Of a stretch of 64,000 nucleotides of DNA, positions 1 to 64,000 are shown piece after piece. Origin of the DNA: Corynebacterium incognita (lineage in GTDB: Bacteria > Actinomycetota > Actinomycetes > Mycobacteriales > Mycobacteriaceae). The stretch covers positions 1,178,001 through 1,242,000 of the forward strand of contig NZ_CP059404.1 of assembly GCF_014217255.1 (NCBI RefSeq), in the 5' to 3' direction. The position numbers and the translations under genes are program-made. The notes beneath the pieces were generated by a model. The model had not been told where the DNA came from. It searched no databases and saw only the letters and a list, made by a program, of their open reading frames with translations. How positions within the stretch are numbered: the first letter of the stretch is position 1; each line of letters starts with the position of its first letter.

Positions 1-366
1 GCCCGCGTGGCAGGCAACACCGCCGCGGGCGTGCCGCCGGAGATCATGGGCACCGGTCCGGTTCCGGCCACGAAGAAGCTGCTCGAGCGCACCGGCTGGT
101 CCCTGGACGAGGTCGACGCCATCGAGCTCAACGAGGCGTTTGCCTCCCAGTCGCTGGCGTGCATCCGCGAGCTCGGCTTGGACGAGGACAAGACCAACGC
201 CTGGGGCGGCGCCATCGCGCTGGGCCACCCGCTGGGTTCCTCCGGCGCCCGCATCACCATCACTCTGCTGTCCCGCCTGGAAGAGGCGGACGCCACCAAG
301 GGCATCGCCACGATGTGCGTCGGCGTCGGCCAGGGCACCGCGATTGCGCTGGAGAGGGTGAAGTAG
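1..366 (+). CDS. Acetyl-CoA acyltransferase (thiolase), C-terminal part
   Basis: The gene runs in from outside the window; only the C-terminal thiolase domain is visible. It shows the family's conserved His in [11 protein letters not shown] and the active-site Cys in MCVGVGQG near the end. Thiolases cleave 3-oxoacyl-CoA with CoA. It directly precedes an enoyl-CoA hydratase (the next ATG follows the stop codon immediately), a 3-hydroxyacyl-CoA dehydrogenase and PaaZ. That context makes the phenylacetate-pathway thiolase PaaJ, which yields acetyl-CoA and succinyl-CoA, the likely identity, but PcaF/FadA-type alternatives cannot be excluded from this fragment. Confidence 0.85.
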
Positions 367-1140
367 ATGGCTATCGACGTCACTACCGTCACCCTGGGCG
401 AGGGTGAGGAGCAGGCGGTCGTCGCCACGCTCAACCGCCCTGAGGTGCGCAACGCCATTGACGAGTACATGGTCGCCGAGCTGCACGAACTGTGCGCCCA
501 GCTGGAGCGCGAGCCCCGCATCCTCATCATCACCGGCTGCGTGGCGGAGACCTCCAAGGGCCCGCGCGGCATCTTCGCTTCCGGCGCGGACATCGCCCAG
601 CTGCGCGAGCGGCGCCGCGAGGACGCGCTGCGCGGCATCAACTCCGGCATCTTCCAACGGTTGGCGCAGCTGCCCGCCCCGGTCATCGCGGCCGTGGACG
701 GCTTTGCCCTGGGCGGCGGCCTGGAATTGGCACTGGCCGCGGATTTCCGGGTGGCCACGCCAAACGCGAAGTTCGGCCAGCCGGAGGCCAACCTCGGCAT
801 CATCGCCGGCGCGGGCGCGCTGTGGCGGCTCAAGGAATGCGTGGGCCTGCCGCTGGCGCGCGAGATCCTCATGGCCGGGCGCATCCTCAGCGGCGCGGAG
901 GCACATGCCGCGCAGCTGGTCAACGAGCTGGCGGAGCCAGACGAGCTTCTCGACGCCGCGCGGGACCTCGCCGGACGCATCGCCGCGCTCGATCCGCTGG
1001 CAGTGCGCCTGAGCAAGCAGCTGCTGACCATGCCGGATTCCGCACACCCGGCGGTGGACAACATCGCCCAGGCGGTGCTGTTCGAATCCCCAGCCAAGTT
1101 TGACCGCATGCAGGCGTTTTTGGCCAAGAAGAAGAAATAG
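367..1140 (+). CDS. Enoyl-CoA hydratase/isomerase (PaaF/PaaG-like)
   Basis: A 257-residue crotonase-fold protein. The oxyanion-hole motifs FASGADIAQL (residues about 69-78) and VDGFALGGGLELALAADF (about 109-126) are present, with the conserved Glu in FGQPEANLGIIAGAGA. Such enzymes hydrate or isomerise 2-enoyl-CoA. The ATG abuts the thiolase stop codon, so the two genes are cotranscribed and probably translationally coupled. In this cluster it would act on the ring-opened intermediates of phenylacetate breakdown. Whether it is PaaF (hydratase) or PaaG (isomerase) cannot be decided by eye. Confidence 0.85.
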   Translation: MAIDVTTVTLGEGEEQAVVATLNRPEVRNAIDEYMVAELHELCAQLEREPRILIITGCVAETSKGPRGIFASGADIAQLRERRREDALRGINSGIFQRLAQLPAPVIAAVDGFALGGGLELALAADFRVATPNAKFGQPEANLGIIAGAGALWRLKECVGLPLAREILMAGRILSGAEAHAAQLVNELAEPDELLDAARDLAGRIAALDPLAVRLSKQLLTMPDSAHPAVDNIAQAVLFESPAKFDRMQAFLAKKKK

Positions 1141-1166
1141 CAACTAGGGAAGGACCGTAACTCATC

Positions 1167-2021
1167 GTGACTACTTCATCAGCAATCCCCACCCAGGTGG
1201 GCGTGCTCGGCGGCGGCCGGATGGGCGCCGGCATCGCGCACGCCTTCCTGCAGGCCGGCGCCTCCGTGACCGTGGTGGACATCAACGACGACGCCGCGGC
1301 CGCCGCCACCCAGCGCGTAGAAAAGGCGGTCAAGGGTTCCATCGACCGCGGCGCGGAAGGCACCGTGGAGTCGTGGATGCAGCGCCTCAACGTCTCCACC
1401 AACGCCGCCGACTTCGCCGGTCACGCCCTGGTGGTGGAGGCCGTGCCGGAGTCCATGGAGCTCAAAACCAAGGCATTCCAAGACATCGCGGCCGCCGCCC
1501 CGGAGGCCGTCATTGCCACCAACACCTCCTCGCTGTCGGTGACGGAGCTGGCGAACGTCGTGGACAACGACGTCATCGGCCTGCACTTCTTCAACCCGGT
1601 GCCGGCCTCCAAGCTCGTGGAGGTCGTCGTGGCCGAGTCCACCCCGGAGACCCTGGTGGACACCGCGCGCGGCTGGGTCGACGGCCTGGGCAAGACCGCC
1701 GTGGTGGTCAAGGACGCCCCCGGCTTCGCGTCCTCGCGCCTGGGCGTGGCCATCGCGCTGGAGGCCATCCGCATGGTCGAAGAAGGCGTTGCCAGCCCGC
1801 GCGACATCGACAACGCCATGGTACTGGGCTACAAATTCCCCATCGGTCCGCTGGAGCTCACGGACATCGTCGGCCTCGACGTGCGCCTCGGCATCACGGA
1901 ATACCTCGAGTCCACCCTGGGCGAGCGCTTCGCCCCGCCACAACTCATGCGCGACATGGTCGCCCGCGGCGAGCTCGGACGCAAGTCCGGCAAGGGTTTT
2001 TATAACTACACAGAGAACTAA
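1167..2021 (+). CDS. 3-hydroxyacyl-CoA dehydrogenase (PaaH-like)
   Basis: A 284-residue enzyme of the 3-hydroxybutyryl-CoA dehydrogenase type. The Rossmann motif GVLGGGRMGAGIA lies at about residues 12-24, followed by ATNTSSLSVTEL and the catalytic region GLHFFNPVP, and the C-terminal domain contains DAPGF and GYKFPIGPLEL. It oxidises 3-hydroxyacyl-CoA with NAD. The GTG start sits 26 bp after the hydratase stop, behind a GGAAGGA ribosome-binding sequence somewhat distant from the start. Position between hydratase and PaaZ suggests the PaaH step of phenylacetate degradation; a butyrate-type role is the alternative. Confidence 0.85.
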   Translation: MTTSSAIPTQVGVLGGGRMGAGIAHAFLQAGASVTVVDINDDAAAAATQRVEKAVKGSIDRGAEGTVESWMQRLNVSTNAADFAGHALVVEAVPESMELKTKAFQDIAAAAPEAVIATNTSSLSVTELANVVDNDVIGLHFFNPVPASKLVEVVVAESTPETLVDTARGWVDGLGKTAVVVKDAPGFASSRLGVAIALEAIRMVEEGVASPRDIDNAMVLGYKFPIGPLELTDIVGLDVRLGITEYLESTLGERFAPPQLMRDMVARGELGRKSGKGFYNYTEN

Positions 2022-2034
2022 GCCGAAAGCTGCG

Positions 2035-2424
2035 TTAGCTGCGCGGTTCCACCACAGCGTTGGTGATCCGCGCGGTGCACAGCCGCTTCCCGGAATCGTC
2101 AGTGATGACCACCTCGTGGCTGCACAGCGTGCGCCCCAGGCGAATCGCGGTGGCGGTGGCGGTGACCGTGCCCTCCATGCCGGAGGCGTGATGAGTGGCG
2201 TTAATGTCCACGCCCACCGCTACCTTGCCCATCGTGGAGGCGTGAATCACCGCGGCCCAGCTGCCCACGGTCTCCGCGAGCGCCACCATGGCCCCGCCGT
2301 GCAGCAGGCCCAGCGACTGGCGGTTTCCCTCAATAGGCATGGTGGCCACCACCTTTTCGGCGGACTGCTCCACCACTTCCACGCCCATCTTCTCGTCCAA
2401 TTGTCCAAGCTTAATCTCCCACAT
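2035..2424 (-). CDS. paaI: PaaI-type hotdog thioesterase
   Basis: A 129-residue hotdog-fold protein with LLHGGAMVALAETVGSWAA in the active-site helix region and VDINATHHAS in the central strand, typical of the PaaI/DUF4442 thioesterases that clear dead-end CoA thioesters of the phenylacetate pathway. It lies on the strand opposite to its pathway neighbours: tail-to-tail with the dehydrogenase gene (13 bp apart) and head-to-head with paaZ with only 33 bp between the start codons. The start is the ATG giving MWEIKLGQL. A longer open frame upstream of it runs antisense through paaZ and is not credible. Confidence 0.85.
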   Translation of the reverse strand: MWEIKLGQLDEKMGVEVVEQSAEKVVATMPIEGNRQSLGLLHGGAMVALAETVGSWAAVIHASTMGKVAVGVDINATHHASGMEGTVTATATAIRLGRTLCSHEVVITDDSGKRLCTARITNAVVEPRS

Positions 2425-2457
2425 AGCCCGCAATCTTAGACCGAAAGGAACGCTCCC

Positions 2458-4545
2458 ATGACCACTTCCACCATCGTCCCCTCCTTCCTCCAAGGCCAGT
2501 GGGTTACCCCGCAGGACCCGCAGCGGGTCAAAGAGGTCCACGATCCGTCGACAGGCGAACTCGTCGCGCGTGTGAGCGCCGAGGGCCTGGACGTCGCCAC
2601 GGCCATCGATTACGCCCGCACCACCGGACGCCAAGGCCTGCAGGAGCTCACCATCCACGAGCGCGCGCTGAAGATTAAGGAGCTGGCGCTTTACCTGCAG
2701 GAGCATGCCGACGTCCTGAAGGAGCTCGCGCACAAGACAGGCGCGAACAAGCGGGACAACTTCCCGGACATCGACGGCGGCATCTCCACGCTGTTTACCT
2801 TCTCCTCCAAGGGCCGCCGTGAAATGCCGAACGCCCACGTGGTTACCGACGGCGAGCCGGAAAACTTCTCCAAGGACGGCTCGTTCATCGGCCGCCACAT
2901 TTACACCTCCATCCCGGGCATCGCGGTGCAGATCAACGCCTTCAACTTCCCTGTCTGGGGCATGCTGGAAAAATTCGCCCCGGCGTTCATCGCGGGCGTT
3001 CCCACCTTGGTCAAGCCCGCCACACCGACCGGCTACGTCACCGCCGAGTGTGTGCGCCTCATGGTGGAATCCGGCGTGCTGCCGGAGGGCTCCATCCAGC
3101 TCATCTCCGGTTCGGCGCGCGACCTGCTGGACCACCTGGATTACCGCGACCACGTGGCTTTTACCGGTTCTGCGGCCACTGCGCATTCCCTGCGCGCGCA
3201 CCCCAACGTCATCGAGGGCGGCGTGACCTTTACTGCTGAGGCGGACTCGCTCAACGCTGCTATTTTGGGCGCCGACGCCACCGCCGACACCCCGGAGTTC
3301 GCCGCCTATGTCAAGGCCGTATTCGGGGAGATGACCGCGAAGGCGGGCCAGAAGTGTACGGCCATCCGCCGCGCCATCGTGCCCCATGACCTGGTCCAGC
3401 CCTTCGTTGAGGCCCTCACCCAGCGCCTAGAGGACAAGGTCGTGCTCGGCGATCCGCGCGACGCACACGCCACGATGGGCCCGTTGGTGTCCGCCGAGCA
3501 GCGTGACGACGTCGCGTCTGCCGTCGCCGCCCTAGCAAACGCCGGCGGGCAGGTGGTCTACGGTGGCCAGGACGCCCCGGAAGGACTCGACGGCGCTTTC
3601 TTCACGCCCACCATCCTCACCTTCGATGACAACCGGACCCCGGAAGTGCACTCGGTGGAGGCCTTCGGCCCGGTGGTCTCCGTCATCGGCTACGACACCA
3701 CTGAGGAGGCCGTGGAGTTGGCCGCGCTCGGCGCCGGTTCGCTCGTCGCCTCGGTGATCACTCACGACGCCGACATCGCCGCCACCATCGGCCGCGGCAT
3801 CGCGGCGCACCACGGCCGCCTGCACTTCCTCGACCGCGACGACGCCAGGATGTCGACAGGCCATGGCTCTCCCCTGCCGCACCTCATCCACGGCGGCCCG
3901 GGTCGCGCGGGCGGCGGCGAGGAACTCGGCGGCGTGCGCGGCATCAAGCACTTCATGCAGCGCACCGCCGTGCAGGGCACCCCGGATCACCTCACCGCGG
4001 TGACCGGCCAATGGCACCGCGGCGCGGCGGTTAATAAGGTCACCCGGGCCGACGTGGACGCCGGGACCGGCGTGCACCCGTTCCGCAAGGACTTGGCCAC
4101 GCTCACGATCGGCGATCAGTTCGCCTCCGACCTGCGCAAGGTGACCCTGCAGGAGATCCTCGACTTCGCGGAGACCACCGGCGATACCTTCTACGCGCAC
4201 ACCAACGAGGAAGCCGCGATGGCCAACCCGTTCTTCCCGCGCCGGGTGGCCCACGGCTACCTGCTGGTCTCCTGGGCGGCGGGTCTGTTCGTGGAGCCGG
4301 CGCCGGGTCCGGTGCTGGCCAACTACGGCCTGGAGAACCTGCGGTTTGTGGAGCCTGTCACCTACGATGACTCCATCCGCATCGAGCTCACGGCCAAGCA
4401 GATCACCCCGCGCGTGACCGACGAGTACGGCGAGGTGCGCTGGGACGCAGCCCTGTTCAACCAGGACGACGTCATGGTGGCCACCTACGATGTGCTCACC
4501 CTCGTGGAGAAGGTGGACACCACCTACGCGGCCAAGCAGTCGTAG
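2458..4545 (+). CDS. paaZ: PaaZ: bifunctional oxepin-CoA hydrolase / semialdehyde dehydrogenase
   Basis: A 695-residue fusion of two enzymes. Residues 1 to about 520 are an aldehyde dehydrogenase with general base Glu261 (TAEADSLN) and nucleophile Cys300 (GQKCT). Residues about 530-690 are a MaoC-like hotdog hydratase with the Asp576/His581 pair in GDTFYAH. In the phenylacetate route the hydratase opens oxepin-CoA and the dehydrogenase oxidises the resulting semialdehyde, so the reactive aldehyde passes between domains. Length matches the known family. An AAAGGAACG ribosome-binding sequence precedes the ATG. The 33-bp gap to the divergent paaI must hold at least part of its expression signals. 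Confidence 0.92.
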   Translation: MTTSTIVPSFLQGQWVTPQDPQRVKEVHDPSTGELVARVSAEGLDVATAIDYARTTGRQGLQELTIHERALKIKELALYLQEHADVLKELAHKTGANKRDNFPDIDGGISTLFTFSSKGRREMPNAHVVTDGEPENFSKDGSFIGRHIYTSIPGIAVQINAFNFPVWGMLEKFAPAFIAGVPTLVKPATPTGYVTAECVRLMVESGVLPEGSIQLISGSARDLLDHLDYRDHVAFTGSAATAHSLRAHPNVIEGGVTFTAEADSLNAAILGADATADTPEFAAYVKAVFGEMTAKAGQKCTAIRRAIVPHDLVQPFVEALTQRLEDKVVLGDPRDAHATMGPLVSAEQRDDVASAVAALANAGGQVVYGGQDAPEGLDGAFFTPTILTFDDNRTPEVHSVEAFGPVVSVIGYDTTEEAVELAALGAGSLVASVITHDADIAATIGRGIAAHHGRLHFLDRDDARMSTGHGSPLPHLIHGGPGRAGGGEELGGVRGIKHFMQRTAVQGTPDHLTAVTGQWHRGAAVNKVTRADVDAGTGVHPFRKDLATLTIGDQFASDLRKVTLQEILDFAETTGDTFYAHTNEEAAMANPFFPRRVAHGYLLVSWAAGLFVEPAPGPVLANYGLENLRFVEPVTYDDSIRIELTAKQITPRVTDEYGEVRWDAALFNQDDVMVATYDVLTLVEKVDTTYAAKQS

Positions 4546-4580
4546 AGAAACTCCATGTCAACGCAGTACAGGAGAACAAT

Positions 4581-6449
4581 CTAGCCCTGCCCGCCGCGTT
4601 CGTCGCCTGCCCCCACCTGCGCGCGCTTAACCGCGATCACCAGCAGCACGATGCCGCTGACCAGGAAGGCGACGGCGCGGAACAGGCCGGCGATGGCGGC
4701 CATGTCGAAGAAGATGAGCTTAGCCACCGCCACCACCGCGAGGATCCCGCCGAGGGTGGACCACTGGCCGTCGCGACGCAACAGCAGACGCGCGGCCAGC
4801 ACCATCCACGCGATAGACACCAGCGCGTGCGCCGCGCGGTAGGCGGCCTCGCGGCCATCCGCGGCGCCGATCAAACTACCCACATAACCACACACGCCGA
4901 CCACCGCCATCATGGACAGCACCAGCGCGAAGACCACGGCCACCGCGTACATGGGCTGTGACCACGTCGCCGTAAACTCCGCCCGGCGCGCATAAGCCAC
5001 CGCCAGGAACGCACCCACGATGACCGCCATGCCAGCGGTCTCCACCATCTGCAGCACACCTGGTTCGAAGACGGTGCCCACGAACAGCGGGTAACACACC
5101 AACACCGTGCCGAACATCCACGCCGCCGCCAGCCAGTCCGTATCCAGCCAGCGCAGCAGCAACGCGAAGGCGGCGAAGAACACCACCGGAAGCAGCAGCA
5201 GAGTCAGCGGCGAATCCGTCACGAACTCCGTGCCGTCGCCCGTAGCATCCCAGAAGATCACCTGAAACGACACACCAAAGTAGACCGGCAATGCCGCCAG
5301 TCCCACCCGGCGCATGACGCGCGGCCCTTCCCAGGCCAGCGCCGTCATCACGCCCAGGGTCAGGACCACGAACCACCGCTCCATGGAGTCGGTGATGTTG
5401 TACTCCGCCAACCAGATGAGCAGCGCCGGGGCCACAATCCCGCCCATCAACAGCGCGGGGTCGCTGTCCACAGCGGCGGGCTTGTCGACGCCCCGCTCCC
5501 CCGCCGTTGCCTTCGTCGCCGGCGCAAACACCGTGATCGTGACCAGCCCAATGGCCACGCCCAGACACAACGCCATCAGCGCGATGTCCGGAACGCGCGC
5601 CGCGCCGCCGCCCATGCTCACGCCCAGCATGGCGAACACCCACGCCACCGCAGTGACCAGGCGGAGCGATACCTGACGGTGCCAAACCGACAGCCCCGTC
5701 ATCGTCAGCGGCAACAGCACAATCAGCAGCGCGCCAAGGTCATTGTGCAGCGCCATCGGGTAGAAGAACGCCGCAACAGCAGCGCCGACGGCGAGCCACG
5801 CGGGCGTCGACACGCTCGCCCCGAAGCCCACGGCGAAGCGTTGACCGTAATAGCCCAGGCTGCCGTAGATCACCGTCATGATGACCGCGCCCAGCCACCC
5901 TGGGAGCCACCCCAACCACGTGACGGTAAGGAACGTGGTGGCCAAGCCGGTGTACAGCGACGTGGCCAGCAGCGCCGTCACCGCGGCCGGCGGCGCGCTG
6001 CTCCGGAAGCGCCAGGCTGCCGCGCCCATCGCAATCGCCACGGCGTACGCGAGCACCACGCGCCCCACCGGGCCAAGCAGGCCGGCTTGAATGGCCACGG
6101 CCACCAGGAACGCCACGCCCGCCAGTGTGATGAGCGTGCCACCGATCGCCACCGCGCGGATCAGCAGGGACTCCCGATCCTTCGGCGAGCTCTGTTTCAC
6201 CTGCACCTGCGACGCGTACGGCAGCGGCTGCTCCTGCTGTCGCTGCGAGTACGCGGGGATCGGCTGGGACGCTGGCGCCGTCTCCGGACGGGGCGGCACC
6301 ACCTGCGGGGCGGCAGCGGCGCCCGCCCGCGAATCAGCGAGGCGGTCCAAGCTTTGCCGCGCGTCCTTCAACGCACGCTCCGCCACATCCAAGCGCCACA
6401 GCGCGTCTTTGAGCAGGTCCCCACCGGAACCCGACGTGTTTGTGTCCAT
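4581..6449 (-). CDS. Polytopic membrane protein, DUF2339-like
   Basis: A 622-residue protein with a short cytoplasmic, probably coiled-coil N-terminus (heptad-like LWRLDVAERALKDARQSLDRL, about residues 14-34), then a Pro/Gln-rich linker and a very long run of hydrophobic helices from about residue 90 to the C-terminus. This matches the DUF2339 family of bacterial membrane proteins, whose function is not established. I chose the internal ATG (MDTNTSGSGG) rather than a GTG or ATG 20 residues upstream because the upstream residues do not look family-like. It stands alone, convergent with paaZ. Confidence 0.7.
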   Translation of the reverse strand: MDTNTSGSGGDLLKDALWRLDVAERALKDARQSLDRLADSRAGAAAAPQVVPPRPETAPASQPIPAYSQRQQEQPLPYASQVQVKQSSPKDRESLLIRAVAIGGTLITLAGVAFLVAVAIQAGLLGPVGRVVLAYAVAIAMGAAAWRFRSSAPPAAVTALLATSLYTGLATTFLTVTWLGWLPGWLGAVIMTVIYGSLGYYGQRFAVGFGASVSTPAWLAVGAAVAAFFYPMALHNDLGALLIVLLPLTMTGLSVWHRQVSLRLVTAVAWVFAMLGVSMGGGAARVPDIALMALCLGVAIGLVTITVFAPATKATAGERGVDKPAAVDSDPALLMGGIVAPALLIWLAEYNITDSMERWFVVLTLGVMTALAWEGPRVMRRVGLAALPVYFGVSFQVIFWDATGDGTEFVTDSPLTLLLLPVVFFAAFALLLRWLDTDWLAAAWMFGTVLVCYPLFVGTVFEPGVLQMVETAGMAVIVGAFLAVAYARRAEFTATWSQPMYAVAVVFALVLSMMAVVGVCGYVGSLIGAADGREAAYRAAHALVSIAWMVLAARLLLRRDGQWSTLGGILAVVAVAKLIFFDMAAIAGLFRAVAFLVSGIVLLVIAVKRAQVGAGDERGGQG

Positions 6450-6776
6450 AACTAAGGCATACCCGGCCACCACTGGTCCCGCAATGGTTTGCCAAACACA
6501 GGCAACCAAGGGCCATCAAATGTAAAAATCCCGCAATTCTTTCAATGAGACGCCCTTCAGCACGTGCCTAATGCTAAAAATCGACGGATTCTTTCACTTA
6601 GCCATCCTCCGAGGCTCTTGGAACTAACCCGAATCGACCTTCCAGCGATTCAATCTTTTCGTTTTGAGTCTCAAAACCGTGACAAAGAGACGTGCATCAC
6701 GTACAGTGGCGTACATTCCGGAACAATTTTTATTTTTTGTAACACTTCGTACAAACCGCACTCTTGAGGATTTTCA
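6450..6776. other. Gene-free A/T-rich junction upstream of the permease
   Basis: No convincing gene. Base composition drops abruptly here from the surrounding high-GC sequence to A/T-rich sequence, marking the left edge of the island that follows. Near 6690-6715 there is a small symmetric element (CGTG, three bases, CACG) followed by two GTAC boxes, and a T-rich tract at about 6723-6740. These could be promoter/operator sequence for the permease gene, but I cannot assign hexamers with confidence. Confidence 0.4.
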
Positions 6777-8228
6777 ATGGAGAACTCAAAAACTCATGAC
6801 GCTGAGTCTCGAACAAACTCGCCCCCGGTTCAAGCTAGGAAACTAAACAGCTGGGAAGTAACAGCGATCTCGGTCGGCTTCATGGGGCCAGTCATGGCCA
6901 TGTCCTTAAATGGAATTGGCGTAGCAGGATTAGTCGGCAAAGCTGTGCCGCTGACATTCTTTGTTGCGTTCATTGGCACACTTTTCGTTGGATACGCATT
7001 CATCCGACTTCTACGCGAATTCACGCATGCAGGCAGCGTATACGCGCTGTCCGGAATTACGCTGGGCCCTAAAGCAGGCTTCTTCGGCGGTTTCGCATTG
7101 CTAGGTACCTACACCTTTTTGACTGCGTGCATCCTCGGCGCTTGCTCAGTCTTTTTTGAAGCGATGGCACTCGAATTGGGAGCAACGCCTCCCGGGAAAC
7201 TCTGGATCGCAGTTCCCATACTTGTGGGTCTAAGCGGCCTCTTCCTAAACCTCCGCAATTCGCAAGTTGCCGCCCGAATTACTTTGATAATTGGCCTCGT
7301 TGGAATCCTGGTCATGCTGATACTGGCGGTAATAATCATCAGCAAGGTAGGCAGCCCCAACGCCCCAGTAACTACCGGCGTTGACTGGGCGGCGTTCTCC
7401 CCAAGGGAAGCAACGTGGGATGGGATTTTGACGGCCTCGGTGTTCGCATTCATCTCCTGGGCAGGCTTTGAATCTGGCTCTGCGCTTGGCGAAGAGACTA
7501 AAGAACCCAAGAAAGTTATTCCTCGGTCTCTCTTAGCGGCTATCACCGTTGGAGGCACCGTTTACGTCTTCATCATGTTTGCCCAGACCCTTGGTTACGG
7601 AACAGATGCTGCAGGAATCGAAAAATTCGCTAACGCTTCTTCCACGCTCACTGAATTGGCATCCATGTACGTCGGCAGTTGGTACTCAATTCTTTTGTCA
7701 GTAATTGCGTTTGCTGTCGCGTTTGGCGCCTACCTAAGTTCTTCGACCGCTACATCGCGACTGCTTTTCGCACTCGCCCGTGATGGTTTTGGCCCTCACT
7801 CTTTCGCAACGCAGAATCCGCGCACACAAGTCCCTACTCACGCGGTTATTTTTACGAATACGGCCACTGTGCTGATGACCGTCGTCCTCGGCTTATTCGG
7901 CGCAACAAACGTTGAAGCCTACTACTGGTATGCCACCATCGGAACCCTGTGCATGGTCATCGCCTACGGCATGGCCTCAGTGGGTGCGATCAAGTACATC
8001 TGCAGCAGGACTTCGACCATCCCGACATTCGAAGTCATCTTCCCCATTATTTCGCTGATTTACCTCGTGTTTGTGTTCTTCGTCCAGATTGTGGGGCAAG
8101 AACCTCCATACACCTACTTCCCATGGATTGCGGGCGGTTGGTGCTTACTCGGCCTCGTTATCGTTCTTTCGAGGCCCAATCTCACCAAGCGTATCGGCAG
8201 AAAGATGGCGTCGTTCCATGCAGACTAA
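6777..8228 (+). CDS. APC-superfamily amino acid/amine permease
   Basis: A 483-residue protein with about 12 hydrophobic segments. The first helix has the APC signature SVGFMGPVMAMSLNGIG, and FAFISWAGFESGSALGEETKEPKKVIPRSL matches the family's helix 6-loop region. It would import an amino acid, amine or small amide. It is the first gene of a low-GC cluster followed by a glutamine-synthetase-like ligase, two hydrolases and an RpiR regulator, so it probably brings in the substrate of that pathway. The start codon follows a TGAGGA ribosome-binding sequence. Confidence 0.85.
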   Translation: MENSKTHDAESRTNSPPVQARKLNSWEVTAISVGFMGPVMAMSLNGIGVAGLVGKAVPLTFFVAFIGTLFVGYAFIRLLREFTHAGSVYALSGITLGPKAGFFGGFALLGTYTFLTACILGACSVFFEAMALELGATPPGKLWIAVPILVGLSGLFLNLRNSQVAARITLIIGLVGILVMLILAVIIISKVGSPNAPVTTGVDWAAFSPREATWDGILTASVFAFISWAGFESGSALGEETKEPKKVIPRSLLAAITVGGTVYVFIMFAQTLGYGTDAAGIEKFANASSTLTELASMYVGSWYSILLSVIAFAVAFGAYLSSSTATSRLLFALARDGFGPHSFATQNPRTQVPTHAVIFTNTATVLMTVVLGLFGATNVEAYYWYATIGTLCMVIAYGMASVGAIKYICSRTSTIPTFEVIFPIISLIYLVFVFFVQIVGQEPPYTYFPWIAGGWCLLGLVIVLSRPNLTKRIGRKMASFHAD

Positions 8229-8265
8229 ACAGTTCTCTCAAAAATTAACGAAAGAAAGGTCAACC

Positions 8266-9582
8266 ATGAAAAATACGGACGCAGCCGACCAGAAGAACAT
8301 CTTCACCTTCCTTGCCACCTGTGATATCTCGGCACGCACTAAAGGCCGTGCAATTCACAATAAAGACTTCACACCGGATTCCAGCGTCGGCTGGGTGCCG
8401 GCAAACCTCGGCATTGGGCCTCTCGGCCACATCGTCGGTGGAATCCCCTATGGCTCATCGGGCGATGTCCGTTTAAAAGCCGATGCCTCCTCTCTCACCA
8501 CCATCTCCGGGATTCCCGGACAATCTGATATCAACTATTGCTTCACCGACATTGTCAATACCGATGGCAGCCCTTGGGAGTCGTGTAGCCGCACGTTCCT
8601 GAAGAACGCATTGAAAGAGCTCGAGGAAACTCACGATGTCTCGATGACTGCCTCATTCGAGCATGAGTTCGTCGAACGCGCAGCCTCACGTCATCCGCAC
8701 CCATTTTCGTTCTCCAATTTCATCACTGCTGAACCCATCAGCAGTACCCTTTTTCAAATTCTGGAAAATGCAGGTCTTGAGCCAGAATGCTGGCTACCGG
8801 AGTACGCCGAGCACCAGTACGAGTTAACGATGAAGCCCTCCGATCCCCTTACTGCAGCGGACCGTGCGCTTCTTCTCCGCGACATCACTACGAACGTATA
8901 TCGCGCCTTCGATAGCGAAGTCACCTTCAGCCCCGTAGCGACTGCAGAAACAGGTGGCTCTGGTGTTCATGTGCACTACGGTTTGTACGGCCGCAACGGT
9001 GAAGCGATTTCGTTCGACCCAGAACGTCCGGGACGCGTGTCTGATTTTGCTGCGAAATTCAATGCAGGCGTTATTAAGTATGCTCCGGCGCTGACGGCAA
9101 TCTTTGCCCCGCTCACTATCAGCTATTTACGTTTAAAGCCCGACAATTGGTCCACCGCACGAGCATTTTGTGGCCTACAAAACCGTGAAGCACTGGTTCG
9201 AATTTGCCCAACCAATGAGATCAATGGCAAAGATCCAGCCCCACAGGTCCACTTTGAATTCCGTGGAGCAGACGCCGGCGCCAACCCTTGGATCCTGATG
9301 GGATGTATCATTCGCGCAGGTCTAGCAGGCCTCGAAGAAGACCTGGATCCGGTGCAAATTGTAGAGGGGGATTTGGATCTTGACGGGATTCACAAGAATC
9401 TTCCGGAACTCCCCTCCTCTCTGGAAAAGGCACTAGAGTTATTCGAAGAAAATCCGACCGTGCGATCTTGGTTCAGCGAGGCGTGGGTAGAAACGTTCCT
9501 TAAAGTTAAACGGGATGAGATCGACCAACTCACGGGCAAGTCATTTGACGAACAGTGCGAGGTGTACGCAGATGTCTACTGA
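8266..9582 (+). CDS. Glutamine synthetase family ligase (not housekeeping GlnA)
   Basis: A 438-residue protein of the glutamine synthetase fold. Visible are the beta-grasp N-terminus, the metal-site helix ASFEHEFVER (about residues 128-137), TGGSGVHVHYGL (the ammonia/ATP-site region) and a C-terminal region with VHFEFRGADAGANPWILMG. It is shorter and more divergent than GlnA and lacks an obvious adenylylation-site Tyr context, so it more likely joins glutamate (or a related acid) to an amine, as in gamma-glutamyl-amine pathways or FluG. The ATG follows AAAGAAAGG. The last codons overlap the next gene's start, indicating tight coupling. Confidence 0.8.
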   Translation: MKNTDAADQKNIFTFLATCDISARTKGRAIHNKDFTPDSSVGWVPANLGIGPLGHIVGGIPYGSSGDVRLKADASSLTTISGIPGQSDINYCFTDIVNTDGSPWESCSRTFLKNALKELEETHDVSMTASFEHEFVERAASRHPHPFSFSNFITAEPISSTLFQILENAGLEPECWLPEYAEHQYELTMKPSDPLTAADRALLLRDITTNVYRAFDSEVTFSPVATAETGGSGVHVHYGLYGRNGEAISFDPERPGRVSDFAAKFNAGVIKYAPALTAIFAPLTISYLRLKPDNWSTARAFCGLQNREALVRICPTNEINGKDPAPQVHFEFRGADAGANPWILMGCIIRAGLAGLEEDLDPVQIVEGDLDLDGIHKNLPELPSSLEKALELFEENPTVRSWFSEAWVETFLKVKRDEIDQLTGKSFDEQCEVYADVY

Positions 9583-10798
9583 TCAAGCTGCCGACAACAA
9601 CACATTTAGTCGTCCATCGGAGGACCTCGAGCAACATATCAATGGGCTTCCGTTGTTCGATCACCACTGCCATGGCGTTGTTGATTTTGAATTAGACCGT
9701 ACCAACTTTGAAGCATTGATCTCGGAATCTTCAAGTCCACCCACTCCGGGTACCACTAGATTCGATTCACAGATTGGTTTTAGCATCAGGGCTCAATGCT
9801 CGCCTCTTTTGGGATTGCCACCGTTTAGTTCTCCGGACGAATACATTGAAGCGCGAAAAGCTGCCGGTAGCGAAGCTGTCAATCGCAAGTTCTTAGAAGC
9901 GAGCAAGATATCTGCCTACGGAGTAGACACCGGCCACGCAGGCGATATGATTACCAGTTTTCAGGATTTCAATGTTCTTACTGATAATCGATGTATCGAA
10001 ATTGTGCGACTAGAACGAACTGCAGAAGAAGTCGCAGAACGCCTCAGGACCCAATCCCCTGGCCAGACCATCGACCACGAAGTGGTTGACTACTACATCA
10101 ACCAGCTGGACGAGACTCTTGAATCGCGCATCAACGACTCGTTTGGCGTCAAGTCAATCGCGGCGTACCGCATCGGATTGGATTTTGATCCCTCTCGCCC
10201 ACGAGTAGAGGATGTAAAGAACGCAACACATCGATTCTTGGAAACCGAAGGCCAATTTCGCCTGTCTGAACCAGATTTGATTCGTTATCTCTTATGGTTC
10301 GCCATCGACCGGCAGAAGGTGATTCAGTTCCACATCGGTTACGGTGACGATGACGTGGATCTGCTTCGCTGCAATCCTCTCCACCTGACTACGCTCTTAC
10401 GTCAAACAATTGGATCTGGGGCGCAATTCACCCTTCTGCACTGCTATCCGTTCCACCGAGAGGCGGGGTATCTCGCTGACGTGTTCCCCCATGTCTATTT
10501 TGACGTGGGACTTGCGATTAACTACACCGGTGCCCGCTCTGCCGCGATTATCGCTGAGTCACTCGAAACGGCTCCATTCGGAAAAATCCTTTTCAGCACC
10601 GATGCATTTGGCCTGCCCGAACTGTATTACTTAGGCACCGCCCTCTTTAGAGAAGGCTTGACTAGAGCCCTAAGTCAGTTTCATGTCCATTCAGGATGGC
10701 CCTTAGAAGAATGCACAAGGGTCGCCGATCTAATCGCCACCCACAATGCTGCGCGCGTTTACTCCTTTGAGCCAAAACCACTCCTTCCCATTGGTTGA
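9572..10798 (+). CDS. Amidohydrolase-2 family metal-dependent hydrolase
   Basis: A 408-residue TIM-barrel amidohydrolase. Metal ligands are recognisable as the HxH in FDHHCHGVVD near residue 30, the His in LLHCYPFH, and the Asp in ILFSTDAFGLPE near the C-terminus. The start (MSTDQAADN) lies inside the 3' end of the ligase gene, an 11-bp overlap. Amidohydrolase plus glutamine-synthetase domain is the arrangement of the fused FluG proteins, so these two genes look like a split FluG pair. The natural substrate is unknown. It probably hydrolyses or decarboxylates a product of the pathway. Confidence 0.8.
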   Translation: MSTDQAADNNTFSRPSEDLEQHINGLPLFDHHCHGVVDFELDRTNFEALISESSSPPTPGTTRFDSQIGFSIRAQCSPLLGLPPFSSPDEYIEARKAAGSEAVNRKFLEASKISAYGVDTGHAGDMITSFQDFNVLTDNRCIEIVRLERTAEEVAERLRTQSPGQTIDHEVVDYYINQLDETLESRINDSFGVKSIAAYRIGLDFDPSRPRVEDVKNATHRFLETEGQFRLSEPDLIRYLLWFAIDRQKVIQFHIGYGDDDVDLLRCNPLHLTTLLRQTIGSGAQFTLLHCYPFHREAGYLADVFPHVYFDVGLAINYTGARSAAIIAESLETAPFGKILFSTDAFGLPELYYLGTALFREGLTRALSQFHVHSGWPLEECTRVADLIATHNAARVYSFEPKPLLPIG

Positions 10799-10818
10799 TC
10801 CCTGTTAGGCGGAATTGA

Positions 10819-11991
10819 ATGAAGATTGAAACCAGTACACTCATTGAACAATGGAATGTTCATCTCCACGCCGAGCTCGATCGCGCTAACTTGTTGCGAC
10901 AGACTATCCACCAGTCACCATGTCTTAGTGGACAAGAGCAAACAACAACCGACCTTGTCACGGAAGCAATGGAGCTCACCTTCGAGACTGTCGCGGGGAC
11001 GGGCGCGATTGCCGCGCTTGGGCCATCAGACGGCCCCGCCATCGCAGTGCGTGCGGAACTAGACGCCCTTCCGGTCTTGGAAGAAACGCCTGTGGCGTGG
11101 AAGTCCATCAATGGCGCGATGCATGCCTGCGGTCACGACGTACATCTAGCTGCACTTACTGCGGTGGTGCGTGCGGCGAAGAAGCTCGCGCTCCCTTATA
11201 CCCTTGTTCCCTTCCTTCAACCGCGTGAAGAGACTTACCCCTCTGGGGCCCTAGATATAAAAGAATCTGGGGTATTTGACGCCTACCGCGTCAAACGCGC
11301 AATAGGAGCGCACGTTCATCCCGCCGTTCCGCTGGGTTCTGTTTCTTCAGGTGGCGGGTTCGTCAATGCTGCCGCTGGTGAATTATCGATTTCTGTACAA
11401 GGACAAGGCGGGCACGGGGCCTACCCTCACAAAGCAAACGACGTCGCGGTCTGCACCGCACAGATAGCTACGGCTATCGCCGAGATTGTTCGTAGAACGG
11501 TTGATCCTATGCTTCCCGCCCTCGTGAGCATCGGGTCAATAAATGTCGGTTCCGGCGCCGCGAATGTCCTGCCTGGACAAGGTACTATTCTCGCTACTGT
11601 TCGTGGGCCTAATAGGGAGACCAATCAGGCTATAGTATCGGCCGTTGAGGACTTCTCTCGCGCCACGGCTAAAGCTTTTGGTTGTGCTGCCAATGTCGAA
11701 TATTCACCCGGGGAGCCTGCCTTAATTAACGACGACAATCTCGCAGACCATTTCGTGCACACTGCACATGCAATCGGCCTCTCAACGTTCGAGCCGATGC
11801 GTTCACTGGGCGCTGACGACTTTTCTTACTACGGCGACCTAGTTCCCAGCCTGATGTGTTTTGTAGGGACACAAACGGGTAATATTCCTTCGCTTCACGA
11901 TGCCAAGTTCCTTCCCCCAGAGGAAGCTGTTCTTAGAACTGCGCAGTGCTTTATCGCTGGCTACGCGGCTGCTGCCGAGGCACTGCAATAA
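10819..11991 (+). CDS. M20-family amidohydrolase (aminoacylase/IAA-amide hydrolase type)
   Basis: A 390-residue M20D-type metallohydrolase. The metal motif MHACGHDVHLAALTAVV is at about residues 97-113, REETYPSGA holds the Glu pair region, GAHVHPAVPLGSV follows, and a dimerisation domain with GQGGHGAYPHKANDVA is present. Such enzymes cleave N-acyl amino acids or amides, and the corynebacterial N-acyl-glutamine aminoacylase that releases skin odorants is in the same family, though this protein is not obviously its ortholog. It is 20 bp downstream of the amidohydrolase and cotranscribed with it. The substrate is presumably an amide made or imported by the cluster. Confidence 0.82.
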   Translation: MKIETSTLIEQWNVHLHAELDRANLLRQTIHQSPCLSGQEQTTTDLVTEAMELTFETVAGTGAIAALGPSDGPAIAVRAELDALPVLEETPVAWKSINGAMHACGHDVHLAALTAVVRAAKKLALPYTLVPFLQPREETYPSGALDIKESGVFDAYRVKRAIGAHVHPAVPLGSVSSGGGFVNAAAGELSISVQGQGGHGAYPHKANDVAVCTAQIATAIAEIVRRTVDPMLPALVSIGSINVGSGAANVLPGQGTILATVRGPNRETNQAIVSAVEDFSRATAKAFGCAANVEYSPGEPALINDDNLADHFVHTAHAIGLSTFEPMRSLGADDFSYYGDLVPSLMCFVGTQTGNIPSLHDAKFLPPEEAVLRTAQCFIAGYAAAAEALQ

Positions 11992-12012
11992 ACGGATAGA
12001 GATAAAGCCTTC

Positions 12013-12888
12013 ATGATCGAAAAGCCAAGTGTCACAGAAAAGATTAATCAAGCCTTTGAAGGGTTGTCTTCCTCTGAAAAGCGTGTTGCACGTTCACTGC
12101 TCACAAACTACCCTTTTGCGGCTTTGGAAAGTGTCAATGATCTTTCCAATTCCGCCGGAGTTAGTTCAGCGACAACGGTACGTTTCGTGCAAGCCCTCGG
12201 ATATGGCGGCTTTCGAGAATTCCAACAGGAAATAAAAGAAGAACTGCAGGAAAGGCAAAATTCTGCTGCCTCGCTTGCGACGCTAGGGAACTCCCACACT
12301 GACGATGTCGAGCCACCAGGAACCGAGGACTCAATTCTCGGGCAATCACTCGATAGCTACATCGAAGGCATTAAAGCTACATTCGAACATCTGCGAAAGT
12401 CCGAAGTCCACCAGACCATCGAATGGCTTTCAAATTCAAAGATGCCCATTATCGCTGATGGCGGAGACTTTTCTAAACTCCTGGCTCATCACCTCACCGC
12501 GCAACTCTCCCTTTTCCGGGCGCAAGTGGTCACTCTGCCAAGTAACGATGTCGCGGCTACCGCGGTGATTAATGGAATTTCGGCAAAAACCTTGTGGGTT
12601 ACCTTTGATTTCCGGCGCTACGATGTGGCGACAGAACGGCGTGCGAAGCTCGCAAAAGACCGAAATGCAAAAGTAGTATTGGTGACTGATAGGTGGCTTT
12701 CCCCTATCGCAACCTTTGCTGATGTAGTCCTTTCAGCGAGAGTCGCAGCCCACGGGCCCTCAGACACCCTGGTTCCAGCAATGGCGCTTGTAGAGGCATT
12801 ATGTGAAGAAGCTGCCGATCGGACTGGAGAAAACGGGCTTTCGCACTTGAAAGACTTTGAATCACTCCGCTCTACACTCAGGCCCTAG
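12013..12888 (+). CDS. RpiR/MurR-family transcriptional regulator
   Basis: A 291-residue protein with an N-terminal RpiR-type helix-turn-helix (LSNSAGVSSATTVRFVQALGYGGFREFQQEI, about residues 43-73) and a C-terminal SIS domain (about 125-270) that normally binds a phosphosugar or related ligand. It ends the low-GC catabolic cluster 21 bp after the M20 gene and is the natural candidate for its local regulator. The PTS promoter about 45 bp downstream carries a palindrome over its -10 box and could also be a target; that is inference. Confidence 0.85.
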   Translation: MIEKPSVTEKINQAFEGLSSSEKRVARSLLTNYPFAALESVNDLSNSAGVSSATTVRFVQALGYGGFREFQQEIKEELQERQNSAASLATLGNSHTDDVEPPGTEDSILGQSLDSYIEGIKATFEHLRKSEVHQTIEWLSNSKMPIIADGGDFSKLLAHHLTAQLSLFRAQVVTLPSNDVAATAVINGISAKTLWVTFDFRRYDVATERRAKLAKDRNAKVVLVTDRWLSPIATFADVVLSARVAAHGPSDTLVPAMALVEALCEEAADRTGENGLSHLKDFESLRSTLRP

Positions 12889-12913
12889 CCCACACTTAAT
12901 TAACTGACCTGCT

Positions 12914-12943
12914 TTGACATTGGGCTCCACAGTGGTAATACCA
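12914..12943 (+). promoter_or_regulatory. Promoter with overlapping palindromic operator before the PTS genes
   Basis: TTGACA at 12914-12919 and TAATAC at 12936-12941 are separated by 16 bp. The 11-bp palindrome TGGTAATACCA (12933-12943) covers the -10 box, the classic position for a repressor. The bound regulator is unknown; the adjacent RpiR protein is one candidate. Confidence 0.6.
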
Positions 12944-12999
12944 TTAGTAACAACCCGGTAATAACAAGCACCGGCCCCTACCACTAGGAAGGACCGCCT

Positions 13000-13815
13000 A
13001 TGTCCACCTTGAATGACCTGCTCGCCCAAGGAGCCGTTGAATTGCACGGCTCCGCGGCGACGTGGGAGGAAGCTATTTCTACTGCTGGAAACCTGCTCGA
13101 ACGATCTGGCGCAATTTCCAGCGACTACACCACTGCGATGATCCAGTCAGTCAAAGAAAACGGACCTTATATCGTCGTCGCGCCCGGCTTCGCTTTTGCA
13201 CATGCCCGCCCATCGGAAGCGGTTCATCGCACCGCCATGTCCTGGCTCCGCGTGGACTCCCCAGTCGAGTTCGGGCACGACTCCAATGATCCGGTCACGC
13301 TCGTCGTCGCCCTGGCTGCCGAAGACGCTTCCACGCACTTGGCTGCCATGAAGGAACTCGCCCGACTCTTGGGCAAACCCGCGATTCGGCAGCGTCTTGA
13401 TTCGGTGACTTCAGAAGATGAACTCCGCGATCTGCTCGAAGAGCAAGCACGCAAGAAGTCCGTTGCGTCTACCGCCGCCACCGCAAGCGTAGACGCGCAC
13501 CATGACACCGCTGCCGACTCCGTGGAATCCAAAGGAAAGGTACTCACCGTCTGCGGCAATGGCCTCGGCACTTCCTTATTCCTCAAGAACACCCTGGAAC
13601 AGGTCTTGGACGAGTGGGGCTGGGGCCCGCTCATCAACGTCGAAGCAACAGACACTATCTCCGCCAAAGGCCGAGCAAAGGAAGCTGATTTCCTCCTCAC
13701 CTCCGGAGAGATTGCTGCCACGCTAGGTGACGTTGGCGTTCCAGTTTATGTCATCAAAGATTTCACGTCTCACATCGAAGTCGATGCCGCCCTGCGCGAG
13801 CTCTACGACGTCTAA
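13000..13815 (+). CDS. PTS EIIA-EIIB fusion, ascorbate (SgaA/SgaB) type
   Basis: A 271-residue cytoplasmic phosphotransfer protein. Residues 1 to about 150 are an EIIA of the mannitol/ascorbate fold with the phospho-accepting His68 in FAFAHARPSEAV. After an Ala-rich linker, residues about 178-271 are an EIIB with phospho-Cys185 in VLTVCGNGLGTS. It passes phosphate from HPr to the incoming sugar in complex with the EIIC encoded 9 bp downstream. An AGGAAGGA ribosome-binding sequence precedes the ATG. The family transports L-ascorbate or a similar acid sugar; no UlaG/UlaD-type catabolic genes are adjacent, so the substrate is uncertain. Confidence 0.88.
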   Translation: MSTLNDLLAQGAVELHGSAATWEEAISTAGNLLERSGAISSDYTTAMIQSVKENGPYIVVAPGFAFAHARPSEAVHRTAMSWLRVDSPVEFGHDSNDPVTLVVALAAEDASTHLAAMKELARLLGKPAIRQRLDSVTSEDELRDLLEEQARKKSVASTAATASVDAHHDTAADSVESKGKVLTVCGNGLGTSLFLKNTLEQVLDEWGWGPLINVEATDTISAKGRAKEADFLLTSGEIAATLGDVGVPVYVIKDFTSHIEVDAALRELYDV

Positions 13816-13824
13816 GGAACAGTC

Positions 13825-15396
13825 ATGGACATTCTCATTTCAATCGCAAACTTCCTCGTCAACGAGATTCTTTCCGTTCCGGCATTCCTCATCGGCATCA
13901 TCACCGCCGTGGGCCTGGCCGCCATGAAACGCGGAACCGGCAAGGTGCTGGGTGGCGCTATCAAGGCGACGCTCGGATTCCTCCTCATCGGCGCCGGCGC
14001 CAACCTCGTCGTCGCCTCGCTGGAACCACTCGGCACGATGATTCAAGGCGCCACCGGCGCGCAGGGTGTGGTGCCCACCAACGAGGCCATCGTGGGTATC
14101 GCCCAGGAACAGTTCGGTTCTCAGGTGGCCTGGATCATGATCCTCGGCTTCGTCGTGTCGCTGGTCCTGGCTCGGTTTACCCCGATGAGCTACGTCTTTT
14201 TGACCGGCCACCATGTTCTCTTCATGGCCACCATGCTCACGATGGTCATGGCGCCTGCAGGCTACTCCCCGTGGGTCGTCATCGGGCTCGGCGCGGTCCT
14301 TTTGGGCATCCTCATGGTCTCGCTGCCCGCCATCGCCCACCCGTGGACCCGGCGCGTCACCGGCGATGACTCTATCGCCATCGGCCACTTCGGCACCGCG
14401 GGCTACGTTGCGGCAGGCGCCGTCGGCAAGCTCGTCGGTGGCAAGGGGCCAAAGCAGTCGCCCTCCACCGAGGAGCTCAAGCTTCCGGAGGGCCTGCGGT
14501 TCCTCCGCGATTCCATGGTTGCCACCGCACTGTCCATGGCGTTGATGTACATCGTTTTGGCGCTGCTCTTTATTGCTCGTGCTGGCACGGAAGAGGCCTT
14601 CAAGGCTTTCGAAGGTGGGGCCACCAACGTTGGCAACTACCTCATGCAGTCCTTCACCCAAGGCCTGCAATTCGGCGTAGCAGTGGCAGTCATCTTGTTC
14701 GGCGTCCGCACCATTTTGGGTGAGCTCGTCCCGGCTTTCCAAGGCATCGCGGCGAAGGTTGTTCCCGGCGCTATCCCCGCACTCGACGCCCCTATCGTCT
14801 TCCCCTACGCCCAAAACGCCGTGCTCATTGGCTTTATTACGTCGTTCACCGGCGGCCTTATCGGCCTGGCTATCCTCAGCTCGTGGCTCAACCCGGCGTT
14901 TGGCGTAGCCCTCATCCTCCCGGGCCTCGTTCCCCACTTCTTCACCGGCGGCGCGGCAGGCGTGTACGGCAACGCCACGGGCGGTCGCCGCGGCGCCATC
15001 TTTGGTGGCCTCGCCAATGGTCTCCTCATCACGTTCCTTCCCGCGTTCCTACTGGGCGTGCTGGGTTCCTTCGGTGAGGCCAACACCACCTTCGGTGATG
15101 CGGACTTCGGCTGGTTCGGCATGCTCATCGGTTGGGCATCGCGTGCCGACGGCGCCGTGGGCCTCGTGCTGATCGCCCTCGTCGGCCTCGCAGTACTTGC
15201 TCTCGGTTGGTTCTCGCAGACCAAGCTGGTTGCCACCAACTGGGATCCGACCCCATGGCGCGAGGCAACGAATGCAAGCACCGTACCTGCCGATGCCACC
15301 GGGAACGCGCCCAAGGATCCAGTACGCACCTCGGGCAGCTACCCGAAGGTGCTTCCCCCCAAGGGCGCTCCGGTGCCCCCGCCTCGTCCGGAGTGA
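13825..15396 (+). CDS. PTS EIIC, ascorbate/UlaA-SgaT type
   Basis: A 523-residue membrane permease with about 11-12 hydrophobic segments between residues 1 and 470. It includes the UlaA-like FFTGGAAGVYGNATGGRRGA and a GNGLG-independent SgaT/UlaA architecture. A hydrophilic Pro/Ala-rich tail follows. It forms the transport channel for the EIIAB protein encoded just upstream. The substrate is L-ascorbate by family, but related sugars are possible. No dedicated terminator is evident in the 79 bp before the next gene. Confidence 0.87.
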   Translation: MDILISIANFLVNEILSVPAFLIGIITAVGLAAMKRGTGKVLGGAIKATLGFLLIGAGANLVVASLEPLGTMIQGATGAQGVVPTNEAIVGIAQEQFGSQVAWIMILGFVVSLVLARFTPMSYVFLTGHHVLFMATMLTMVMAPAGYSPWVVIGLGAVLLGILMVSLPAIAHPWTRRVTGDDSIAIGHFGTAGYVAAGAVGKLVGGKGPKQSPSTEELKLPEGLRFLRDSMVATALSMALMYIVLALLFIARAGTEEAFKAFEGGATNVGNYLMQSFTQGLQFGVAVAVILFGVRTILGELVPAFQGIAAKVVPGAIPALDAPIVFPYAQNAVLIGFITSFTGGLIGLAILSSWLNPAFGVALILPGLVPHFFTGGAAGVYGNATGGRRGAIFGGLANGLLITFLPAFLLGVLGSFGEANTTFGDADFGWFGMLIGWASRADGAVGLVLIALVGLAVLALGWFSQTKLVATNWDPTPWREATNASTVPADATGNAPKDPVRTSGSYPKVLPPKGAPVPPPRPE

Positions 15397-15475
15397 GTGT
15401 GAGTTAGGCAGCACTCCCCCACTGCGACCAGCGCCAGCGCTGAATTCATACCAATAATGCCGTAGATTAATAGGC

Positions 15476-17149
15476 GTGAACGAACACTCTATTATCATCG
15501 TCGGCACCGGCCTGGCCGGCCTGGTCGCGGGCTACGAGGCCGCCCGCGCAGGCAAGCATGTCATCTTCCTCGACCAGGAGAACCGCGCCAACCTTGGCGG
15601 CCAGGCCTTCTGGTCCCTCGGCGGCCTGTTCTACGTTGCCTCGCCCGAGCAGAAGTTCATGCGGATCACCGACTCCGAGGCGCTGGCCTGGCGCGACTGG
15701 GAGAATTCCGCTGCGTACGACGATGCCCCGCACGATGATTGGCCGCGCCGCTGGGGCCGGGAGTTCGTCCGCTTTGCCGCCGGCGAGATGCGCCCCTACC
15801 TCAAAAACCTAGGCCTCAACGTCCTGCCCACGGTGGGCTGGGCCGAGCGCGGCGCCGGCGACGCCTCCGGGCACGGCAATTCCGTCCCGCGCTTCCACTT
15901 GACCTGGGGCACCGGGCCCGAAGTTGTCCGCGTCTTCCGTGAGCCGCTGGAGGAATTCGAGCGCCAGGGTCGCGTCGAGTTCCACTTTCGCCATCAGGTG
16001 GACGAGCTGATCGTTGACCCCACCCATCATCGCATCACCGGCGTCAAGGGCTCCGTCCTCGAGCCCTGCGACGATCTGGAGCGCGGCGCCGCCTCCCCAC
16101 GGGGCGTCGTCAAGCACTTCGAACTCCGCGGCGCCGCCGTGGTCATTGCCACCGGCGGCATCGGCGGTAACCTGGACAAAGTCCGCGCCTCCTGGCCCAC
16201 GCAGCGCTGGGGCACCTGCCCGCCGGAGCTCGTCCGCGGCGTGCCCGCGCATGTGGACGGCCGCGGCATCGACGTCGCCGCCACTGCCGGCGCCCACCTA
16301 GTCAACACCGACCGCATGTGGCACTACCCCGAAGGCATGACCAACTGGTCGCCCATCTGGCCTGACCACGGCATTCGTATCATCCCCGGCCCGTCGTCGC
16401 TGTGGCTGGACGCCTCCGGCACGCGCCTTCCCACCAACCTCTTCCCCGGCTCCGACAACCTCGCCGCGCTGTCCCACATCGGCCGCACGGGGCACGGCTA
16501 CTCGTGGTTCCTGCTCAACCAGACCATCGCGGACAAGGAGTTCATCTTCTCCGGCTCGGAGCAAAACCCGGATCTGACGGACAAGTCGTTCCGTAAGCTC
16601 GCGGGCAAGCTCTCCCCCGGCACCCACGTGGCCATCCGCGCGTTCATGGATAACGGCATCGACTGGTGCATCGCTGAGAACCTCGATGACCTCGTCCAAC
16701 AGATGAACGATCTGGCGCCTGCCGACGCCCCCTCCATCGAGCCGGCCGCACTCCGCACGGTTGTTGAGGATCGCGACAGCCAGCTGAACAACCCGTTCAG
16801 CAAGGACATCCAAGTCAACTACATCCGCACCGCCCGCGGCTTCCTCGGCGATAGGATCGTTCGTTGCGCTCCCCCACACAAATTGCTTGACGACGCCCAC
16901 GGTCCCCTCATCGCCGTTCGACTCAAGGTTCTCACTCGCAAAACCTTGGGCGGCATTGAGACTGACTTGGACGGCCAGTGCCTCACTGACACCGGCCAAC
17001 CCATCCCCGGCCTGTACGCTTGCGGCGAGGCCGCCGGTTTCGGCGGCGGAGGCATGCACGGCAAAAACGCCCTGGAAGGCACCTTCCTCGGCGGCTGCAT
17101 CCACTCCGGCAAGCGCGTCGGCGAAGCCCTGGGCGCGTTCGGTCATTAG
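15476..17149 (+). CDS. FAD-binding dehydrogenase (fumarate reductase/KsdD-like fold)
   Basis: A 557-residue flavoprotein. The N-terminal dinucleotide motif IIIVGTGLAGLVAGYEAARAG (about residues 6-26) is followed by NLGGQAFWSLGG. A second nucleotide segment is VVIATGGIGGN, and the C-terminus has GLYACGEAAGFGGGGMHGKNALEGTFLGG, the FAD-ribityl motif of the FAD_binding_2 family. The best match by eye is the predicted FAD-binding dehydrogenases (COG3573-like) related to fumarate reductase and 3-ketosteroid dehydrogenase; substrate unknown. It starts at GTG. It may be read through from the PTS genes. Confidence 0.8.
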   Translation: MNEHSIIIVGTGLAGLVAGYEAARAGKHVIFLDQENRANLGGQAFWSLGGLFYVASPEQKFMRITDSEALAWRDWENSAAYDDAPHDDWPRRWGREFVRFAAGEMRPYLKNLGLNVLPTVGWAERGAGDASGHGNSVPRFHLTWGTGPEVVRVFREPLEEFERQGRVEFHFRHQVDELIVDPTHHRITGVKGSVLEPCDDLERGAASPRGVVKHFELRGAAVVIATGGIGGNLDKVRASWPTQRWGTCPPELVRGVPAHVDGRGIDVAATAGAHLVNTDRMWHYPEGMTNWSPIWPDHGIRIIPGPSSLWLDASGTRLPTNLFPGSDNLAALSHIGRTGHGYSWFLLNQTIADKEFIFSGSEQNPDLTDKSFRKLAGKLSPGTHVAIRAFMDNGIDWCIAENLDDLVQQMNDLAPADAPSIEPAALRTVVEDRDSQLNNPFSKDIQVNYIRTARGFLGDRIVRCAPPHKLLDDAHGPLIAVRLKVLTRKTLGGIETDLDGQCLTDTGQPIPGLYACGEAAGFGGGGMHGKNALEGTFLGGCIHSGKRVGEALGAFGH

Positions 17150-17163
17150 GACTCACTTACACC

Positions 17164-17329
17164 CTCAGTGGCACCTTCATGTGCAGAGTTGTAATACTCA
17201 GTGGGAATTTACAACAAGATTCCCACTGAGCTTTCTCAATTCCCACTGAGAACAACAGTAGAGGTCAGGCCACTATTTTCCCTTGTCAACTGCATCACTT
17301 GGAATCCATTTTTGGCGTTTTCCCACTGA
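17164..17329. repeat. Cluster of TCCCACTGA motifs, possible IS21-type terminal repeats
   Basis: The motif TTCCCACTGAG or its complement occurs at about 17164-17171 (partial), 17197-17208, 17219-17230, 17239-17250 and 17319-17329. The second and third form a perfect 12-bp inverted repeat with a 10-nt loop. Multiple short end repeats of this kind (AGTGGGAAT-like) are typical of one end of IS21-family elements, but no istA/istB gene is present, so this would be a remnant. The rest of 17150-17445 holds no gene. Confidence 0.45.
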
Positions 17330-17445
17330 AGAATCATTTCCAACTCTCACCAAAACAAGCGAACCATCAGGACCGCTCCGCTGCTTAGCCGGTTCCGCGA
17401 GACCCAATCACTCCAAGCACGCAGGGCTACGAAAACGGAGAGAAC

Positions 17446-19658
17446 ACCGGGGGTCAGCTCTCGAAACCCCTGATAGACTTCACCGGGAAGCCCCGCCGTA
17501 AATACCTCTGCTGGGGTTCAATTCTCGAAACCCCTGATAGACTTCATGAACACCAACCACCCGTCAACCACCAGCTGGGGTTCAATTCTCGAAACCCCTG
17601 ATAGACTTCTCTACTCATCGTCCCGCTCCCTATCTAGGCTGGGGTTCAATTCTCGAAACCCCTGATAGACTTCACAGGTGAGATGGCCGTCATCGCGGAC
17701 CAGCTGGGGTTCAATTCTCGAAACCCCTGATAGACTTCCTTACGAGCAACAGCATCACGGTCATCCGCTGGGGTTCAATTCTCGAAACCCCTGATAGACT
17801 TCAATCGTGACCAGTACGCCCGCGTCCTCAGCTGGGGTTCAATTCTCGAAACCCCTGATAGACTTCTAAGCCGCGCCAGCAACCCAGACTCATCGCTGGG
17901 GTTCAATTCTCGAAACCGCTGATAGACTTCCACCGCGGGGAACCGCGTCCTGGTACATGCTGGGGTTCAATTCTCGAAACCCCTGATAGACTTCCCGGGA
18001 TACGCCCATCATCCACGCACCGGCTGGGGTTCAATTCTCGAAACCCCTGATAGACTTCCGCCCCATGATCCCAACCTTCGGCCCATGCTGGGGTTCAATT
18101 CTCGAAACCCCTGATAGACTTCGTTACGCACCAGACGAATCACTGCATCAGCTGGGGTTCAATTCTCGAAACCCCTGATAGACTTCAACTTAGAGTTGCG
18201 TGAGTCCAGGTGGAGCTGGGGTTCAATTCTCGAAACCCCTGATAGACTTCCGCCGCATCCACGAGTACTGGGCGACGTGCTGGGGTTCAATTCTCGAAAC
18301 CCCTGATAGACTTCCTCCCAGCCATCGCAGATGAGCTAGAGGGCTGGGGTTCAATTCTCGAAACCCCTGGTAGACTTCGCGAACGTGTGGAACCGCGCCC
18401 GTGAAGGCTGGGGTTCAATTCTCGAAACCCCTGATAGACTTCGGTGTCCCCCGCGTTGAGTGCGTCGATGGCTGGGGTTCAATTCTCGAAACCCCTGATA
18501 GACTTCCATGAAGTTTCACCCCCGCGTCACCGAGGCTGGGGTTCAATTCTCGAAACCCCTGATAGACTTCGTCGGCGACGGAACAAGCCCTTTTCCATGC
18601 TGGGGTTCAATTCTCGAAACCCCTGATAGACTTCCTGGCTGACCGGCGCGCTCGCTACCAGCGCTGGGGTTCAATTCTCGAAACCCCTGATAGACTTCGC
18701 ATGGCCTGGGATAACGGAGGGCAACCGCTGGGGTTCAATTCTCGAAACCCCTGATAGACTTCAGTTCAGCGACATACCGCGGTGCGGCAGGCTGGGGTTC
18801 AATTCTCGAAACCCCTGATAGACTTCCCAGGACACCTACCCACTGCCCCTCATCGCTGGGGTTCAATTCTCGAAACCCCTGATAGACTTCAAAGCACTAG
18901 AACCATGACCCCACACGAGCTGGGGTTCAATTCTCGAAACCCCTGATAGACTTCACACCCGTATCCTTGCCATCCTGCGTGCGCTGGGGTTCAATTCTCG
19001 AAACCCCTGATAGACTTCGGGAAAGGAATCTTCATCGTCACGGACTGCTGGGGTTCAATTCTCGAAACCCCTGATAGACTTCGACCATCGCATCTGGATG
19101 GAGCTGGAACGCTGGGGTTCAATTCTCGAAACCCCTGATAGACTTCTTCTCGTCCAGGTTAATCTCCTGGTACTGCTGGGGTTCAATTCTCGAAACCCCT
19201 GATAGACTTCGGATGCGTTACCGCGAGCTGCTCGCTCTGCTGGGGTTCAATTCTCGAAACCCCTGATAGACTTCTGTTAGTCACGGTTGTCTCCTTTTCT
19301 GTGCTGGGGTTCAATTCTCGAAACCCCTGATAGACTTCGTTTCCGCCGCCGCAAGCTCCGGCAACTGCTGGGGTTCAATTCTCGAAACCCCTGATAGACT
19401 TCCAAACGGGCCAGCCGTCACAGACTCGGAGCTGGGGTTCAATTCTCGAAACCCCTGATAGACTTCCAAACGGGCCAGCCGTCACAGACTCGGAGCTGGG
19501 GTTCAATTCTCGAAACCCCTGATAGACTTCGGGTGCAGGTGCGTGAAGATTTTTCTACGCTGGGGTTCAATTCTCGAAACCCCTGATAGACTTCATCTGC
19601 ATCCCGCCAAGGGTTGATGCATGCTGGGGTTCAATTCTCGAAACCCCTGATAGACTTC
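17446..19658 (+). CRISPR. Type II-C CRISPR array, 35 repeats and 34 spacers
   Basis: Repeats are 36 bp, beginning GCTGGGGTTCAATTCTCG and ending CCCCTGATAGACTTC. Spacers are 28 bp (64-bp period), except one of 29 bp at 17674-17702. The first repeat (17446-17481) has a degenerate 5' third. The repeat at 17895 has C-to-G at position 24 and that at 18343 has A-to-G at position 28; the others appear identical. Two spacers (19403-19430 and 19467-19494) are the same sequence. Pairing with the tracrRNA fixes the crRNA strand as +, opposite to the cas genes. Repeat positions 26-34 (TGATAGACT) match an extended -10 promoter, so each spacer can be transcribed separately. Open frames crossing the array are artefacts. 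Confidence 0.98.
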
Positions 19659-19708
19659 AGTTAAGTCGAAAAATCGCCTTTAACTGGGGTCTTTTCGGGG
19701 TCCCTTCG

Positions 19709-20038
19709 TCAAAAAATGGTCATTTGTGTTGGAGTTTCTTCCGTTTTGGCTTCTTGCGCACGAGAAAAGCGAATCGCTTTTGCCCACTGAACGTCAGTGA
19801 CGCTGATAATTCGGATGTCGCCGCCGCGCGGGAGCTGCGTTTTGAGTATCTTAACTACGTTTGCGACCCTTGCAGCGAGTGGGAAGTATTGGACATAGAC
19901 ACTGAATTGTGCGCGACCGAACCCAAGGTCTTGCAATTGGTTCCTAAATCGAGTGGCTTCCGATCGTTCACGTTTGGTACCTACTGGTAAATCAAACATT
20001 ACAATGCACCACACTGGCTCTTTACCTTTCGCTGGCAT
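19709..20038 (-). CDS. cas2: CRISPR-associated endoribonuclease Cas2, type II
   Basis: A 109-residue ferredoxin-fold protein with the conserved beta-1 motif WCIVMFDLPV, Asp16 being the metal-site residue. Cas2 forms the integrase complex with Cas1 that inserts new spacers. The start used (MPAKGKEPVW) lies within the end of cas1, a 17-bp overlap; ATGs 12 and 27 bp further upstream are alternatives. It is the last gene of the cas9-cas1-cas2 operon and lies only 50 bp from the array. The array's terminal repeat promoter points into cas2 from the opposite strand. Confidence 0.93.
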   Translation of the reverse strand: MPAKGKEPVWCIVMFDLPVGTKRERSEATRFRNQLQDLGFGRAQFSVYVQYFPLAARVANVVKILKTQLPRGGDIRIISVTDVQWAKAIRFSRAQEAKTEETPTQMTIF

Positions 20039-20930
20039 TGAGCTCGCCATCCCATTTGGGAACATCTAATGTTGGCACATCCAACTCGACATATTTTCCG
20101 TAAAGCTGTGCGAACTCGACAAACACCGTTGGAATTGTTTTGCCGCTACGAGAGAAAGGCCGTTCAAAACCAGCTGCAATCTGAGTCTTGAGTTCCTTAG
20201 TAAGTTCTTCGCTTGTTCCCCATTCTCGGAAAACAATGTAATCCACCATCGGCCGAAATGGCTCAATAAGGTCATCCACCAACGCAAAAGCGTTTCCACG
20301 CCCTCGATGGAAAACACCTAAGGAACCGGCAAGTCCGGCGGAAGTAACAGCGCGGATTCCATAGCCACGCAACAAAGTGTAACCATAGTCAAGGCCACCA
20401 TTGATTCCGCTGCGGGACCCAGGATTACGACTTGAAAATCCTTCTCGGCGGAGAAGCGACCAATAAATCCTAGCAGCTTGAGCTTCACAATTGTCCGTAT
20501 CTCCTGAACGTACGGACTTGACAATCTCTGCCAATTGATGTGCTGTATCAGGCACTATAGCGTCAGCAGCTCTAGCCTGACCGTATATCTTGGCCTTAAT
20601 AATGGCCTTCCAGGCGGCCTTCTTTTTGGGAAGCGCCAATTCTGCCTGTGCTCGTTGGCGCGCGCCGACTCTCGTATGCTCACGCCATGGCAATGCACCG
20701 GCAACGGGAATGCTTCGCCAATCACACACTAAAACAGCAACATCAAGTTCACTAAGCTTGGCGAGTACCGCTCCTGAAATCCCGGTCTTAGTTCCGATGA
20801 GTAGTACGGCGACCTGAGCCAGTGGGACATCAAACTCATCGGGCCCCTTTTGGATGACGAGTCGACCCCTCCTATATCGAATGCTTCCCTCGAGTGCCGA
20901 GCAGTCAATAACCCGCCATCCTGTATTCAT
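20022..20930 (-). CDS. cas1: CRISPR-associated integrase Cas1, type II
   Basis: A 302-residue Cas1. Metal-binding residues are visible as Glu149 (CEAQAARIYW), His208 (GVFHRGRGN) and Glu223 in LVDDLIEPFRP. It catalyses spacer integration with Cas2. The ATG lies 2 bp after the cas9 stop codon and the gene overlaps cas2, so the three genes form one tight operon. The size and the absence of csn2 or cas4 nearby fit subtype II-C. Confidence 0.95.
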   Translation of the reverse strand: MNTGWRVIDCSALEGSIRYRRGRLVIQKGPDEFDVPLAQVAVLLIGTKTGISGAVLAKLSELDVAVLVCDWRSIPVAGALPWREHTRVGARQRAQAELALPKKKAAWKAIIKAKIYGQARAADAIVPDTAHQLAEIVKSVRSGDTDNCEAQAARIYWSLLRREGFSSRNPGSRSGINGGLDYGYTLLRGYGIRAVTSAGLAGSLGVFHRGRGNAFALVDDLIEPFRPMVDYIVFREWGTSEELTKELKTQIAAGFERPFSRSGKTIPTVFVEFAQLYGKYVELDVPTLDVPKWDGELNASER

Positions 20931-20932
20931 TG

Positions 20933-23900
20933 TTATGCCTTCCAGGTAATTGGCAGGTGCGCTGCCGAACGCAGCCGAACCCGACCAAGCGCATCGCGGC
21001 GAACAACGACGACGTCACCGGCCCCCCAAAGCACATTGACGGCCGTGATCCACCCACGACTATCCACGACTTTTGCAACATCCGCATGGTATTTCAACAC
21101 ACCATTCTTATCTTTTAGGCCTTCCGCACTTAGCTGCAACGGGCGCAAGCGAAACCTCGAATTCGAATAGAATCCATCAACCCGCCAGCGGGTCGTCGGG
21201 CCAATCTCCTGCTGGAAATTGCCTACTTGGCCGGAGTTGAAGGGATGGGGGTTGATGTGGAGTTCGTCGTCGGTGACGATCCAACCAAGATATGTGGCAG
21301 TGCCTTCGCGTAGAGCCTTACGCAATTTGGGCTCTGCTTGGCGCATGGAGATGGTCTGTTGAGTCAGCTCGGCGGTGAAGACGTCCTCATTGCGGAACTT
21401 CGCAGCATCATGTGAGTAGACACGGAGCATAGCAAACGCTGGCTTTTTGCCACCGTCAATGCGATAGATGCGTGCGTGGTGGAAGCGGCTAATCTCTGCG
21501 TAACCACCACGCACCTTGATGGCGCCAGCAGCAACCGGGAAGAACTCGACCTCGTCGTCGGGACCGAAATGCGTGCCGTTGACGCGGATTGAACGCTCCG
21601 GGTTTGCGGGGAGGCCGTCCTTCCAATCGAAGTCAGGCTCGCGGGTCAAGGCACACCACAAAGCTTCGGAGGCAGCACGATCAATGACTTCAACCGGTAT
21701 TGCGGATGACACTTTCAGCGTCGCCAGTGCGCCGATGGAGTCTTCGTGGGCACGCCCATTACCGATGCGCAAACGCAGGTTTGTTTTCACTGGGATGCGG
21801 TCGTTGGTAAGTGCATCCTGGAGTAGTTGGCCAAGCTTGTGCATGCGCGGCTGCCAGCGTGCCCAGGCGGCACGGTGAGCGGCATCGGAACCGGTGAACT
21901 CTTTCCATTGCGGAGGAGTTCGCTTAAGTTCGGATTCACGCTTCATGTTTGAACGCAACGCGAGTGTTTGTGCAACGTATGGTGTCAAGAGGCTCACTAC
22001 GGCCGCATCCACAGCATGGTGACGTCGATCAAAACGGGATTTTCCGGTGCCATCGACGAAGCGCAAGTTGTCGGAAATCCCGGCTGCCATGCGTGCTTGC
22101 GCAGTAATGGCGCCACGATAGACGTTGACCTTAGTGTCAGTGTCCTGGAAGCGGAACGCTATGCGGGACCGCAACTCGTTGGCCATCCAGGCCACCGATT
22201 CGATTGAACGAGCGTCCAAAGGTTCGTCCTGAGTCGTACGACGCAGACGTTCGATAACCTTTTGGGTGAACTTCTTTGCGTCCTTGGAGGATTGTCCAGG
22301 ATCGTGATTCCAATGCCGCGTGCGATCAATGGCTTCCTTGAGGCTCACGCCAGGAATATTGCACTGCTTCGCCCACACGGAGAATACGGCATTGGACTTT
22401 GAAAGATTGCAACGATGGCAGACGGCGACCAAGTTGTCCCGCGTGTTCGTGGAGCCTTCGCCCTTCTGCGGGACGATATGGTCCATCTCGCAATTCTGGA
22501 AGGTAATCGGTGAACCACAGTAGGCACACTGGCTATTCTGACGTTGTACGGACTGGTACCGCCACAGGTCGGCACGGGAACGCTTTCCTGTGGTCCCCAA
22601 CTTGTCGTTGAGTTCCTTGAACAGCTCATTGTTCCGCTTGGCACGCTTGTTGTTTTCGCGGTCGATTTCGCGGGCCACGGACTCGGACGAGAAACCGTCA
22701 CGTACGTGCTCGATGACCACTGACTGTGGAGCACCCCATTCGTCGGCGGCGGCATCTAACCACCGAGCGACTTCCTTCAGGACGCGATCCACAGCCGGGT
22801 TGCCCACTGGTTCGCCAACAGGTTGTGCTGGCGGCGCCCAATCTTCGGGGATTCCAAACTCCTGACGGCGCGCCGTGTAAAGATCGACTCCTTCGCTGAC
22901 CATGCGCTTAGTGAGTCGACGGAGAGTGTCCTCACTGTACGCTGCGCGACCGAACGGCAGGTGAAGAGAGTCGAGCTTCTCATGCTCTTCTTCGGATACA
23001 GAAACAAAGAACGCTTGAACAACCGCGCCCTCCGGCGAATCTAAGTCAATGTTGTCAGCATTGGAGAGCGCCTTGAGCATGGCGTCACGGTGCTCCTGCG
23101 GCGCGGCCTTCCACCACTTGGCAAGCTCTTTTGCCTTCGAACCTTCAATGATGCGGTTAGTGTCGTGGACTGGTGGCCGGGCGCCGGCGCGCTCACCGTC
23201 GTCCGTGATGGTCGCGGTACCTTGCAGCTGGCCACGGTCGATATCCAACTGCTCAGCTACCAGGATCCACTCCGGCTCGGTCTTAGCAGGCAACGAAACT
23301 AGGTAGTCGAACAGCACCTTGAACTGGTTGGGATTAAGTGGCTTAGACTCGTTGTTTTCACGGATGCGAAGGTTGCCCAAGAGCGCAGCAATGCGATACC
23401 GCTGGAACGCGTCGGAAGCCTTGAGAGCACGGTACTTGTTCGGTTGTAGGGGGTCCTTGCCCACGCGACCTACCTGAGCGCCCTTAGGGGATTCGGCTTC
23501 AAAAACTAGGTCAATAACTTTCTTGCGGAGCGCATCATCGAGTCCTTGGACTTCGAAAATCTTGTTGATTTCCAGGGCGTGGTCGCACTGCTGAAGCCGC
23601 GCGCTTATGAGTGCAGACTTGACCTGCTCTGGTTCCTTCTTCTTGTCCTTGTTTTTTCCGCCGCCCCGGATGCGGTCTTCGCCGAAATCGGCGACGGCGA
23701 TAAGCTGTGCAACGGTTGCGTCGTCAGGCAACTTAACGTTCTTAGCCTTCTCGATGCCAGCCTTGATTTCCTTGAAAGCATCGCTGGTTCCTTGAGGTGA
23801 ATAAAGGGACTGTACCCGCTGATAAGGATTACGCCAGCCGCGGTGGTGAGCAATGTGACGGATTGCAACTGACAATAGCTCGCCCTGACGCGCGGGATCG

Positions 23901-24247
23901 GCGACACGTTGCTTGGCCAGCTCAATGCGGGCTTTCCACGGGAAATAGGGATCCTCGTAGTACTCGTTGGGCAGTGTCTTCCAGCCTTGGTCATTGAGGA
24001 AGGTCTCAAGACGGCGAATACGCTTCTTGATGCGGCGGTAACGACGCCGAGTACGACGCGCGACACCCGATGATGCGAGTCGCGTGGTAGCAGTTTTTTG
24101 CTGGTCAGGGTCCAACCCCGAATCATGGAGATGAGACACAATGCTCAGCAGCTCAGTTGGCTGGTCTTGGTCATCCAACTCCACGGCAGCAAAGCCAATG
24201 GAGTAGCTACCAACGTCAATACCGACAACATAACGGCGTGGATCCAT
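20933..24247 (-). CDS. cas9: Cas9 RNA-guided DNA endonuclease, compact type II-C
   Basis: A 1104-residue Cas9. RuvC-I has Asp11 (VVGIDVGSYSIGF), and an Arg-rich bridge helix follows at about residues 60-85. RuvC-II has Glu513 (VVIEHVRDG). The HNH domain has Asp589-His590 (DHIVPQ) and Asn614. RuvC-III has His743 and Asp747 (HHAVDAAV). The HNH also has two Cys pairs (Cys574/Cys577 and Cys610/Cys613) with the zinc-binding spacing known for the Actinomyces naeslundii enzyme. All catalytic residues are intact. The start (MDPRRY) follows AAGGGAC; the frame can be read 36 bp further upstream, but that would start inside the tracrRNA terminator. Confidence 0.97.
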   Translation of the reverse strand: MDPRRYVVGIDVGSYSIGFAAVELDDQDQPTELLSIVSHLHDSGLDPDQQKTATTRLASSGVARRTRRRYRRIKKRIRRLETFLNDQGWKTLPNEYYEDPYFPWKARIELAKQRVADPARQGELLSVAIRHIAHHRGWRNPYQRVQSLYSPQGTSDAFKEIKAGIEKAKNVKLPDDATVAQLIAVADFGEDRIRGGGKNKDKKKEPEQVKSALISARLQQCDHALEINKIFEVQGLDDALRKKVIDLVFEAESPKGAQVGRVGKDPLQPNKYRALKASDAFQRYRIAALLGNLRIRENNESKPLNPNQFKVLFDYLVSLPAKTEPEWILVAEQLDIDRGQLQGTATITDDGERAGARPPVHDTNRIIEGSKAKELAKWWKAAPQEHRDAMLKALSNADNIDLDSPEGAVVQAFFVSVSEEEHEKLDSLHLPFGRAAYSEDTLRRLTKRMVSEGVDLYTARRQEFGIPEDWAPPAQPVGEPVGNPAVDRVLKEVARWLDAAADEWGAPQSVVIEHVRDGFSSESVAREIDRENNKRAKRNNELFKELNDKLGTTGKRSRADLWRYQSVQRQNSQCAYCGSPITFQNCEMDHIVPQKGEGSTNTRDNLVAVCHRCNLSKSNAVFSVWAKQCNIPGVSLKEAIDRTRHWNHDPGQSSKDAKKFTQKVIERLRRTTQDEPLDARSIESVAWMANELRSRIAFRFQDTDTKVNVYRGAITAQARMAAGISDNLRFVDGTGKSRFDRRHHAVDAAVVSLLTPYVAQTLALRSNMKRESELKRTPPQWKEFTGSDAAHRAAWARWQPRMHKLGQLLQDALTNDRIPVKTNLRLRIGNGRAHEDSIGALATLKVSSAIPVEVIDRAASEALWCALTREPDFDWKDGLPANPERSIRVNGTHFGPDDEVEFFPVAAGAIKVRGGYAEISRFHHARIYRIDGGKKPAFAMLRVYSHDAAKFRNEDVFTAELTQQTISMRQAEPKLRKALREGTATYLGWIVTDDELHINPHPFNSGQVGNFQQEIGPTTRWRVDGFYSNSRFRLRPLQLSAEGLKDKNGVLKYHADVAKVVDSRGWITAVNVLWGAGDVVVVRRDALGRVRLRSAAHLPITWKA

Positions 24248-24268
24248 CAAGACAGTCCCTTCGGGTAG

Positions 24269-24350
24269 AAAAAAGACCGGCACCCGAAGGTGCCGGCCGG
24301 AGCATTCAGCCCTGCAAGCGAGGCAGAGCCTTACTGAGGTTCAATTCTCG
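24269..24350 (-). ncRNA. tracrRNA
   Basis: On the minus strand, 24350-24333 is an 18-nt anti-repeat complementary to the first 18 bases of the CRISPR repeat, with two G-U wobbles and no mismatch. It is followed by AAGGCTCTGCCTCG..., a GATTGCTCC-like nexus (AATGCTCCGG) and a terminator hairpin CCGGCACC/GGTGCCGG (24277-24296) with six U residues (24274-24269). The organisation matches the tracrRNA I recall for C. diphtheriae Cas9. A -10-like TATGCT (24362-24357) lies just upstream. The exact 5' end is inferred. Confidence 0.93.
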
Positions 24351-24442
24351 TGTTTGAGCATACGCTGAAATTCAGGGCGCGGCCACGAAATAGACAGCTA
24401 TTTCTCAGTGAGATCGATCACGCCCCATACGTCGAGATTCCC

Positions 24443-27271
24443 TTACTTGACCACCAGGTTCACCATGCGGCCGGGGACCACGACCTCCTTGACGATGGTC
24501 TTGCCTTGGGTGAGTTCCTGGACGCGGGCGTCGGCCTTGGCGAGTTCGGCGATGGTGTCCTTGGCGGCGTCGGCAGGCACCATGATGCGGGCCTTGACCT
24601 TGCCGTTGATCTGCACCGGCAGCTCCACCTCGTCGTCGGTGAGCCACTTCTCGTCGAAGGTGGGGAACGCCTCGTAGGTCACGGTGTCGTCGTGGCCCAG
24701 GCGGCGCCAGAGCTCCTCGGCGATGTGCGGGGCGACCGGCGCGACCATGATGACCAGGGGAGTCACGGCGTCGGCAGGCACGGCTTGGTTGGAGTAGGTC
24801 TTGGTGAGGTAGTTGACGTACTCGATGAGCTTAGCCACCACGGTGTTGACGCGCAGGTGCTCGTAGTCATCGCGCACGCCGGCGATGGTGCGGTGCAGGG
24901 CCTTGGTGTCCTCGTCCGTCAGCGCGGCGTCGGACGTAGCGAGCGCACCGGTGTCCTCGTTGACGATGAGGCGCCACAGGCGCTGCAGGAAGCGCTGCGC
25001 GCCGACGACGTCCTTGGTCGCCCACGGCCGCGAGGTATCCAGCGGGCCCATGGCCATCTCATAGACGCGGAGGGTATCCGCGCCGTAGTCGCGGCACATG
25101 TCGTCGGGGGAGACGGAGTTCTTGAGCGACTTGCCCATCTTGCCGTACTCCTGGTTGACCTCTTCGCCCTGGTAGAAGAACGTGCCGTCCTTCTCCTCAA
25201 CCTCTTCGGCCGGGACGTAGACGCCGCGGGCGTCGGTGTAGGCATAAGCCTGGATGTAGCCCTGGTTGTACAAGCGGCGGTACGGCTCGCGCGAGGTGAC
25301 GTGGCCGAGGTCAAAGAGGACCTTGTGCCAGAAGCGGGCGTAAAGCAGGTGGAGCACGGCGTGCTCGACACCGCCGACGTAGAGGTCGACGCCACCCGGA
25401 TCGTTGTCAGAGCGCGGCCCCGTCCAGTAGCGCTCGTTTTCGATGTCCACGACCTTCTCGGAATTAGTCGGGTCGATGTAACGCAGCTGGTAGAAGGAGG
25501 AACCTGCCCACTGCGGCATGACGTTGGTGTCACGATAATAGGTTTGTGGGCCGTCCCCAAGATCGAGTTCCACCTCGACCCACTCGTTGGCCTTGGCCAG
25601 CGGCGGCTGCGGCTCCGTATCGGAGTCCTCCGGATCGAAGGAGACCGGCTTGTAGTCCTGAACCTCCGGCAACTGCACGGGCAGCATGTCCTCCGGCAGG
25701 GCATGCGGCACACCCTCAGCGTCGTAGACGATAGGGAAGGGCTCGCCCCAGTAGCGCTGGCGGGCAAACAGCCAGTCGCGCAGCTTGTACTGCACCTTTT
25801 CCTGCCCCAGGTTCTGTTGGGAGAGCCAATCAATGGCCTCCGCATTGGCTTCGGCCTTGTTCTTGCCGTTGAGGTCCAAGCCAGAATCGTTGGCGGAGTT
25901 GACCAGGGTGCCGTCCTCGGTGAAGGCCGCTTCGGCGATGTTGCCGCCGGAGACGACCTCCTGGATGGGCAGGCCGAATTCAGTAGCGAACTCGTAGTCG
26001 CGGGCGTCGTGTGCCGGGACCGCCATGATGGCGCCGGTGCCGTAGCCGGTGAGCACGTAGTCCGCGATGAACACGGGCACCTGCGCGCCGTTAACCGGGT
26101 TGGTGGCGTACACCCCCAGGAAGACGCCGGTCTTGTCCTTGTTTTCCTGGCGCTCCAGGTCGGACTTAGCGGCGATGGCGGCGCGGTAGGCCTCCACGGC
26201 CTCCTTGGGGTCGTCGTGGCCATAGGTCCAGCGCTCGTCGACGTCGGCGTCGTAGGGGACGGGGGAGACGATGGCGTCGACAAGCTCGTGCTCAGGCGCG
26301 AGCACCATGTAGGTGGCGCCGAACAGGGTGTCCGGGCGGGTGGTGAACACCGTGATGTCGTGGCCCTCGCAGGCAAAATCCACCTCGGCGCCGCGGGAGC
26401 GGCCGATCCAGTTGCGCTGCATGGACTTGACCTTCTCCGGCCAGTCCAGATCCTCAAGATCCTCGAGCAGGCGGTCGGAGTAGGCGGTAATCCGCATCAT
26501 CCACTGCTTCAAATTCTTACGGAAGACGGGGAAGTTGCCGCGCTCGGACTTGCCATCCGCGGTGACCTCCTCGTTGGCCAGCACGGTGCCCAGGCCCGGG
26601 CACCAGTTCACCGTGGAGTTAGACAGGTACACCAGGCGGAGCTCGTCCACCGCGGCGCGCTGCTCGGCGGGGGAGAGGTCGGCGTAGGTGCGGCCGTCCT
26701 TGGCGGTGCGCTGGCCGGACGAGAGTTCGTCGATAAGCTCTGCAATCGGGCGTGCCTTCTGCTGCTCCTCGTCGAACCAAGAATTGTAAATCTGCAGGAA
26801 GATCCATTGGGTCCAGGTGTAGAAGTCCTCGTCCGTGGTGGCCACGGAGCGGCGCATGTCATGGCCTAGGCCCAGCGCGCCGATCTGGCGGCGCATGTTC
26901 TCAATATTCGCCATGGTCGTGGTGCGCGGGTGCGTACCAGTCTGGATGGCGTACTGTTCCGCGGGCAGGCCAAAGGCGTCGTAGCCGAGGGTGTGCAGGA
27001 CGTTCTTGCCCAGCATGCGGTTAAAACGGGCGAAGACGTCCGTGGCGATGTAACCCAGCGGGTGGCCGACGTGCAGGCCCACGCCGGAGGGGTAGGGGAA
27101 CATGTCCTGGACGAACAGCTTGTCCTTAGGCAGGGGCGAGTCCGTGGCTAGGTCACCGACGGGGTTCGGCGCATGAAAGGTGCCATGCTCGTTCCAGTAG
27201 GCCTGCCAGGTCTTCTCAATCTCATTTGCCAGCTGCGGCGTATAACGGTAGGACTCGCTCGGGTTAGTCAT
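24443..27271 (-). CDS. leuS: Leucyl-tRNA synthetase
   Basis: A 942-residue class I aminoacyl-tRNA synthetase that charges tRNA-Leu. The HIGH motif is HVGH at residues 67-70 ([17 protein letters not shown]) and the KMSKS motif is KMGKS at 711-715. Between them lies the editing domain with the TTRPDT-type motif ([21 protein letters not shown]). Length and motif order are normal for bacterial LeuRS. It is a single-gene unit by appearance, flanked by the tracrRNA/cas9 unit downstream. Long open frames on the opposite strand are GC-driven shadows. Confidence 0.97.
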
Positions 27272-27310
27272 GGTTCACCAGTGTAATAGCCACAGGTGAG
27301 CCGCGGGCCA

Positions 27311-28186
27311 TTAGGAGTGGCGGACGATGTCCGAGTACAGCAGCTTGGCGACGCCCCGGTTTCCCCGGTGCGTGTAATGGTTGTACAGGTTGTGCGGCGC
27401 GGCGTACTCGAAGACACCGGAAATCCAGCGTTCGCGCTCGGGGGCGCACATGTTGTGGTACTTGGTCTTGGCGCGCAAGTTGTAGAACTCGGCGCCGCCG
27501 CGGCGGGCGGCGCCACGCATCTCCTGAAACGCGAAGTTTTCCACGTTACGCATGACGGACAGGACATCCAGGTTCACGCCCACCCCGCGGTTGGCGCCAG
27601 TGCGCACCGGGCACATCGCGCCGTTGGGTGCGGAAACGGATGGGTAGGAGACCACAACCACGCGGGCACCCGGCGCGGTACGGCGGATGCTCCGCAGGTA
27701 CTTTGTCATGACCGCGGAGTAGGTGGCCTCGGACGATGCCCCGCCCGGCGCGAGGGAGGCGGCGTCGTTGGCACCGAACTGCACGAACACCACGTCGGTG
27801 CCGCGGTTGAGACGGCCGGTGGCCTTGGCGTGGGCCAACTGCTCACCGAAGTCCGGACGGTGCGAGCCGCCGGCCGCCCGCGCTGCGGAGCAAGAGTAGT
27901 CGCGCACGGACACCCCAGGGTAGGTCTCTAGCTCCGCGCCGACGCTGCTGGCGCCTTGCGGGCAGTCCTGCGGGGACGGGCGGCCGGGCTTGCCCCAGCG
28001 GTTGACGTCGCTGGACGTCTTCGCCCGGAGAGCACCGACCTGCCGGTAGGTGGGGTTAGCAAAGAAGGAATCGCCAAAGATGACCACCTGTTTGTCAGCG
28101 GGCGCGGCCACGGCGGGCGTTGCTGGCAGGACGAGCGCAACCGCAGCCAGCACGGCACCGGCGCGGCGGGACAGGGTAGTGAGCAT
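27311..28186 (-). CDS. Secreted SGNH-hydrolase family esterase/lipase
   Basis: A 291-residue protein with a clear signal peptide (MLTTLSRRAGAVLAAVALVLPATPAVAAP, cleavage near residue 30). The SGNH block I motif is VVIFGDSFFANP, block III is VQFGANDAAS, and a C-terminal YNHYTHRGN segment contains the candidate catalytic His. Such enzymes hydrolyse ester bonds in lipids or cell-wall acyl groups outside the cell. The start was set at the ATG after GAGGAAA; an upstream in-frame ATG precedes the ribosome-binding sequence. It sits 39 bp upstream of leuS on the same strand. Confidence 0.82.
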   Translation of the reverse strand: MLTTLSRRAGAVLAAVALVLPATPAVAAPADKQVVIFGDSFFANPTYRQVGALRAKTSSDVNRWGKPGRPSPQDCPQGASSVGAELETYPGVSVRDYSCSAARAAGGSHRPDFGEQLAHAKATGRLNRGTDVVFVQFGANDAASLAPGGASSEATYSAVMTKYLRSIRRTAPGARVVVVSYPSVSAPNGAMCPVRTGANRGVGVNLDVLSVMRNVENFAFQEMRGAARRGGAEFYNLRAKTKYHNMCAPERERWISGVFEYAAPHNLYNHYTHRGNRGVAKLLYSDIVRHS

Positions 28187-28300
28187 TCTGGTTTCCTCTA
28201 GTCTTCGGGGCAACTGTCAACAAACTTTCATTGAATCTAATCGATTTTCCCCGGCCGTCCCGCAGACCCGGCCGCACACCAGGCACTTTCTTTCACTTGC

Positions 28301-28369
28301 GCATTCGGCTCCGGCCTGGTGAAGATCGACAACAAGGCGATTGACAAGCTGCTCAAGCAGTTCATGTAA
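28301..28369 (+). pseudogene. Possible C-terminal remnant of a lost gene
   Basis: A short open stretch ending in TAA reads AFGSGLVKIDNKAIDKLLKQFM, with codon use like real genes of this genome, but it has no start or ribosome-binding sequence. It looks like the tail of a gene whose front was deleted. I do not recognise the family, and chance cannot be excluded. The remaining intergenic sequence (28187-28396) shows nothing else. Confidence 0.25.
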
Positions 28370-28396
28370 AAGCTATCTCGCGGTACGTTGGTGGGC

Positions 28397-29038
28397 ATGA
28401 CTTGTTTGGTTGTGTCCACCAACGTTGCTTTTCGCCGCGATGATCCTTCCGGCCGCCACGCCTACACCGGCATTGATAAGCGGCCGGAGGCCTACCTCGA
28501 CGTCGAGAAGCCTCTCTCAGACTCTGCCTCGGGGGTGGCAGGGGACAGCATCGGGGATCACGAACACCACGGCGGCGCCGACAAAGCCGTCTACGCCTTC
28601 GCGCGCGAGGAACTCGACTGGTGGGAAGAACGCCTGCACCGCGAACTCCCGTCGGGTCACTTCGGGGAGAACCTCACCACCGGCGGCGTGGTGTGGAAGG
28701 ACGTGCTCATCAACCAGCGCGTGCGGGTCGGCGGTGCACTCTTGGAGGTCTCGGTTCCGCGCTCGCCGTGCGCCACGTTCAGCGGCTGGATGGGGGAGAA
28801 GGGCTGGGTCAAAACCTTTACCCAGCGTGGCGACGCCGGGGCCTACCTGCGCGTCCGTGAACCCGGGCGCATCCGCCGCGACGCACCGCTGACCTTTGAG
28901 CCTGCCCCCGATCACGGCGTCACCATGGGCATGGCTTTTGCCGCCAAGATGGGAGACAAGGCGGCGGCTAAAAAAGTGGTGGACGCGGAGGTTCTACCCC
29001 CGGCCCACCACGACAAGCTTGTGAAACTGCTGCACTAA
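28397..29038 (+). CDS. MOSC domain protein (YiiM-like)
   Basis: A 213-residue protein with the MOSC fold found in molybdenum-cofactor sulfurases and YiiM. Landmarks are the early GIDKRP loop, HHGGADKAVYAF (about residues 56-67), GHFGENLTT and the candidate sulfur-accepting Cys in PRSPCATF (about residue 125). The family handles activated sulfur or N-hydroxylated compounds with Mo cofactor; a specific role is not known. GTG and TTG codons a few bases upstream are alternative starts. It overlaps the 3' end of the convergent permease gene by 4 bp. Confidence 0.8.
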   Translation: MTCLVVSTNVAFRRDDPSGRHAYTGIDKRPEAYLDVEKPLSDSASGVAGDSIGDHEHHGGADKAVYAFAREELDWWEERLHRELPSGHFGENLTTGGVVWKDVLINQRVRVGGALLEVSVPRSPCATFSGWMGEKGWVKTFTQRGDAGAYLRVREPGRIRRDAPLTFEPAPDHGVTMGMAFAAKMGDKAAAKKVVDAEVLPPAHHDKLVKLLH

Positions 29039-30399
29039 AGCGGCTTGAGCGTGCCGTCCGGCATGTCCTTGAACATGTCCTTGTCATAAAGCAGCACCAG
29101 CAGCAGGATGCCGACGGCAAAGGCCCAGGCGGCTCCCTGGGTGACCAGCACGCCGGCGACGACGCCCGCGATGCCGAGGTCCTTCTGGTTCTTCGCCTCC
29201 ATCACGCCCACGCGCACGGAGACGAAGCCCTGCATGATGAGCGTCATGGCCAGGCCGACGGCCAGGATGGGCTGCACCAGCGTGACCACCGGGAGGAAGC
29301 ACAAGCCCGTGATCGCGCCCAGGCGCACCGAACCGACACCGGCGAAGACCGACTTCATGGCTTTCTTGCCCTGCTTGTAGCGCTCCACGATGATGACCTG
29401 CATAGCGGCCCACAGCGGGCCACACATGGCCACGTCGGGCCCCACGATGGACATGAACGCGTTGCGGCCACCGAACAGGAGGTGTGCACGGTTCTCGTCG
29501 TACACGACGCCCTCGTCCGTACGGATGTGGTCGGCTTCCTTGAGGATCGCCTTGGCCTGCAGCACGTCGCCGAAAACCACGATGTAGGCAGCCAGCATCG
29601 TCGGGATGGCGGTGAAGAACATATGCGCCGGTGGTAGGCCCACACCGAAGACGGTGTAGCCTTCCCACACGCCCATGAAGTCAGGTTGGGAGAATCCCCA
29701 TTCCACGTTCGGCCATGCGGCCTCGCCCACTAGGGGAGCCAGAACGATGGCCAAGATAATGGACGGCAGGATTCCCAGGTTGCCAATGTAGCGCCACATC
29801 GGCGACTTCTGCTTCAAGCGCATAAAGCCGGCGGAGTACATGAGCAAGAAGCCCAGCAGAGTGGCCACGGTGATGGTGATGGGCATTTCGTGGAAGCGCC
29901 CGCCTTCTTCGAAGACAGTGACAATTGCGGCGATACCTGCACCGATGACGATGCCGGAACGTAGGGCGGAGGGGATGAATCGGGCGACTTTCTTGGCCAG
30001 GCCCGTGGCACCCATGAATATGGAGAATATGCCGAGTACGAACTGGAAGCTGATGAGCGCCCAGACTCTTTCTTCCTCGGGGAAGCTGCCCACGTACACG
30101 ATGAGCAAGGGGACAGCGGGGGTGATCCAGCCGGGGACCACCGGATCACCCAGCATGTGGTGGGTGAGGTACAGCAGGCCGTTGAGCATCACGACGGCCA
30201 GGGCTACTTCGAACGGCATGCCCAACGCATCCACCATCAAGGGGATGGCGCCCAGGTCCACCACGCACACCAGCAGGCCCTGAATGTAGTCGGGCCATTC
30301 GATTTTGTAGTGCACGAAGGGCAGCCGGATGTTGAAAGGGCCAGCCTTCCAGTGCGGGGACGGCGGGCCGTGGGCCGCCTCGTCAGCTTTCAGTTCCAT
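29035..30399 (-). CDS. NCS2-like permease (purine/aromatic-acid type transporter)
   Basis: A 454-residue integral membrane protein with about 12-14 hydrophobic segments. Motifs include DLGAIPLMVDALGMPFEVALAVVMLNG, GDPVVPGWITPAVPLLI and GGRNAFMSIVGPDVAMCGPLWAAMQ, placing it in or near the solute-carrier-23/xanthine-uracil superfamily. It is transcribed toward the MOSC gene. It lies beside a hydroxyphenylacetate cluster but is separated from it by a strong terminator, so a link to aromatic acid uptake is only suggested. The ATG MELKADEAA is preferred, behind AAAGGAG at slightly long spacing. Confidence 0.6.
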   Translation of the reverse strand: MELKADEAAHGPPSPHWKAGPFNIRLPFVHYKIEWPDYIQGLLVCVVDLGAIPLMVDALGMPFEVALAVVMLNGLLYLTHHMLGDPVVPGWITPAVPLLIVYVGSFPEEERVWALISFQFVLGIFSIFMGATGLAKKVARFIPSALRSGIVIGAGIAAIVTVFEEGGRFHEMPITITVATLLGFLLMYSAGFMRLKQKSPMWRYIGNLGILPSIILAIVLAPLVGEAAWPNVEWGFSQPDFMGVWEGYTVFGVGLPPAHMFFTAIPTMLAAYIVVFGDVLQAKAILKEADHIRTDEGVVYDENRAHLLFGGRNAFMSIVGPDVAMCGPLWAAMQVIIVERYKQGKKAMKSVFAGVGSVRLGAITGLCFLPVVTLVQPILAVGLAMTLIMQGFVSVRVGVMEAKNQKDLGIAGVVAGVLVTQGAAWAFAVGILLLVLLYDKDMFKDMPDGTLKPL

Positions 30400-30491
30400 G
30401 AGAGAGTGTTCTCCTTTGAACGTGTTGTTGAAGTGTTCTTTTACATTGCTTTCCACATCGCTTATGCAGATGTCGGTCGATGAATTTCGGT

Positions 30492-30522
30492 CGGCACAAA
30501 AAGCCGACGCTCTATTGTGCCG
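30492..30522. promoter_or_regulatory. Inverted repeat upstream of the permease gene
   Basis: CGGCACAA (30492-30499) and TTGTGCCG (30515-30522) are perfect 8-bp complements 15 bp apart, about 95-120 bp upstream of the permease start. It is a plausible operator of unknown regulator. Confidence 0.4.
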
Positions 30523-30570
30523 TTAATCACTAATGCAGAAAAATTGAACAGAAAAGTCCCTGGAAAAGCA

Positions 30571-30600
30571 CAAAGACCCCGCGCTATCGCGGGGTCTTTG
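30571..30600 (-). terminator. Rho-independent terminator after the aldehyde dehydrogenase gene
   Basis: A near-perfect hairpin AAAGACCCCGCG / CGCGGGGTCTTT with a short loop starts 10 bp after the dehydrogenase stop codon and runs into T-rich sequence (TCTTTGTGCTTTT on the minus strand). It closes the hydroxyphenylacetate gene run and insulates it from the permease. Confidence 0.88.
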
Positions 30601-30610
30601 TGAGGTGTGC

Positions 30611-32017
30611 TTAGCCGTTAATGGCGTGCGGGTACGCCAGGCCCTTTAGCCCCTCGGTGCCGAACTCCACGCCGTAGCCGGAGTCCTTGATGCCACCGAA
30701 CGGGACGCGGGGATCCACGGCGCCGTGAGCATTAATCCAGGTCGTGCCAGCGCGCAGGCGAGCTGCTACCTCGCGGGCGCGGTCCTTGTCCGCGGACCAC
30801 ACCGACGAACCAAGGCCTACCTCGAGGGCGTTGGCCATCTCGATAGCCTCGTCCAGGTTCTCGTACTTGATGATCGGCAGGGCAGGGCCGAACTGCTCCT
30901 CGGCAACGAGTGGGTTGTCGTTGTCGATGTTGGCCACGAGCGTAGCGGGGTAGAAGTAGCCCGGCGCGTCGTAGTCCGGCTCACCGCCCAGCAGCACGGT
31001 AGCGCCGGCATCCTTCGCTGCCTTGACCAGGCGATCCACGATGTCGAACTGCGCCTTGTTCTGCAGCGGTCCGAGCACGTTGTTCTCGTCCAGGCCCACG
31101 CCCATCGGAGACGCCTGAGCGACCTCGACCAGCGCCTCGCACACCTCGTCGTAGATGCTGGCCGGGACGTACATGCGCTTCATTGCCGCGCAGGTCTGCC
31201 CGGTGTTAATGAACGCGCCCCAGAACAAGTCCTGGGCGATGGCCTTCGGGTCGACGTCGTCCAGCACGATGCCCGCATCGTTGCCACCCAGCTCCAGGGT
31301 CAGGCGCTTCAGCGTCGCCGCAGAGGACTCCACGATCTTCTTACCCGTAGCGATGGAACCGGTGAACATCACCTTGTCCACGTCCTCATGTCCAGACAGA
31401 GCCGCGCCCACCGCGCCGTCACCCGGGATGACCTGCAGGACGCCCTCGGGCAGGACGTCGTTGAGCACCTTGATGAGTGCCAGTACGGACAGCGGAGTGT
31501 ACTCAGAAGGCTTCACGACGACCGTGTTACCCATGCGCAGTGCCGGCGCAATCTGCCACACGGTGATCATCATCGGCCAGTTCCACGGGCCGATGGCGCC
31601 CACGACGCCCAGCGGGCGGTAGACGACCTTCGCGTTGATGTCCTCGCCGGTGACCTCGTAGTCCGGGGATTCGAAGGTAACGGTAGCGCGCAGCCACGCG
31701 GCGCAGGCGCCCACCTCGAAGCGGGCGTTCGGGCCGTTGAGCGGCTTGCCCTGCTCGGAGGACAGCAGTACCGCGAGCGCCTCTGCGGAGGCTTCCACGG
31801 CGTCAGCGGCCTTGAGCAGTAGGTCATTGCGCTCGGCCTCGCCGCGCGCCTCCCACTCCGGCTGCTTCTCGCGCGCCACGCGCACAGCCTCATTGAGGTC
31901 CTCAACGGACTTGAGGGGCGCGAAGCCCACCTGCTCACCAGTGGCCGGGTTCAGAATTTCCTGGCCCTCACCAGTAGTGATGGCGGACAGCAGTTCTTCC
32001 ATGTTTGCGTAAGACAC
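30611..32017 (-). CDS. NAD(P)-dependent aldehyde dehydrogenase
   Basis: A 468-residue aldehyde dehydrogenase. The family motifs are GPWNWPMMITVWQIAPAL (cofactor region), FTGSIATGKKI, the general base Glu in LELGGNDAG and the nucleophile Cys in NTGQTCAAMKR. It starts at GTG behind AAAGGAG. Unlike the genes upstream it is preceded by 94 bp with inverted half-sites, so it may have its own promoter. The substrate is unknown; an aromatic aldehyde such as (hydroxy)phenylacetaldehyde would fit the surrounding pathway. Confidence 0.82.
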   Translation of the reverse strand: MSYANMEELLSAITTGEGQEILNPATGEQVGFAPLKSVEDLNEAVRVAREKQPEWEARGEAERNDLLLKAADAVEASAEALAVLLSSEQGKPLNGPNARFEVGACAAWLRATVTFESPDYEVTGEDINAKVVYRPLGVVGAIGPWNWPMMITVWQIAPALRMGNTVVVKPSEYTPLSVLALIKVLNDVLPEGVLQVIPGDGAVGAALSGHEDVDKVMFTGSIATGKKIVESSAATLKRLTLELGGNDAGIVLDDVDPKAIAQDLFWGAFINTGQTCAAMKRMYVPASIYDEVCEALVEVAQASPMGVGLDENNVLGPLQNKAQFDIVDRLVKAAKDAGATVLLGGEPDYDAPGYFYPATLVANIDNDNPLVAEEQFGPALPIIKYENLDEAIEMANALEVGLGSSVWSADKDRAREVAARLRAGTTWINAHGAVDPRVPFGGIKDSGYGVEFGTEGLKGLAYPHAING

Positions 32018-32054
32018 GCGGACTCCTTTTATCTAGAGTGGTTCAGATAACACA

Positions 32055-32088
32055 ATAGTGACTTAGTGAGCCACTATACATCATAGTG
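32055..32088. promoter_or_regulatory. Three alternating ATAGTG/CACTAT half-sites
   Basis: ATAGTG at 32055-32060, CACTAT at 32072-32077 and ATAGTG at 32083-32088 form two overlapping inverted repeats 38-71 bp upstream of the aldehyde dehydrogenase start. The second pair is CACTAT, five bases, ATAGTG. This resembles an operator for a dimeric regulator; which one is unknown. Confidence 0.45.
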
Positions 32089-32111
32089 CGTGGCACACGC
32101 CACAGCTGTCT

Positions 32112-33581
32112 CTAGTTTTCTGCGTAAGGATCCCGCACGCCGATGTACTGGACGGTGGTGTACTCGTCCAGGCCTTCGGCGCCGCCTTCGCGGCCGAGGC
32201 CGGACTGCTTGACGCCGCCGAAGGGGGCGGCGGCGTTGGAGATGACGCCGGCGTTGAAGCCCATGAGACCGAACTCCAGGCCGTCGGCCAGGCGGTAGAG
32301 ACGATCGGAGTTCTCCGTGAACACGTAGGAGGCCAGACCGTACTCGGTGTCGTTAGCGATCTCCAGTGCTTCTTCCTCCGTGGAGAAGGTGAGGATGGGG
32401 GCCACGGGGCCGAAGATCTCCTCTTGAGCCACGCGGGCGTCGCGAGGCACACCGGTCAGCACGGTGGGCTGGTAGAAGTAGCCCGCACCGTCACCCTTGG
32501 CGCCGCCAATGATGGCGGTAGCGCCCTTGGACACGGCGTCGTCGACAAGCGCGGCCACATTGTCCTGTGCGGACTTTTCGACCAGCGGGCCGCAGGTCAC
32601 GGTCTCATCCATGCCGTTGCCCAGCTTGAGTTCGCCGATCTTCTGCGCGAATTTCTGCGCGAACTCCTCGGCCACGGACTCGTGGACGATAAAGCGGTTC
32701 GCGGCCGTGCAGGCCTCGCCGATGTTGCGCATCTTCGCGCCCATCGCGCCAGTGACGGCCTGGTCCAGGTCGGCGTCCTCAAACACGATGAACGGCGCGT
32801 TGCCGCCCAGTTCCATGGAGGTGCGCAGAACGTTCTCCGCAGCCGCCTTGAGGAGGGTCTTGCCCACCGGGGTGGAACCGGTAAAGGACACCTTGCGCAG
32901 GCGAGAGTCCGCCATGAGTGGCGAGGAGATGGCCGAGGCCGAGGTACCGGATACCACGTTGAGCACGCCCTTGGGCAGCCCGGCGTCCAGCATGGTCTGC
33001 GCAAAGTACTGGGCCGTCAGGGGAGTCAGCTTCGCGGGCTTGAGCACCATCGTGCAGCCCGCCGCGACGGCCGGGGCGACCTTGCGGGTGGCCATGGCCA
33101 GCGGGAAGTTCCACGGGGTGATGAGCAAGCAGGGGCCCACCGGCTTGCGGCGGGTGACCATGCGCAGCGTGCCCTCCGGGACGGTGGCGGAGCGGCCGTA
33201 GTCGCGCACGGCTTCCTCGCTGAACCAACGCAGGTACTCCGCGCCGTAGGTGACCTCGCCGCGGGCCTCAGCCAGGGGCTTGCCCATCTCCAGGGTCATG
33301 AGCGTGGCAAAGTCCTCAGCGCGCTCGTGCACCAGCTCGAAGGCGCGGCGCAGGATGTTGGAGCGCTCGCGTGGCGACGTCCGCGCCCACTCGTCTTGGA
33401 CCGCGCAAGCGGCGTCGAGAGCGGCCAGCGCCTCCTTCTCCCCGCCGGAGGAGAGAGTGGCAAGGGTTTCCCCGGTCGCCGGGTTCTCCACGTCGAAGGT
33501 CTCGTCCGTGTCTACCCAGTCGTTGCCGATGAGCAGGCCGGTAGGCACCTTCGCTAGGACGTCAGTGATATTCGCGGTCAT
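32112..33581 (-). CDS. gabD: Succinate-semialdehyde dehydrogenase (GabD type)
   Basis: A 489-residue aldehyde dehydrogenase of the succinate-semialdehyde type, with KLTPLTAQYFAQTML, FTGSTPVGKTLLKAA, LELGGNAPFIV (here MELGGNAPF) carrying the base Glu, and the nucleophile Cys in NIGEACTAANRF. It converts succinate semialdehyde, the product of the HpaI aldolase encoded 26 bp upstream, into succinate. That adjacency strongly supports the function. The start follows AAGGAGC. Confidence 0.87.
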   Translation of the reverse strand: MTANITDVLAKVPTGLLIGNDWVDTDETFDVENPATGETLATLSSGGEKEALAALDAACAVQDEWARTSPRERSNILRRAFELVHERAEDFATLMTLEMGKPLAEARGEVTYGAEYLRWFSEEAVRDYGRSATVPEGTLRMVTRRKPVGPCLLITPWNFPLAMATRKVAPAVAAGCTMVLKPAKLTPLTAQYFAQTMLDAGLPKGVLNVVSGTSASAISSPLMADSRLRKVSFTGSTPVGKTLLKAAAENVLRTSMELGGNAPFIVFEDADLDQAVTGAMGAKMRNIGEACTAANRFIVHESVAEEFAQKFAQKIGELKLGNGMDETVTCGPLVEKSAQDNVAALVDDAVSKGATAIIGGAKGDGAGYFYQPTVLTGVPRDARVAQEEIFGPVAPILTFSTEEEALEIANDTEYGLASYVFTENSDRLYRLADGLEFGLMGFNAGVISNAAAPFGGVKQSGLGREGGAEGLDEYTTVQYIGVRDPYAEN

Positions 33582-33607
33582 CGCGTGTGCTCCTTAAATG
33601 AAGTGCT

Positions 33608-34384
33608 TTAGTTGAGGAATGTATCCGCCAGACTACGCGCCCCGGAGGCGAGAAGCTGCACGTCGGCGCCCACCAGGACAAACTCTGCGCCCTGGTCCAG
33701 GTAGGCGCGCGCCTGGTCCTGGTTGAACGCGTTGACACCCACGGGTACGCCGGCGTCGATGGCGGCGCGCATGGCCTTGTCGACGGCCGCGAGGACGTCC
33801 GGGTGGGTCTGCTGCCCGATGAACCCCATCGACGCTGCCAGGTCCGACGGACCGATGAACACCGCGTCCACGCCGTCGACGGATACGATGTCACGGGCGT
33901 TCTCCACTGCCTGCGCCGATTCGATTTGAACGATGAGATTGACGGTCTCTGCGGCAGTGGTGAGGTAGTCGGGCACCCCGTTCCAGCGCGAGGAGCGCGC
34001 CAGGGCGCTGCCGACGCCGCGCACGCCGCGCGGGGGATAGTGCATGGCGCGCACGGCTTGCTCGGCTTCCTCGGCGGAGTCGACCATGGGGATCATCAAG
34101 TTTTGAGCGCCCAGGTCGAGGTACTGCTTGATGAGCACCGTGTCGTTGACCGGGAGCCGAACTACACGGGTGGCGTCGTAGGCGTCCGTGGCACGAAGTA
34201 GTGCGGTCACGGTCTCCAGACTGTAGGGGGAGTGCTCGGCGTCGATAAGCACCCAGTGGAAGCCTGCCGACGCCGCGATCTCCGCGGCCACCGGGGATCC
34301 GGAGCTCACCCACATGCCGATGGCCGGGTTGTCGGCGCGCAGGCGTTCGGTAAAGGTCTGGGGAAGGCTTAGCGGAAACGGCAT
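33608..34384 (-). CDS. hpaI: 4-hydroxy-2-oxoheptanedioate aldolase (HpaI)
   Basis: A 258-residue class II aldolase of the HpcH/HpaI family. Visible motifs are GMWVSSGSPVAAEIAA, the metal-site Glu in VQIESAQAVENA, and the Asp in VFIGPSDLAASMG. It cleaves 4-hydroxy-2-oxoheptanedioate to pyruvate and succinate semialdehyde. The ATG (MPFPLSLPQ) follows AGGAG and lies inside the end of hpaH, a 16-bp overlap; a longer frame upstream has no support. Confidence 0.9.
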   Translation of the reverse strand: MPFPLSLPQTFTERLRADNPAIGMWVSSGSPVAAEIAASAGFHWVLIDAEHSPYSLETVTALLRATDAYDATRVVRLPVNDTVLIKQYLDLGAQNLMIPMVDSAEEAEQAVRAMHYPPRGVRGVGSALARSSRWNGVPDYLTTAAETVNLIVQIESAQAVENARDIVSVDGVDAVFIGPSDLAASMGFIGQQTHPDVLAAVDKAMRAAIDAGVPVGVNAFNQDQARAYLDQGAEFVLVGADVQLLASGARSLADTFLN

Positions 34385-35154
34385 GTGATGGCTCCTAGGT
34401 CGCCGTAATCGGCGTGGACGGTGTCGCCGGGGTGGACCCACATCGGCTTGGTGAACGAACCAGCGAGGATGATGTCGCCGGGGGAGAGGGCGTCGCCGTG
34501 AGCGTGCAGCTTGTTGGCCAACCAGGCCACGCCCATAGCGGGATGGTTGAGAACGGCCGCGGCTACGCCGGTGTCCTCGATGGTCTCGTTGCGGTAGAGC
34601 AAAGCAGACACCCAGCGCAGGTCCACCGCGTCGGGCTTGACGGGGTTGCCACCGTAGATCATGGCGCCCAGCGCGGCGTTGTCAGCGATGGTGTCCACGA
34701 TGGTGCGGCCTTCCATCTCCACCCGGGAGGAGAGGATCTCCAGCGCCGGGACCACGTAGTCGGTGGCGTTAAGCACGTCAAAGATGGAAACGTTGGGACC
34801 CGCGAGCTCATCCTTCAGCACGAAGGCAAGCTCAACTTCAATGCGGACGTTGGAGAATAGCGAACTGTCGATGACGGAACCGTTCTCGTAGACCTGGTCC
34901 GCGAAGATGGCGCCGTAATCCGGCTCGGTGATTCCGGTAGCCTCCTGCATCACCTTGGAGGTCAGGCCGATCTTGCGGCCGACGAGGCGTCGGCCAGCCT
35001 CGACTCCACGCTTGACCCATTCGGCCTGCACGGCGTAAGAATCCTCGACGGTCATGTCCGGGAACCGCGCTGTGAGGCGCGGGATCATGGTCCGCTCCTC
35101 CTCGGCGCGCGCGAGTTCGTCAGCGATAGCGGTGCGTTGCTCGTTGTCCAACAC
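34369..35154 (-). CDS. hpaH: 2-oxo-hept-4-ene-1,7-dioate hydratase (HpaH)
   Basis: A 261-residue member of the MhpD/HpaH hydratase family, with GRKIGLTSKVMQEATGITEPDYGAIF and the metal-site Glu residues in RIEVELAFVL and PALEI. It adds water to 2-oxo-hept-4-ene-1,7-dioate to make the HpaI substrate. Starts at GTG behind AGGAG. The 44-bp space to hpaD holds a perfect parS site, so the operon is interrupted by a chromosome-segregation element without losing its reading order. Confidence 0.9.
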   Translation of the reverse strand: MLDNEQRTAIADELARAEEERTMIPRLTARFPDMTVEDSYAVQAEWVKRGVEAGRRLVGRKIGLTSKVMQEATGITEPDYGAIFADQVYENGSVIDSSLFSNVRIEVELAFVLKDELAGPNVSIFDVLNATDYVVPALEILSSRVEMEGRTIVDTIADNAALGAMIYGGNPVKPDAVDLRWVSALLYRNETIEDTGVAAAVLNHPAMGVAWLANKLHAHGDALSPGDIILAGSFTKPMWVHPGDTVHADYGDLGAITCRFR

Positions 35155-35176
35155 GGGGTGCTCCTAGTTCTTTCGA

Positions 35177-35192
35177 TGTTTCACGTGAAACA
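35177..35192. promoter_or_regulatory. parS-type ParB binding site 1
   Basis: A perfect 16-bp palindrome TGTTTCACGTGAAACA, the bacterial parS consensus bound by ParB. It lies between hpaD and hpaH. Confidence 0.92.
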
Positions 35193-35198
35193 TGGGGT

Positions 35199-36260
35199 TT
35201 AGAGCTGGTGTCCCAGCTTGTATTCGCCCTTCTTCCAGTCTGGCATCTCCTCGCCCTCCACGGTGTAGGAGAAGCCGTCTGCGCCGATGGTCTGCTCCAT
35301 CTCGGAGGCGTCAGTGCGGCTGACCAGTGGTACCAGGTTGCCGTCCAGGTCGAGCACGCGGGAGCCATCGGTGTACCAGCTCGGCACGACCGGGGTGCCC
35401 CACCAGTCGCGTCGCTGGTTGTCGTGCACGTCCCAGGTGACGGTCGGGTTGTCCGGGTCGCCGGTGTAGTAGTCCTGGGTGTAGATCTCCACGCGGTGGC
35501 CGTCCGGGTCCCGCAGGTACAGGTAGTAGGCGTTGGACACGCCGTGGCGGCCTGGGCCACGCTCGATGGCGTCGGACTGGCGCAGCGCACCAAGCTTGTC
35601 ACAGATGGCGATGATGTTGTGCTTCTCGTGCGTAGCGAAGGCGATGTGGTGCATACGCGGGCCGTCACCGCCAGTCATCGCGGTGTCGTGCACGGTGGGC
35701 TTTCGACGCATCCAGGCCGCGTACACGGTGCCTTCCTCGTCGCGGATGTCCTCGGTGACGCGGAAGCCCAGGTCCTCCATGTAGCCGACGGCCGTCGGCA
35801 CGTCCGGGGTGATCTGGTTGAAGTGATCCAAGCGGACCAGGGCGCCCGGGATGTGCGCGTCGTACGACCACGCCAAGCGGGGTTGGTGCTCCACCTCGTA
35901 GAAGAATTCGTACGGAAAGCCCAGCGGGTCCATGACGCGCACGGAGTCGCCAATGCCCTTCACGAAGCCCTCCTTATTGCGGCGCACCTCGCAGCCACGG
36001 GCCTTGTAGAACTCCTCGGCCACGTCCAGGTCCTCAGGGGATCGCACGCGGAAAGCGAACGCCGCCACCGCCGGGGTCTCGCCCTTGCGCAGCACCAGGT
36101 TGTGGTGGATGAACTCTTCGTAGGTGCGCAGGTAAATCGCTTCATCGTCCTCGGCGGTCACCACGAGGCCGAGGGTGTCCACGTAGAACTCGCGGGACGT
36201 GGCCAGATCGGTCACGATGATCTCCATGTACGCGCAGCGCAGGATGTCAGGGGTAGTCAT
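35199..36260 (-). CDS. hpaD: 3,4-dihydroxyphenylacetate 2,3-dioxygenase (HpaD)
   Basis: A 353-residue vicinal-oxygen-chelate extradiol dioxygenase. The iron ligands are His146 (LVRLDHFNQ), His205 (MHHIAF) and Glu258 (HRVEIYTQDY). Their spacing is identical to that of the Brevibacterium fuscum homoprotocatechuate dioxygenase (155/214/267). It opens the ring of 3,4-dihydroxyphenylacetate to 5-carboxymethyl-2-hydroxymuconate semialdehyde. The C-terminal tail is of the Brevibacterium type. It lies 30 bp downstream of hpaE. Confidence 0.94.
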   Translation of the reverse strand: MTTPDILRCAYMEIIVTDLATSREFYVDTLGLVVTAEDDEAIYLRTYEEFIHHNLVLRKGETPAVAAFAFRVRSPEDLDVAEEFYKARGCEVRRNKEGFVKGIGDSVRVMDPLGFPYEFFYEVEHQPRLAWSYDAHIPGALVRLDHFNQITPDVPTAVGYMEDLGFRVTEDIRDEEGTVYAAWMRRKPTVHDTAMTGGDGPRMHHIAFATHEKHNIIAICDKLGALRQSDAIERGPGRHGVSNAYYLYLRDPDGHRVEIYTQDYYTGDPDNPTVTWDVHDNQRRDWWGTPVVPSWYTDGSRVLDLDGNLVPLVSRTDASEMEQTIGADGFSYTVEGEEMPDWKKGEYKLGHQL

Positions 36261-36290
36261 GAGGAGACTCCTTGTGTATGAGAAGGGGAA

Positions 36291-37784
36291 TTAGGACTGC
36301 TTGCCAAAGACCGGGTTGTGGACCTTGCCCAGGTTGATGTGCACAGCCTGCTGGTCGGTGTAGAAATCGATGGAGCGGTAGCCACCCTCGTGTCCGAGGC
36401 CGGAGGCCTTCACTCCGCCGAACGGGGTGCGCAAGTCACGCACGTTATTGGAATTGAGCCACACCATGCCGGCCTCCACGTTCTGCGCGAAGTTGTGGGC
36501 GCGCTGCAGGTTGGAGGTCCACACGTAGGCGGCCAGGCCGTACTTAGTGTTGTTGGCCAGCTCCAGGGCCTCTTCCTCGGTGTCAAACGGGGTGATGGCC
36601 ACGACGGGGCCGAAGATCTCTTCCTGGAAGATGCGCGCGTCCGGCTTCACGTCCACGAAGACGGTGGGCTGGACGAAGTTGCCCTCGGGGAAGCCCTCGG
36701 GGCGCTCGCCGCCGGCAGCCAGGGTGGCCTCCTGCTTACCAATCTCGATGTAGGAGGTCACCTTCTCGTAGTGATCCGGGTGCACCAGGGCACCGACCTC
36801 GGTGGTCTCATCGGAAGGCAGACCAACCTTCACGCGCTTGGCCTGCGCGGCGTAGCGCTCCACGAACTCGTCGTAGATGCCACGCTGGACCAAGATACGG
36901 GAGCCGGCGGTGCAGCGCTCGCCGTTGAGCGAGAAGACGCCGAAGATGCAGGCGTCGATGGCGGTCTCCAGATCAGCGTCGTCGAACACGATAGCCGGGG
37001 ACTTGCCACCGAGCTCCATGGACAGGCCCTTGAGGTGCGGCGCGGCGTTAGCGAAGATGATCTGGCCGGTGCGGGACTCACCGGTAAACGAAATCAGCGG
37101 CACGTCCGGGTGCTTGACCAGCGGATCGCCTGCGAAGCCCTCCTCGCCAAAGCCGTTGACCAGGTTGAACACGCCCTTCGGCAGACCGGCTTCCTCGAAA
37201 ATACCGGCCCACAGCTGCGCGGTCAGCGGGGTGAACTCAGCGGGCTTGAGCACCACGGAGTTGCCGGTGGCAATGGCGGGAGCCAGCTTCCACGACTCCA
37301 GCATGAACGGGGTGTTCCACGGGGTGATGAGGCCAGCGACGCCGATCGGCTTGCGGTTCACGTAGTTGATCTGGCGGCCCGGAACCTTGAAGGCGTCGTC
37401 GGTCTGCGCGACGATGAGGTCGGCGAAGAAACGGAAATTCTCCGCGGCGCGCTTGGCCTGGCCTTTCGCCTGCGTGATAGGGAGGCCGGAGTCGAAGGAC
37501 TCCCACTGCGCCAGGACGTCGTGACGCGACTCCACGGTGTCGGCAATCTTGTTGAGCACACGGGCGCGTTCCCGCGGCAGCATAGTGGACCAGGGGCCGT
37601 TCTCGAAGGCGTCCTTGGCGGCGGCCACGGCCTTGTCGATGTCCGCGGGCTTACCGGAGGCGGCCTGGATGTAGGTCTCGTTGGTGGTGGGATCCAGGAC
37701 ATCGAAGAACTCGCCGTCCTCGGACGGGACGAACTCGCCGTTGATGTAGTGCAGGATCTTTTCTGGCAGGTCGTGCGGCTTCAT
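36291..37784 (-). CDS. hpaE: 5-carboxymethyl-2-hydroxymuconate semialdehyde dehydrogenase (HpaE)
   Basis: A 497-residue aldehyde dehydrogenase with GVAGLITPWNTPFMLESWK (typical of HpaE), FTGESRTGQ, the base Glu in MELGGKSPAIV and the nucleophile Cys in NGERCTAGSR. It oxidises the ring-opened semialdehyde made by HpaD. Its ATG overlaps the gntR stop codon by 4 bp, behind AAGGAG. Confidence 0.92.
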   Translation of the reverse strand: MKPHDLPEKILHYINGEFVPSEDGEFFDVLDPTTNETYIQAASGKPADIDKAVAAAKDAFENGPWSTMLPRERARVLNKIADTVESRHDVLAQWESFDSGLPITQAKGQAKRAAENFRFFADLIVAQTDDAFKVPGRQINYVNRKPIGVAGLITPWNTPFMLESWKLAPAIATGNSVVLKPAEFTPLTAQLWAGIFEEAGLPKGVFNLVNGFGEEGFAGDPLVKHPDVPLISFTGESRTGQIIFANAAPHLKGLSMELGGKSPAIVFDDADLETAIDACIFGVFSLNGERCTAGSRILVQRGIYDEFVERYAAQAKRVKVGLPSDETTEVGALVHPDHYEKVTSYIEIGKQEATLAAGGERPEGFPEGNFVQPTVFVDVKPDARIFQEEIFGPVVAITPFDTEEEALELANNTKYGLAAYVWTSNLQRAHNFAQNVEAGMVWLNSNNVRDLRTPFGGVKASGLGHEGGYRSIDFYTDQQAVHINLGKVHNPVFGKQS

Positions 37785-38437
37785 GAGGTTTCTCCTTCGT
37801 TGAGTTGTTCGCGGTAGCTTTCCGACGTCGTGAGTCGGTGTCGGCGTGCCATGGTCTCGATGTAGTCGACGTCGGCGCGCGCGGCAATGAGGTCGATGAG
37901 TTGTTGGTGTTCAGCCACCGATTCCACGGCCCGTCCGGGGACGTAGCGGAACGTGGAGACGCGGTGGTATTCCAGTTGCTCCCACTCCACGAGCAGCAGC
38001 TCTGTGAGGCGTTCGTTGGGGCACTGGCCGAACAACGTGTTGTGAAATTGCTTATTCAGTTCGGTGAATCGGACGGGGTCAAAGTCCTCGAGCAGGCCGG
38101 CCATCTCGCTATTGATAGTTCGCGCTGTCTCGAGGTCGTCGTGTTGCAGCAAGGGGGCGGACAGCGCCGTGGCCCGGCCCTCGAGCAGCGCCACGGTCTC
38201 CATCGCTTCGAAGTACGCGTGGCGGTTGTGCTCGGTCACCCGGGCGCCGACGTTGCGCTCAAAGGTGACGAGCCCCTCGGCCTCGAGTTGCCGGATGGCC
38301 TCGCGGACGGGAACCACGGACATTCCCAGCTCCTCGGCGATGTGCCCAAGGACCAGGCGGTGCCCGGGCTCGTACTCGCGGGTCCGGATGCGTTCCCGGG
38401 CCCATTCGTAGGCCTGCTGCGCTTTAGACGCTGTGAT
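37781..38437 (-). CDS. GntR-family (FadR/FCD) transcriptional regulator, probable ATC start
   Basis: A 218-residue regulator read from an ATC codon. The N-terminal winged helix runs AYEWARERIRTREYEPGHRL ... LGHIAEELGMSVVPVREAIRQLE (about residues 8-60), followed by an all-helical FCD ligand domain. The first in-frame ATG, at 38323, would cut the winged helix in half. No ATG, GTG or TTG exists between it and the in-frame stop upstream, but ATC lies 9 nt after a perfect GGAGG. It is embedded in the operon, 2 bp after hpaG. It probably controls the pathway through the 12-bp palindromes at 39908 and 41358. Confidence 0.82.
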   Translation of the reverse strand: MTASKAQQAYEWARERIRTREYEPGHRLVLGHIAEELGMSVVPVREAIRQLEAEGLVTFERNVGARVTEHNRHAYFEAMETVALLEGRATALSAPLLQHDDLETARTINSEMAGLLEDFDPVRFTELNKQFHNTLFGQCPNERLTELLLVEWEQLEYHRVSTFRYVPGRAVESVAEHQQLIDLIAARADVDYIETMARRHRLTTSESYREQLNEGETS

Positions 38438-38439
38438 GG

Positions 38440-39867
38440 CTATTCACCTCCCTTCGTGCGTTCATACGCCTCCCGGTTCGCGCCGGTGGGCGGGAACATG
38501 CCGTCGAGGCTGGCGCCATTGGCCACCTGCTCGGCCACCCACTCGTCCTCATGTTCTTTTGCCAGAGTGTCCGCCACGACGTCCGCGACGATGTCGCGGG
38601 GGATAACGACCACGCCGTCGTCGTCGCCGACGATGACGTCGCCCGGGATGACGGCGGCGTTACCGCAGGCCACCGCGACGTCGGACTCCCATGGCACGTT
38701 CTTGCGGCCGAGCACGCACGGGTGCGGGCCCTGGGTGAACACGGGCAGGCCGATCTCCTTGACGGCCTCGTAGTCGCGCACCGCGCCGTCGGTCACCACG
38801 CCGGCCGCGCCCCGGGTCTTAGCCCGCAACGCAAGGATGTCGCCGAGCGTGCCCGCGTTGCGTTCACCGCGCGCCTCGATCACGATGACCTCGCCCTCCG
38901 CCACGGAGTCGAAGACCTTCTTCTGGGCGTTGAAGCCGCCGCCGTGGGTCTTGAACAGATCCTCGCGCAGGGGAAGGAAGCGCAGCGTCCGCGCGGTCCC
39001 CACGAGCTTCGTGCCGGGGGTCTGGGGGTATACGCCTTCGATGACGCACTGCTTGATACCGCGCTTCATCAGCTGCGCACTGAGTCCTGCGGTAGGCGCC
39101 TTCTTGAGATCCTCGAGCAACTGTGGGTCAAGTCCATTATTGGTGGAGTAGCCGTAGGCGTCCTCACGCTGTTTGTCGTCCACCTTGGGGAGCATGCCGA
39201 CGGCCCCGTCAAAATCCCCGGGCCCCTCCACAACCTCGGTGCGAAGCTTGCCTGTCGACAGCCCGCCGGGCACGTCGACCTCCACCTCGACCATGTCGCC
39301 GGGTTCCACGACCGTGGAACCGGCCGGGGTACCCGTAAGAATGAGGTCGCCAGGCTCGAGGGTCATGTGCTGGGAGAGGTCGGCAACGAATTGTGCGAGC
39401 GGGAAAATCAGATCCTCATCCGACGTGGTGCCCTCCTGGACGAGTTCGCCGTTGACCCACGTGCGCAGCCGAAGGCCGCGGGGATCGATCTCGCGGGCGT
39501 CGAGAAGCTCCGGGCCCACCGGGGTATAACCGTCACGTGACTTTGAACGGGTGTTACTGCCCTTGTCCTGAGCACGGTAGTCATAGAGCCCGAGATCGTT
39601 GGAGGCGGTGACGTGAGAGACGTAGTCCCACGCGTCCGCGAGGGAGACGTTCTTGGCCTCCTTTCCGATGACGAGTGCGATCTCGCCCTCGAAGGCGAGC
39701 AGCTCGGTACCCGCCGGACGAACCACCTGTCCACTCCCGGCGAGGGAGCTGGTGGCCTTCATGAAGTAGGACGGTAGCTTGGGCCGACGGCCACGTTGCG
39801 CTGCGCGCGACTCGAAGGCCACGTGCACCGCGATGATCTTGCCTGGTTGCTGGGGAAGGGGACTCAC
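38440..39867 (-). CDS. FAH-family decarboxylase/isomerase fused to an RraA-like domain (HpaG-like)
   Basis: A 475-residue two-domain protein. Residues about 1-225 are a fumarylacetoacetate-hydrolase fold (FMKATSSLAGSG, FEGEIALVIGKEA, GDLILTGTPAGS), as in HpaG. Residues about 245-465 are an RraA/HMG-aldolase fold with GTLGDILALRAKTRGAAGVVTDGAVRD, the Arg-Asp metal motif of RraA-type decarboxylase/aldolases. E. coli HpaG is instead two FAH domains (decarboxylase plus isomerase), so the RraA domain may replace one activity. The GTG start follows AAGGAG; it is the first gene of the operon. Confidence 0.85.
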   Translation of the reverse strand: MSPLPQQPGKIIAVHVAFESRAAQRGRRPKLPSYFMKATSSLAGSGQVVRPAGTELLAFEGEIALVIGKEAKNVSLADAWDYVSHVTASNDLGLYDYRAQDKGSNTRSKSRDGYTPVGPELLDAREIDPRGLRLRTWVNGELVQEGTTSDEDLIFPLAQFVADLSQHMTLEPGDLILTGTPAGSTVVEPGDMVEVEVDVPGGLSTGKLRTEVVEGPGDFDGAVGMLPKVDDKQREDAYGYSTNNGLDPQLLEDLKKAPTAGLSAQLMKRGIKQCVIEGVYPQTPGTKLVGTARTLRFLPLREDLFKTHGGGFNAQKKVFDSVAEGEVIVIEARGERNAGTLGDILALRAKTRGAAGVVTDGAVRDYEAVKEIGLPVFTQGPHPCVLGRKNVPWESDVAVACGNAAVIPGDVIVGDDDGVVVIPRDIVADVVADTLAKEHEDEWVAEQVANGASLDGMFPPTGANREAYERTKGGE

Positions 39868-39907
39868 TACGGGTTCTCCTTGCAGAATGACGGAAAATCT
39901 TGACCAC

Positions 39908-39919
39908 ATCGTATATGAT
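39908..39919. promoter_or_regulatory. Putative GntR operator (ATCGTATATGAT)
   Basis: A 12-bp near-palindrome in the divergent promoter region between the hpaG-like gene and the MHS transporter. It differs by one base from the perfect palindrome at 41358, which makes it a likely shared operator of the cluster's GntR regulator. Confidence 0.65.
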
Positions 39920-40005
39920 TCCCCTCAGACCCGCAAGTGGTTCAGTTCACAAATGTGCGCCATGCTGTTGCAGGCCACTCGCTTTAACCCCGGAGAGAGG
40001 ATCTC

Positions 40006-41334
40006 ATGTCCACTGCCCCCGTCACCATGAAGGAACGTCGCCGCGTAGTCGCCGCGACGACCATCGGTACCGCCATCGAGTGGTACGACTACTTCCTGTA
40101 CGCCGCAGTCGCCGGCCTGGTGTTTAACAAGCTGATGTTCGGCCCGCTCGACGCCGGTCTCGCCACGGTCGTCTCCTTCCTCTCGGTGGGCTTATCCTTC
40201 CTATTCCGCCCTCTCGGCGCTTTTTTGGCCGGACATTGTGGCGATAAGTACGGCCGTCGCGTCATCTTGATGGTCACCCTGTTCGCCATGGGTGGCGCGA
40301 CCACCCTCATTGGCCTCTTGCCCACCTATGACACCGCAGGCATCTGGGCTCCCATCCTGCTCATCGTTCTGCGCATTATCCAGGGCATTTCCGCCGGCGG
40401 AGAGTGGGGCGGCGCCGTCTTGATGGCCGTGGAACACGCTCCCAACAATAAGCGCGGACTCTTCGGCGCCGGCCCCCAGGTGGGCGTTCCCGCAGGTCTG
40501 CTGCTGTCGTCGGGAGTGCTCGCCATCATGGATAAAATCGCGCCTGGCGACGCCTTCATGGAGTGGGGCTGGCGGATCCCGTTCCTGTTTTCCATCGTCC
40601 TGGTGTTGGTGGGCTATTTCATCCGTATGGGCGTGGACGAATCGCCCGTGTTTGCCGAGCTGGAGCACCGCGAGGAAGCACCTCACCCGATGGCGGTGTT
40701 GTTCAAGCGCCACTGGGGCCTCGTTCTCACGGCGGCACTGGTCTTCGCCGGTAACGGCACCGTGGGTTACATGACCACCGGTGGCTACATCCAGAACTAC
40801 ACCACGAACCCAGAGGGCCTCGCCTTTGATCGCGGCGATATCCTCACCGCCGTGACGGTCTCCGCCGCCACCTGGATGCTGTTTACGTTGTTCGCGGGCT
40901 TCGTCTCAGACTTCATCGGCCGCCGCTGGACCTACCTCATTGGCTTCGTCGCCCAGGCGATCTCCGCGGCTATGCTGTTCCCCCTGGTCAATACCGGCTC
41001 CTTGGCGATGGTCTACGCCGCCCTCCTCCCGCTGACCTTCGGCCTCGGTATGACCTACGGCGCACAATCAGCGATGTACGCGGAACTGTTCCCAGCCGCC
41101 ATCCGCACCTCGGGGGTCTCCATTTCTTACGCCCTGGGGTCCATCCTGGGTGGCGCCTTTGCCCCGATGATCGCCGCAGCGCTTGTCGACGCCACGGGCT
41201 CCACGTTCGCGGTCAGTGGCTACCTCGTGACCGCCTCCATCATCGGCTTTGCCTGCGCGTTTCTCCTGCGCGAGACGAAGGGGGCCGACCTCAGCCCGGA
41301 CGCTGCGCCCCGCCGCCCATTTATTTTTAGCTAG
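40006..41334 (+). CDS. MHS-family MFS transporter (aromatic acid/proton symporter)
   Basis: A 442-residue 12-helix transporter of the metabolite:H+ symporter family. It has the signature opening GTAIEWYDYFLYAAVAGLVF, the loop 2-3 motif GHCGDKYGRRVILM and GEWGGAVLMAVEHAP. MHS members carry dicarboxylates, shikimate and aromatic acids. Divergent transcription from the homoprotocatechuate operon and a shared palindrome make 4-hydroxyphenylacetate, or a close analogue, the likely cargo. The start follows GGAGAGAGG. Confidence 0.88.
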   Translation: MSTAPVTMKERRRVVAATTIGTAIEWYDYFLYAAVAGLVFNKLMFGPLDAGLATVVSFLSVGLSFLFRPLGAFLAGHCGDKYGRRVILMVTLFAMGGATTLIGLLPTYDTAGIWAPILLIVLRIIQGISAGGEWGGAVLMAVEHAPNNKRGLFGAGPQVGVPAGLLLSSGVLAIMDKIAPGDAFMEWGWRIPFLFSIVLVLVGYFIRMGVDESPVFAELEHREEAPHPMAVLFKRHWGLVLTAALVFAGNGTVGYMTTGGYIQNYTTNPEGLAFDRGDILTAVTVSAATWMLFTLFAGFVSDFIGRRWTYLIGFVAQAISAAMLFPLVNTGSLAMVYAALLPLTFGLGMTYGAQSAMYAELFPAAIRTSGVSISYALGSILGGAFAPMIAAALVDATGSTFAVSGYLVTASIIGFACAFLLRETKGADLSPDAAPRRPFIFS

Positions 41335-41357
41335 TTTCCCTTGTCGCAGACCGAGCC

Positions 41358-41369
41358 ATCATATATGAT
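41358..41369. promoter_or_regulatory. Putative GntR operator (perfect palindrome ATCATATATGAT)
   Basis: A perfect 12-bp palindrome 82-93 bp upstream of the flavin monooxygenase start. It is nearly identical to the site at 39908, so both transcription units pointing rightward and the leftward operon may be co-controlled. Confidence 0.65.
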
Positions 41370-41450
41370 TCCGAGTATTGCGTCATAGATCACATGCATT
41401 GCTGTCAGTGACTGCCATCATTATATTTTGACCCAGGAGGGACCCCCTTA

Positions 41451-43205
41451 ATGTTGTTCCACCACAACGGCTACGTTTCCGAAGACCCGCGCGTCCTGCC
41501 TGCCGAGGGCACGCGTCCCGCCGAGCTCCCCGACACCATGGACGTCCTCATCGTGGGCTCCGGACCCGCGGGCATGATCGCCGCAGCGCAGCTATCCATG
41601 TTCCCCTCGGTGCACACGCGCATCATCGAGAAGCGCGAAGGCCGCCTCCCCCTGGGACAAGCCGATGGCATCCAGTCCCGTTCAGTGGAAACCTTCCAGG
41701 CTTTCGGCTTTGCCAATGAAATCATTGACGAGGCCTTCGAGATCACCGAGATGTCCTTCTGGGCCAATGACAACGGCACGATCGTCCGCGGCCCCCGCCC
41801 GCTTGACGACGAACAGGGGATCTCCGAGTTCCCACACCTCATCGTCAACCAGGCCCGGGTCCTCGATTACTTCGCACGGTTCATGAAGCGTTCGCCTTCG
41901 CGAATGGAGCCGGACTACGGCTGGGAATTCGTCACCCTCGAGGTCAACAGGGGAGAGGAATACCCTGTGCACGTCACGGTGACAGATGGAACAACGGAAC
42001 GCACCGTCAAAGCCAAGTACGTCGTGGGTTGCGATGGCGCGCGTTCCAAGGTGCGCAAGTCTATTGGCCGCAAGCTGGAGGGCAAGTCTGCCAACCACGC
42101 CTGGGGCGTTATGGACGCACTGGTGGACACTGATTTCCCGGACTGGCGCACCAAATGCGCGATCCATTCCGCAGCGGGTTCCATCCTGCACATTCCGCGT
42201 GAGGGCGGTTTCCTGTGCCGCATTTACGTGGACCTGGGGGAGTCCTACGAAGGCGTCCGCGACACCCCGTTGGAGCGCGTCATCGAGAAGGCCAACGAGA
42301 TCTACGCGCCGTATTCGATTGACGTCAAAGAGGTGGCGTGGCACTCCATCTACGAGGTCGGTCACCGCCTCGTCGACGGTTTCACCGACGAGCAGGAAGA
42401 CCCCCGCGTCTTCCTCACCGGCGACGCCTGCCACACCCACTCCGCCAAGGCCGGGCAGGGCATGAACGTGTCCATGCAGGATGGCTTCAACATCGGCTGG
42501 AAGCTGGGGCACGTGTTGGATGGCCGCGCCCCCGAGGAACTGCTCCGTACCTACCACGACGAGCGTCAGCCAGCGGCCGCGAACCTCATCAGCTTCGACC
42601 GCGAGTGGTCCTCGCTCATGGCCGACCCGCAGGCGGATCCCAGCGAGGTGGAGCGCTACTACGTCACCGCGGAGGAGTTCGCCGCGGGCATGATGACCGA
42701 ATACTCGGAGAACCTCGTCACGGGCCACCGCGACCACCAAGACCTGGCCACGGGATTCCCGGTGGGTCGCCGCTTTAAGTCCTACCGCGCGATGCGCCGT
42801 TGCGACGCCCGCACGCTGCACCTAGGACACGAACACACGGCGGACGGTCGCTGGCGCGTGTATGTGTTCGCCGATGAGAGCACCGAGGCGCTCCAGGCAT
42901 GGGCAGAAAACATGCACGTCGATCCCGAGCTTGTCGACGCCCGCGTCATCTACCAGCAGCCCTATCGCTCCTTCGAGGTGCTGGATGCGCCGGAGCTCTT
43001 CCGCCCCAAGGTCGGCAAGCTGAACATCCCCGCGTGGGAGCAGGTCTGGGCCGCTATCGAGGGCGAGGACATCTTTGACGCTCGCGGCATCTCCCGCGAC
43101 GGCGCGGTGGTGGTCGTCCGCCCTGACCAGTACGTCGGCGGCGTCTTCCCGCTCAACTCCACGAATGAAATCCAGCAATTTTTCGCGAAAGTCTTGCGAA
43201 AGTAG
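41451..43205 (+). CDS. Single-component FAD-dependent aromatic hydroxylase (phenol 2-monooxygenase/MobA-like)
   Basis: A 584-residue flavoprotein of the p-hydroxybenzoate-hydroxylase fold. The FAD motif VLIVGSGPAGMIAAAQL is at about residues 32-48, GCDGARSKVRKSIG is the DG motif, and VFLTGDACHTHSAKAGQGMNVSMQDGFNIGWKL is the GD motif. A C-terminal thioredoxin-like domain (about 430-584) is as in phenol hydroxylase and 3-hydroxybenzoate 4-hydroxylase. In this cluster it is the only candidate to make the HpaD substrate, so it probably hydroxylates 3- or 4-hydroxyphenylacetate to the catechol. AGGAGGG precedes the ATG. Confidence 0.85.
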   Translation: MLFHHNGYVSEDPRVLPAEGTRPAELPDTMDVLIVGSGPAGMIAAAQLSMFPSVHTRIIEKREGRLPLGQADGIQSRSVETFQAFGFANEIIDEAFEITEMSFWANDNGTIVRGPRPLDDEQGISEFPHLIVNQARVLDYFARFMKRSPSRMEPDYGWEFVTLEVNRGEEYPVHVTVTDGTTERTVKAKYVVGCDGARSKVRKSIGRKLEGKSANHAWGVMDALVDTDFPDWRTKCAIHSAAGSILHIPREGGFLCRIYVDLGESYEGVRDTPLERVIEKANEIYAPYSIDVKEVAWHSIYEVGHRLVDGFTDEQEDPRVFLTGDACHTHSAKAGQGMNVSMQDGFNIGWKLGHVLDGRAPEELLRTYHDERQPAAANLISFDREWSSLMADPQADPSEVERYYVTAEEFAAGMMTEYSENLVTGHRDHQDLATGFPVGRRFKSYRAMRRCDARTLHLGHEHTADGRWRVYVFADESTEALQAWAENMHVDPELVDARVIYQQPYRSFEVLDAPELFRPKVGKLNIPAWEQVWAAIEGEDIFDARGISRDGAVVVVRPDQYVGGVFPLNSTNEIQQFFAKVLRK

Positions 43206-43230
43206 AACGGCAAGGAATACTATCCAAACC

Positions 43231-43266
43231 ATGGGTATTCAGAACAACTGGTGGTGGCTCGCTTAA
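43231..43266 (+). CDS. trpL: trp leader peptide (MGIQNNWWWLA)
   Basis: An 11-codon open frame with three consecutive Trp codons, followed at once by the attenuator hairpins and trpE. Stalling at the Trp codons when charged tRNA-Trp is scarce would favour the antiterminator. It starts at ATG behind GGAATA-type sequence. Confidence 0.93.
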   Translation: MGIQNNWWWLA

Positions 43267-43316
43267 CGGCGGGCTCTTAGTTGTACCCAAGGCTCGCTAA
43301 TTATGCGGGCCTTTTG
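43256..43316 (+). promoter_or_regulatory. trp operon attenuator
   Basis: Segment 1 GGCTCGC (43256-43262), segment 2 GCGGGC (43269-43274), segment 3 GGCTCGC (43291-43297) and segment 4 GCGGGCC (43305-43311) can pair 1:2, 2:3 or 3:4. The 3:4 hairpin AAGGCTCGC/GCGGGCCTT (43289-43313) is followed by TTGTCGTTTT and is the terminator. Segment 1 overlaps the leader peptide's end, as required for ribosome control. Confidence 0.9.
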
Positions 43317-43356
43317 TCGTTTTCCTGACTCTGTGCCCGCAGTGAAAGGAATAACA

Positions 43357-44637
43357 ATGGACATCCCGTACACCCCCGACGTCGCGTCGCAGTTCGCCCG
43401 CTTCGCCGATCCGCACAATTCCATCCTGCTGGAGACAGCGGACGTGGAGTCGCGTAGCCTCGCCGTGCTCAAGGCGGCACTCCGCGTGCGCTGCGATGGG
43501 AACGAGGTGACGCTCACTGCCTTCACCGAGACGGGTAGGGACATCAAAGCCCATGTTTCACGTGAAACATCGATTGACGTTCTACGCGAGATCCGCGACA
43601 TGGGCCACCTCCTCGTCGGCGCCTTCGCCTATGACTTTGAGGCGGAGCCCCTGCCCGCGGCTCACGATACCTTCCCGGACTACGAGTTCTTCGTGCCCGA
43701 AATCCTGCTTCGCGTCGACCATGCGAAGAAGACCGCCACCATCACCACCCACTCCACCCTGCCGAACCCCCGGCCACAGCCGGTCGCCGCGCCCGACGTC
43801 CCGCGCACCGCCACCGCGAGCAAAGCCGACGCCGAGTTCCGCAGGGACGTCGAAAAGCTCCAGGAGCACATCGCGGCGAAAGAAATTGACCAAGTGGTCC
43901 CGTCCCGCTATTTCTCCGTCGAGTGCCCCGATGCGCTCGCCGCGTACCGGCGCCTCAAGGAGTCCAATCCGAGCCCTTATCTGTTCTATCTTCGCGGCGA
44001 GGACTACGACCTCATCGGCTCCTCGCCGGAATCAAACCTCCGCTTCAACGCAGACAACCGCGAAATTCGGATCAGTCCGATCGCCGGCACTCGTCCTCGT
44101 GGCGCGACCCCGGACGAGGACTACCTCAACGAGCGCGACCTGCGCACTAACGCGAAGGAACTCGCCGAGCACGTCATGCTCATCGACCTCGCGCGCGAGG
44201 ACCTCGGCGCGATCGCCGACGATCTCCGCGTTCCTCGCGTCCTTAACGTGGACCGCTACTCGCGCGTCATGCACCTCGTCTCCGCAGTGACGGGCACGCT
44301 GCGCCCCGGCCTCGACGCCTTCGACGCCTACCGCGCCTGCATGACCATGGGCACCCTCACCGGGGCGCCCAAGCCGCGCGCCGCGCAACTGATTCGGGAC
44401 GTCGAGAAGCACCGCCGCGGCTCCTTCGGCGGGGCAGTGGGCTACTTCGAGCCCGACGGCACGATGGACACCGCGATCATCATCCGCAGCGCATTCATCA
44501 AGGACGACGTCGCACACGTCGCGGCGGGGGCCGGCGTAGTGGCCGACTCCACCCCGCAGGGCGAGGCGGATGAGACCTTCCACAAGGCCTCCGCGGTCCT
44601 GCACGCTATCGCCCCGGAGTTGGAGGTCGTGCGATGA
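43357..44637 (+). CDS. trpE: Anthranilate synthase component I
   Basis: A 426-residue chorismate-utilising enzyme that makes anthranilate from chorismate with ammonia. The catalytic C-terminal half shows PIAGTRPRG, HVMLIDLAREDLG, TLTGAPKPRAAQLI and GGAVGYFEPDG. The N-terminus has ILLETADVES (about residues 23-32), close to the LLES tryptophan feedback site. It is shorter than the about 500-residue common form. The next gene is trpD: no trpG glutaminase is present in the operon. A parS site lies in codons for VSRET (about residues 67-71). The start follows AAAGGA. Confidence 0.93.
   Translation: MDIPYTPDVASQFARFADPHNSILLETADVESRSLAVLKAALRVRCDGNEVTLTAFTETGRDIKAHVSRETSIDVLREIRDMGHLLVGAFAYDFEAEPLPAAHDTFPDYEFFVPEILLRVDHAKKTATITTHSTLPNPRPQPVAAPDVPRTATASKADAEFRRDVEKLQEHIAAKEIDQVVPSRYFSVECPDALAAYRRLKESNPSPYLFYLRGEDYDLIGSSPESNLRFNADNREIRISPIAGTRPRGATPDEDYLNERDLRTNAKELAEHVMLIDLAREDLGAIADDLRVPRVLNVDRYSRVMHLVSAVTGTLRPGLDAFDAYRACMTMGTLTGAPKPRAAQLIRDVEKHRRGSFGGAVGYFEPDGTMDTAIIIRSAFIKDDVAHVAAGAGVVADSTPQGEADETFHKASAVLHAIAPELEVVR
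43554..43569. promoter_or_regulatory. parS-type ParB binding site 2, inside trpE
   Basis: A perfect 16-bp parS palindrome within coding sequence, read as VSRET by trpE. Confidence 0.92.
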
Positions 44638-45650
44638 AAACTTTTCTCGACTTCATGGACAACCCCGCACCGACCGTCGACGAGGTCTACGAGGTGTTCT
44701 ACCCGCTGACCAACGGTGAATACGACGACGTGCACATCGCCGCGCTGCTTGCCGCCATCCGCACCCGCGGGGAGACCTTCGCAGACATCGCCGGGGCGGC
44801 CCACGCCTTCATCGACGCCTCTCGTGCATTCCCCATCACGGGCGACGGCATCGTCGACACGGCGGGCACCGGGGGTGACGGCGCGAACACCATTAATATC
44901 TCCACCGGAGGGTCCCTTATCGCCGCCGCCGGGGGAGTGCCGGTGGTCAAGTGCGGCAACCGCAGCGTCTCCTCGAAGTCCGGCTCGGCGGACGTGCTCG
45001 AAGCTTTGGGCATCCCCCTCGATCTGGACATCGACCGCGCGGTCGCGCAGTTCAACGCCGCGAACTTCACGTTCCTCTTCGCGCCGGCCTATCACCCTGC
45101 CGTCGCCCACGTCATGCCGGTGCGCCGTGCACTCAAGATGCCCACCATTTTCAATACCCTGGGGCCCATCCTGTCCCCGGCGCGGCCACAGTTCCAGCTC
45201 ATGGGTATCGCCAATCCCGCCCACGGCCGACTCATCGCGGAAGTCTTCCGCGACCTAGGCCGGGACCGTGCCCTCGTGGTCCACGGCGCCGGCACTGACG
45301 AGATCGCGGTGCATGGGTCCACCGACGTCTGGGAGCTCAAGGACGGGGCCATCGCGCACTACCAGCTCACGCCCGCCGATCTGGGCGTCGCCACGCACGC
45401 CCTGGAGGAGCTGCGCGGCGGAGATGGCGCGGCGAATGCGGACCTCATTCGTGCCGTCTTTCGCGGGGAGGGCGCCCCCGCGCACCGCGACTCCCTCGCC
45501 GCCACCGCGGGCGCACTGTTCTATCTCACCGGAAGGGCCGCGGATTTCTCCACCGGAACCGATGCCGCAGCCGACTTGCTCGATGACGGCACCGTGCTGT
45601 CATGGATCACTCGACACGAGGAGGCCAACTATGGCGACCATTCTTCATGA
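44634..45650 (+). CDS. trpD: Anthranilate phosphoribosyltransferase
   Basis: A 338-residue TrpD that couples anthranilate to phosphoribosyl pyrophosphate. Key motifs are DTAGTGGDGANT (GTGGDG at residues 78-83, PRPP site), NISTGG and KCGNRSVSSKSGSADVLEALG. Its ATG overlaps the trpE stop codon (ATGA). It is a stand-alone enzyme, not fused to a TrpG domain. Confidence 0.95.
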   Translation: MKTFLDFMDNPAPTVDEVYEVFYPLTNGEYDDVHIAALLAAIRTRGETFADIAGAAHAFIDASRAFPITGDGIVDTAGTGGDGANTINISTGGSLIAAAGGVPVVKCGNRSVSSKSGSADVLEALGIPLDLDIDRAVAQFNAANFTFLFAPAYHPAVAHVMPVRRALKMPTIFNTLGPILSPARPQFQLMGIANPAHGRLIAEVFRDLGRDRALVVHGAGTDEIAVHGSTDVWELKDGAIAHYQLTPADLGVATHALEELRGGDGAANADLIRAVFRGEGAPAHRDSLAATAGALFYLTGRAADFSTGTDAAADLLDDGTVLSWITRHEEANYGDHSS

Positions 45651-46860
45651 GATTGTGGCCAACCGCCGCACGCACCACATCGAGTACGGCCCCGCCGCGC
45701 CCTCCACACGCTCCCTGGCCGACGCCCTCCGAGGCACCAACCGCTTCATCATGGAGTGCAAGGCCGCGTCGCCGTCGAAGGGCGTGATGCGCGAGGACTA
45801 CCGGCCCGGGGACATCGCACGCGTCTACTCACGCTACGCCGCCGCGATCTCCGTGCTGTGCGAGCCGGACTATTTCCACGGTTCCTACGCCCACTTGCAG
45901 ACGGTTGCGCTGTCGACGCACCTGCCGGTGCTGTGCAAGGACTTCATCACTGAGGAAAGCCAGGTGCGCGCGGCGCGTTACTACGGCGCCGACGCGATTT
46001 TGCTCATGCTCTCCGTCCTGGACGACCGGGAGTACAACCGGCTTGCCGACGTCGCCCACGAGCTCAACCTGGACATCCTCACGGAAGTGATCAACGAGGA
46101 GGAGATTAAGCGCGCGGTGCGCCTCGGCGCGCCCATCATTGGGATTAACAACCGAAATCTCCACGATCTCACCGTGGACTTGACGCGCACCGAGCGGCTC
46201 TTCCCGCTCATCCCCGCCGACCGCGTTGTGGTCTCTGAGTCTGGCATCGCCACGCACCACGACGTCCGGCGCTCACCCGCGAACGCTTTCCTCGTCGGTG
46301 CCCAGCTGACCTCTCAGACAGATATCGATCGCGCATGCCGCGCCCTGGTCTACGGGGAGAATAAAGTCTGCGGCCTCACCACACCGGACGCCGCGCAAGC
46401 GGCGCGGGCTGCTGGGGCACTCTACGGCGGGCTCATCTTCGACCCCAACAGTCCCCGCTATGTTTCACGTGAAACAGCCGAAAGCATCATGGCCAGCGAA
46501 CCCGGCCTCGACTGGGTGGCGGTCACCCGCACCACCATCCCGGAACTCTCCGGCCTCCACGCCGTCCAGCTTCACGACGACGCGAAGGCAGTCCCCGGCA
46601 TCACCAACTGGCACGTGGGCACCGACGTCCTCGACAACGGGGGAGGGTCCGGTAAGACCTTCGACTGGTCCACCATCCCGAAAGACCTTGCTCCGCACGT
46701 CCTCCTCGCCGGGGGTCTCAACAACGACAACCTCGCCGCGGCTCTGGACGTCGGCACGCGGGGCCTGGACCTCAACTCCGGCTTCGAAACCAACGGGGTC
46801 AAAGACCCACACAAACTCGCCCAAGCATTTCACACAATAAGGAACCACAAATATGTCTGA
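45631..46860 (+). CDS. trpCF: Bifunctional indole-3-glycerol-phosphate synthase / phosphoribosylanthranilate isomerase
   Basis: A 409-residue fusion. Residues 1 to about 240 are the TrpC barrel with Lys44 in [18 protein letters not shown] and GINNRNL. Residues about 243-409 are the TrpF barrel with catalytic Cys247 (KVCGLT) and Asp380 (LDLNSGFE). Together they convert phosphoribosylanthranilate to indole glycerol phosphate. The start overlaps the end of trpD by 20 bp. A parS site is embedded in the SPRYVS segment of the TrpF domain, and the stop overlaps trpB. Confidence 0.95.
46461..46476. promoter_or_regulatory. parS-type ParB binding site 3, inside trpCF
   Basis: A perfect 16-bp parS palindrome within coding sequence, again read as VSRET. 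Confidence 0.92.
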
Positions 46861-47989
46861 GACACTCCTCCCCGCATACTTCGGCGAATTCGGCGGACAG
46901 TTCGTTCCCGAAGCGCTGATCCCGGCGCTCGACGAGCTGGAGGCCGCGTTCGTCGACGCCCAGAACGACCCCGCCTTCAACGAGGAACTCAACGGGCCCC
47001 TCAAGAACTACCTGGGCCGCCCCACGCCGATCACTGAAATCAACTCCGGCGGCAAGGCCCGCATCTTCCTCAAACGAGAAGACCTCGTCCACGGCGGCGC
47101 GCACAAGACCAACCAGGTCTTGGGCCAGGCGCTCCTAGCGAAGCGCATGGGCAAAACGCGCATCATCGCGGAGACTGGCGCGGGCCAGCACGGCACCGCC
47201 ACGGCGCTCGCCTGCGCATTGCTAGACCTGGAATGCGTCATCTACATGGGCGCCAAGGACGTCGCCAGGCAGCAGCCCAACGTGTACCGCATGGAACTCA
47301 TGGGTGCCAAGGTCATCGCCGTTGACTCTGGCTCCGCCTCGCTCAAGGACGCCGTCAACGAGGCGCTACGCGACTGGACCGCGACCTTCCACACCAGCCA
47401 CTACCTCCTGGGCACGGCGGCAGGCCCCCACCCATTCCCGACCATCGTCCGGGAGTTCCACCGCGTCATCTCCAAGGAGGCGAAAGCGCAAATGACCGAA
47501 CTTCCCGACGTCGTCGTAGCCGCCGTGGGCGGAGGGTCCAACGCCATCGGAATGTTCGCGGAGTTCATCGACGAAGACGTGGAGCTGGTGGGCTGCGAAC
47601 CCGGCGGCGACGGCATCAAGCACGGCGCCACCATCAACAATGGCACGATCGGGATCCTCCACGGCTCCAAGTCCTACCTCATGCGCAGCGCGGAGGGCCA
47701 GATCAACGAGAGCCACTCGATCTCCGCCGGCCTGGACTACCCGGGCGTCGGGCCCCAGCACTCCCACCTGGCGCAGACCGGGCGCGCGACGTACGTGCCG
47801 GTCACCGACGACGAGGCTCTCGCCGCCTTTAAGCACCTCGCTCGGGAAGAGGGAATCATCCCCGCCCTAGAATCCTCCCACGCCCTGGCCTACGCGCTCG
47901 CCCACAAAGACGAAGACAAGACCTTCCTAGTATGCCTGTCCGGGCGCGGCGACAAAGACATCGACTACATCCGAAGCTTGGAGAAGTAA
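46853..47989 (+). CDS. trpB: Tryptophan synthase beta chain
   Basis: A 378-residue PLP enzyme joining indole and serine. The PLP lysine is Lys85 in [13 protein letters not shown], and the glycine-rich phosphate loop is [29 protein letters not shown] at the N-terminus is typical of TrpB1. It overlaps trpCF by 8 bp and trpA by 1 bp, as expected for subunits of one complex. Confidence 0.97.
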
Positions 47990-48696
47990 TGACCCGCAAC
48001 AAGTTCCTACACCGCGCCTTCGTTCCGTTCCTCATGTGCGGAGACGGTGATACTGTCGCCCACGCCCGCACAGCCATTAACGCGGGTGCCGACGCTCTCG
48101 AGCTCGGCGTCCCGTTCTCCGACCCGGTGGCAGACGGCCCCGTCATCCAGGCGGCCAGCCTGCGCGCCGCGGGAACGACCGTCAACGACTGCCTGGACAT
48201 CGTTCGCCAGATCCGAGCGGAATTTCCGGACACCCCCATCGGCATGCTCATCTACGGCAACATCATGTTCGCGCGCGACACCCTCTACGAGGACTTCGCG
48301 GAGGCGGGCGCCGACTCAATTTTGATACCCGACATCCCCGTCCGAGAATCCGCCATCATCCTCGAGCGGGCACAAAACATCGACCCCATCTTTATCGCAC
48401 CGGCCAATGCAGATGAGAATACTCTCGCCAACATCGCGCGCGTCGCGCGCGGCTACGTCTACGCTGTGTCCCGAGATGGCGTCACCGGGACAGACAAAAA
48501 GCCCACCGCCCGGGTGCCGCAGTTCGACATTCCGGTACTCGTGGGCTTCGGCATCTCCACGCCTGACGACGTCCGCGCCGCGCTGGACGCGGGCGCCGAT
48601 GGCGTGATCTGCGGTTCCGCAGTGATTGAGGCTACTCAGCGGGGTGAGCTGGCGCAGTTTGTTTCCGCAATGAAGGCGCAAACTTATCCACGATGA
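47989..48696 (+). CDS. trpA: Tryptophan synthase alpha chain
   Basis: A 235-residue TIM-barrel enzyme that releases indole from indole glycerol phosphate for TrpB. Catalytic Glu38 and Asp49 lie in LELGVPFSDPVADGP, and PDIPVRES and YAVSRDGVTG are also present. It is slightly shorter than the common about 265 residues. The ATG overlaps the trpB stop (TAATG). Its last 65 bp overlap the end of the convergent symporter gene. Confidence 0.95.
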   Translation: MTRNKFLHRAFVPFLMCGDGDTVAHARTAINAGADALELGVPFSDPVADGPVIQAASLRAAGTTVNDCLDIVRQIRAEFPDTPIGMLIYGNIMFARDTLYEDFAEAGADSILIPDIPVRESAIILERAQNIDPIFIAPANADENTLANIARVARGYVYAVSRDGVTGTDKKPTARVPQFDIPVLVGFGISTPDDVRAALDAGADGVICGSAVIEATQRGELAQFVSAMKAQTYPR

Positions 48697-49828
48697 GTGC
48701 GATGGCGCCGTCGCCAGTGACGTTGGCGGCGGTGCCCACGGAGTCAATGGCGATATAGGCGGCGATCATCAGCGCAACCATGGAGTCGTCGAAGCCCATC
48801 ATCTCCGACAGCAGGCCGGTGGCTACCATGACCGCGCCACCCGGCACGCCCGGTGCCGCGATCATGGTAATGGCGAGCAGGAACATGAAACCCAATGCCT
48901 TTGAGGTGGGCACGTCCATGCCAGTCATAAAGGTCAGGGCGAAGGCGTAGAGCATGAGCTTAATCATCGACCCCGACAGGTGAATGGTCGCGCACAGCGG
49001 GATCACAAAGCCGGCTACTTCCTCAGACACCCCATTCTTCAGCGCCGCTTCGCGGGAAATGGGAATGGACGCGGCGGACGACGAGGTACCCAGCGCGGTG
49101 AAGTACGCCGGCGACATGGTACGCAGGGCCTTGAATGGATTGACGCCGGCCACAGCCCCAGCAACAAGGTACTGGACAAACAGATAGACCAGCGTGGAAA
49201 CGACCGCGAGTGTAAGGACCTTGGTAAACGACGACAGCACCGAGCCGATATTGCCATTCATGCCCAGTGTCACGAACATTCCGAAGATATAGATCGGCAG
49301 CAGCGGAACCACGAAGCTCCAGATGATCTTGATGACCACCTGTTCCAGTTCCACCGCCCCGCGGTACAGCACATCCGTTTTGACCACGGTCATAGCCATG
49401 CCGATACAGAACGACAGCAACAACGCCGTCATCACTTCAAAGGGAGGAGCCATCTCCACCGAGAAATACGGTGACAAAGCGCCTTCCTCGATGTCCGCAA
49501 TGCTGCCGGCCATGGTCGCGCCGTCGAGAAGCATGGGGTACAGCCACACAGATAGGGCATACGCGAGTAAGCCTGCGATGATGGTGGAGCCGTACGACAG
49601 CCCAACTGTCAGCCCAAGCAGCCTCCCCGCCCCCTTGCCCAGCTTCGCAATCGCGGGAGCAATCAACGCAAATATGAGCACTGGAACAAAGAAGTTCAGG
49701 AACCCGGAAAACAGCCCATTAATCGTTGCGAAGACTCGGCCCAACCACTCGGGGAAAAACTGACTGCACAGTGCTCCCGCGATAACCGCGATGATGATCT
49801 TGGTGAGCAGCGACGGATTCTTGAACAA
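48632..49828 (-). CDS. DAACS-family sodium:dicarboxylate/amino acid symporter
   Basis: A 398-residue membrane protein of the glutamate/aspartate/serine-threonine symporter family. The serine-rich motif TALGTSSSAASIPIS (HP1 region), the helix TIHLSGSMIKLM and AAYIAIDSVGTAANVTGDGAIALIVDK (TM8, ligand and Na sites) are evident. It imports small amino or dicarboxylic acids with sodium. The C-terminal coding region overlaps trpA tail-to-tail by 65 bp, so the two transcripts are partly antisense to each other. Confidence 0.88.
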   Translation of the reverse strand: MFKNPSLLTKIIIAVIAGALCSQFFPEWLGRVFATINGLFSGFLNFFVPVLIFALIAPAIAKLGKGAGRLLGLTVGLSYGSTIIAGLLAYALSVWLYPMLLDGATMAGSIADIEEGALSPYFSVEMAPPFEVMTALLLSFCIGMAMTVVKTDVLYRGAVELEQVVIKIIWSFVVPLLPIYIFGMFVTLGMNGNIGSVLSSFTKVLTLAVVSTLVYLFVQYLVAGAVAGVNPFKALRTMSPAYFTALGTSSSAASIPISREAALKNGVSEEVAGFVIPLCATIHLSGSMIKLMLYAFALTFMTGMDVPTSKALGFMFLLAITMIAAPGVPGGAVMVATGLLSEMMGFDDSMVALMIAAYIAIDSVGTAANVTGDGAIALIVDKFAPSLRKQTAPAHPAE

Positions 49829-49863
49829 GGGTCGTCTTCCTTTTCTAAAGGGTGGGGAATAGG

Positions 49864-50262
49864 ATGGTATCCATGCTAGCTATCGGGATCGTCCTCCTCA
49901 TCTTTGCCACCGTTCTCCTCGTGGTGGGTGGCCTCGCCGCTTTCCGACGTCTCCCCGGCAACGCTTACATCGGACTCCGCCTCGTGGAGCTTCGCAAGTC
50001 CAAAAAAGCGTGGGATCACGCGCACGCGGTCGCCGGACCTTTCTGGGCGCTCGCGGGCATCTCGCTGGTCTTTGGCGGCCTCGTGGCGCTGGTAGCTGAG
50101 GGCTGGATGTGGGCGATTCCGGTCATTTCGGTCGTCGTGGCAGTATTGGTCGTTTCAGTGGGTTCGAACTTGGGAGCACGCGCGGCTTATCTTTTCGACG
50201 ACAAGCCGAAGGTAGACCTCGGCGCACTCCGTCAGGCAGCAAAGACCGCCGACAATGGCTGA
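49864..50262 (+). CDS. SdpI-like small membrane protein
   Basis: A 132-residue protein with three hydrophobic segments (about residues 5-25, 55-75 and 80-100) and the SdpI-type loop NAYIGLRLVELRKSKKAWDHAHAVAGPF. SdpI is the immunity/signalling protein of a Bacillus toxin system, but many stand-alone relatives have no known role. The start could be this ATG, the ATG 9 bp later or a GTG 12 bp earlier. It overlaps the next gene by 8 bp. Confidence 0.7.
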   Translation: MVSMLAIGIVLLIFATVLLVVGGLAAFRRLPGNAYIGLRLVELRKSKKAWDHAHAVAGPFWALAGISLVFGGLVALVAEGWMWAIPVISVVVAVLVVSVGSNLGARAAYLFDDKPKVDLGALRQAAKTADNG

Positions 50263-50758
50263 TAAATTCTCCCGGGCCACGGGCAAATCTCTGGAAGAGT
50301 GGATGCGCCTCATTCCCGCTGAGCTGTCGCACAAAGAGATGGCACAAGCTGCCGTTGAAGCTGGGGCTACCCCATGGTGGGCGCAAGGAATCGCTGTGGA
50401 GATCGAACGTCGTATTGGGCGACGAAAAGTAGGGGAGTCATGCACCGGAGATATCAACGCCTCCACGAGCAAAACAGTTCCTGGAGTCTGGACCGAAGTC
50501 TTTGACGCTCTTGCTGAGTTCTTGGCGACGAAGTGCCCCTTCGATATCGAGGAGCCGACAACCTCCGCCACCGAGAAGTGGCGCTACTGGCGAGCGGATG
50601 TCACCGACGGAACCAAAATCACCATCAACGTCAGCGACGGTGGCGGGAAATCAAAAATCGGAGTTCAACATTCAAAGCTCCCAGATCATGACGCCCGACA
50701 AAACGTCAAGGACGTTTGGCAGTCCACACTGACAGGCTTCGCTAAAACGTTACAGTGA
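50255..50758 (+). CDS. Conserved hypothetical protein, DUF4287-like N-terminus
   Basis: A 167-residue soluble protein. The first about 60 residues (ATGKSLEEWMRLIPAE ... WWAQGIAVEIERR) resemble the DUF4287 module. The rest (WRYWRADVTDGTKITINVS) could be a small beta-rich domain. I cannot assign a function. It overlaps the SdpI-like gene, so they are cotranscribed. Confidence 0.6.
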   Translation: MADKFSRATGKSLEEWMRLIPAELSHKEMAQAAVEAGATPWWAQGIAVEIERRIGRRKVGESCTGDINASTSKTVPGVWTEVFDALAEFLATKCPFDIEEPTTSATEKWRYWRADVTDGTKITINVSDGGGKSKIGVQHSKLPDHDARQNVKDVWQSTLTGFAKTLQ

Positions 50759-50765
50759 CGCATAA

Positions 50766-50781
50766 TGTTTCACGTGAAACG
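50766..50781. promoter_or_regulatory. parS-type ParB binding site 4 (one mismatch)
   Basis: TGTTTCACGTGAAACG matches the parS consensus at 15 of 16 positions, in the 37-bp gap before the Rieske gene. Confidence 0.82.
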
Positions 50782-50795
50782 CTAGAATCAGGAGC

Positions 50796-51155
50796 ATGAC
50801 ATGTTCCAGAAGAATGTTCCTACTTGGGTCCGCCACCACACTTGCGGGTGCCTATCTCGCCGCGTGCGGTAAGGAAGCTTCGGCTTCGATTGCAAAAACT
50901 GAAATTCCGGTGGGCTCCGCCGTCATCATTGACAAAATCATTTTCGCTCAACCCACCGAAGGCGAATTCAAGGCCTACTCCCAAACCTGCCCGCACCAAG
51001 GGAGCCTCATTACCGAAATCGAGGGCGATGTAGCTACGTGCACCTCGCACTACACTTCCTACAAGCTTTCCGACGGCTCGGTCATCGAAGGCCCCGGTAC
51101 GAAACCGCTAGAGACCTTCGAGCTTCGCGACGCCGGTGACAACGTCGAAGTATGA
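50796..51155 (+). CDS. Exported Rieske [2Fe-2S] protein, probable lipoprotein
   Basis: A 119-residue protein with a Tat-like signal (SRRMFLLGS) ending in the lipobox LAAC (Cys about residue 24). The Rieske domain follows, with cluster ligands in CPHQG and CTSHYTSY. It would be a membrane-anchored electron carrier outside the cytoplasmic membrane. AGGAG sits unusually close (1-2 nt) to the first ATG. Its stop overlaps the start of the BASS transporter (ATGA), an unusual partnership. Confidence 0.85.
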   Translation: MTCSRRMFLLGSATTLAGAYLAACGKEASASIAKTEIPVGSAVIIDKIIFAQPTEGEFKAYSQTCPHQGSLITEIEGDVATCTSHYTSYKLSDGSVIEGPGTKPLETFELRDAGDNVEV

Positions 51156-52069
51156 AGCGCCTAGATCCGCTTATCGTCTGCATCCTCGCGGCGGTCGGCC
51201 TCGCCATCGCATTCCCGTCCGACGCCCAATTCTTCGGCATCATCACCAACCTCGGCATCGCCTTGCTGTTCTACTTGTACGGCGCACGCTTATCCACGAC
51301 GGAGGCGCTCCAAGGCCTCAAGCATTGGAAACTGCATGCAACAATCTTGGCATTTACGTTCGGCTTGTACCCGATCATCGGAATCGCGTTAAGGCCCATT
51401 TCGGCCTGGGTTGGTGAAGACATCTACCTCGGGATCCTCTACCTCTGCCTCGTACCCTCGACAGTTCAATCCTCGGTGGCGTTTACGTCCATCGCGAAGG
51501 GCAACGTCGCCGGAGCGATTGTCTCGGCGTCGTTAAGCAACCTCGTCGGCGTTCTGGCAACCCCGGTCCTGGTCATGGCGTTGATGAACCGCGCGGCGGC
51601 AATCGATGCGAGCGTATTCGTCGAGATCTCCACACTTCTACTTGCGCCGTTCCTCTTGGGCCAGCTCACCCGAAAGTGGACCGCACCCATCGCACAGTCA
51701 AAGGTGACCAAGATTGTCGACCGCGGCTCCATCGCCCTGGTGGTTTACACCGCCTTCTCCGAGGGAATGATTAACGGGGTCTGGTCGTCGGTGAAACTTA
51801 CTCACCTTGTCTTCCTTGTGGCATGTGCGATCGTATTAGTTGCTTTCATGCTGTGGCTCACTAAGGAGACCGGGCGCCGGCTTGGATTCGCACTTTCCGA
51901 TACGCGTGCGATTCAGTTTTGTGGCTCAAAGAAGTCGCTTGCCACGGGGCTACCAATGGCGGCGGTCATCTTCGGCGGGGGAGTGGGCGTGTTTATCCTC
52001 CCGCTCATGATCTATCACCAGGTCCAGCTCTTAATGTGTTCCTGGTATGCGGCGAAGGTAAGCTCCTAG
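51152..52069 (+). CDS. Bile acid:sodium symporter (BASS) family transporter
   Basis: A 305-residue protein with about 9-10 hydrophobic segments and family motifs YLCLVPSTVQSSVAFTSIAKGNVAGAIVSASLSNLVG (the crossed-helix sodium site) and FCGSKKSLATGLPMAAVIF. Bacterial members move organic anions such as pantoate or alpha-keto acids rather than bile acids. Translationally coupled to the Rieske gene. Confidence 0.87.
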   Translation: MKRLDPLIVCILAAVGLAIAFPSDAQFFGIITNLGIALLFYLYGARLSTTEALQGLKHWKLHATILAFTFGLYPIIGIALRPISAWVGEDIYLGILYLCLVPSTVQSSVAFTSIAKGNVAGAIVSASLSNLVGVLATPVLVMALMNRAAAIDASVFVEISTLLLAPFLLGQLTRKWTAPIAQSKVTKIVDRGSIALVVYTAFSEGMINGVWSSVKLTHLVFLVACAIVLVAFMLWLTKETGRRLGFALSDTRAIQFCGSKKSLATGLPMAAVIFGGGVGVFILPLMIYHQVQLLMCSWYAAKVSS

Positions 52070-52071
52070 GC

Positions 52072-52371
52072 ATGCTCTACGTTAAGACCACGCTCACGAT
52101 CCCAGGCGCATCCGCTACCCACGTCGCCGAACTGCGCGAAGTTACTTCCTCGGAATGCGAAATGGTGCGCATCGTAGCCTTGGCGCCGCAAGGGATCGCG
52201 GGTGCAGCCACCAAAGACACCCGAGTAGGGAGCATTGACATGCCGAGTCGCAAGGTTCCACACCCGGACACCTACGGGGATTTTCCGGACATTTCCGCCG
52301 AGCACATCGTTGAAGCCGAATTCGAAGCTCTCTGGGAGAGGGCTAAACTCGAGTGGCCCGGCCTCGCCTAG
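52072..52371 (+). CDS. Hypothetical protein, 99 residues
   Basis: A small acidic protein starting 2 bp after the transporter stop (MLYVKTTLTIPGASATHVAELREV). It has no recognisable domain or membrane segment. It is probably the last gene of the SdpI-like/Rieske/BASS run. Its 3' end overlaps the convergent HNH gene by 29 bp. Confidence 0.5.
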   Translation: MLYVKTTLTIPGASATHVAELREVTSSECEMVRIVALAPQGIAGAATKDTRVGSIDMPSRKVPHPDTYGDFPDISAEHIVEAEFEALWERAKLEWPGLA

Positions 52372-53455
52372 ACTTCCTCCTTTGCGCAAACGTTTGTAGC
52401 CAACGTCGCTGGTTGGGGGCCAGCGGTCCAGTCGGCTTATCCATCACCCAGGTGCCATCCTCCATGAGCCAAACTATCTCGGCCGTGACGGGGTCCATGA
52501 TGTATCTTGCCCGACGGTCGGTCTTGATGTTGTGGTGGTGTTGGCACAGGCTCACCAGGTTCCATGGCGCGGTGGGCCCGCCCTCAGCCCATTCGATGCG
52601 ATGGTCCTTCTGCGCACGGTGCGCGGGCACTCCGCAACCCGGCCAGCGGCAGGTTCCGTCGCGCCCTTCGACAAACCGCTTCATGGGCTCGGTAGGGGTG
52701 TAGTTGGTGGTCACCTGCTGAGCCGCAGCATCAATGTCTGTGAACTTACCTTCAAGGTGTCCCGACAGCCAGCCAACTCCACTGACCCACTGCGGGGCGT
52801 CGGGAATGTCGAGCGCCTTGTAGGTGTGCACCACAATGTGGGTCTTTTTAGTACCCAGAACGGCGCGGACGAAGGCCTCGGGCAGGGTCAGCTTTTCCTG
52901 TTTCGCCACTGTGCGGATTCGTTCTTCGACCGCGCGCATCTGGGCGGGCTGGAGTAGGGCATTGAACGCCCCCTTTGTGTCGTCGATGTAATTGAAGGTA
53001 ACAGAGTCCTCTGAAGGCGCGGAGTCTTCTTCCGTGCGTATGACGTCCATGATCTTGGACCTAATCCGTGCCGCGGACGGCATGATTTGGTTGGGGCGGG
53101 ACGGGGTCAAGAAGTCCACGAGGACTGCATCGACGGTTGCGAGTACCTCCTCATCATCAACGGCCACGAGTGCCCGATCGATGGCGAGAATGCGGTGCAA
53201 ATCAAGGTGGAACATGCGCTCGTGGAGTGCGCGCAGGTGCGGTAGCTCGTCGAGTCGGTAAAGGCTAAGAAAGATGTTGGTTACTCGGGTATCAGAGGTG
53301 CCGGTGGCCCGCGCAACGCGCGCGGCGGCAATCTCTACGTCGTCTGATTCGGAAGGTAAATACCGCCGGTACATCTCGTATTCTTGGCGGCGGAGTTGGT
53401 GGGATTGGCGGGCTAAGTCGTCTGTCGTTGAACAATGGGCATAAAAGGCATCCAT
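52343..53455 (-). CDS. DUF222/HNH endonuclease domain protein
   Basis: A 370-residue protein with a helical DUF222-like N-terminal part (about residues 1-240) and a C-terminal HNH nuclease motif, DGTCRWPGCGVPAHRAQKDHRIEWAEGGPTAPWNLVSLCQHHHNIK, in which the H-N-H residues and CxxxC/CxxH metal ligands are visible. These proteins are multi-copy in actinobacteria and often linked with mobile DNA. The cellular role is unknown. It starts about 75 bp from the yqgE-like gene on the same strand. Confidence 0.85.
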   Translation of the reverse strand: MDAFYAHCSTTDDLARQSHQLRRQEYEMYRRYLPSESDDVEIAAARVARATGTSDTRVTNIFLSLYRLDELPHLRALHERMFHLDLHRILAIDRALVAVDDEEVLATVDAVLVDFLTPSRPNQIMPSAARIRSKIMDVIRTEEDSAPSEDSVTFNYIDDTKGAFNALLQPAQMRAVEERIRTVAKQEKLTLPEAFVRAVLGTKKTHIVVHTYKALDIPDAPQWVSGVGWLSGHLEGKFTDIDAAAQQVTTNYTPTEPMKRFVEGRDGTCRWPGCGVPAHRAQKDHRIEWAEGGPTAPWNLVSLCQHHHNIKTDRRARYIMDPVTAEIVWLMEDGTWVMDKPTGPLAPNQRRWLQTFAQRRKSRRGRATRV

Positions 53456-53531
53456 GGCCCCTCGGTTCGCTAATTAGTTCGAAACTCTGGACGCCACCCA
53501 CCATAGCCCAGCCCCGCCCCCTGCACAAGAC

Positions 53532-54101
53532 CTAATTCAAAAATAAGTTCGAAGGAAAGGTCGCGTAGAGGGGCAACGGCATTTCCTGGCGGTGCATTAT
53601 TTCGCCCCAGACGTCACCCGAGCTCATGACATCATGTGCCAACGCCGGCGCCACATACCATTCCCCGGCGGCAACTTCTTCCTGCACAACGTGCGTCTCC
53701 CAGCGCTGATGGCCGGAGAAAAACCGCACACCCTTCGCGTACTGTTTGATAATGTTCGGGTCCGCCCCCATCGCCACCTGGGCGAGCTGGGGCCCGAAAG
53801 GTTGGAAGAGGTCGGTTGGGGCAGCGGCGTCGCCAAGCACGGCGATAGCAAAAACCGCGTTGTTTTCATGGGGACCACCCACAAAGAACGCTTGAGGTTT
53901 GAAAGCGACCTCGTGCCACTCGGGGAGCAGGTTAAAAACCGGTACCTCGCTGCGTACCGTGAGGTCAACACCCAGAGTGTAATGTCCATTCTGGCCAATG
54001 ATGAGCGTGGCGGTCCGTTGCGCACCAGGGGCGCTGAGGAGCACCGTTCCCGGCGCAGGTTCCCGCTTCTCCAGCGCGTTGAAAAGCCTATCCGCGTACA
54101 T
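53532..54101 (-). CDS. YqgE/AlgH family protein (UPF0301)
   Basis: A 189-residue protein of the YqgE/AlgH type, with an N-terminal GTVLLSAPGA strand, FFVGGPHENNAVFAIAV and VRFFSGHQRWETHVVQEEVAAGEWYVAPA (the W-x-W-like core). The family is widespread but its function is not established. Its start overlaps the end of pcnA by 14 bp. Confidence 0.8.
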   Translation of the reverse strand: MYADRLFNALEKREPAPGTVLLSAPGAQRTATLIIGQNGHYTLGVDLTVRSEVPVFNLLPEWHEVAFKPQAFFVGGPHENNAVFAIAVLGDAAAPTDLFQPFGPQLAQVAMGADPNIIKQYAKGVRFFSGHQRWETHVVQEEVAAGEWYVAPALAHDVMSSGDVWGEIMHRQEMPLPLYATFPSNLFLN

Positions 54102-55515
54102 CTGCCCACCACCTCTTGAGCTCCGCGATAGCTTCCTCGCGCTCCATCGGCCCGTTCTCTAGGCGCACTTCCTTCAGGTACGCCCACGCCTTACCGACGT
54201 CCGGCCCGGGGGACAGGTCGAGGATCTCCATGATCTCGTTGCCGTCTAGATCGGGCCGCACGCGAGCGAGGTCCTCTTTCGCCGCGATGTCCGCGATGCG
54301 TTCCTCGAGGTGATCGTAGGTACGCTGCAAACGCTGCGCCTTACGCTTATTTCTGGTCGTGCAATCCGCACGGACAAGTTTATGCAAGCGCGGGAGCAGA
54401 TCCCCGGCGTCGTTGACGTAGCGCCGCACCGCGGAGTCGGTCCATTGATTCTCCCCGAAGCCATGGAAACGCATGTGCAAAAAGACGAGGTTTGCGATGG
54501 CCTCCGTCGTCGCCTTGGGGTATTTCAGCTTGCGCAGACGCTTGCGCACCAGCTTCGCTCCCACGACCTCATGGTGGTGGAAAGTCACGCGTCCGTCGGT
54601 GGTGTCCTTGGTGTCGGGCTTTCCGACGTCGTGAAGCAGCGCCGCCCAGCGCAGCACCAGGTCCGGCTCCTCCTCCTGGTCGATTGCCTGGCGAAGGACC
54701 TGAAGTGAGTGCGCGAAAACGTCCTTGTGCTGGCGATGCTCGTCCTCCGCCATGGCGAGAGCGGGGATTTCGGGCATGATGCGGGCGAGCAGTCCGGTGT
54801 CGGTGAGCAGGCGGATGCCGGCCTCCGGGTTGACGCCGAGTATGAGCTTATCCAGCTCCACCTGGACGCGTTCGACGGTGATGCGGTCGATCTCCGCAGC
54901 CAGGTCCGTCATCGCTGCCTTGACGCGATCCGCTACCGCGAAATCGAGTTGGGAGACGAAACGAGCGGCTCGCAACATACGCAGCGGGTCGTCGTGGAAC
55001 GAGCGTTCCGGGCTATCCGGGGTATCGATGAGGCCGGCGGAAAGATCGCTGAGTCCGCCCATGGGATCGTGAAACTCCCGGGTGGCCATGTCGATGGCCA
55101 TGGCGTTGACCTTGAAGTCACGGCGCACCAAGTCCCCGTCCAGCGTGTCGCCGTAGCTAACTTCGGGGTTGCGGGACTCTCCATCGTAGGAGTCCGCGCG
55201 GAAGGTGGTGATTTCGATCTGTTGGCCCTTGTACACGGCGGAGACGGTGCCGAAATCAATGCCGGTATCCCAGACCTTCTCAGCCCAGTCTTCCAGGATG
55301 CGGGAGACCACGTCGGGGCGAGCGGGGGTGGTGAAGTCGAGGTCGTTACCGAGCCGTCCGAGTACCAGATCGCGCACCGATCCGCCCACGAGATACAGGG
55401 GGTGGCCTGCGTCGTCGAAACGCTGTGTGAGGCCTTCAAGTAGTTGCGCGAGGGAGGAAATGACCTGCTCCGCCCGCGCCAAAGGTGCGACTGCTTGAGT
55501 GTCTCCGGAATTCAT
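54088..55515 (-). CDS. pcnA: CCA tRNA nucleotidyltransferase
   Basis: A 475-residue class II nucleotidyltransferase that adds or repairs the 3' CCA of tRNAs. It has LVGGSVRDLVLGRLGNDLDFTT (the GGSVRD and DxD motifs, about residues 42-63), RRDFKVNAMA, a following RdRP-like basic motif, and a C-terminal HD domain (LLHDVGKPDTK). The ATG giving MNSGDTQ is used; the open frame continues 103 codons further upstream, antisense to the NUDIX gene. It is divergent from that gene with a 28-bp gap. Confidence 0.92.
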   Translation of the reverse strand: MNSGDTQAVAPLARAEQVISSLAQLLEGLTQRFDDAGHPLYLVGGSVRDLVLGRLGNDLDFTTPARPDVVSRILEDWAEKVWDTGIDFGTVSAVYKGQQIEITTFRADSYDGESRNPEVSYGDTLDGDLVRRDFKVNAMAIDMATREFHDPMGGLSDLSAGLIDTPDSPERSFHDDPLRMLRAARFVSQLDFAVADRVKAAMTDLAAEIDRITVERVQVELDKLILGVNPEAGIRLLTDTGLLARIMPEIPALAMAEDEHRQHKDVFAHSLQVLRQAIDQEEEPDLVLRWAALLHDVGKPDTKDTTDGRVTFHHHEVVGAKLVRKRLRKLKYPKATTEAIANLVFLHMRFHGFGENQWTDSAVRRYVNDAGDLLPRLHKLVRADCTTRNKRKAQRLQRTYDHLEERIADIAAKEDLARVRPDLDGNEIMEILDLSPGPDVGKAWAYLKEVRLENGPMEREEAIAELKRWWADVRG

Positions 55516-55543
55516 CGGCCTAAGTCTACTACGATTACCTGCG

Positions 55544-56104
55544 ATGACTAATAACGATTCCAAGCGTCGACGCCGGCGACGTCGCTCCCGGGAGACGCAG
55601 CGTATGGAGACCCGCGACGAGACCTCGGCGGGTGGCCTTGTCGTCTCCGGCTTGGCCGAGTCGGTCGTAGACGGAGAGGTGGATCTCTCCCGTATGTACG
55701 TCGCGCTCATCGGGCGGCTCGATCGCCGCGGGCGCATCCTGTGGTCCATGCCCAAGGGCCACGTGGAAAACAATGAGGCCAAGGACAGGACCGCTGAGCG
55801 CGAGGTCTGGGAGGAAACCGGCATTTATGGCGAGGTGTTTTCCGAGCTCGGCGTCATTGACTACTGGTTCGTTTCCGACGGCGTGCGGATCCACAAGACC
55901 GTCCACCACTTCTTGCTCCGCTTTGTCGACGGCCAGCTCAACGACGAGGACCCGGAGGTTACCGAAGTCTCGTGGATTCCGGTTTCCGAGCTCATCGAGC
56001 ACCTGGCTTATGCCGACGAGCGGAAGCTGGCGCGCACGGCGCACGACGTCTTGCCCAAGCTCGCGCTGAAGGAGGCTGAGGCGGGAAGGGCTACGCCCCG
56101 GTGA
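55544..56104 (+). CDS. NUDIX hydrolase
   Basis: A 186-residue protein with a complete Nudix box, GHVENNEAKDRTAEREVWEETGI (about residues 64-86), fitting GX5EX7REUXEEXGU. The N-terminus is a very basic Arg stretch (SKRRRRRRRSR). It hydrolyses a nucleoside diphosphate derivative; the precise substrate is unknown. It opens the DUF6049-murJ operon and overlaps the next gene (GTGA). Confidence 0.9.
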   Translation: MTNNDSKRRRRRRRSRETQRMETRDETSAGGLVVSGLAESVVDGEVDLSRMYVALIGRLDRRGRILWSMPKGHVENNEAKDRTAEREVWEETGIYGEVFSELGVIDYWFVSDGVRIHKTVHHFLLRFVDGQLNDEDPEVTEVSWIPVSELIEHLAYADERKLARTAHDVLPKLALKEAEAGRATPR

Positions 56105-57849
56105 AACGTGCGATCCTGGCAGCCCTGATCCTGGCGACGAGTCTCCCGGTGGCACACGCACAACCCGGGGGAGAGGTAGGCCTGGAGATCGTCGGGGAGC
56201 CCGAGTACCGCGTCGCTGAAAATCAGCCCTGGACCGTGGAGTTTGACGTGCGTAACGAGGGGAATACCCCCATCGAAAACCTGCAGATAACCTCCCGGCG
56301 CGGTGACGCCGCCACCTCTCCCGCGGCCTTGGAGGAGTACCTGGTCACCGGTGCGTTTCCGTATTACGGCAAGCAGGAATTCTTGGATCCGCTCCAACCA
56401 GGGCAGTCCCGGACCGTCACGATGGAGGTCCCCCTCGATCCGAAGGACAAGGCGTCGCTGGCCATCGCGGACCCCGGCACGTACCCGCTGTTGTTTACCC
56501 TCACGGGCACCCAAGAGGGCCAACCGGTGAGCTTGGCGCAGACCAACTCCGTGCTGTGGGTCGGCGATAAAGCCAAGCCGAAAGTCTCGATCATTTACCC
56601 GGTGGTAGAAGACGTCAACGTCACTCCGGGCGCTACCGGGGGAGAGCCGTTCCAGCTCGTCGATGATTCCTTGGCCGAGAGCTTCGCCGACGGCGGGCGC
56701 GTCAATACCTTGTTAGACAACTACTTCGCCGCCGATATCGAGGGCTGCATCGCGGTGGACCCTGCGCTTGTCGACGCCGCGAACCACATGCAGCACGGAT
56801 ACGACGTGGGGCCGAAACGTCCCCCGGTCGTCGAGAAGCCACGGCGCCTGCGCGATTCCTGGTTCCAGGATGAGGAAGAAGCCGACGTGGTCCCCGGCAA
56901 GGGCGCCCACGATGCGGCGGCCTTTTTGGATCAGCTGTCCGCGGCGGACTGCGTGGTGCCCACCACGTGGGCGCAGGTTGATGCGCAGAAGGTCAAGGCG
57001 GTGGGCAACCGCTGGCTGCTGCGCGAGGCGACGACCCGCGGCACGGATACACTCTCGCGCGTGTTGGGAAAGAACTCGGACTATATCCACGGCGTCTCCG
57101 ACATTGGCGAGGATCCCGCCCTGACCCGGTTGCTGCAGCGTTACCCCGCGGCGTTAGGGACGGCCAAGGGTAAGACGGTCGCGGTCGTCGACACGCCAGC
57201 GGCGCTCAAGGTGGCCGGAAGCTTGCCGACGATCCCGTTGCCCTCCGGCAGCACTACCCTGACGGCGGAGGATTTCCCGGCCCGGGAGCGGATCGCGCGC
57301 CACGCCGCGGACATCGACGAGCTGATGAACGTCATGGACAATGACCCGAATATCGCCATGAGTCGCTATGGGTTCACCGCGCCTCTGCGGCGCGACCTCC
57401 TCTACGCCATGAATGGCGACATGGACCGCCTAACCGTCACGGATCAGGTGGTCACAGACTTGCAGGATTCGGTGGCGTTGATTCCTCCCGGTAACATCGT
57501 GACTCGGATTTCTCAGTCCTCGCCGCTGCTGGTCGTGGCCAAGAACGGGCTCCCGCTGCCCGTGAACGCGACTATCGGGCATTCGGGAACGACGCTGTCG
57601 GAAACGAAGTCAGTCCGGATTCCGGCACGGGGATCAATCACCGTGTCGCTCACCACCCAGATGCCTGACGGCCACGATCGTAGTGATCTGGACCTGTGGC
57701 TGGCCTCGCCCGCGGGAGTGCCGATTTCGGAGCCTGTCAGAATCACTGTGCAGACACGCGCCGGTATCGTGGGGGTTTCCACGTTTATCGCGTTGTGTGG
57801 TCTTGCCGTTGTCATCGCAGTCATCGTTAGAAGAAAAAGACAGAAATAA
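56101..57849 (+). CDS. DUF6049-like exported membrane-anchored protein
   Basis: A 582-residue protein with a signal peptide (MKRAILAALILATSLPVAHA), a large extracellular part and a single C-terminal membrane helix (VGVSTFIALCGLAVVIAVIV) followed by a basic stop-transfer. It matches the conserved actinobacterial protein always found upstream of murJ, so a role in envelope assembly with MurJ is likely but unproven. The GTG start overlaps the NUDIX stop. Confidence 0.8.
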   Translation: MKRAILAALILATSLPVAHAQPGGEVGLEIVGEPEYRVAENQPWTVEFDVRNEGNTPIENLQITSRRGDAATSPAALEEYLVTGAFPYYGKQEFLDPLQPGQSRTVTMEVPLDPKDKASLAIADPGTYPLLFTLTGTQEGQPVSLAQTNSVLWVGDKAKPKVSIIYPVVEDVNVTPGATGGEPFQLVDDSLAESFADGGRVNTLLDNYFAADIEGCIAVDPALVDAANHMQHGYDVGPKRPPVVEKPRRLRDSWFQDEEEADVVPGKGAHDAAAFLDQLSAADCVVPTTWAQVDAQKVKAVGNRWLLREATTRGTDTLSRVLGKNSDYIHGVSDIGEDPALTRLLQRYPAALGTAKGKTVAVVDTPAALKVAGSLPTIPLPSGSTTLTAEDFPARERIARHAADIDELMNVMDNDPNIAMSRYGFTAPLRRDLLYAMNGDMDRLTVTDQVVTDLQDSVALIPPGNIVTRISQSSPLLVVAKNGLPLPVNATIGHSGTTLSETKSVRIPARGSITVSLTTQMPDGHDRSDLDLWLASPAGVPISEPVRITVQTRAGIVGVSTFIALCGLAVVIAVIVRRKRQK

Positions 57850-60800
57850 TGAGCCATTCCACTCGCAGCAGAATTGTTGAGCCTTCGCCCCCAGCGCCCG
57901 TCGTGGCGCCCCGCGTGGTGCCGTCTCCGCCCGAGCCGGTCGAGGATAAGTCTGCGCTCACGGGTGCCAACGCAACGCCGGAGAACGAGTCCAACGAGTC
58001 GGTGATTCGTTCTACCGGCTCGATGGCTATCGCGACGTTGATTTCTCGTATCACGGGCTTTTTGCGCACGGTGTTGATCAGTGCGACGTTGGGCGGCGCG
58101 ATCACATCAGCGTTTAACACCGCGAACCAGCTGCCGAACCTCATTACCGAGATCGTGTTGGGCGCCGTGCTCACCTCCCTGGTGGTGCCGGTGTTGGTGC
58201 GCGCGGAAAGAGAGGATCCGGATAACGGCGCGATGTTCGTCAGACGCCTGTTTACGTTGGCGTTTACGCTGCTAGCCATCATCACGGTGTCCTCGGTCGT
58301 TGCCGCACCACTACTGACCAGGATGATGCTGACCAGCGATGGCGAAGTCAACACCACGCTGTCGACGTCGTTTGCGATTCTGCTGCTCCCGCAGATTTTC
58401 TTCTACGGCTTGTTCGCCTTGTTCCAGGCGGTGCTCAACACGAAGTCCATCTTCAAGCCTGCGGCGTGGGCGCCGGTGGTCAATAACGTCATTTCCATCG
58501 CCACGTTGCTGCTGTATTGGACGCTGCCAGGCTCGTTGAATCCCGTGGCCCCGGCTCCGGTGACCGACCGCCACGTCCTGCTGCTTGGCTTGGGCACGAC
58601 GCTCGGCGTGGTGTTGCAATTCGCGATCTTGCTGCCGTTCATCAAGAAGGCGGGGATCGATCTTCGCCCACAGTGGGGCCTAGACGACCGCCTGAAGCAG
58701 TTCGGCGGGATGGCTCTCGCCATCGTGGCCTACGTGGCTATTTCCCAGTTGGGTTATATCGTGACTACCCGTGTGGCGGCGTCGTCGTCCGCGGACGCCC
58801 CGGGCATCTACCAGCAGGCGTGGCAGTTGTTGCAGATGCCGTACGGCATCATCGGCGTCGCCTTGCTCACCGCCATCATGCCGCGCCTGTCACGCAACGC
58901 GGCGGCCGGTGACGACCGCGCGGTCATCCACGACTTGCAATTGGCCACTAAGCTCACGCTCATTGCGCTCATCCCGATCGTCATTTTCATGACGGGCTTC
59001 GGCCAGTATCTGGGCATTGGCCTGTTCCAGTACGCAGAATATGACCGCGAGGTCGCCTCAGTGCTGGGTTACACAGTGAGCTTTTCTGCGTTCACGCTCA
59101 TCCCTTATGCCATTGTGCTCCTGCACCTGCGCGTGTTCTACGCCCGCGAGGAGGCGTGGACCCCGACCTTCATCGTCGCCGGCATCACCGCGACGAAGAT
59201 CCTGCTGTCACTTCTTTCTCCGTTCATCGCCAGCTCGAACGAGGCCGTCGTGACGCTGCTGGGTGCAGCCAACGGTTTCAGCTTCATCTCCGGCGCGGTC
59301 ATCGGCAGCTTCCTTCTCCGCCGCAAACTCGGCAATTTGGGCGGCCGCCTGGTCATGCACACGTCCCTGTGGGCCACCGCGGCGGGCATCGTCGGTTTGG
59401 CCGTGGCCCTGGTGGTGCGCTTCCTCATCGACCTGTTGGTCCCGGAGCCCCAGCCATCGCTGCTCATCCTGATCCAGGTCATCGTGTGCGGCGTTGTCTT
59501 TGTGATTGTCACCGGCATCGTGTTGAGCTTCTCCAAGCTGCCGGAGGTCCAAAACTTGGGCCGCGCGATGGCGCGCATCCCGGGCGTGGGCCGCTTCATC
59601 CACCCGAACGAGGATTCCGCCATCCAGGTGGAAGAGCCAGATGCGCGCGAGATCAGTGCGCAGATGATGGCTCAGGACACCTTCAATGCTTCGCCGGTTC
59701 CGCCGCCGATGTCCGCCGGTGTGGTGCGCGGTCCGCGGCTCGTCCCCGGCGCGCCGGTCTCCGACGGTCGCTTCCGCCTCTTGCGCGAACATGGTTCGGT
59801 GCCGGGCGCGCAGTTCTGGCAAGCCCGCGAGCAGTCCACGGGTAGGGAAGTGGGACTGACGTTTGTCACCACCACCTCGCAGGCCCCGATGGCTCCTGCC
59901 ACTCCGGCGGTGGCCGCTCGCCGCTCTGCGGAGATTTCCCGCCGCACCCGCAAGCTCGGCCAGCTGGGCCTGTCGTCGGTGGCCGACAACATCGAGATTC
60001 TGTCGTACCGCTCCGGCTGCTTGGTGGTGGCGGACTGGGTCGAGGGGACGTCGCTACGCCAGGTCGGCGAGTCCGACAACCTGGACCCGCACGCCGTCGC
60101 CCATGCTCTGCAGCCGCTGGTGGAGGATACCCACGCGGCGCACGAGAATGATCTCGCCATGGGCCTGGACAACGCCGACCGGATCCGCATTTCTACCGCC
60201 GGTAAGGCAGTGCTGGCGTTCCCGGCCGTGTTCACGGATGCAGACGAGGAATCGGATCGTGAGGCCGTGGGTTCGGCGATTACCTTGTTGGTCACATCGA
60301 CCAGCCCCACCCCCACCATGCTGCGTGACATCGCGGAGAGCGACGCTCCGCTGCCGGAGATTGCCGAGCAGCTGCGCGAGTTCGCGCCCGATGACGAGGC
60401 CCTGGCCGTGGAGGAAGAGGCCGAGATCGAGGTGGAGGAGCAGACCAGTGGTTTCGGCAACCGCGGCTACTCCGGTTCCGGCGTGGCAGCTATCGGCGCG
60501 ACGGCGATTGTTTTCGTCGTTCTCGTCGCGGCGATTACGGCGTGGCTTATCTCCATGTTCGGTTCACAATCCGAACAGAAACCGATTACTCCGGAATCTA
60601 TTCAGGGTTCGCAGGAACAGGTTGCGGAGGTGCCGCCAGTAATGCTGCAGCGTTCCGACGCTCGCGTTCTGCCCTCGGGCGCTGCGGCCACCGATGTCAT
60701 TGATGACGAGCCCGCGACAATGCAGGAGATCGATAGCTCGAACAACGAGATCGCCGTGCGGGTGGAGAACCCGACGCAGCTGCGCCACGTGCTGATTACC

Positions 60801-61016
60801 TCGAATGTTGGCGGCGCGAAGGTGGAGATTCTGGGGCTCAAGGGCGCCACGCCGGGAGAAACGTTGGGCGAGGCCACGCTGCACAAGGCGGCCAACAACA
60901 TCACGCTGGAGGAGTCGGCGAAGGTCTACGACGGCGTCGTGGTGCGGTTCACGGATTTGCCGTCGAAGCGGGACGTGATGATCTCAGAAATCGAGCTCAC
61001 TGGTCTACCCCGTTGA
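57849..61016 (+). CDS. murJ: MurJ/MviN lipid II flippase fused to a pseudokinase and extracellular domain
   Basis: A 1055-residue protein. Residues about 50-590 are the 14-helix MurJ flippase that moves lipid II across the membrane for peptidoglycan synthesis (SRITGFLRTVLISATLG, NTANQLPNLITEIVLGAVLTS). Residues about 625-870 resemble a Ser/Thr kinase that lacks the catalytic HRD and DFG motifs, as in the mycobacterial homologue. One more helix (about 880-903) and an extracellular domain end the protein. It overlaps the DUF6049 stop (TAATG). Its stop codon lies within the -35 box of the yceI promoter. Confidence 0.92.
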   Translation: MSHSTRSRIVEPSPPAPVVAPRVVPSPPEPVEDKSALTGANATPENESNESVIRSTGSMAIATLISRITGFLRTVLISATLGGAITSAFNTANQLPNLITEIVLGAVLTSLVVPVLVRAEREDPDNGAMFVRRLFTLAFTLLAIITVSSVVAAPLLTRMMLTSDGEVNTTLSTSFAILLLPQIFFYGLFALFQAVLNTKSIFKPAAWAPVVNNVISIATLLLYWTLPGSLNPVAPAPVTDRHVLLLGLGTTLGVVLQFAILLPFIKKAGIDLRPQWGLDDRLKQFGGMALAIVAYVAISQLGYIVTTRVAASSSADAPGIYQQAWQLLQMPYGIIGVALLTAIMPRLSRNAAAGDDRAVIHDLQLATKLTLIALIPIVIFMTGFGQYLGIGLFQYAEYDREVASVLGYTVSFSAFTLIPYAIVLLHLRVFYAREEAWTPTFIVAGITATKILLSLLSPFIASSNEAVVTLLGAANGFSFISGAVIGSFLLRRKLGNLGGRLVMHTSLWATAAGIVGLAVALVVRFLIDLLVPEPQPSLLILIQVIVCGVVFVIVTGIVLSFSKLPEVQNLGRAMARIPGVGRFIHPNEDSAIQVEEPDAREISAQMMAQDTFNASPVPPPMSAGVVRGPRLVPGAPVSDGRFRLLREHGSVPGAQFWQAREQSTGREVGLTFVTTTSQAPMAPATPAVAARRSAEISRRTRKLGQLGLSSVADNIEILSYRSGCLVVADWVEGTSLRQVGESDNLDPHAVAHALQPLVEDTHAAHENDLAMGLDNADRIRISTAGKAVLAFPAVFTDADEESDREAVGSAITLLVTSTSPTPTMLRDIAESDAPLPEIAEQLREFAPDDEALAVEEEAEIEVEEQTSGFGNRGYSGSGVAAIGATAIVFVVLVAAITAWLISMFGSQSEQKPITPESIQGSQEQVAEVPPVMLQRSDARVLPSGAAATDVIDDEPATMQEIDSSNNEIAVRVENPTQLRHVLITSNVGGAKVEILGLKGATPGETLGEATLHKAANNITLEESAKVYDGVVVRFTDLPSKRDVMISEIELTGLPR

Positions 61017-61040
61017 CAGGTGAAAGAAGCAGAGTATAAT
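61013..61040 (+). promoter_or_regulatory. Consensus vegetative promoter of yceI
   Basis: TTGACA (61013-61018) and TATAAT (61035-61040), both perfect consensus, are 16 bp apart, 52 bp before the YceI start. The -35 box includes the murJ stop codon. This predicts strong constitutive expression. Confidence 0.85.
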
Positions 61041-61091
61041 GATTGGTGACGTGTCAACAATCGGCGCGCAGAACTTAGAGGAGAACTAATC

Positions 61092-61616
61092 ATGATCAAC
61101 GGTACTTTCACCCTGGACCACGCACACACCATCATCGGCTTCGTAGCCCGCCACGCCATGGTGACCAAGGTGCGCGGCAACTTCGCGGACTTCGATTCAA
61201 CCGTCGTCGTCGACGGCGAGAACTCTAACGCCACCGCCACCATTAAGACCGCTTCCATCGACACCGGCAACGCTGACCGCGACGGCCACGTCAAGGGCGA
61301 GGATTTCTTCGACGTAGAGAAGTTCCCGGAGATGACCTTCACCTCCACCTCTTTCGACGTGGACGAGAACGGCAACGGCACCGTCACCGGCGATCTGACC
61401 ATCAAGGGCACCACCAAGCCCGTCACCCTGGACGTAGAAACCGAGGGCGTGGCCGAGGACCCGTTCGGCAACACCCGCCTGGGCTTCGAGGCCACGACCA
61501 AGATTAATCGCCCGGACTTCGGCATCGACTTCAACGCTCCGCTCAAGACCGGCGGCATGCTGGTGTCCGAAGAAATCAAGATTGAGATCGAAGGCTCTGC
61601 GATCAAGCAGGCTTAA
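61092..61616 (+). CDS. YceI family lipocalin-like protein
   Basis: A 174-residue protein of the YceI family, which binds polyisoprenoids or amphiphiles in a lipocalin-like barrel. It has the typical start FTLDHAHTIIGFVARHAMVTKVRG, the motif DGHVKGEDFFDVEKFPEMTFTST, and GDLTIKGTTKPVTLD. There is no signal peptide, so it is probably cytoplasmic. GAGGAGAA precedes the ATG, and a perfect promoter lies just upstream. Confidence 0.92.
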   Translation: MINGTFTLDHAHTIIGFVARHAMVTKVRGNFADFDSTVVVDGENSNATATIKTASIDTGNADRDGHVKGEDFFDVEKFPEMTFTSTSFDVDENGNGTVTGDLTIKGTTKPVTLDVETEGVAEDPFGNTRLGFEATTKINRPDFGIDFNAPLKTGGMLVSEEIKIEIEGSAIKQA

Positions 61617-61633
61617 GCGCTAATCTAAGGGTC

Positions 61634-63895
61634 ATGAATTTGACCCACACCGAAGCGACGACGAGGACGAACTCGTTGTCGCTTTCTTCGTATCACATCC
61701 ACGTCGATCTCACGCAAGCGCGAACCGCTGAGACGTTTCCCGTGCGCACGACGGTGGAATTGACCACCACGGCACCGCAGACGTTCCTGGATTACCTGGG
61801 CAAAGAGGTCCACAGCGTCCAGGTCAACGGCGAGCGTGTCGACGCCCCGTTTAACAACGGCCGCATCCACCTCACGGATCTCCCGACGAACGCGCCCGTG
61901 ACCGTCACCGTCGAGTCCTCCTCGTTCTACTCGCGCACCGGCCAGGGCCTGCACCGTTTTACCGATACCGCGGACGGGGAAACCTATCTCTACTCCCACT
62001 TCGAGCCCTCGGACGCCCGGCGCGTGTACCCCTGCTTTGACCAGCCGGACCTCAAGGCCTCGTTCGGCATTTCCCTCGACGTCCCCGAGGGCTGGGTGGC
62101 GCTGACCAACGGCACCGACAAGCCAATGTCCACCTACCTCACCGCCCTGGCGGCGGGGCCCTACGTGTGCAAGAAGGACTCCTGGAACGACATCGAGCTC
62201 GGCGCCTGGGCGCGCAAGTCCATGGCGGAGTACGTGGACGACGAGATCCTGGAGATCACCAAGCAAGGCCTGGAATTCTTCCACGAGGCCTACGATTTCC
62301 CCTACCCGTGGGGCAAGTACGACTCCATCTTCGTGCCCGAATACAACCTCGGCGCAATGGAGAACCCAGGGCTGGTGACCTTCACCGAAAAGTACCTGTT
62401 CCGCTCACAGGCCACCCGCGCCCAGCACGCCGCACGCGCCAACACCATCCTGCACGAGATGAGCCACATGTGGTTCGGCGACTTGGTTACCCCGCAGTGG
62501 TGGGACGACCTGTGGCTCAAGGAGTCTTTCGCCGAGTTCATGGGCGCCGACGCCTCCGCGCACGCGACCCGCTACACCGAAGCCTGGGTCAACTTCGCGG
62601 GCAACCGCAAGAACTGGGCGTACATGCAGGACCAGCTGCCCACCACGCACCCCATTAAGGCGGAGATCCCCGACGTGGACGCCGCACGCCAAAACTTTGA
62701 CGGCATTACCTACGCCAAGGGCGCGGCCGTGCTCAAGCAGCTTGTCCACTTCGTCGGACGGGAGAACTTCTACGCCGGCGCCCGCGACTATTTCAAGGCA
62801 CACCAGTTCGGATCCGCCACCTTCGCGGACCTGTTGGACTGCCTGTCCGCCCATACGGATCGCGATGTGCACGGATGGGCGAACCAGTGGCTCAAGACCA
62901 CCGGTCCGGACACGCTGCAAGTGGTGGACAGCCAGATCCTGCCCACGCGCCTGCCGCACCGCATCGACGTCACGGTATTCGACGCCGACCTGCAACCCAC
63001 CACCGTGGACGTGGACGTGCCGGCGGCGGTCCCCGCCGGCGAGCTCGTGGTTCCCAACGACAACGACCACACCTACGCCAAGGTCGTCTTCGACGAGCGG
63101 TCCCTCGACACCATCCGCGAGCGGCTCTCCGCGCTTCCGGACATCACCCGCGCGGTCATCTGGACCGGCCTATGGAACCAGGTCCGCGACGCGGAGCTCG
63201 ATCCGCGCACCTACATCGACATCGTCTTGCGCCACGTGCGCGGGGAAAACATCACCATCGCCACCCAGGTGCTGGCCAATGCGCAGTTCGCGGTGTCCCA
63301 CTACGTTGACGTCCCCGATTTCGCGGAGCGTGTCTGGGCGCTTGTCGACGCCGCGGAGCCCGGCACCGACGAGCACCTCGTCCTGCTCCGCGCGGCGATT
63401 GCCGCGGGCGGCGTCGACAGGCTCAAGGCCTACGAGACCGAGGACACCGAGCTGCGCTGGGCTATCCTGCGCCGTCTGGCCGCGCACGGCGAGGAGGTGG
63501 ACGCCGCCGCCGAGCTGGAGCGCGACAACACGCTCACCGGCAAGGCCGAGTACCTCGGCGCCACCCTGACCGCGCCCACCATGGAGAACAAGGACAAGAT
63601 CTTCACCGAGATCACCACCCCAGGCAAATACTCGAACGCGGAGGTGGACTCGCTGGTGCAGGCATACAATGCGCCCGGCTCACAAGAACTACGGGCGCAG
63701 CTAACAGAGCGCTTCTTCACGGCGCTTCCCACCATCTGGGAGCAGCACCCCATCGAGATGGCCAACCGCTTCATTCGCGGGCTGTACCCGGATGACGATC
63801 GCAGCGTCGACGCCGAGGGCGCGCTGCGCCGCATCCTGCTGGAAGAACAGGATCACGTGCGCCGAACTCAGAAAATTCGCGCCGCTGCCAAATAG
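61634..63895 (+). CDS. pepN: Aminopeptidase N (M1 family), unusually short
   Basis: A 753-residue M1 metallopeptidase that removes N-terminal residues from peptides. It has YNLGAMENPGLVTF (GAMEN exopeptidase motif) and the zinc site HEMSHMWFGDLVTPQWWDDLWLKESFAE (HExxH-18-E), both intact. Actinobacterial PepN is usually about 850 residues. Here the segment between EGWVALTNG and STYLTALAAGPY, and the one before LGAWARKS, appear shortened, and the C-terminal helical domain is also short. No frameshift is seen, so it is probably active. It starts 17 bp after yceI. Confidence 0.9.
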   Translation: MNLTHTEATTRTNSLSLSSYHIHVDLTQARTAETFPVRTTVELTTTAPQTFLDYLGKEVHSVQVNGERVDAPFNNGRIHLTDLPTNAPVTVTVESSSFYSRTGQGLHRFTDTADGETYLYSHFEPSDARRVYPCFDQPDLKASFGISLDVPEGWVALTNGTDKPMSTYLTALAAGPYVCKKDSWNDIELGAWARKSMAEYVDDEILEITKQGLEFFHEAYDFPYPWGKYDSIFVPEYNLGAMENPGLVTFTEKYLFRSQATRAQHAARANTILHEMSHMWFGDLVTPQWWDDLWLKESFAEFMGADASAHATRYTEAWVNFAGNRKNWAYMQDQLPTTHPIKAEIPDVDAARQNFDGITYAKGAAVLKQLVHFVGRENFYAGARDYFKAHQFGSATFADLLDCLSAHTDRDVHGWANQWLKTTGPDTLQVVDSQILPTRLPHRIDVTVFDADLQPTTVDVDVPAAVPAGELVVPNDNDHTYAKVVFDERSLDTIRERLSALPDITRAVIWTGLWNQVRDAELDPRTYIDIVLRHVRGENITIATQVLANAQFAVSHYVDVPDFAERVWALVDAAEPGTDEHLVLLRAAIAAGGVDRLKAYETEDTELRWAILRRLAAHGEEVDAAAELERDNTLTGKAEYLGATLTAPTMENKDKIFTEITTPGKYSNAEVDSLVQAYNAPGSQELRAQLTERFFTALPTIWEQHPIEMANRFIRGLYPDDDRSVDAEGALRRILLEEQDHVRRTQKIRAAAK

Positions 63896-63913
63896 AGTGT
63901 GCAATTCCGCCTA

Positions 63914-63962
63914 GAAAAGTTGTCCCGCTTGGGTTGAAATAGAACTCAAGCAACAACTTTTC
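63914..63962. terminator. Long hairpin after pepN
   Basis: GAAAAGTTGT (63914-63923) pairs with ACAACTTTTC (63953-63962). Inside, GCTTGGGTT (63927-63935) pairs with AACTCAAGC (63943-63951), with a 7-nt loop. The A-rich and T-rich arms suit a bidirectional terminator, but it also directly abuts the ribosome-binding site of the next gene. Confidence 0.5.
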
Positions 63963-63976
63963 CGGGGGGAAAATTC

Positions 63977-64000
63977 GTGAGCATTGAAGATGCGCAATTA
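63977..64000 (+). CDS. Start of a truncated gene
   Basis: A GTG codon 6-7 nt after GGGGGGAAAA opens a frame (VSIEDAQL) that continues to the window edge. Only eight codons are visible, so the product cannot be named and the start is tentative. Confidence 0.35.

What the first reader, a model, noticed from the sequence alone, without database searches (positions are those of the whole stretch)
6777..12888. Low-GC catabolic island with a split FluG-like core and M20 hydrolase
APC permease, glutamine-synthetase-like ligase, amidohydrolase, M20 amidohydrolase and RpiR regulator are packed with overlaps or about 20-bp gaps, and differ in base composition from all flanking DNA. The ligase-amidohydrolase pair mirrors the two halves of FluG. 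A coherent hypothesis is import of an amine or amide, gamma-glutamylation by the ligase, and stepwise hydrolysis by the two amidohydrolases. I know of no described pathway with exactly this set, so it is the best candidate here for an undescribed system. Odorant-type N-acyl amino acids or amines are possible substrates.
Basis: partly seen in the sequence, partly recalled or inferred. Interest (0 to 1): 0.7.

Follow-up and report, generated by a model that had tools for sequence, protein, structure and literature searches.

The report
Split FluG-like amide-degradation operon
A Corynebacterium chromosome carries a conserved, apparently transferred set of five genes whose two central enzymes match the halves of the unsolved fungal development protein FluG, and gene neighbours in related bacteria suggest that it degrades small cyclic amides or amino acid amides through a glutamate-tagged intermediate.

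Summary
In detail: five genes (APC permease, glutamine-synthetase-like ligase, TIM-barrel amidohydrolase AH2, M20 hydrolase, RpiR regulator) are packed at 6777-12888, the lowest-GC stretch of the window. The ligase is not a glutamine synthetase: it lacks both ammonium-site acids, groups with PA5508 and FluG, and the genome has two other GlnA-type genes. AH2 plus ligase align end to end with a fungal FluG (97% coverage, 25% identity), all seven AH2 catalytic residues kept. The set recurs: of 80 ligase loci, 75 have AH2 nearby, 59 have ligase-AH2-M20 in a row, 38 have all five genes. New is the substrate context. An alpha-amino-caprolactam-racemase-like enzyme shares the locus in 25 of 80, lysine-type decarboxylases in 11, and a paralogue of MftD (which acts on an alpha-amino lactam) in 7. 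On proteobacterial plasmids a related ligase and racemase occur together with other hydrolases. I propose mask-cleave-unmask degradation of alpha-amino amides or lactams: the ligase glutamylates the amine, AH2 cleaves the amide, M20 removes the glutamyl group. No reaction is demonstrated; racemase and decarboxylase are absent from the Corynebacterium carriers. The odorant idea is not supported.

The parts
6661..6677 (.). Perfect inverted repeat GTTTTGAG-T-CTCAAAAC upstream of the APC gene; candidate operator for the RpiR regulator (unproven)
   Evidence: 8-bp arms, 1-base spacer; a relaxed pattern for this repeat occurs once in the window and in none of the other loci held, apart from the overlapping stretch of the same genome.
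6777..8228 (+). APC-superfamily amino acid permease (483 aa), probable importer
   Evidence: PF13520 118 bits; best solved matches are amino acid transporters 6f34/5oqt and cationic amino acid transporters, 48 down to 22 bits; relatives of 34-66% identity share the locus with the ligase in many genomes.
8266..9582 (+). Glutamine-synthetase-like gamma-glutamyl ligase (438 aa), FluG C-terminal half equivalent
   Evidence: PF00120 211.5 bits; best solved match PA5508/4hpp 250 bits, model TM 0.90 to 4hpp; D50->V44 and E327->W295 while metal and glutamate residues are kept.
9572..10798 (+). Amidohydrolase-superfamily TIM-barrel enzyme AH2 (408 aa), FluG N-terminal half equivalent
10819..11991 (+). 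M20 amidohydrolase/aminoacylase (390 aa)
   Evidence: TIGR01891 221 bits, above its cut-off of 153.75; solved relatives YxeP, 4ewt, IAA-amino acid hydrolase, AgaA.
12013..12888 (+). RpiR-family regulator with SIS domain (291 aa)
   Evidence: PF01418 57.5 bits and PF01380 44.5 bits; an RpiR homologue lies within 6.5 kb of the ligase in 50 of 80 loci.

Best explanation
This is a laterally mobile catabolic operon that works as a glutamyl relay on alpha-amino amides, most likely alpha-amino lactams such as lysine lactam (alpha-amino-epsilon-caprolactam) or ornithine lactam. Steps: (1) the APC permease imports the cationic amide; (2) the GS-like ligase spends ATP to attach the gamma-carboxyl of glutamate to the free alpha-amine (mask); (3) AH2, a binuclear-zinc amidohydrolase, cleaves the amide or opens the lactam and frees the alpha-carboxylate; (4) the product is now an N-acyl amino acid, the kind of bond M20 aminoacylases cut, so M20 releases glutamate and the amino acid (unmask); (5) RpiR controls the operon. 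In relatives an aminocaprolactam-racemase-like enzyme would bring in the D-form and a lysine-type decarboxylase would use the product. Shown here: gene content, conservation, catalytic-residue pattern, FluG homology, neighbours. Inferred: every reaction, its order and the substrate. My estimates: ligase makes a gamma-glutamyl amide rather than glutamine 0.9; all three enzymes act in one pathway 0.8; alpha-amino amide or lactam substrate class 0.45; the exact order given 0.4.
For: Conservation: of 80 ligase loci, AH2 near in 75, ligase-AH2-M20 consecutive in 59, all five genes within about 6.5 kb in 38. Not GlnA: the two other Gln-synt_C genes of the genome and E. coli GlnA lie across a 0.97 split, and ammonium-site D50/E327 are V/W in all eleven rows of the ligase clade and in PA5508. 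FluG: joined AH2+ligase hits Aspergillus steynii FluG over 97% at 25% identity; all seven AH2 catalytic residues kept, FluG C-half falls with ligase+PA5508 at 0.99. Substrate context: racemase-like neighbour at 41% identity or more in 25 of 80 loci; its profile scores ACL racemases 3dxw and 2zuk at 508.5 and 505 bits, an amino acid amide racemase 479, Ile epimerase 334, GABA transaminase 274; [quoted passage not shown] Background: such an enzyme (E 1e-80) in 5 of 394 class genomes, four candidates scored per genome. OKR decarboxylases in 6+5 of 80 loci (families). A MftD paralogue lies beside the ligase in 7 loci; MftD oxidises the amine of the alpha-amino-pyrrolidinone AHDP (PMC7491314, PMC8728441 passages). 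Plasmids: ligase and racemase-like gene within 8 kb in 28 of the 28 records printed in both hit lists; four such regions read have RpiR, an isochorismatase-type hydrolase and N-formylglutamate amidohydrolase instead of AH2/M20.
Confidence: 0.42

Rival explanations
1. Aromatic or bulky monoamine catabolism. The ligase glutamylates an amine as PA5508 does, AH2 is the gamma-glutamyl hydrolase, and M20 acts separately on imported N-acyl amino acids.
For: PA5508 is the closest solved relative and prefers bulky amines (Ladner 2012 as described in PMC6478659). GS-like ligases for aromatic amines are established (PMC11335346 passages).
Against: Among neighbour clusters shared by four or more loci no oxygenase, amine oxidase or aldehyde dehydrogenase was recognised (not every neighbour was annotated; aldehyde-dehydrogenase-like genes lie in three loci, L008, L018, L083; a GMC oxidoreductase recurs in seven). 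The racemase-like neighbour is unexplained.
Confidence: 0.17
2. Diamine or polyamine use (PuuA-type): lysine is decarboxylated to cadaverine, which the ligase glutamylates, followed by deamination by the class III enzyme.
For: OKR decarboxylases in 11 of 80 loci, one type closest to 6q6i (738 bits) and to LdcC/CadA-type enzymes; gamma-glutamylputrescine synthetase is the best NCBIfam match of the ligase (196 bits, far below its 650 cut-off).
Against: No PuuB/C/D counterparts recognised among recurring neighbours; the class III neighbours score with ACL racemase, not with putrescine or GABA transaminases; no decarboxylase counted in 69 of 80 loci (two weak 29-32% matches, L058 and L072, were not counted) and none in the seven Corynebacterium genomes.
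Confidence: 0.12
3. Lactone or thiolactone version of the same relay (homoserine lactone or homocysteine thiolactone as substrate, with AH2 as a lactonase).
Against: Lysine-type decarboxylases and the MftD paralogue point to amides or lactams.
Confidence: 0.1
4. N-acyl-glutamine or other odorant precursor salvage.
For: M20 belongs to the aminoacylase subfamily TIGR01891; AgaA is among its solved relatives.
Against: AgaA is only the fourth solved match (139.8 bits, behind YxeP 165.3); the same operon recurs in genera such as Microbacterium, Nocardioides and Streptomyces, which are not tied to skin (recalled); the scheme gives the ligase no role.
Confidence: 0.06
5. Biosynthetic or signalling role like FluG: the pair makes a glutamylated signal instead of degrading a nutrient.
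For: End-to-end homology with FluG, which is needed for conidiation (PMC6478659).
Against: Permease, RpiR regulator, racemase, decarboxylase, patchy distribution (7 of 242 Corynebacterium genomes) and plasmid carriage of related sets look catabolic.
Confidence: 0.06

Closest known systems
FluG of Aspergillus (N-terminal amidohydrolase + C-terminal gamma-glutamyl ligase)
   Same: Both halves homologous end to end; all seven AH2 catalytic residues and the Trp at the GS E327 position are kept.
   Different: Two separate genes in the order ligase-AH2, with permease, M20 and RpiR; FluG is a fusion in the order AH2-ligase needed for sporulation, substrate unknown (PMC6478659).
PA5508 (PauA7, 4hpp) of Pseudomonas aeruginosa
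   Same: Closest solved relative of the ligase (250 bits; TM 0.90); same replacement of ammonium-site acids.
   Different: 33% identical in the structural alignment; the gene context of PA5508 was not examined here.
LSEI_0440 (2qpx), Lactobacillus TIM-barrel hydrolase
   Different: 27% identical; activity unknown (PMC6478659).
Puu pathway, Streptomyces GlnA4 ethanolamine pathway, aniline/1-naphthylamine (GoaS) pathways
   Same: Open with ATP-dependent gamma-glutamylation of an amine by a GS-like ligase (PMC6529630, PMC11335346 passages).
   Different: They use oxidases, aldehyde dehydrogenases, dioxygenases and GATase-type hydrolases; here AH2, M20 and, in relatives, an ACL-racemase-like enzyme.
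Alpha-amino-epsilon-caprolactam racemase (Achromobacter obae, 3dxw)
   Same: Among the best matches of the class III neighbour in Actinobacteria, 508.5 bits.
   Different: Not in this window or genome; a native pathway of the racemase was not found in the papers searched.

Membership tests
Glutamine synthetase type I (GlnA) | Acidic ammonium-site residues D50 and E327 | tested here: not met
   V44 and W295 in the window ligase; E327 kept in own GlnA1 and GlnA2, D50 kept in GlnA2 (the GlnA1 row does not reach it). The D50 column depends on the alignment: one search placed Gly58 there, also not acidic.
Glutamine synthetase type I (GlnA) | Clusters with ammonia-assimilating GlnA | tested here: not met
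   GlnA1, GlnA2 and E. coli GlnA lie across a 0.97 split from the group of ligase, PA5508 and PuuA.
Gamma-glutamyl amine ligases (GoaS / PA5508 type) | Metal and glutamate residues kept, ammonium acids lost, grouping with PA5508 | tested here: met
   E129, E131, E212, E220, H269, R321, R339, E357, R359 all kept in the window ligase; grouping with PA5508 0.87-0.94.
Gamma-glutamyl amine ligases (GoaS / PA5508 type) | Enzymatic glutamylation of an organic amine | not testable with these tools
   Needs purified protein.
FluG | Amidohydrolase with H20, H22, K192, Y197, H264, H298, D354 | tested here: met
   H32, H34, K194, Y199, H254, H290, D344 align with the equivalent residues of A. steynii FluG; residue list from PMC6478659.
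FluG | Both activities in one polypeptide | tested here: not met
   Two genes overlapping by 11 bp. Hence FluG-like pair, not FluG.
FluG | Control of asexual development | not testable with these tools
   No such process in Corynebacterium (general knowledge).
Putrescine (Puu) pathway | PuuB oxidase, PuuC dehydrogenase and PuuD hydrolase beside the ligase | tested here: not met
   None of the five window genes is one of these, and none was recognised among the recurring neighbour clusters annotated in relatives; not every neighbour was annotated. E. coli puu cluster listed for comparison.
AgaA odorant aminoacylase | M20 enzyme closest to AgaA | tested here: not met
   YxeP 165.3, 4ewt 163, IAA-amino acid hydrolase 140, AgaA 139.8 bits.
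M20 aminoacylase subfamily TIGR01891 | Score above the curated cut-off | tested here: met
   221 bits against 153.75.
Alpha-amino-lactam degradation | ACL-racemase-like gene in the same locus | tested here: not met
   Absent in this Corynebacterium, present in 25 of 80 loci of relatives; so the window is filed as 'works like', not as a proven member.

The most novel reading that the evidence does not exclude
The operon is an undescribed glutamyl relay for alpha-amino lactams and amides: glutamylate the amine, open the ring with the FluG-type hydrolase, remove glutamate with an aminoacylase. Proteobacteria run the same relay with unrelated hydrolases. FluG would then be the eukaryotic fusion of its first two steps, so FluG's unknown chemistry would be glutamylation plus hydrolysis of an alpha-amino amide or lactam.
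Probability: 0.27. Interest if true: 0.85.

Novelty: new variant of a known kind. Interest (0 to 1): 0.6.

Why it matters
FluG is a long-recognised regulator of fungal sporulation with no known reaction (PMC6478659). A bacterial operon that holds both halves as separate enzymes, with a permease, a third hydrolase and, in relatives, a racemase of known substrate class, gives a short and concrete list of compounds to test. If the relay is right, it also gives a biological setting to alpha-amino-epsilon-caprolactam racemase, an enzyme used in biocatalysis, and a new use of gamma-glutamylation: masking an amine so that an amide next to it can be cut.

Tried and rejected
Rejected: glutamine synthetase; AgaA-type odorant role; Puu-type polyamine route as the main reading. 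RNA genes as the cause of the second low-GC stretch: no Rfam match in 16900-20100 at gathering threshold; it is CRISPR-Cas9. A conserved RpiR operator was sought upstream of the APC gene in eleven relatives' loci and not found.

Led nowhere: text searches for the gene set, for lysine lactam hydrolase, for LSEI_0440 beyond the FluG paper and for later FluG biochemistry found no description. The Mycobacterium nitrogen transcriptome (PMC4617892, passages) did not show this set in the passages seen. Caprolactam degradation in Pseudomonas (PMC6061476, passages) uses an oxoprolinase-type enzyme. For AH2, VIA-align 2 lists only chains ranked by Foldseek, so unlisted folds are not excluded.

Limits of counts: ORFs came from a mechanical six-frame list with a greedy choice, so neighbours can be missed. 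Nine further loci whose class III hit was 32% identical or less were not counted as racemase; 23 of the 25 racemase-like proteins went into the profile. Two weak decarboxylase matches (L058, L072) were not counted. Only the seven loci with a GMC neighbour of 51% identity or more were examined for MftD. The 80 loci are the best 80 of 87 confirmed. In some searches at most four candidates per genome were scored. Of 81 racemase-bearing and 106 ligase-bearing plasmid records, 60 each were printed; the 28 of 28 refers to records printed in both. The two lists used different thresholds (E 1e-80 and 1e-25). In one search one row (own GlnA2) was a wrong reading frame; one search replaced it, and the tree is not used. 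The joined query gave 38 hits; the one FluG was the only hit covering both halves.
Full report
WHAT IS THERE. The window lies in a 2.35-Mb, single-contig genome. I take it as Corynebacterium: the same-genus genome G096 has a contig of 2,607,882 bases, the length given for the contig of Corynebacterium lizhenjunii protein P0008. Five genes run in one direction from 6777 to 12888: an APC permease, a GS-like ligase (most likely ATG 8266), AH2 (ATG 9572, overlapping the ligase by 11 bp), an M20 hydrolase and an RpiR regulator. The stretch has the lowest GC of the window (0.522; GC3 0.48-0.58 against 0.86-0.88 in the two genes to the left). GC3 rises in steps to the right, and a second low-GC stretch at 17-24 kb is a CRISPR-Cas9 locus, so the contrast is real but not unique in the window.

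SPREAD. In the genus the ligase occurs in 7 of 242 genomes, this one included. Of five other Corynebacterium regions read at length, four (L093, L095, L096, L097) carry permease, ligase, AH2 and M20 together; RpiR is in line in L093 and L096, on the opposite strand in L097 and not detected in L095. L094 has ligase, AH2 and M20, with no permease or RpiR detected. The sixth relative was seen only as a 4.3-kb stretch with permease, ligase and AH2 (L086). Beyond the genus, 80 loci were read from genome contigs: AH2 near the ligase in 75, directly downstream in 74; ligase-AH2-M20 in a row in 59; APC-ligase-AH2-M20 in a row in 30; all five within about 6.5 kb in 38. The hosts are mostly Actinobacteria (Gulosibacter, Microbacterium, Agrococcus, Brevibacterium, Nocardioides, Streptomyces and others), with some Chloroflexi; one of the 80, L004, is itself a Corynebacterium. 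Patchy presence and odd composition fit lateral transfer (inference).

THE LIGASE IS NOT GLUTAMINE SYNTHETASE. The genome has three Gln-synt_C genes. One of the other two groups with E. coli GlnA (1.0), the second lies on the GlnA side of a 0.97 split; the window ligase groups with PA5508 (0.87) on the other side. Residues that bind metal and glutamate are kept; the two acids that handle ammonium are Val44 and Trp295 in the window, and V/W in all eleven rows of the ligase clade and in PA5508 (the D50 column depends on the alignment). The same loss marks the ethanolamine ligase GlnA4 and PauA7 (PMC6529630, passages). The AlphaFold model (pLDDT 91.2) matches 4hpp at TM 0.90.

THE FLUG LINK. FluG of Aspergillus is an amidohydrolase fused to a gamma-glutamyl ligase, and its halves can be replaced in the fungus by LSEI_0440 (2qpx) and PA5508 (PMC6478659; outline, passages and part 1 of the Discussion). 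Those two proteins are the closest solved relatives of AH2 (145 bits) and of the ligase (250 bits). A search with AH2 and ligase joined gave 38 hits, one of which covers both halves: FluG of Aspergillus steynii, over 97% of the query at 25% identity. The halves give 29% and 24%. All seven catalytic residues of the FluG hydrolase are present in AH2; FluG carries Trp at the E327 position and falls with ligase+PA5508 (0.99). By plain identity the FluG C-half does not discriminate (24.7% to the window ligase, 26.1% to the own GlnA1 fragment, 28.3% to PA5508); the grouping rests on the tree and the key residues. The phrase 'split FluG core' is thus supported by sequence, with gene order reversed.

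WHAT THE NEIGHBOURS SAY. (a) In 25 of 80 loci a class III PLP enzyme at least 41% identical to the Microbacterium one lies within the 10 kb held on either side, often directly next to the core. Its profile matches alpha-amino-epsilon-caprolactam racemases 3dxw and 2zuk at 508.5 and 505 bits, an amino acid amide racemase at 479, isoleucine epimerase at 334 and GABA transaminase at 274. In 394 genomes of the class such an enzyme (E 1e-80) was found in 5; one of the five, G488, has the ligase 53 bp away, the other four had no ligase at E 1e-75. [quoted passage not shown] (b) Orn/Lys/Arg decarboxylases sit in 11 of 80 loci: six of an LdcC-like type whose best solved match is 6q6i (738 bits; labelled biodegradative arginine decarboxylase, which I recall as a Pseudomonas lysine decarboxylase) and five of a more divergent type. 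(c) In seven loci (Nocardioides, Aeromicrobium, Streptomyces, Gulosibacter) the divergent genes include a protein over the MftD cut-off, a GMC oxidoreductase, a class III aminotransferase (HemL-like in the three checked, L022, L060, L062) and, in at least five, a branched-chain-type ABC permease. In three of these genomes a second, higher-scoring MftD lies elsewhere; in the other four the linked one is the only one over the cut-off. The linked gene is therefore probably a paralogue. MftD's substrate AHDP is a 3-amino-2-pyrrolidinone, an alpha-amino lactam (PMC7491314, PMC8728441, passages). None of the seven is among the 25 racemase loci, which would fit two ways to invert the same carbon (inference). 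(d) NCS1-type permeases sit in 7 loci (families for two). (e) In L073 and L076 (Chloroflexi) and L072 (Actinomycetota) a 231-aa gene sits between permease and ligase; the L073 copy is PF04199.

AN INDEPENDENT ARRANGEMENT. On proteobacterial plasmids a related ligase (29-39% identical) and the racemase-like gene are within 8 kb in 28 of the 28 records printed in both lists. Of six plasmid regions read, three from Rhizobiaceae (L101, L102, L103) and one from Klebsiella (L106) have RpiR, an isochorismatase-family hydrolase, the ligase, N-formylglutamate amidohydrolase and the class III gene; the transporter is ABC-type or, in Klebsiella, an APC (two hydrolase families checked for L102 and L106). 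Roseomonas mucosa (L104) has RpiR, both hydrolases and the ligase plus an M20-type deacylase; it is not in the tally of racemase hits. Deinococcus deserti has the ligase-AH2 pair with an Lrp-type regulator. One Klebsiella record labels the class III gene '2-aminohexano-6-lactam racemase'. AH2 relatives (E 1e-30) were found on 7 plasmid records, none from Rhizobiaceae or Klebsiella. Sulfitobacter, Nitratireductor, Terrarubrum and Paracoccus plasmids have the ligase and no racemase in the tally. So where ligase and racemase coexist on the plasmids read, the hydrolases are of other families.

MECHANISM. The simplest scheme that uses every part is mask, cleave, unmask. The ligase attaches gamma-glutamate to the alpha-amine of an amide or lactam; AH2 cuts the amide; the product is an N-acyl amino acid, the class of substrate M20 enzymes of TIGR01891 cut (general knowledge of the family); M20 returns glutamate and a free amino acid. 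The gene order follows the reaction order. AH2's bridging lysine and metal ligands fit a hydrolase with two metals, as the FluG paper also argues. The racemase explains use of D-forms; the decarboxylase explains a lysine-like product. All reactions are inferred.

WHAT SPEAKS AGAINST IT. The Corynebacterium operons lack the racemase and the decarboxylase, so their substrate may differ. AH2's next-best folds are an uncharacterised amidohydrolase and uronate isomerases, not lactamases. The racemase also occurs without a detected ligase and the ligase without the racemase. Loci share ancestry, so counts are not independent. The amine-catabolism rivals are not excluded.

NOVELTY. Gamma-glutamylation pathways are a known kind (Puu, aniline, ethanolamine). 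This set, with these hydrolases and the racemase link, was not found described in four searches aimed at it or six aimed at its parts of the open full-text library. I rate it a new variant of a known kind, with a bolder reading that would give FluG a testable chemistry.

Noticed in passing
17436-24283: Type II CRISPR locus: array with 64-base period (33 copies listed as one family) followed by Cas1-like and Cas9 (1116 aa) genes on the - strand; also low in GC.
   Followed up: partly
13000-15396: PTS IIAB and ascorbate-type IIC genes directly downstream of RpiR. In L094 (G106) homologues (62% and 79% identical) also lie near the ligase cluster, which hints at a shared insertion site.
   Followed up: no
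2458-4545: PaaZ-type bifunctional phenylacetate degradation gene on the left flank (TIGR02278 1071 bits).
   Followed up: no
15476-17149: FAD-binding dehydrogenase (PRK12834-type, 866 bits) after the PTS genes.
   Followed up: no
L060, L062, L063, L067, L043, L049, L022: MftD-like genes divergent from the ligase, beside a GMC oxidoreductase and a class III aminotransferase; in three genomes a second, better-scoring MftD lies elsewhere. Possibly a catabolic MftD paralogue.
   Followed up: partly
L072, L073, L076: Loci with a second GS-like ligase and a 231-aa gene beside the ligase-AH2 pair and no M20 detected; in L073 the 231-aa gene is a PF04199 'cyclase'.
   Followed up: no
L106: The Klebsiella version of the set lies beside IS66 transposase genes on a 159-kb plasmid; 45 Klebsiella plasmid records carry the racemase-like gene.
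   Followed up: no
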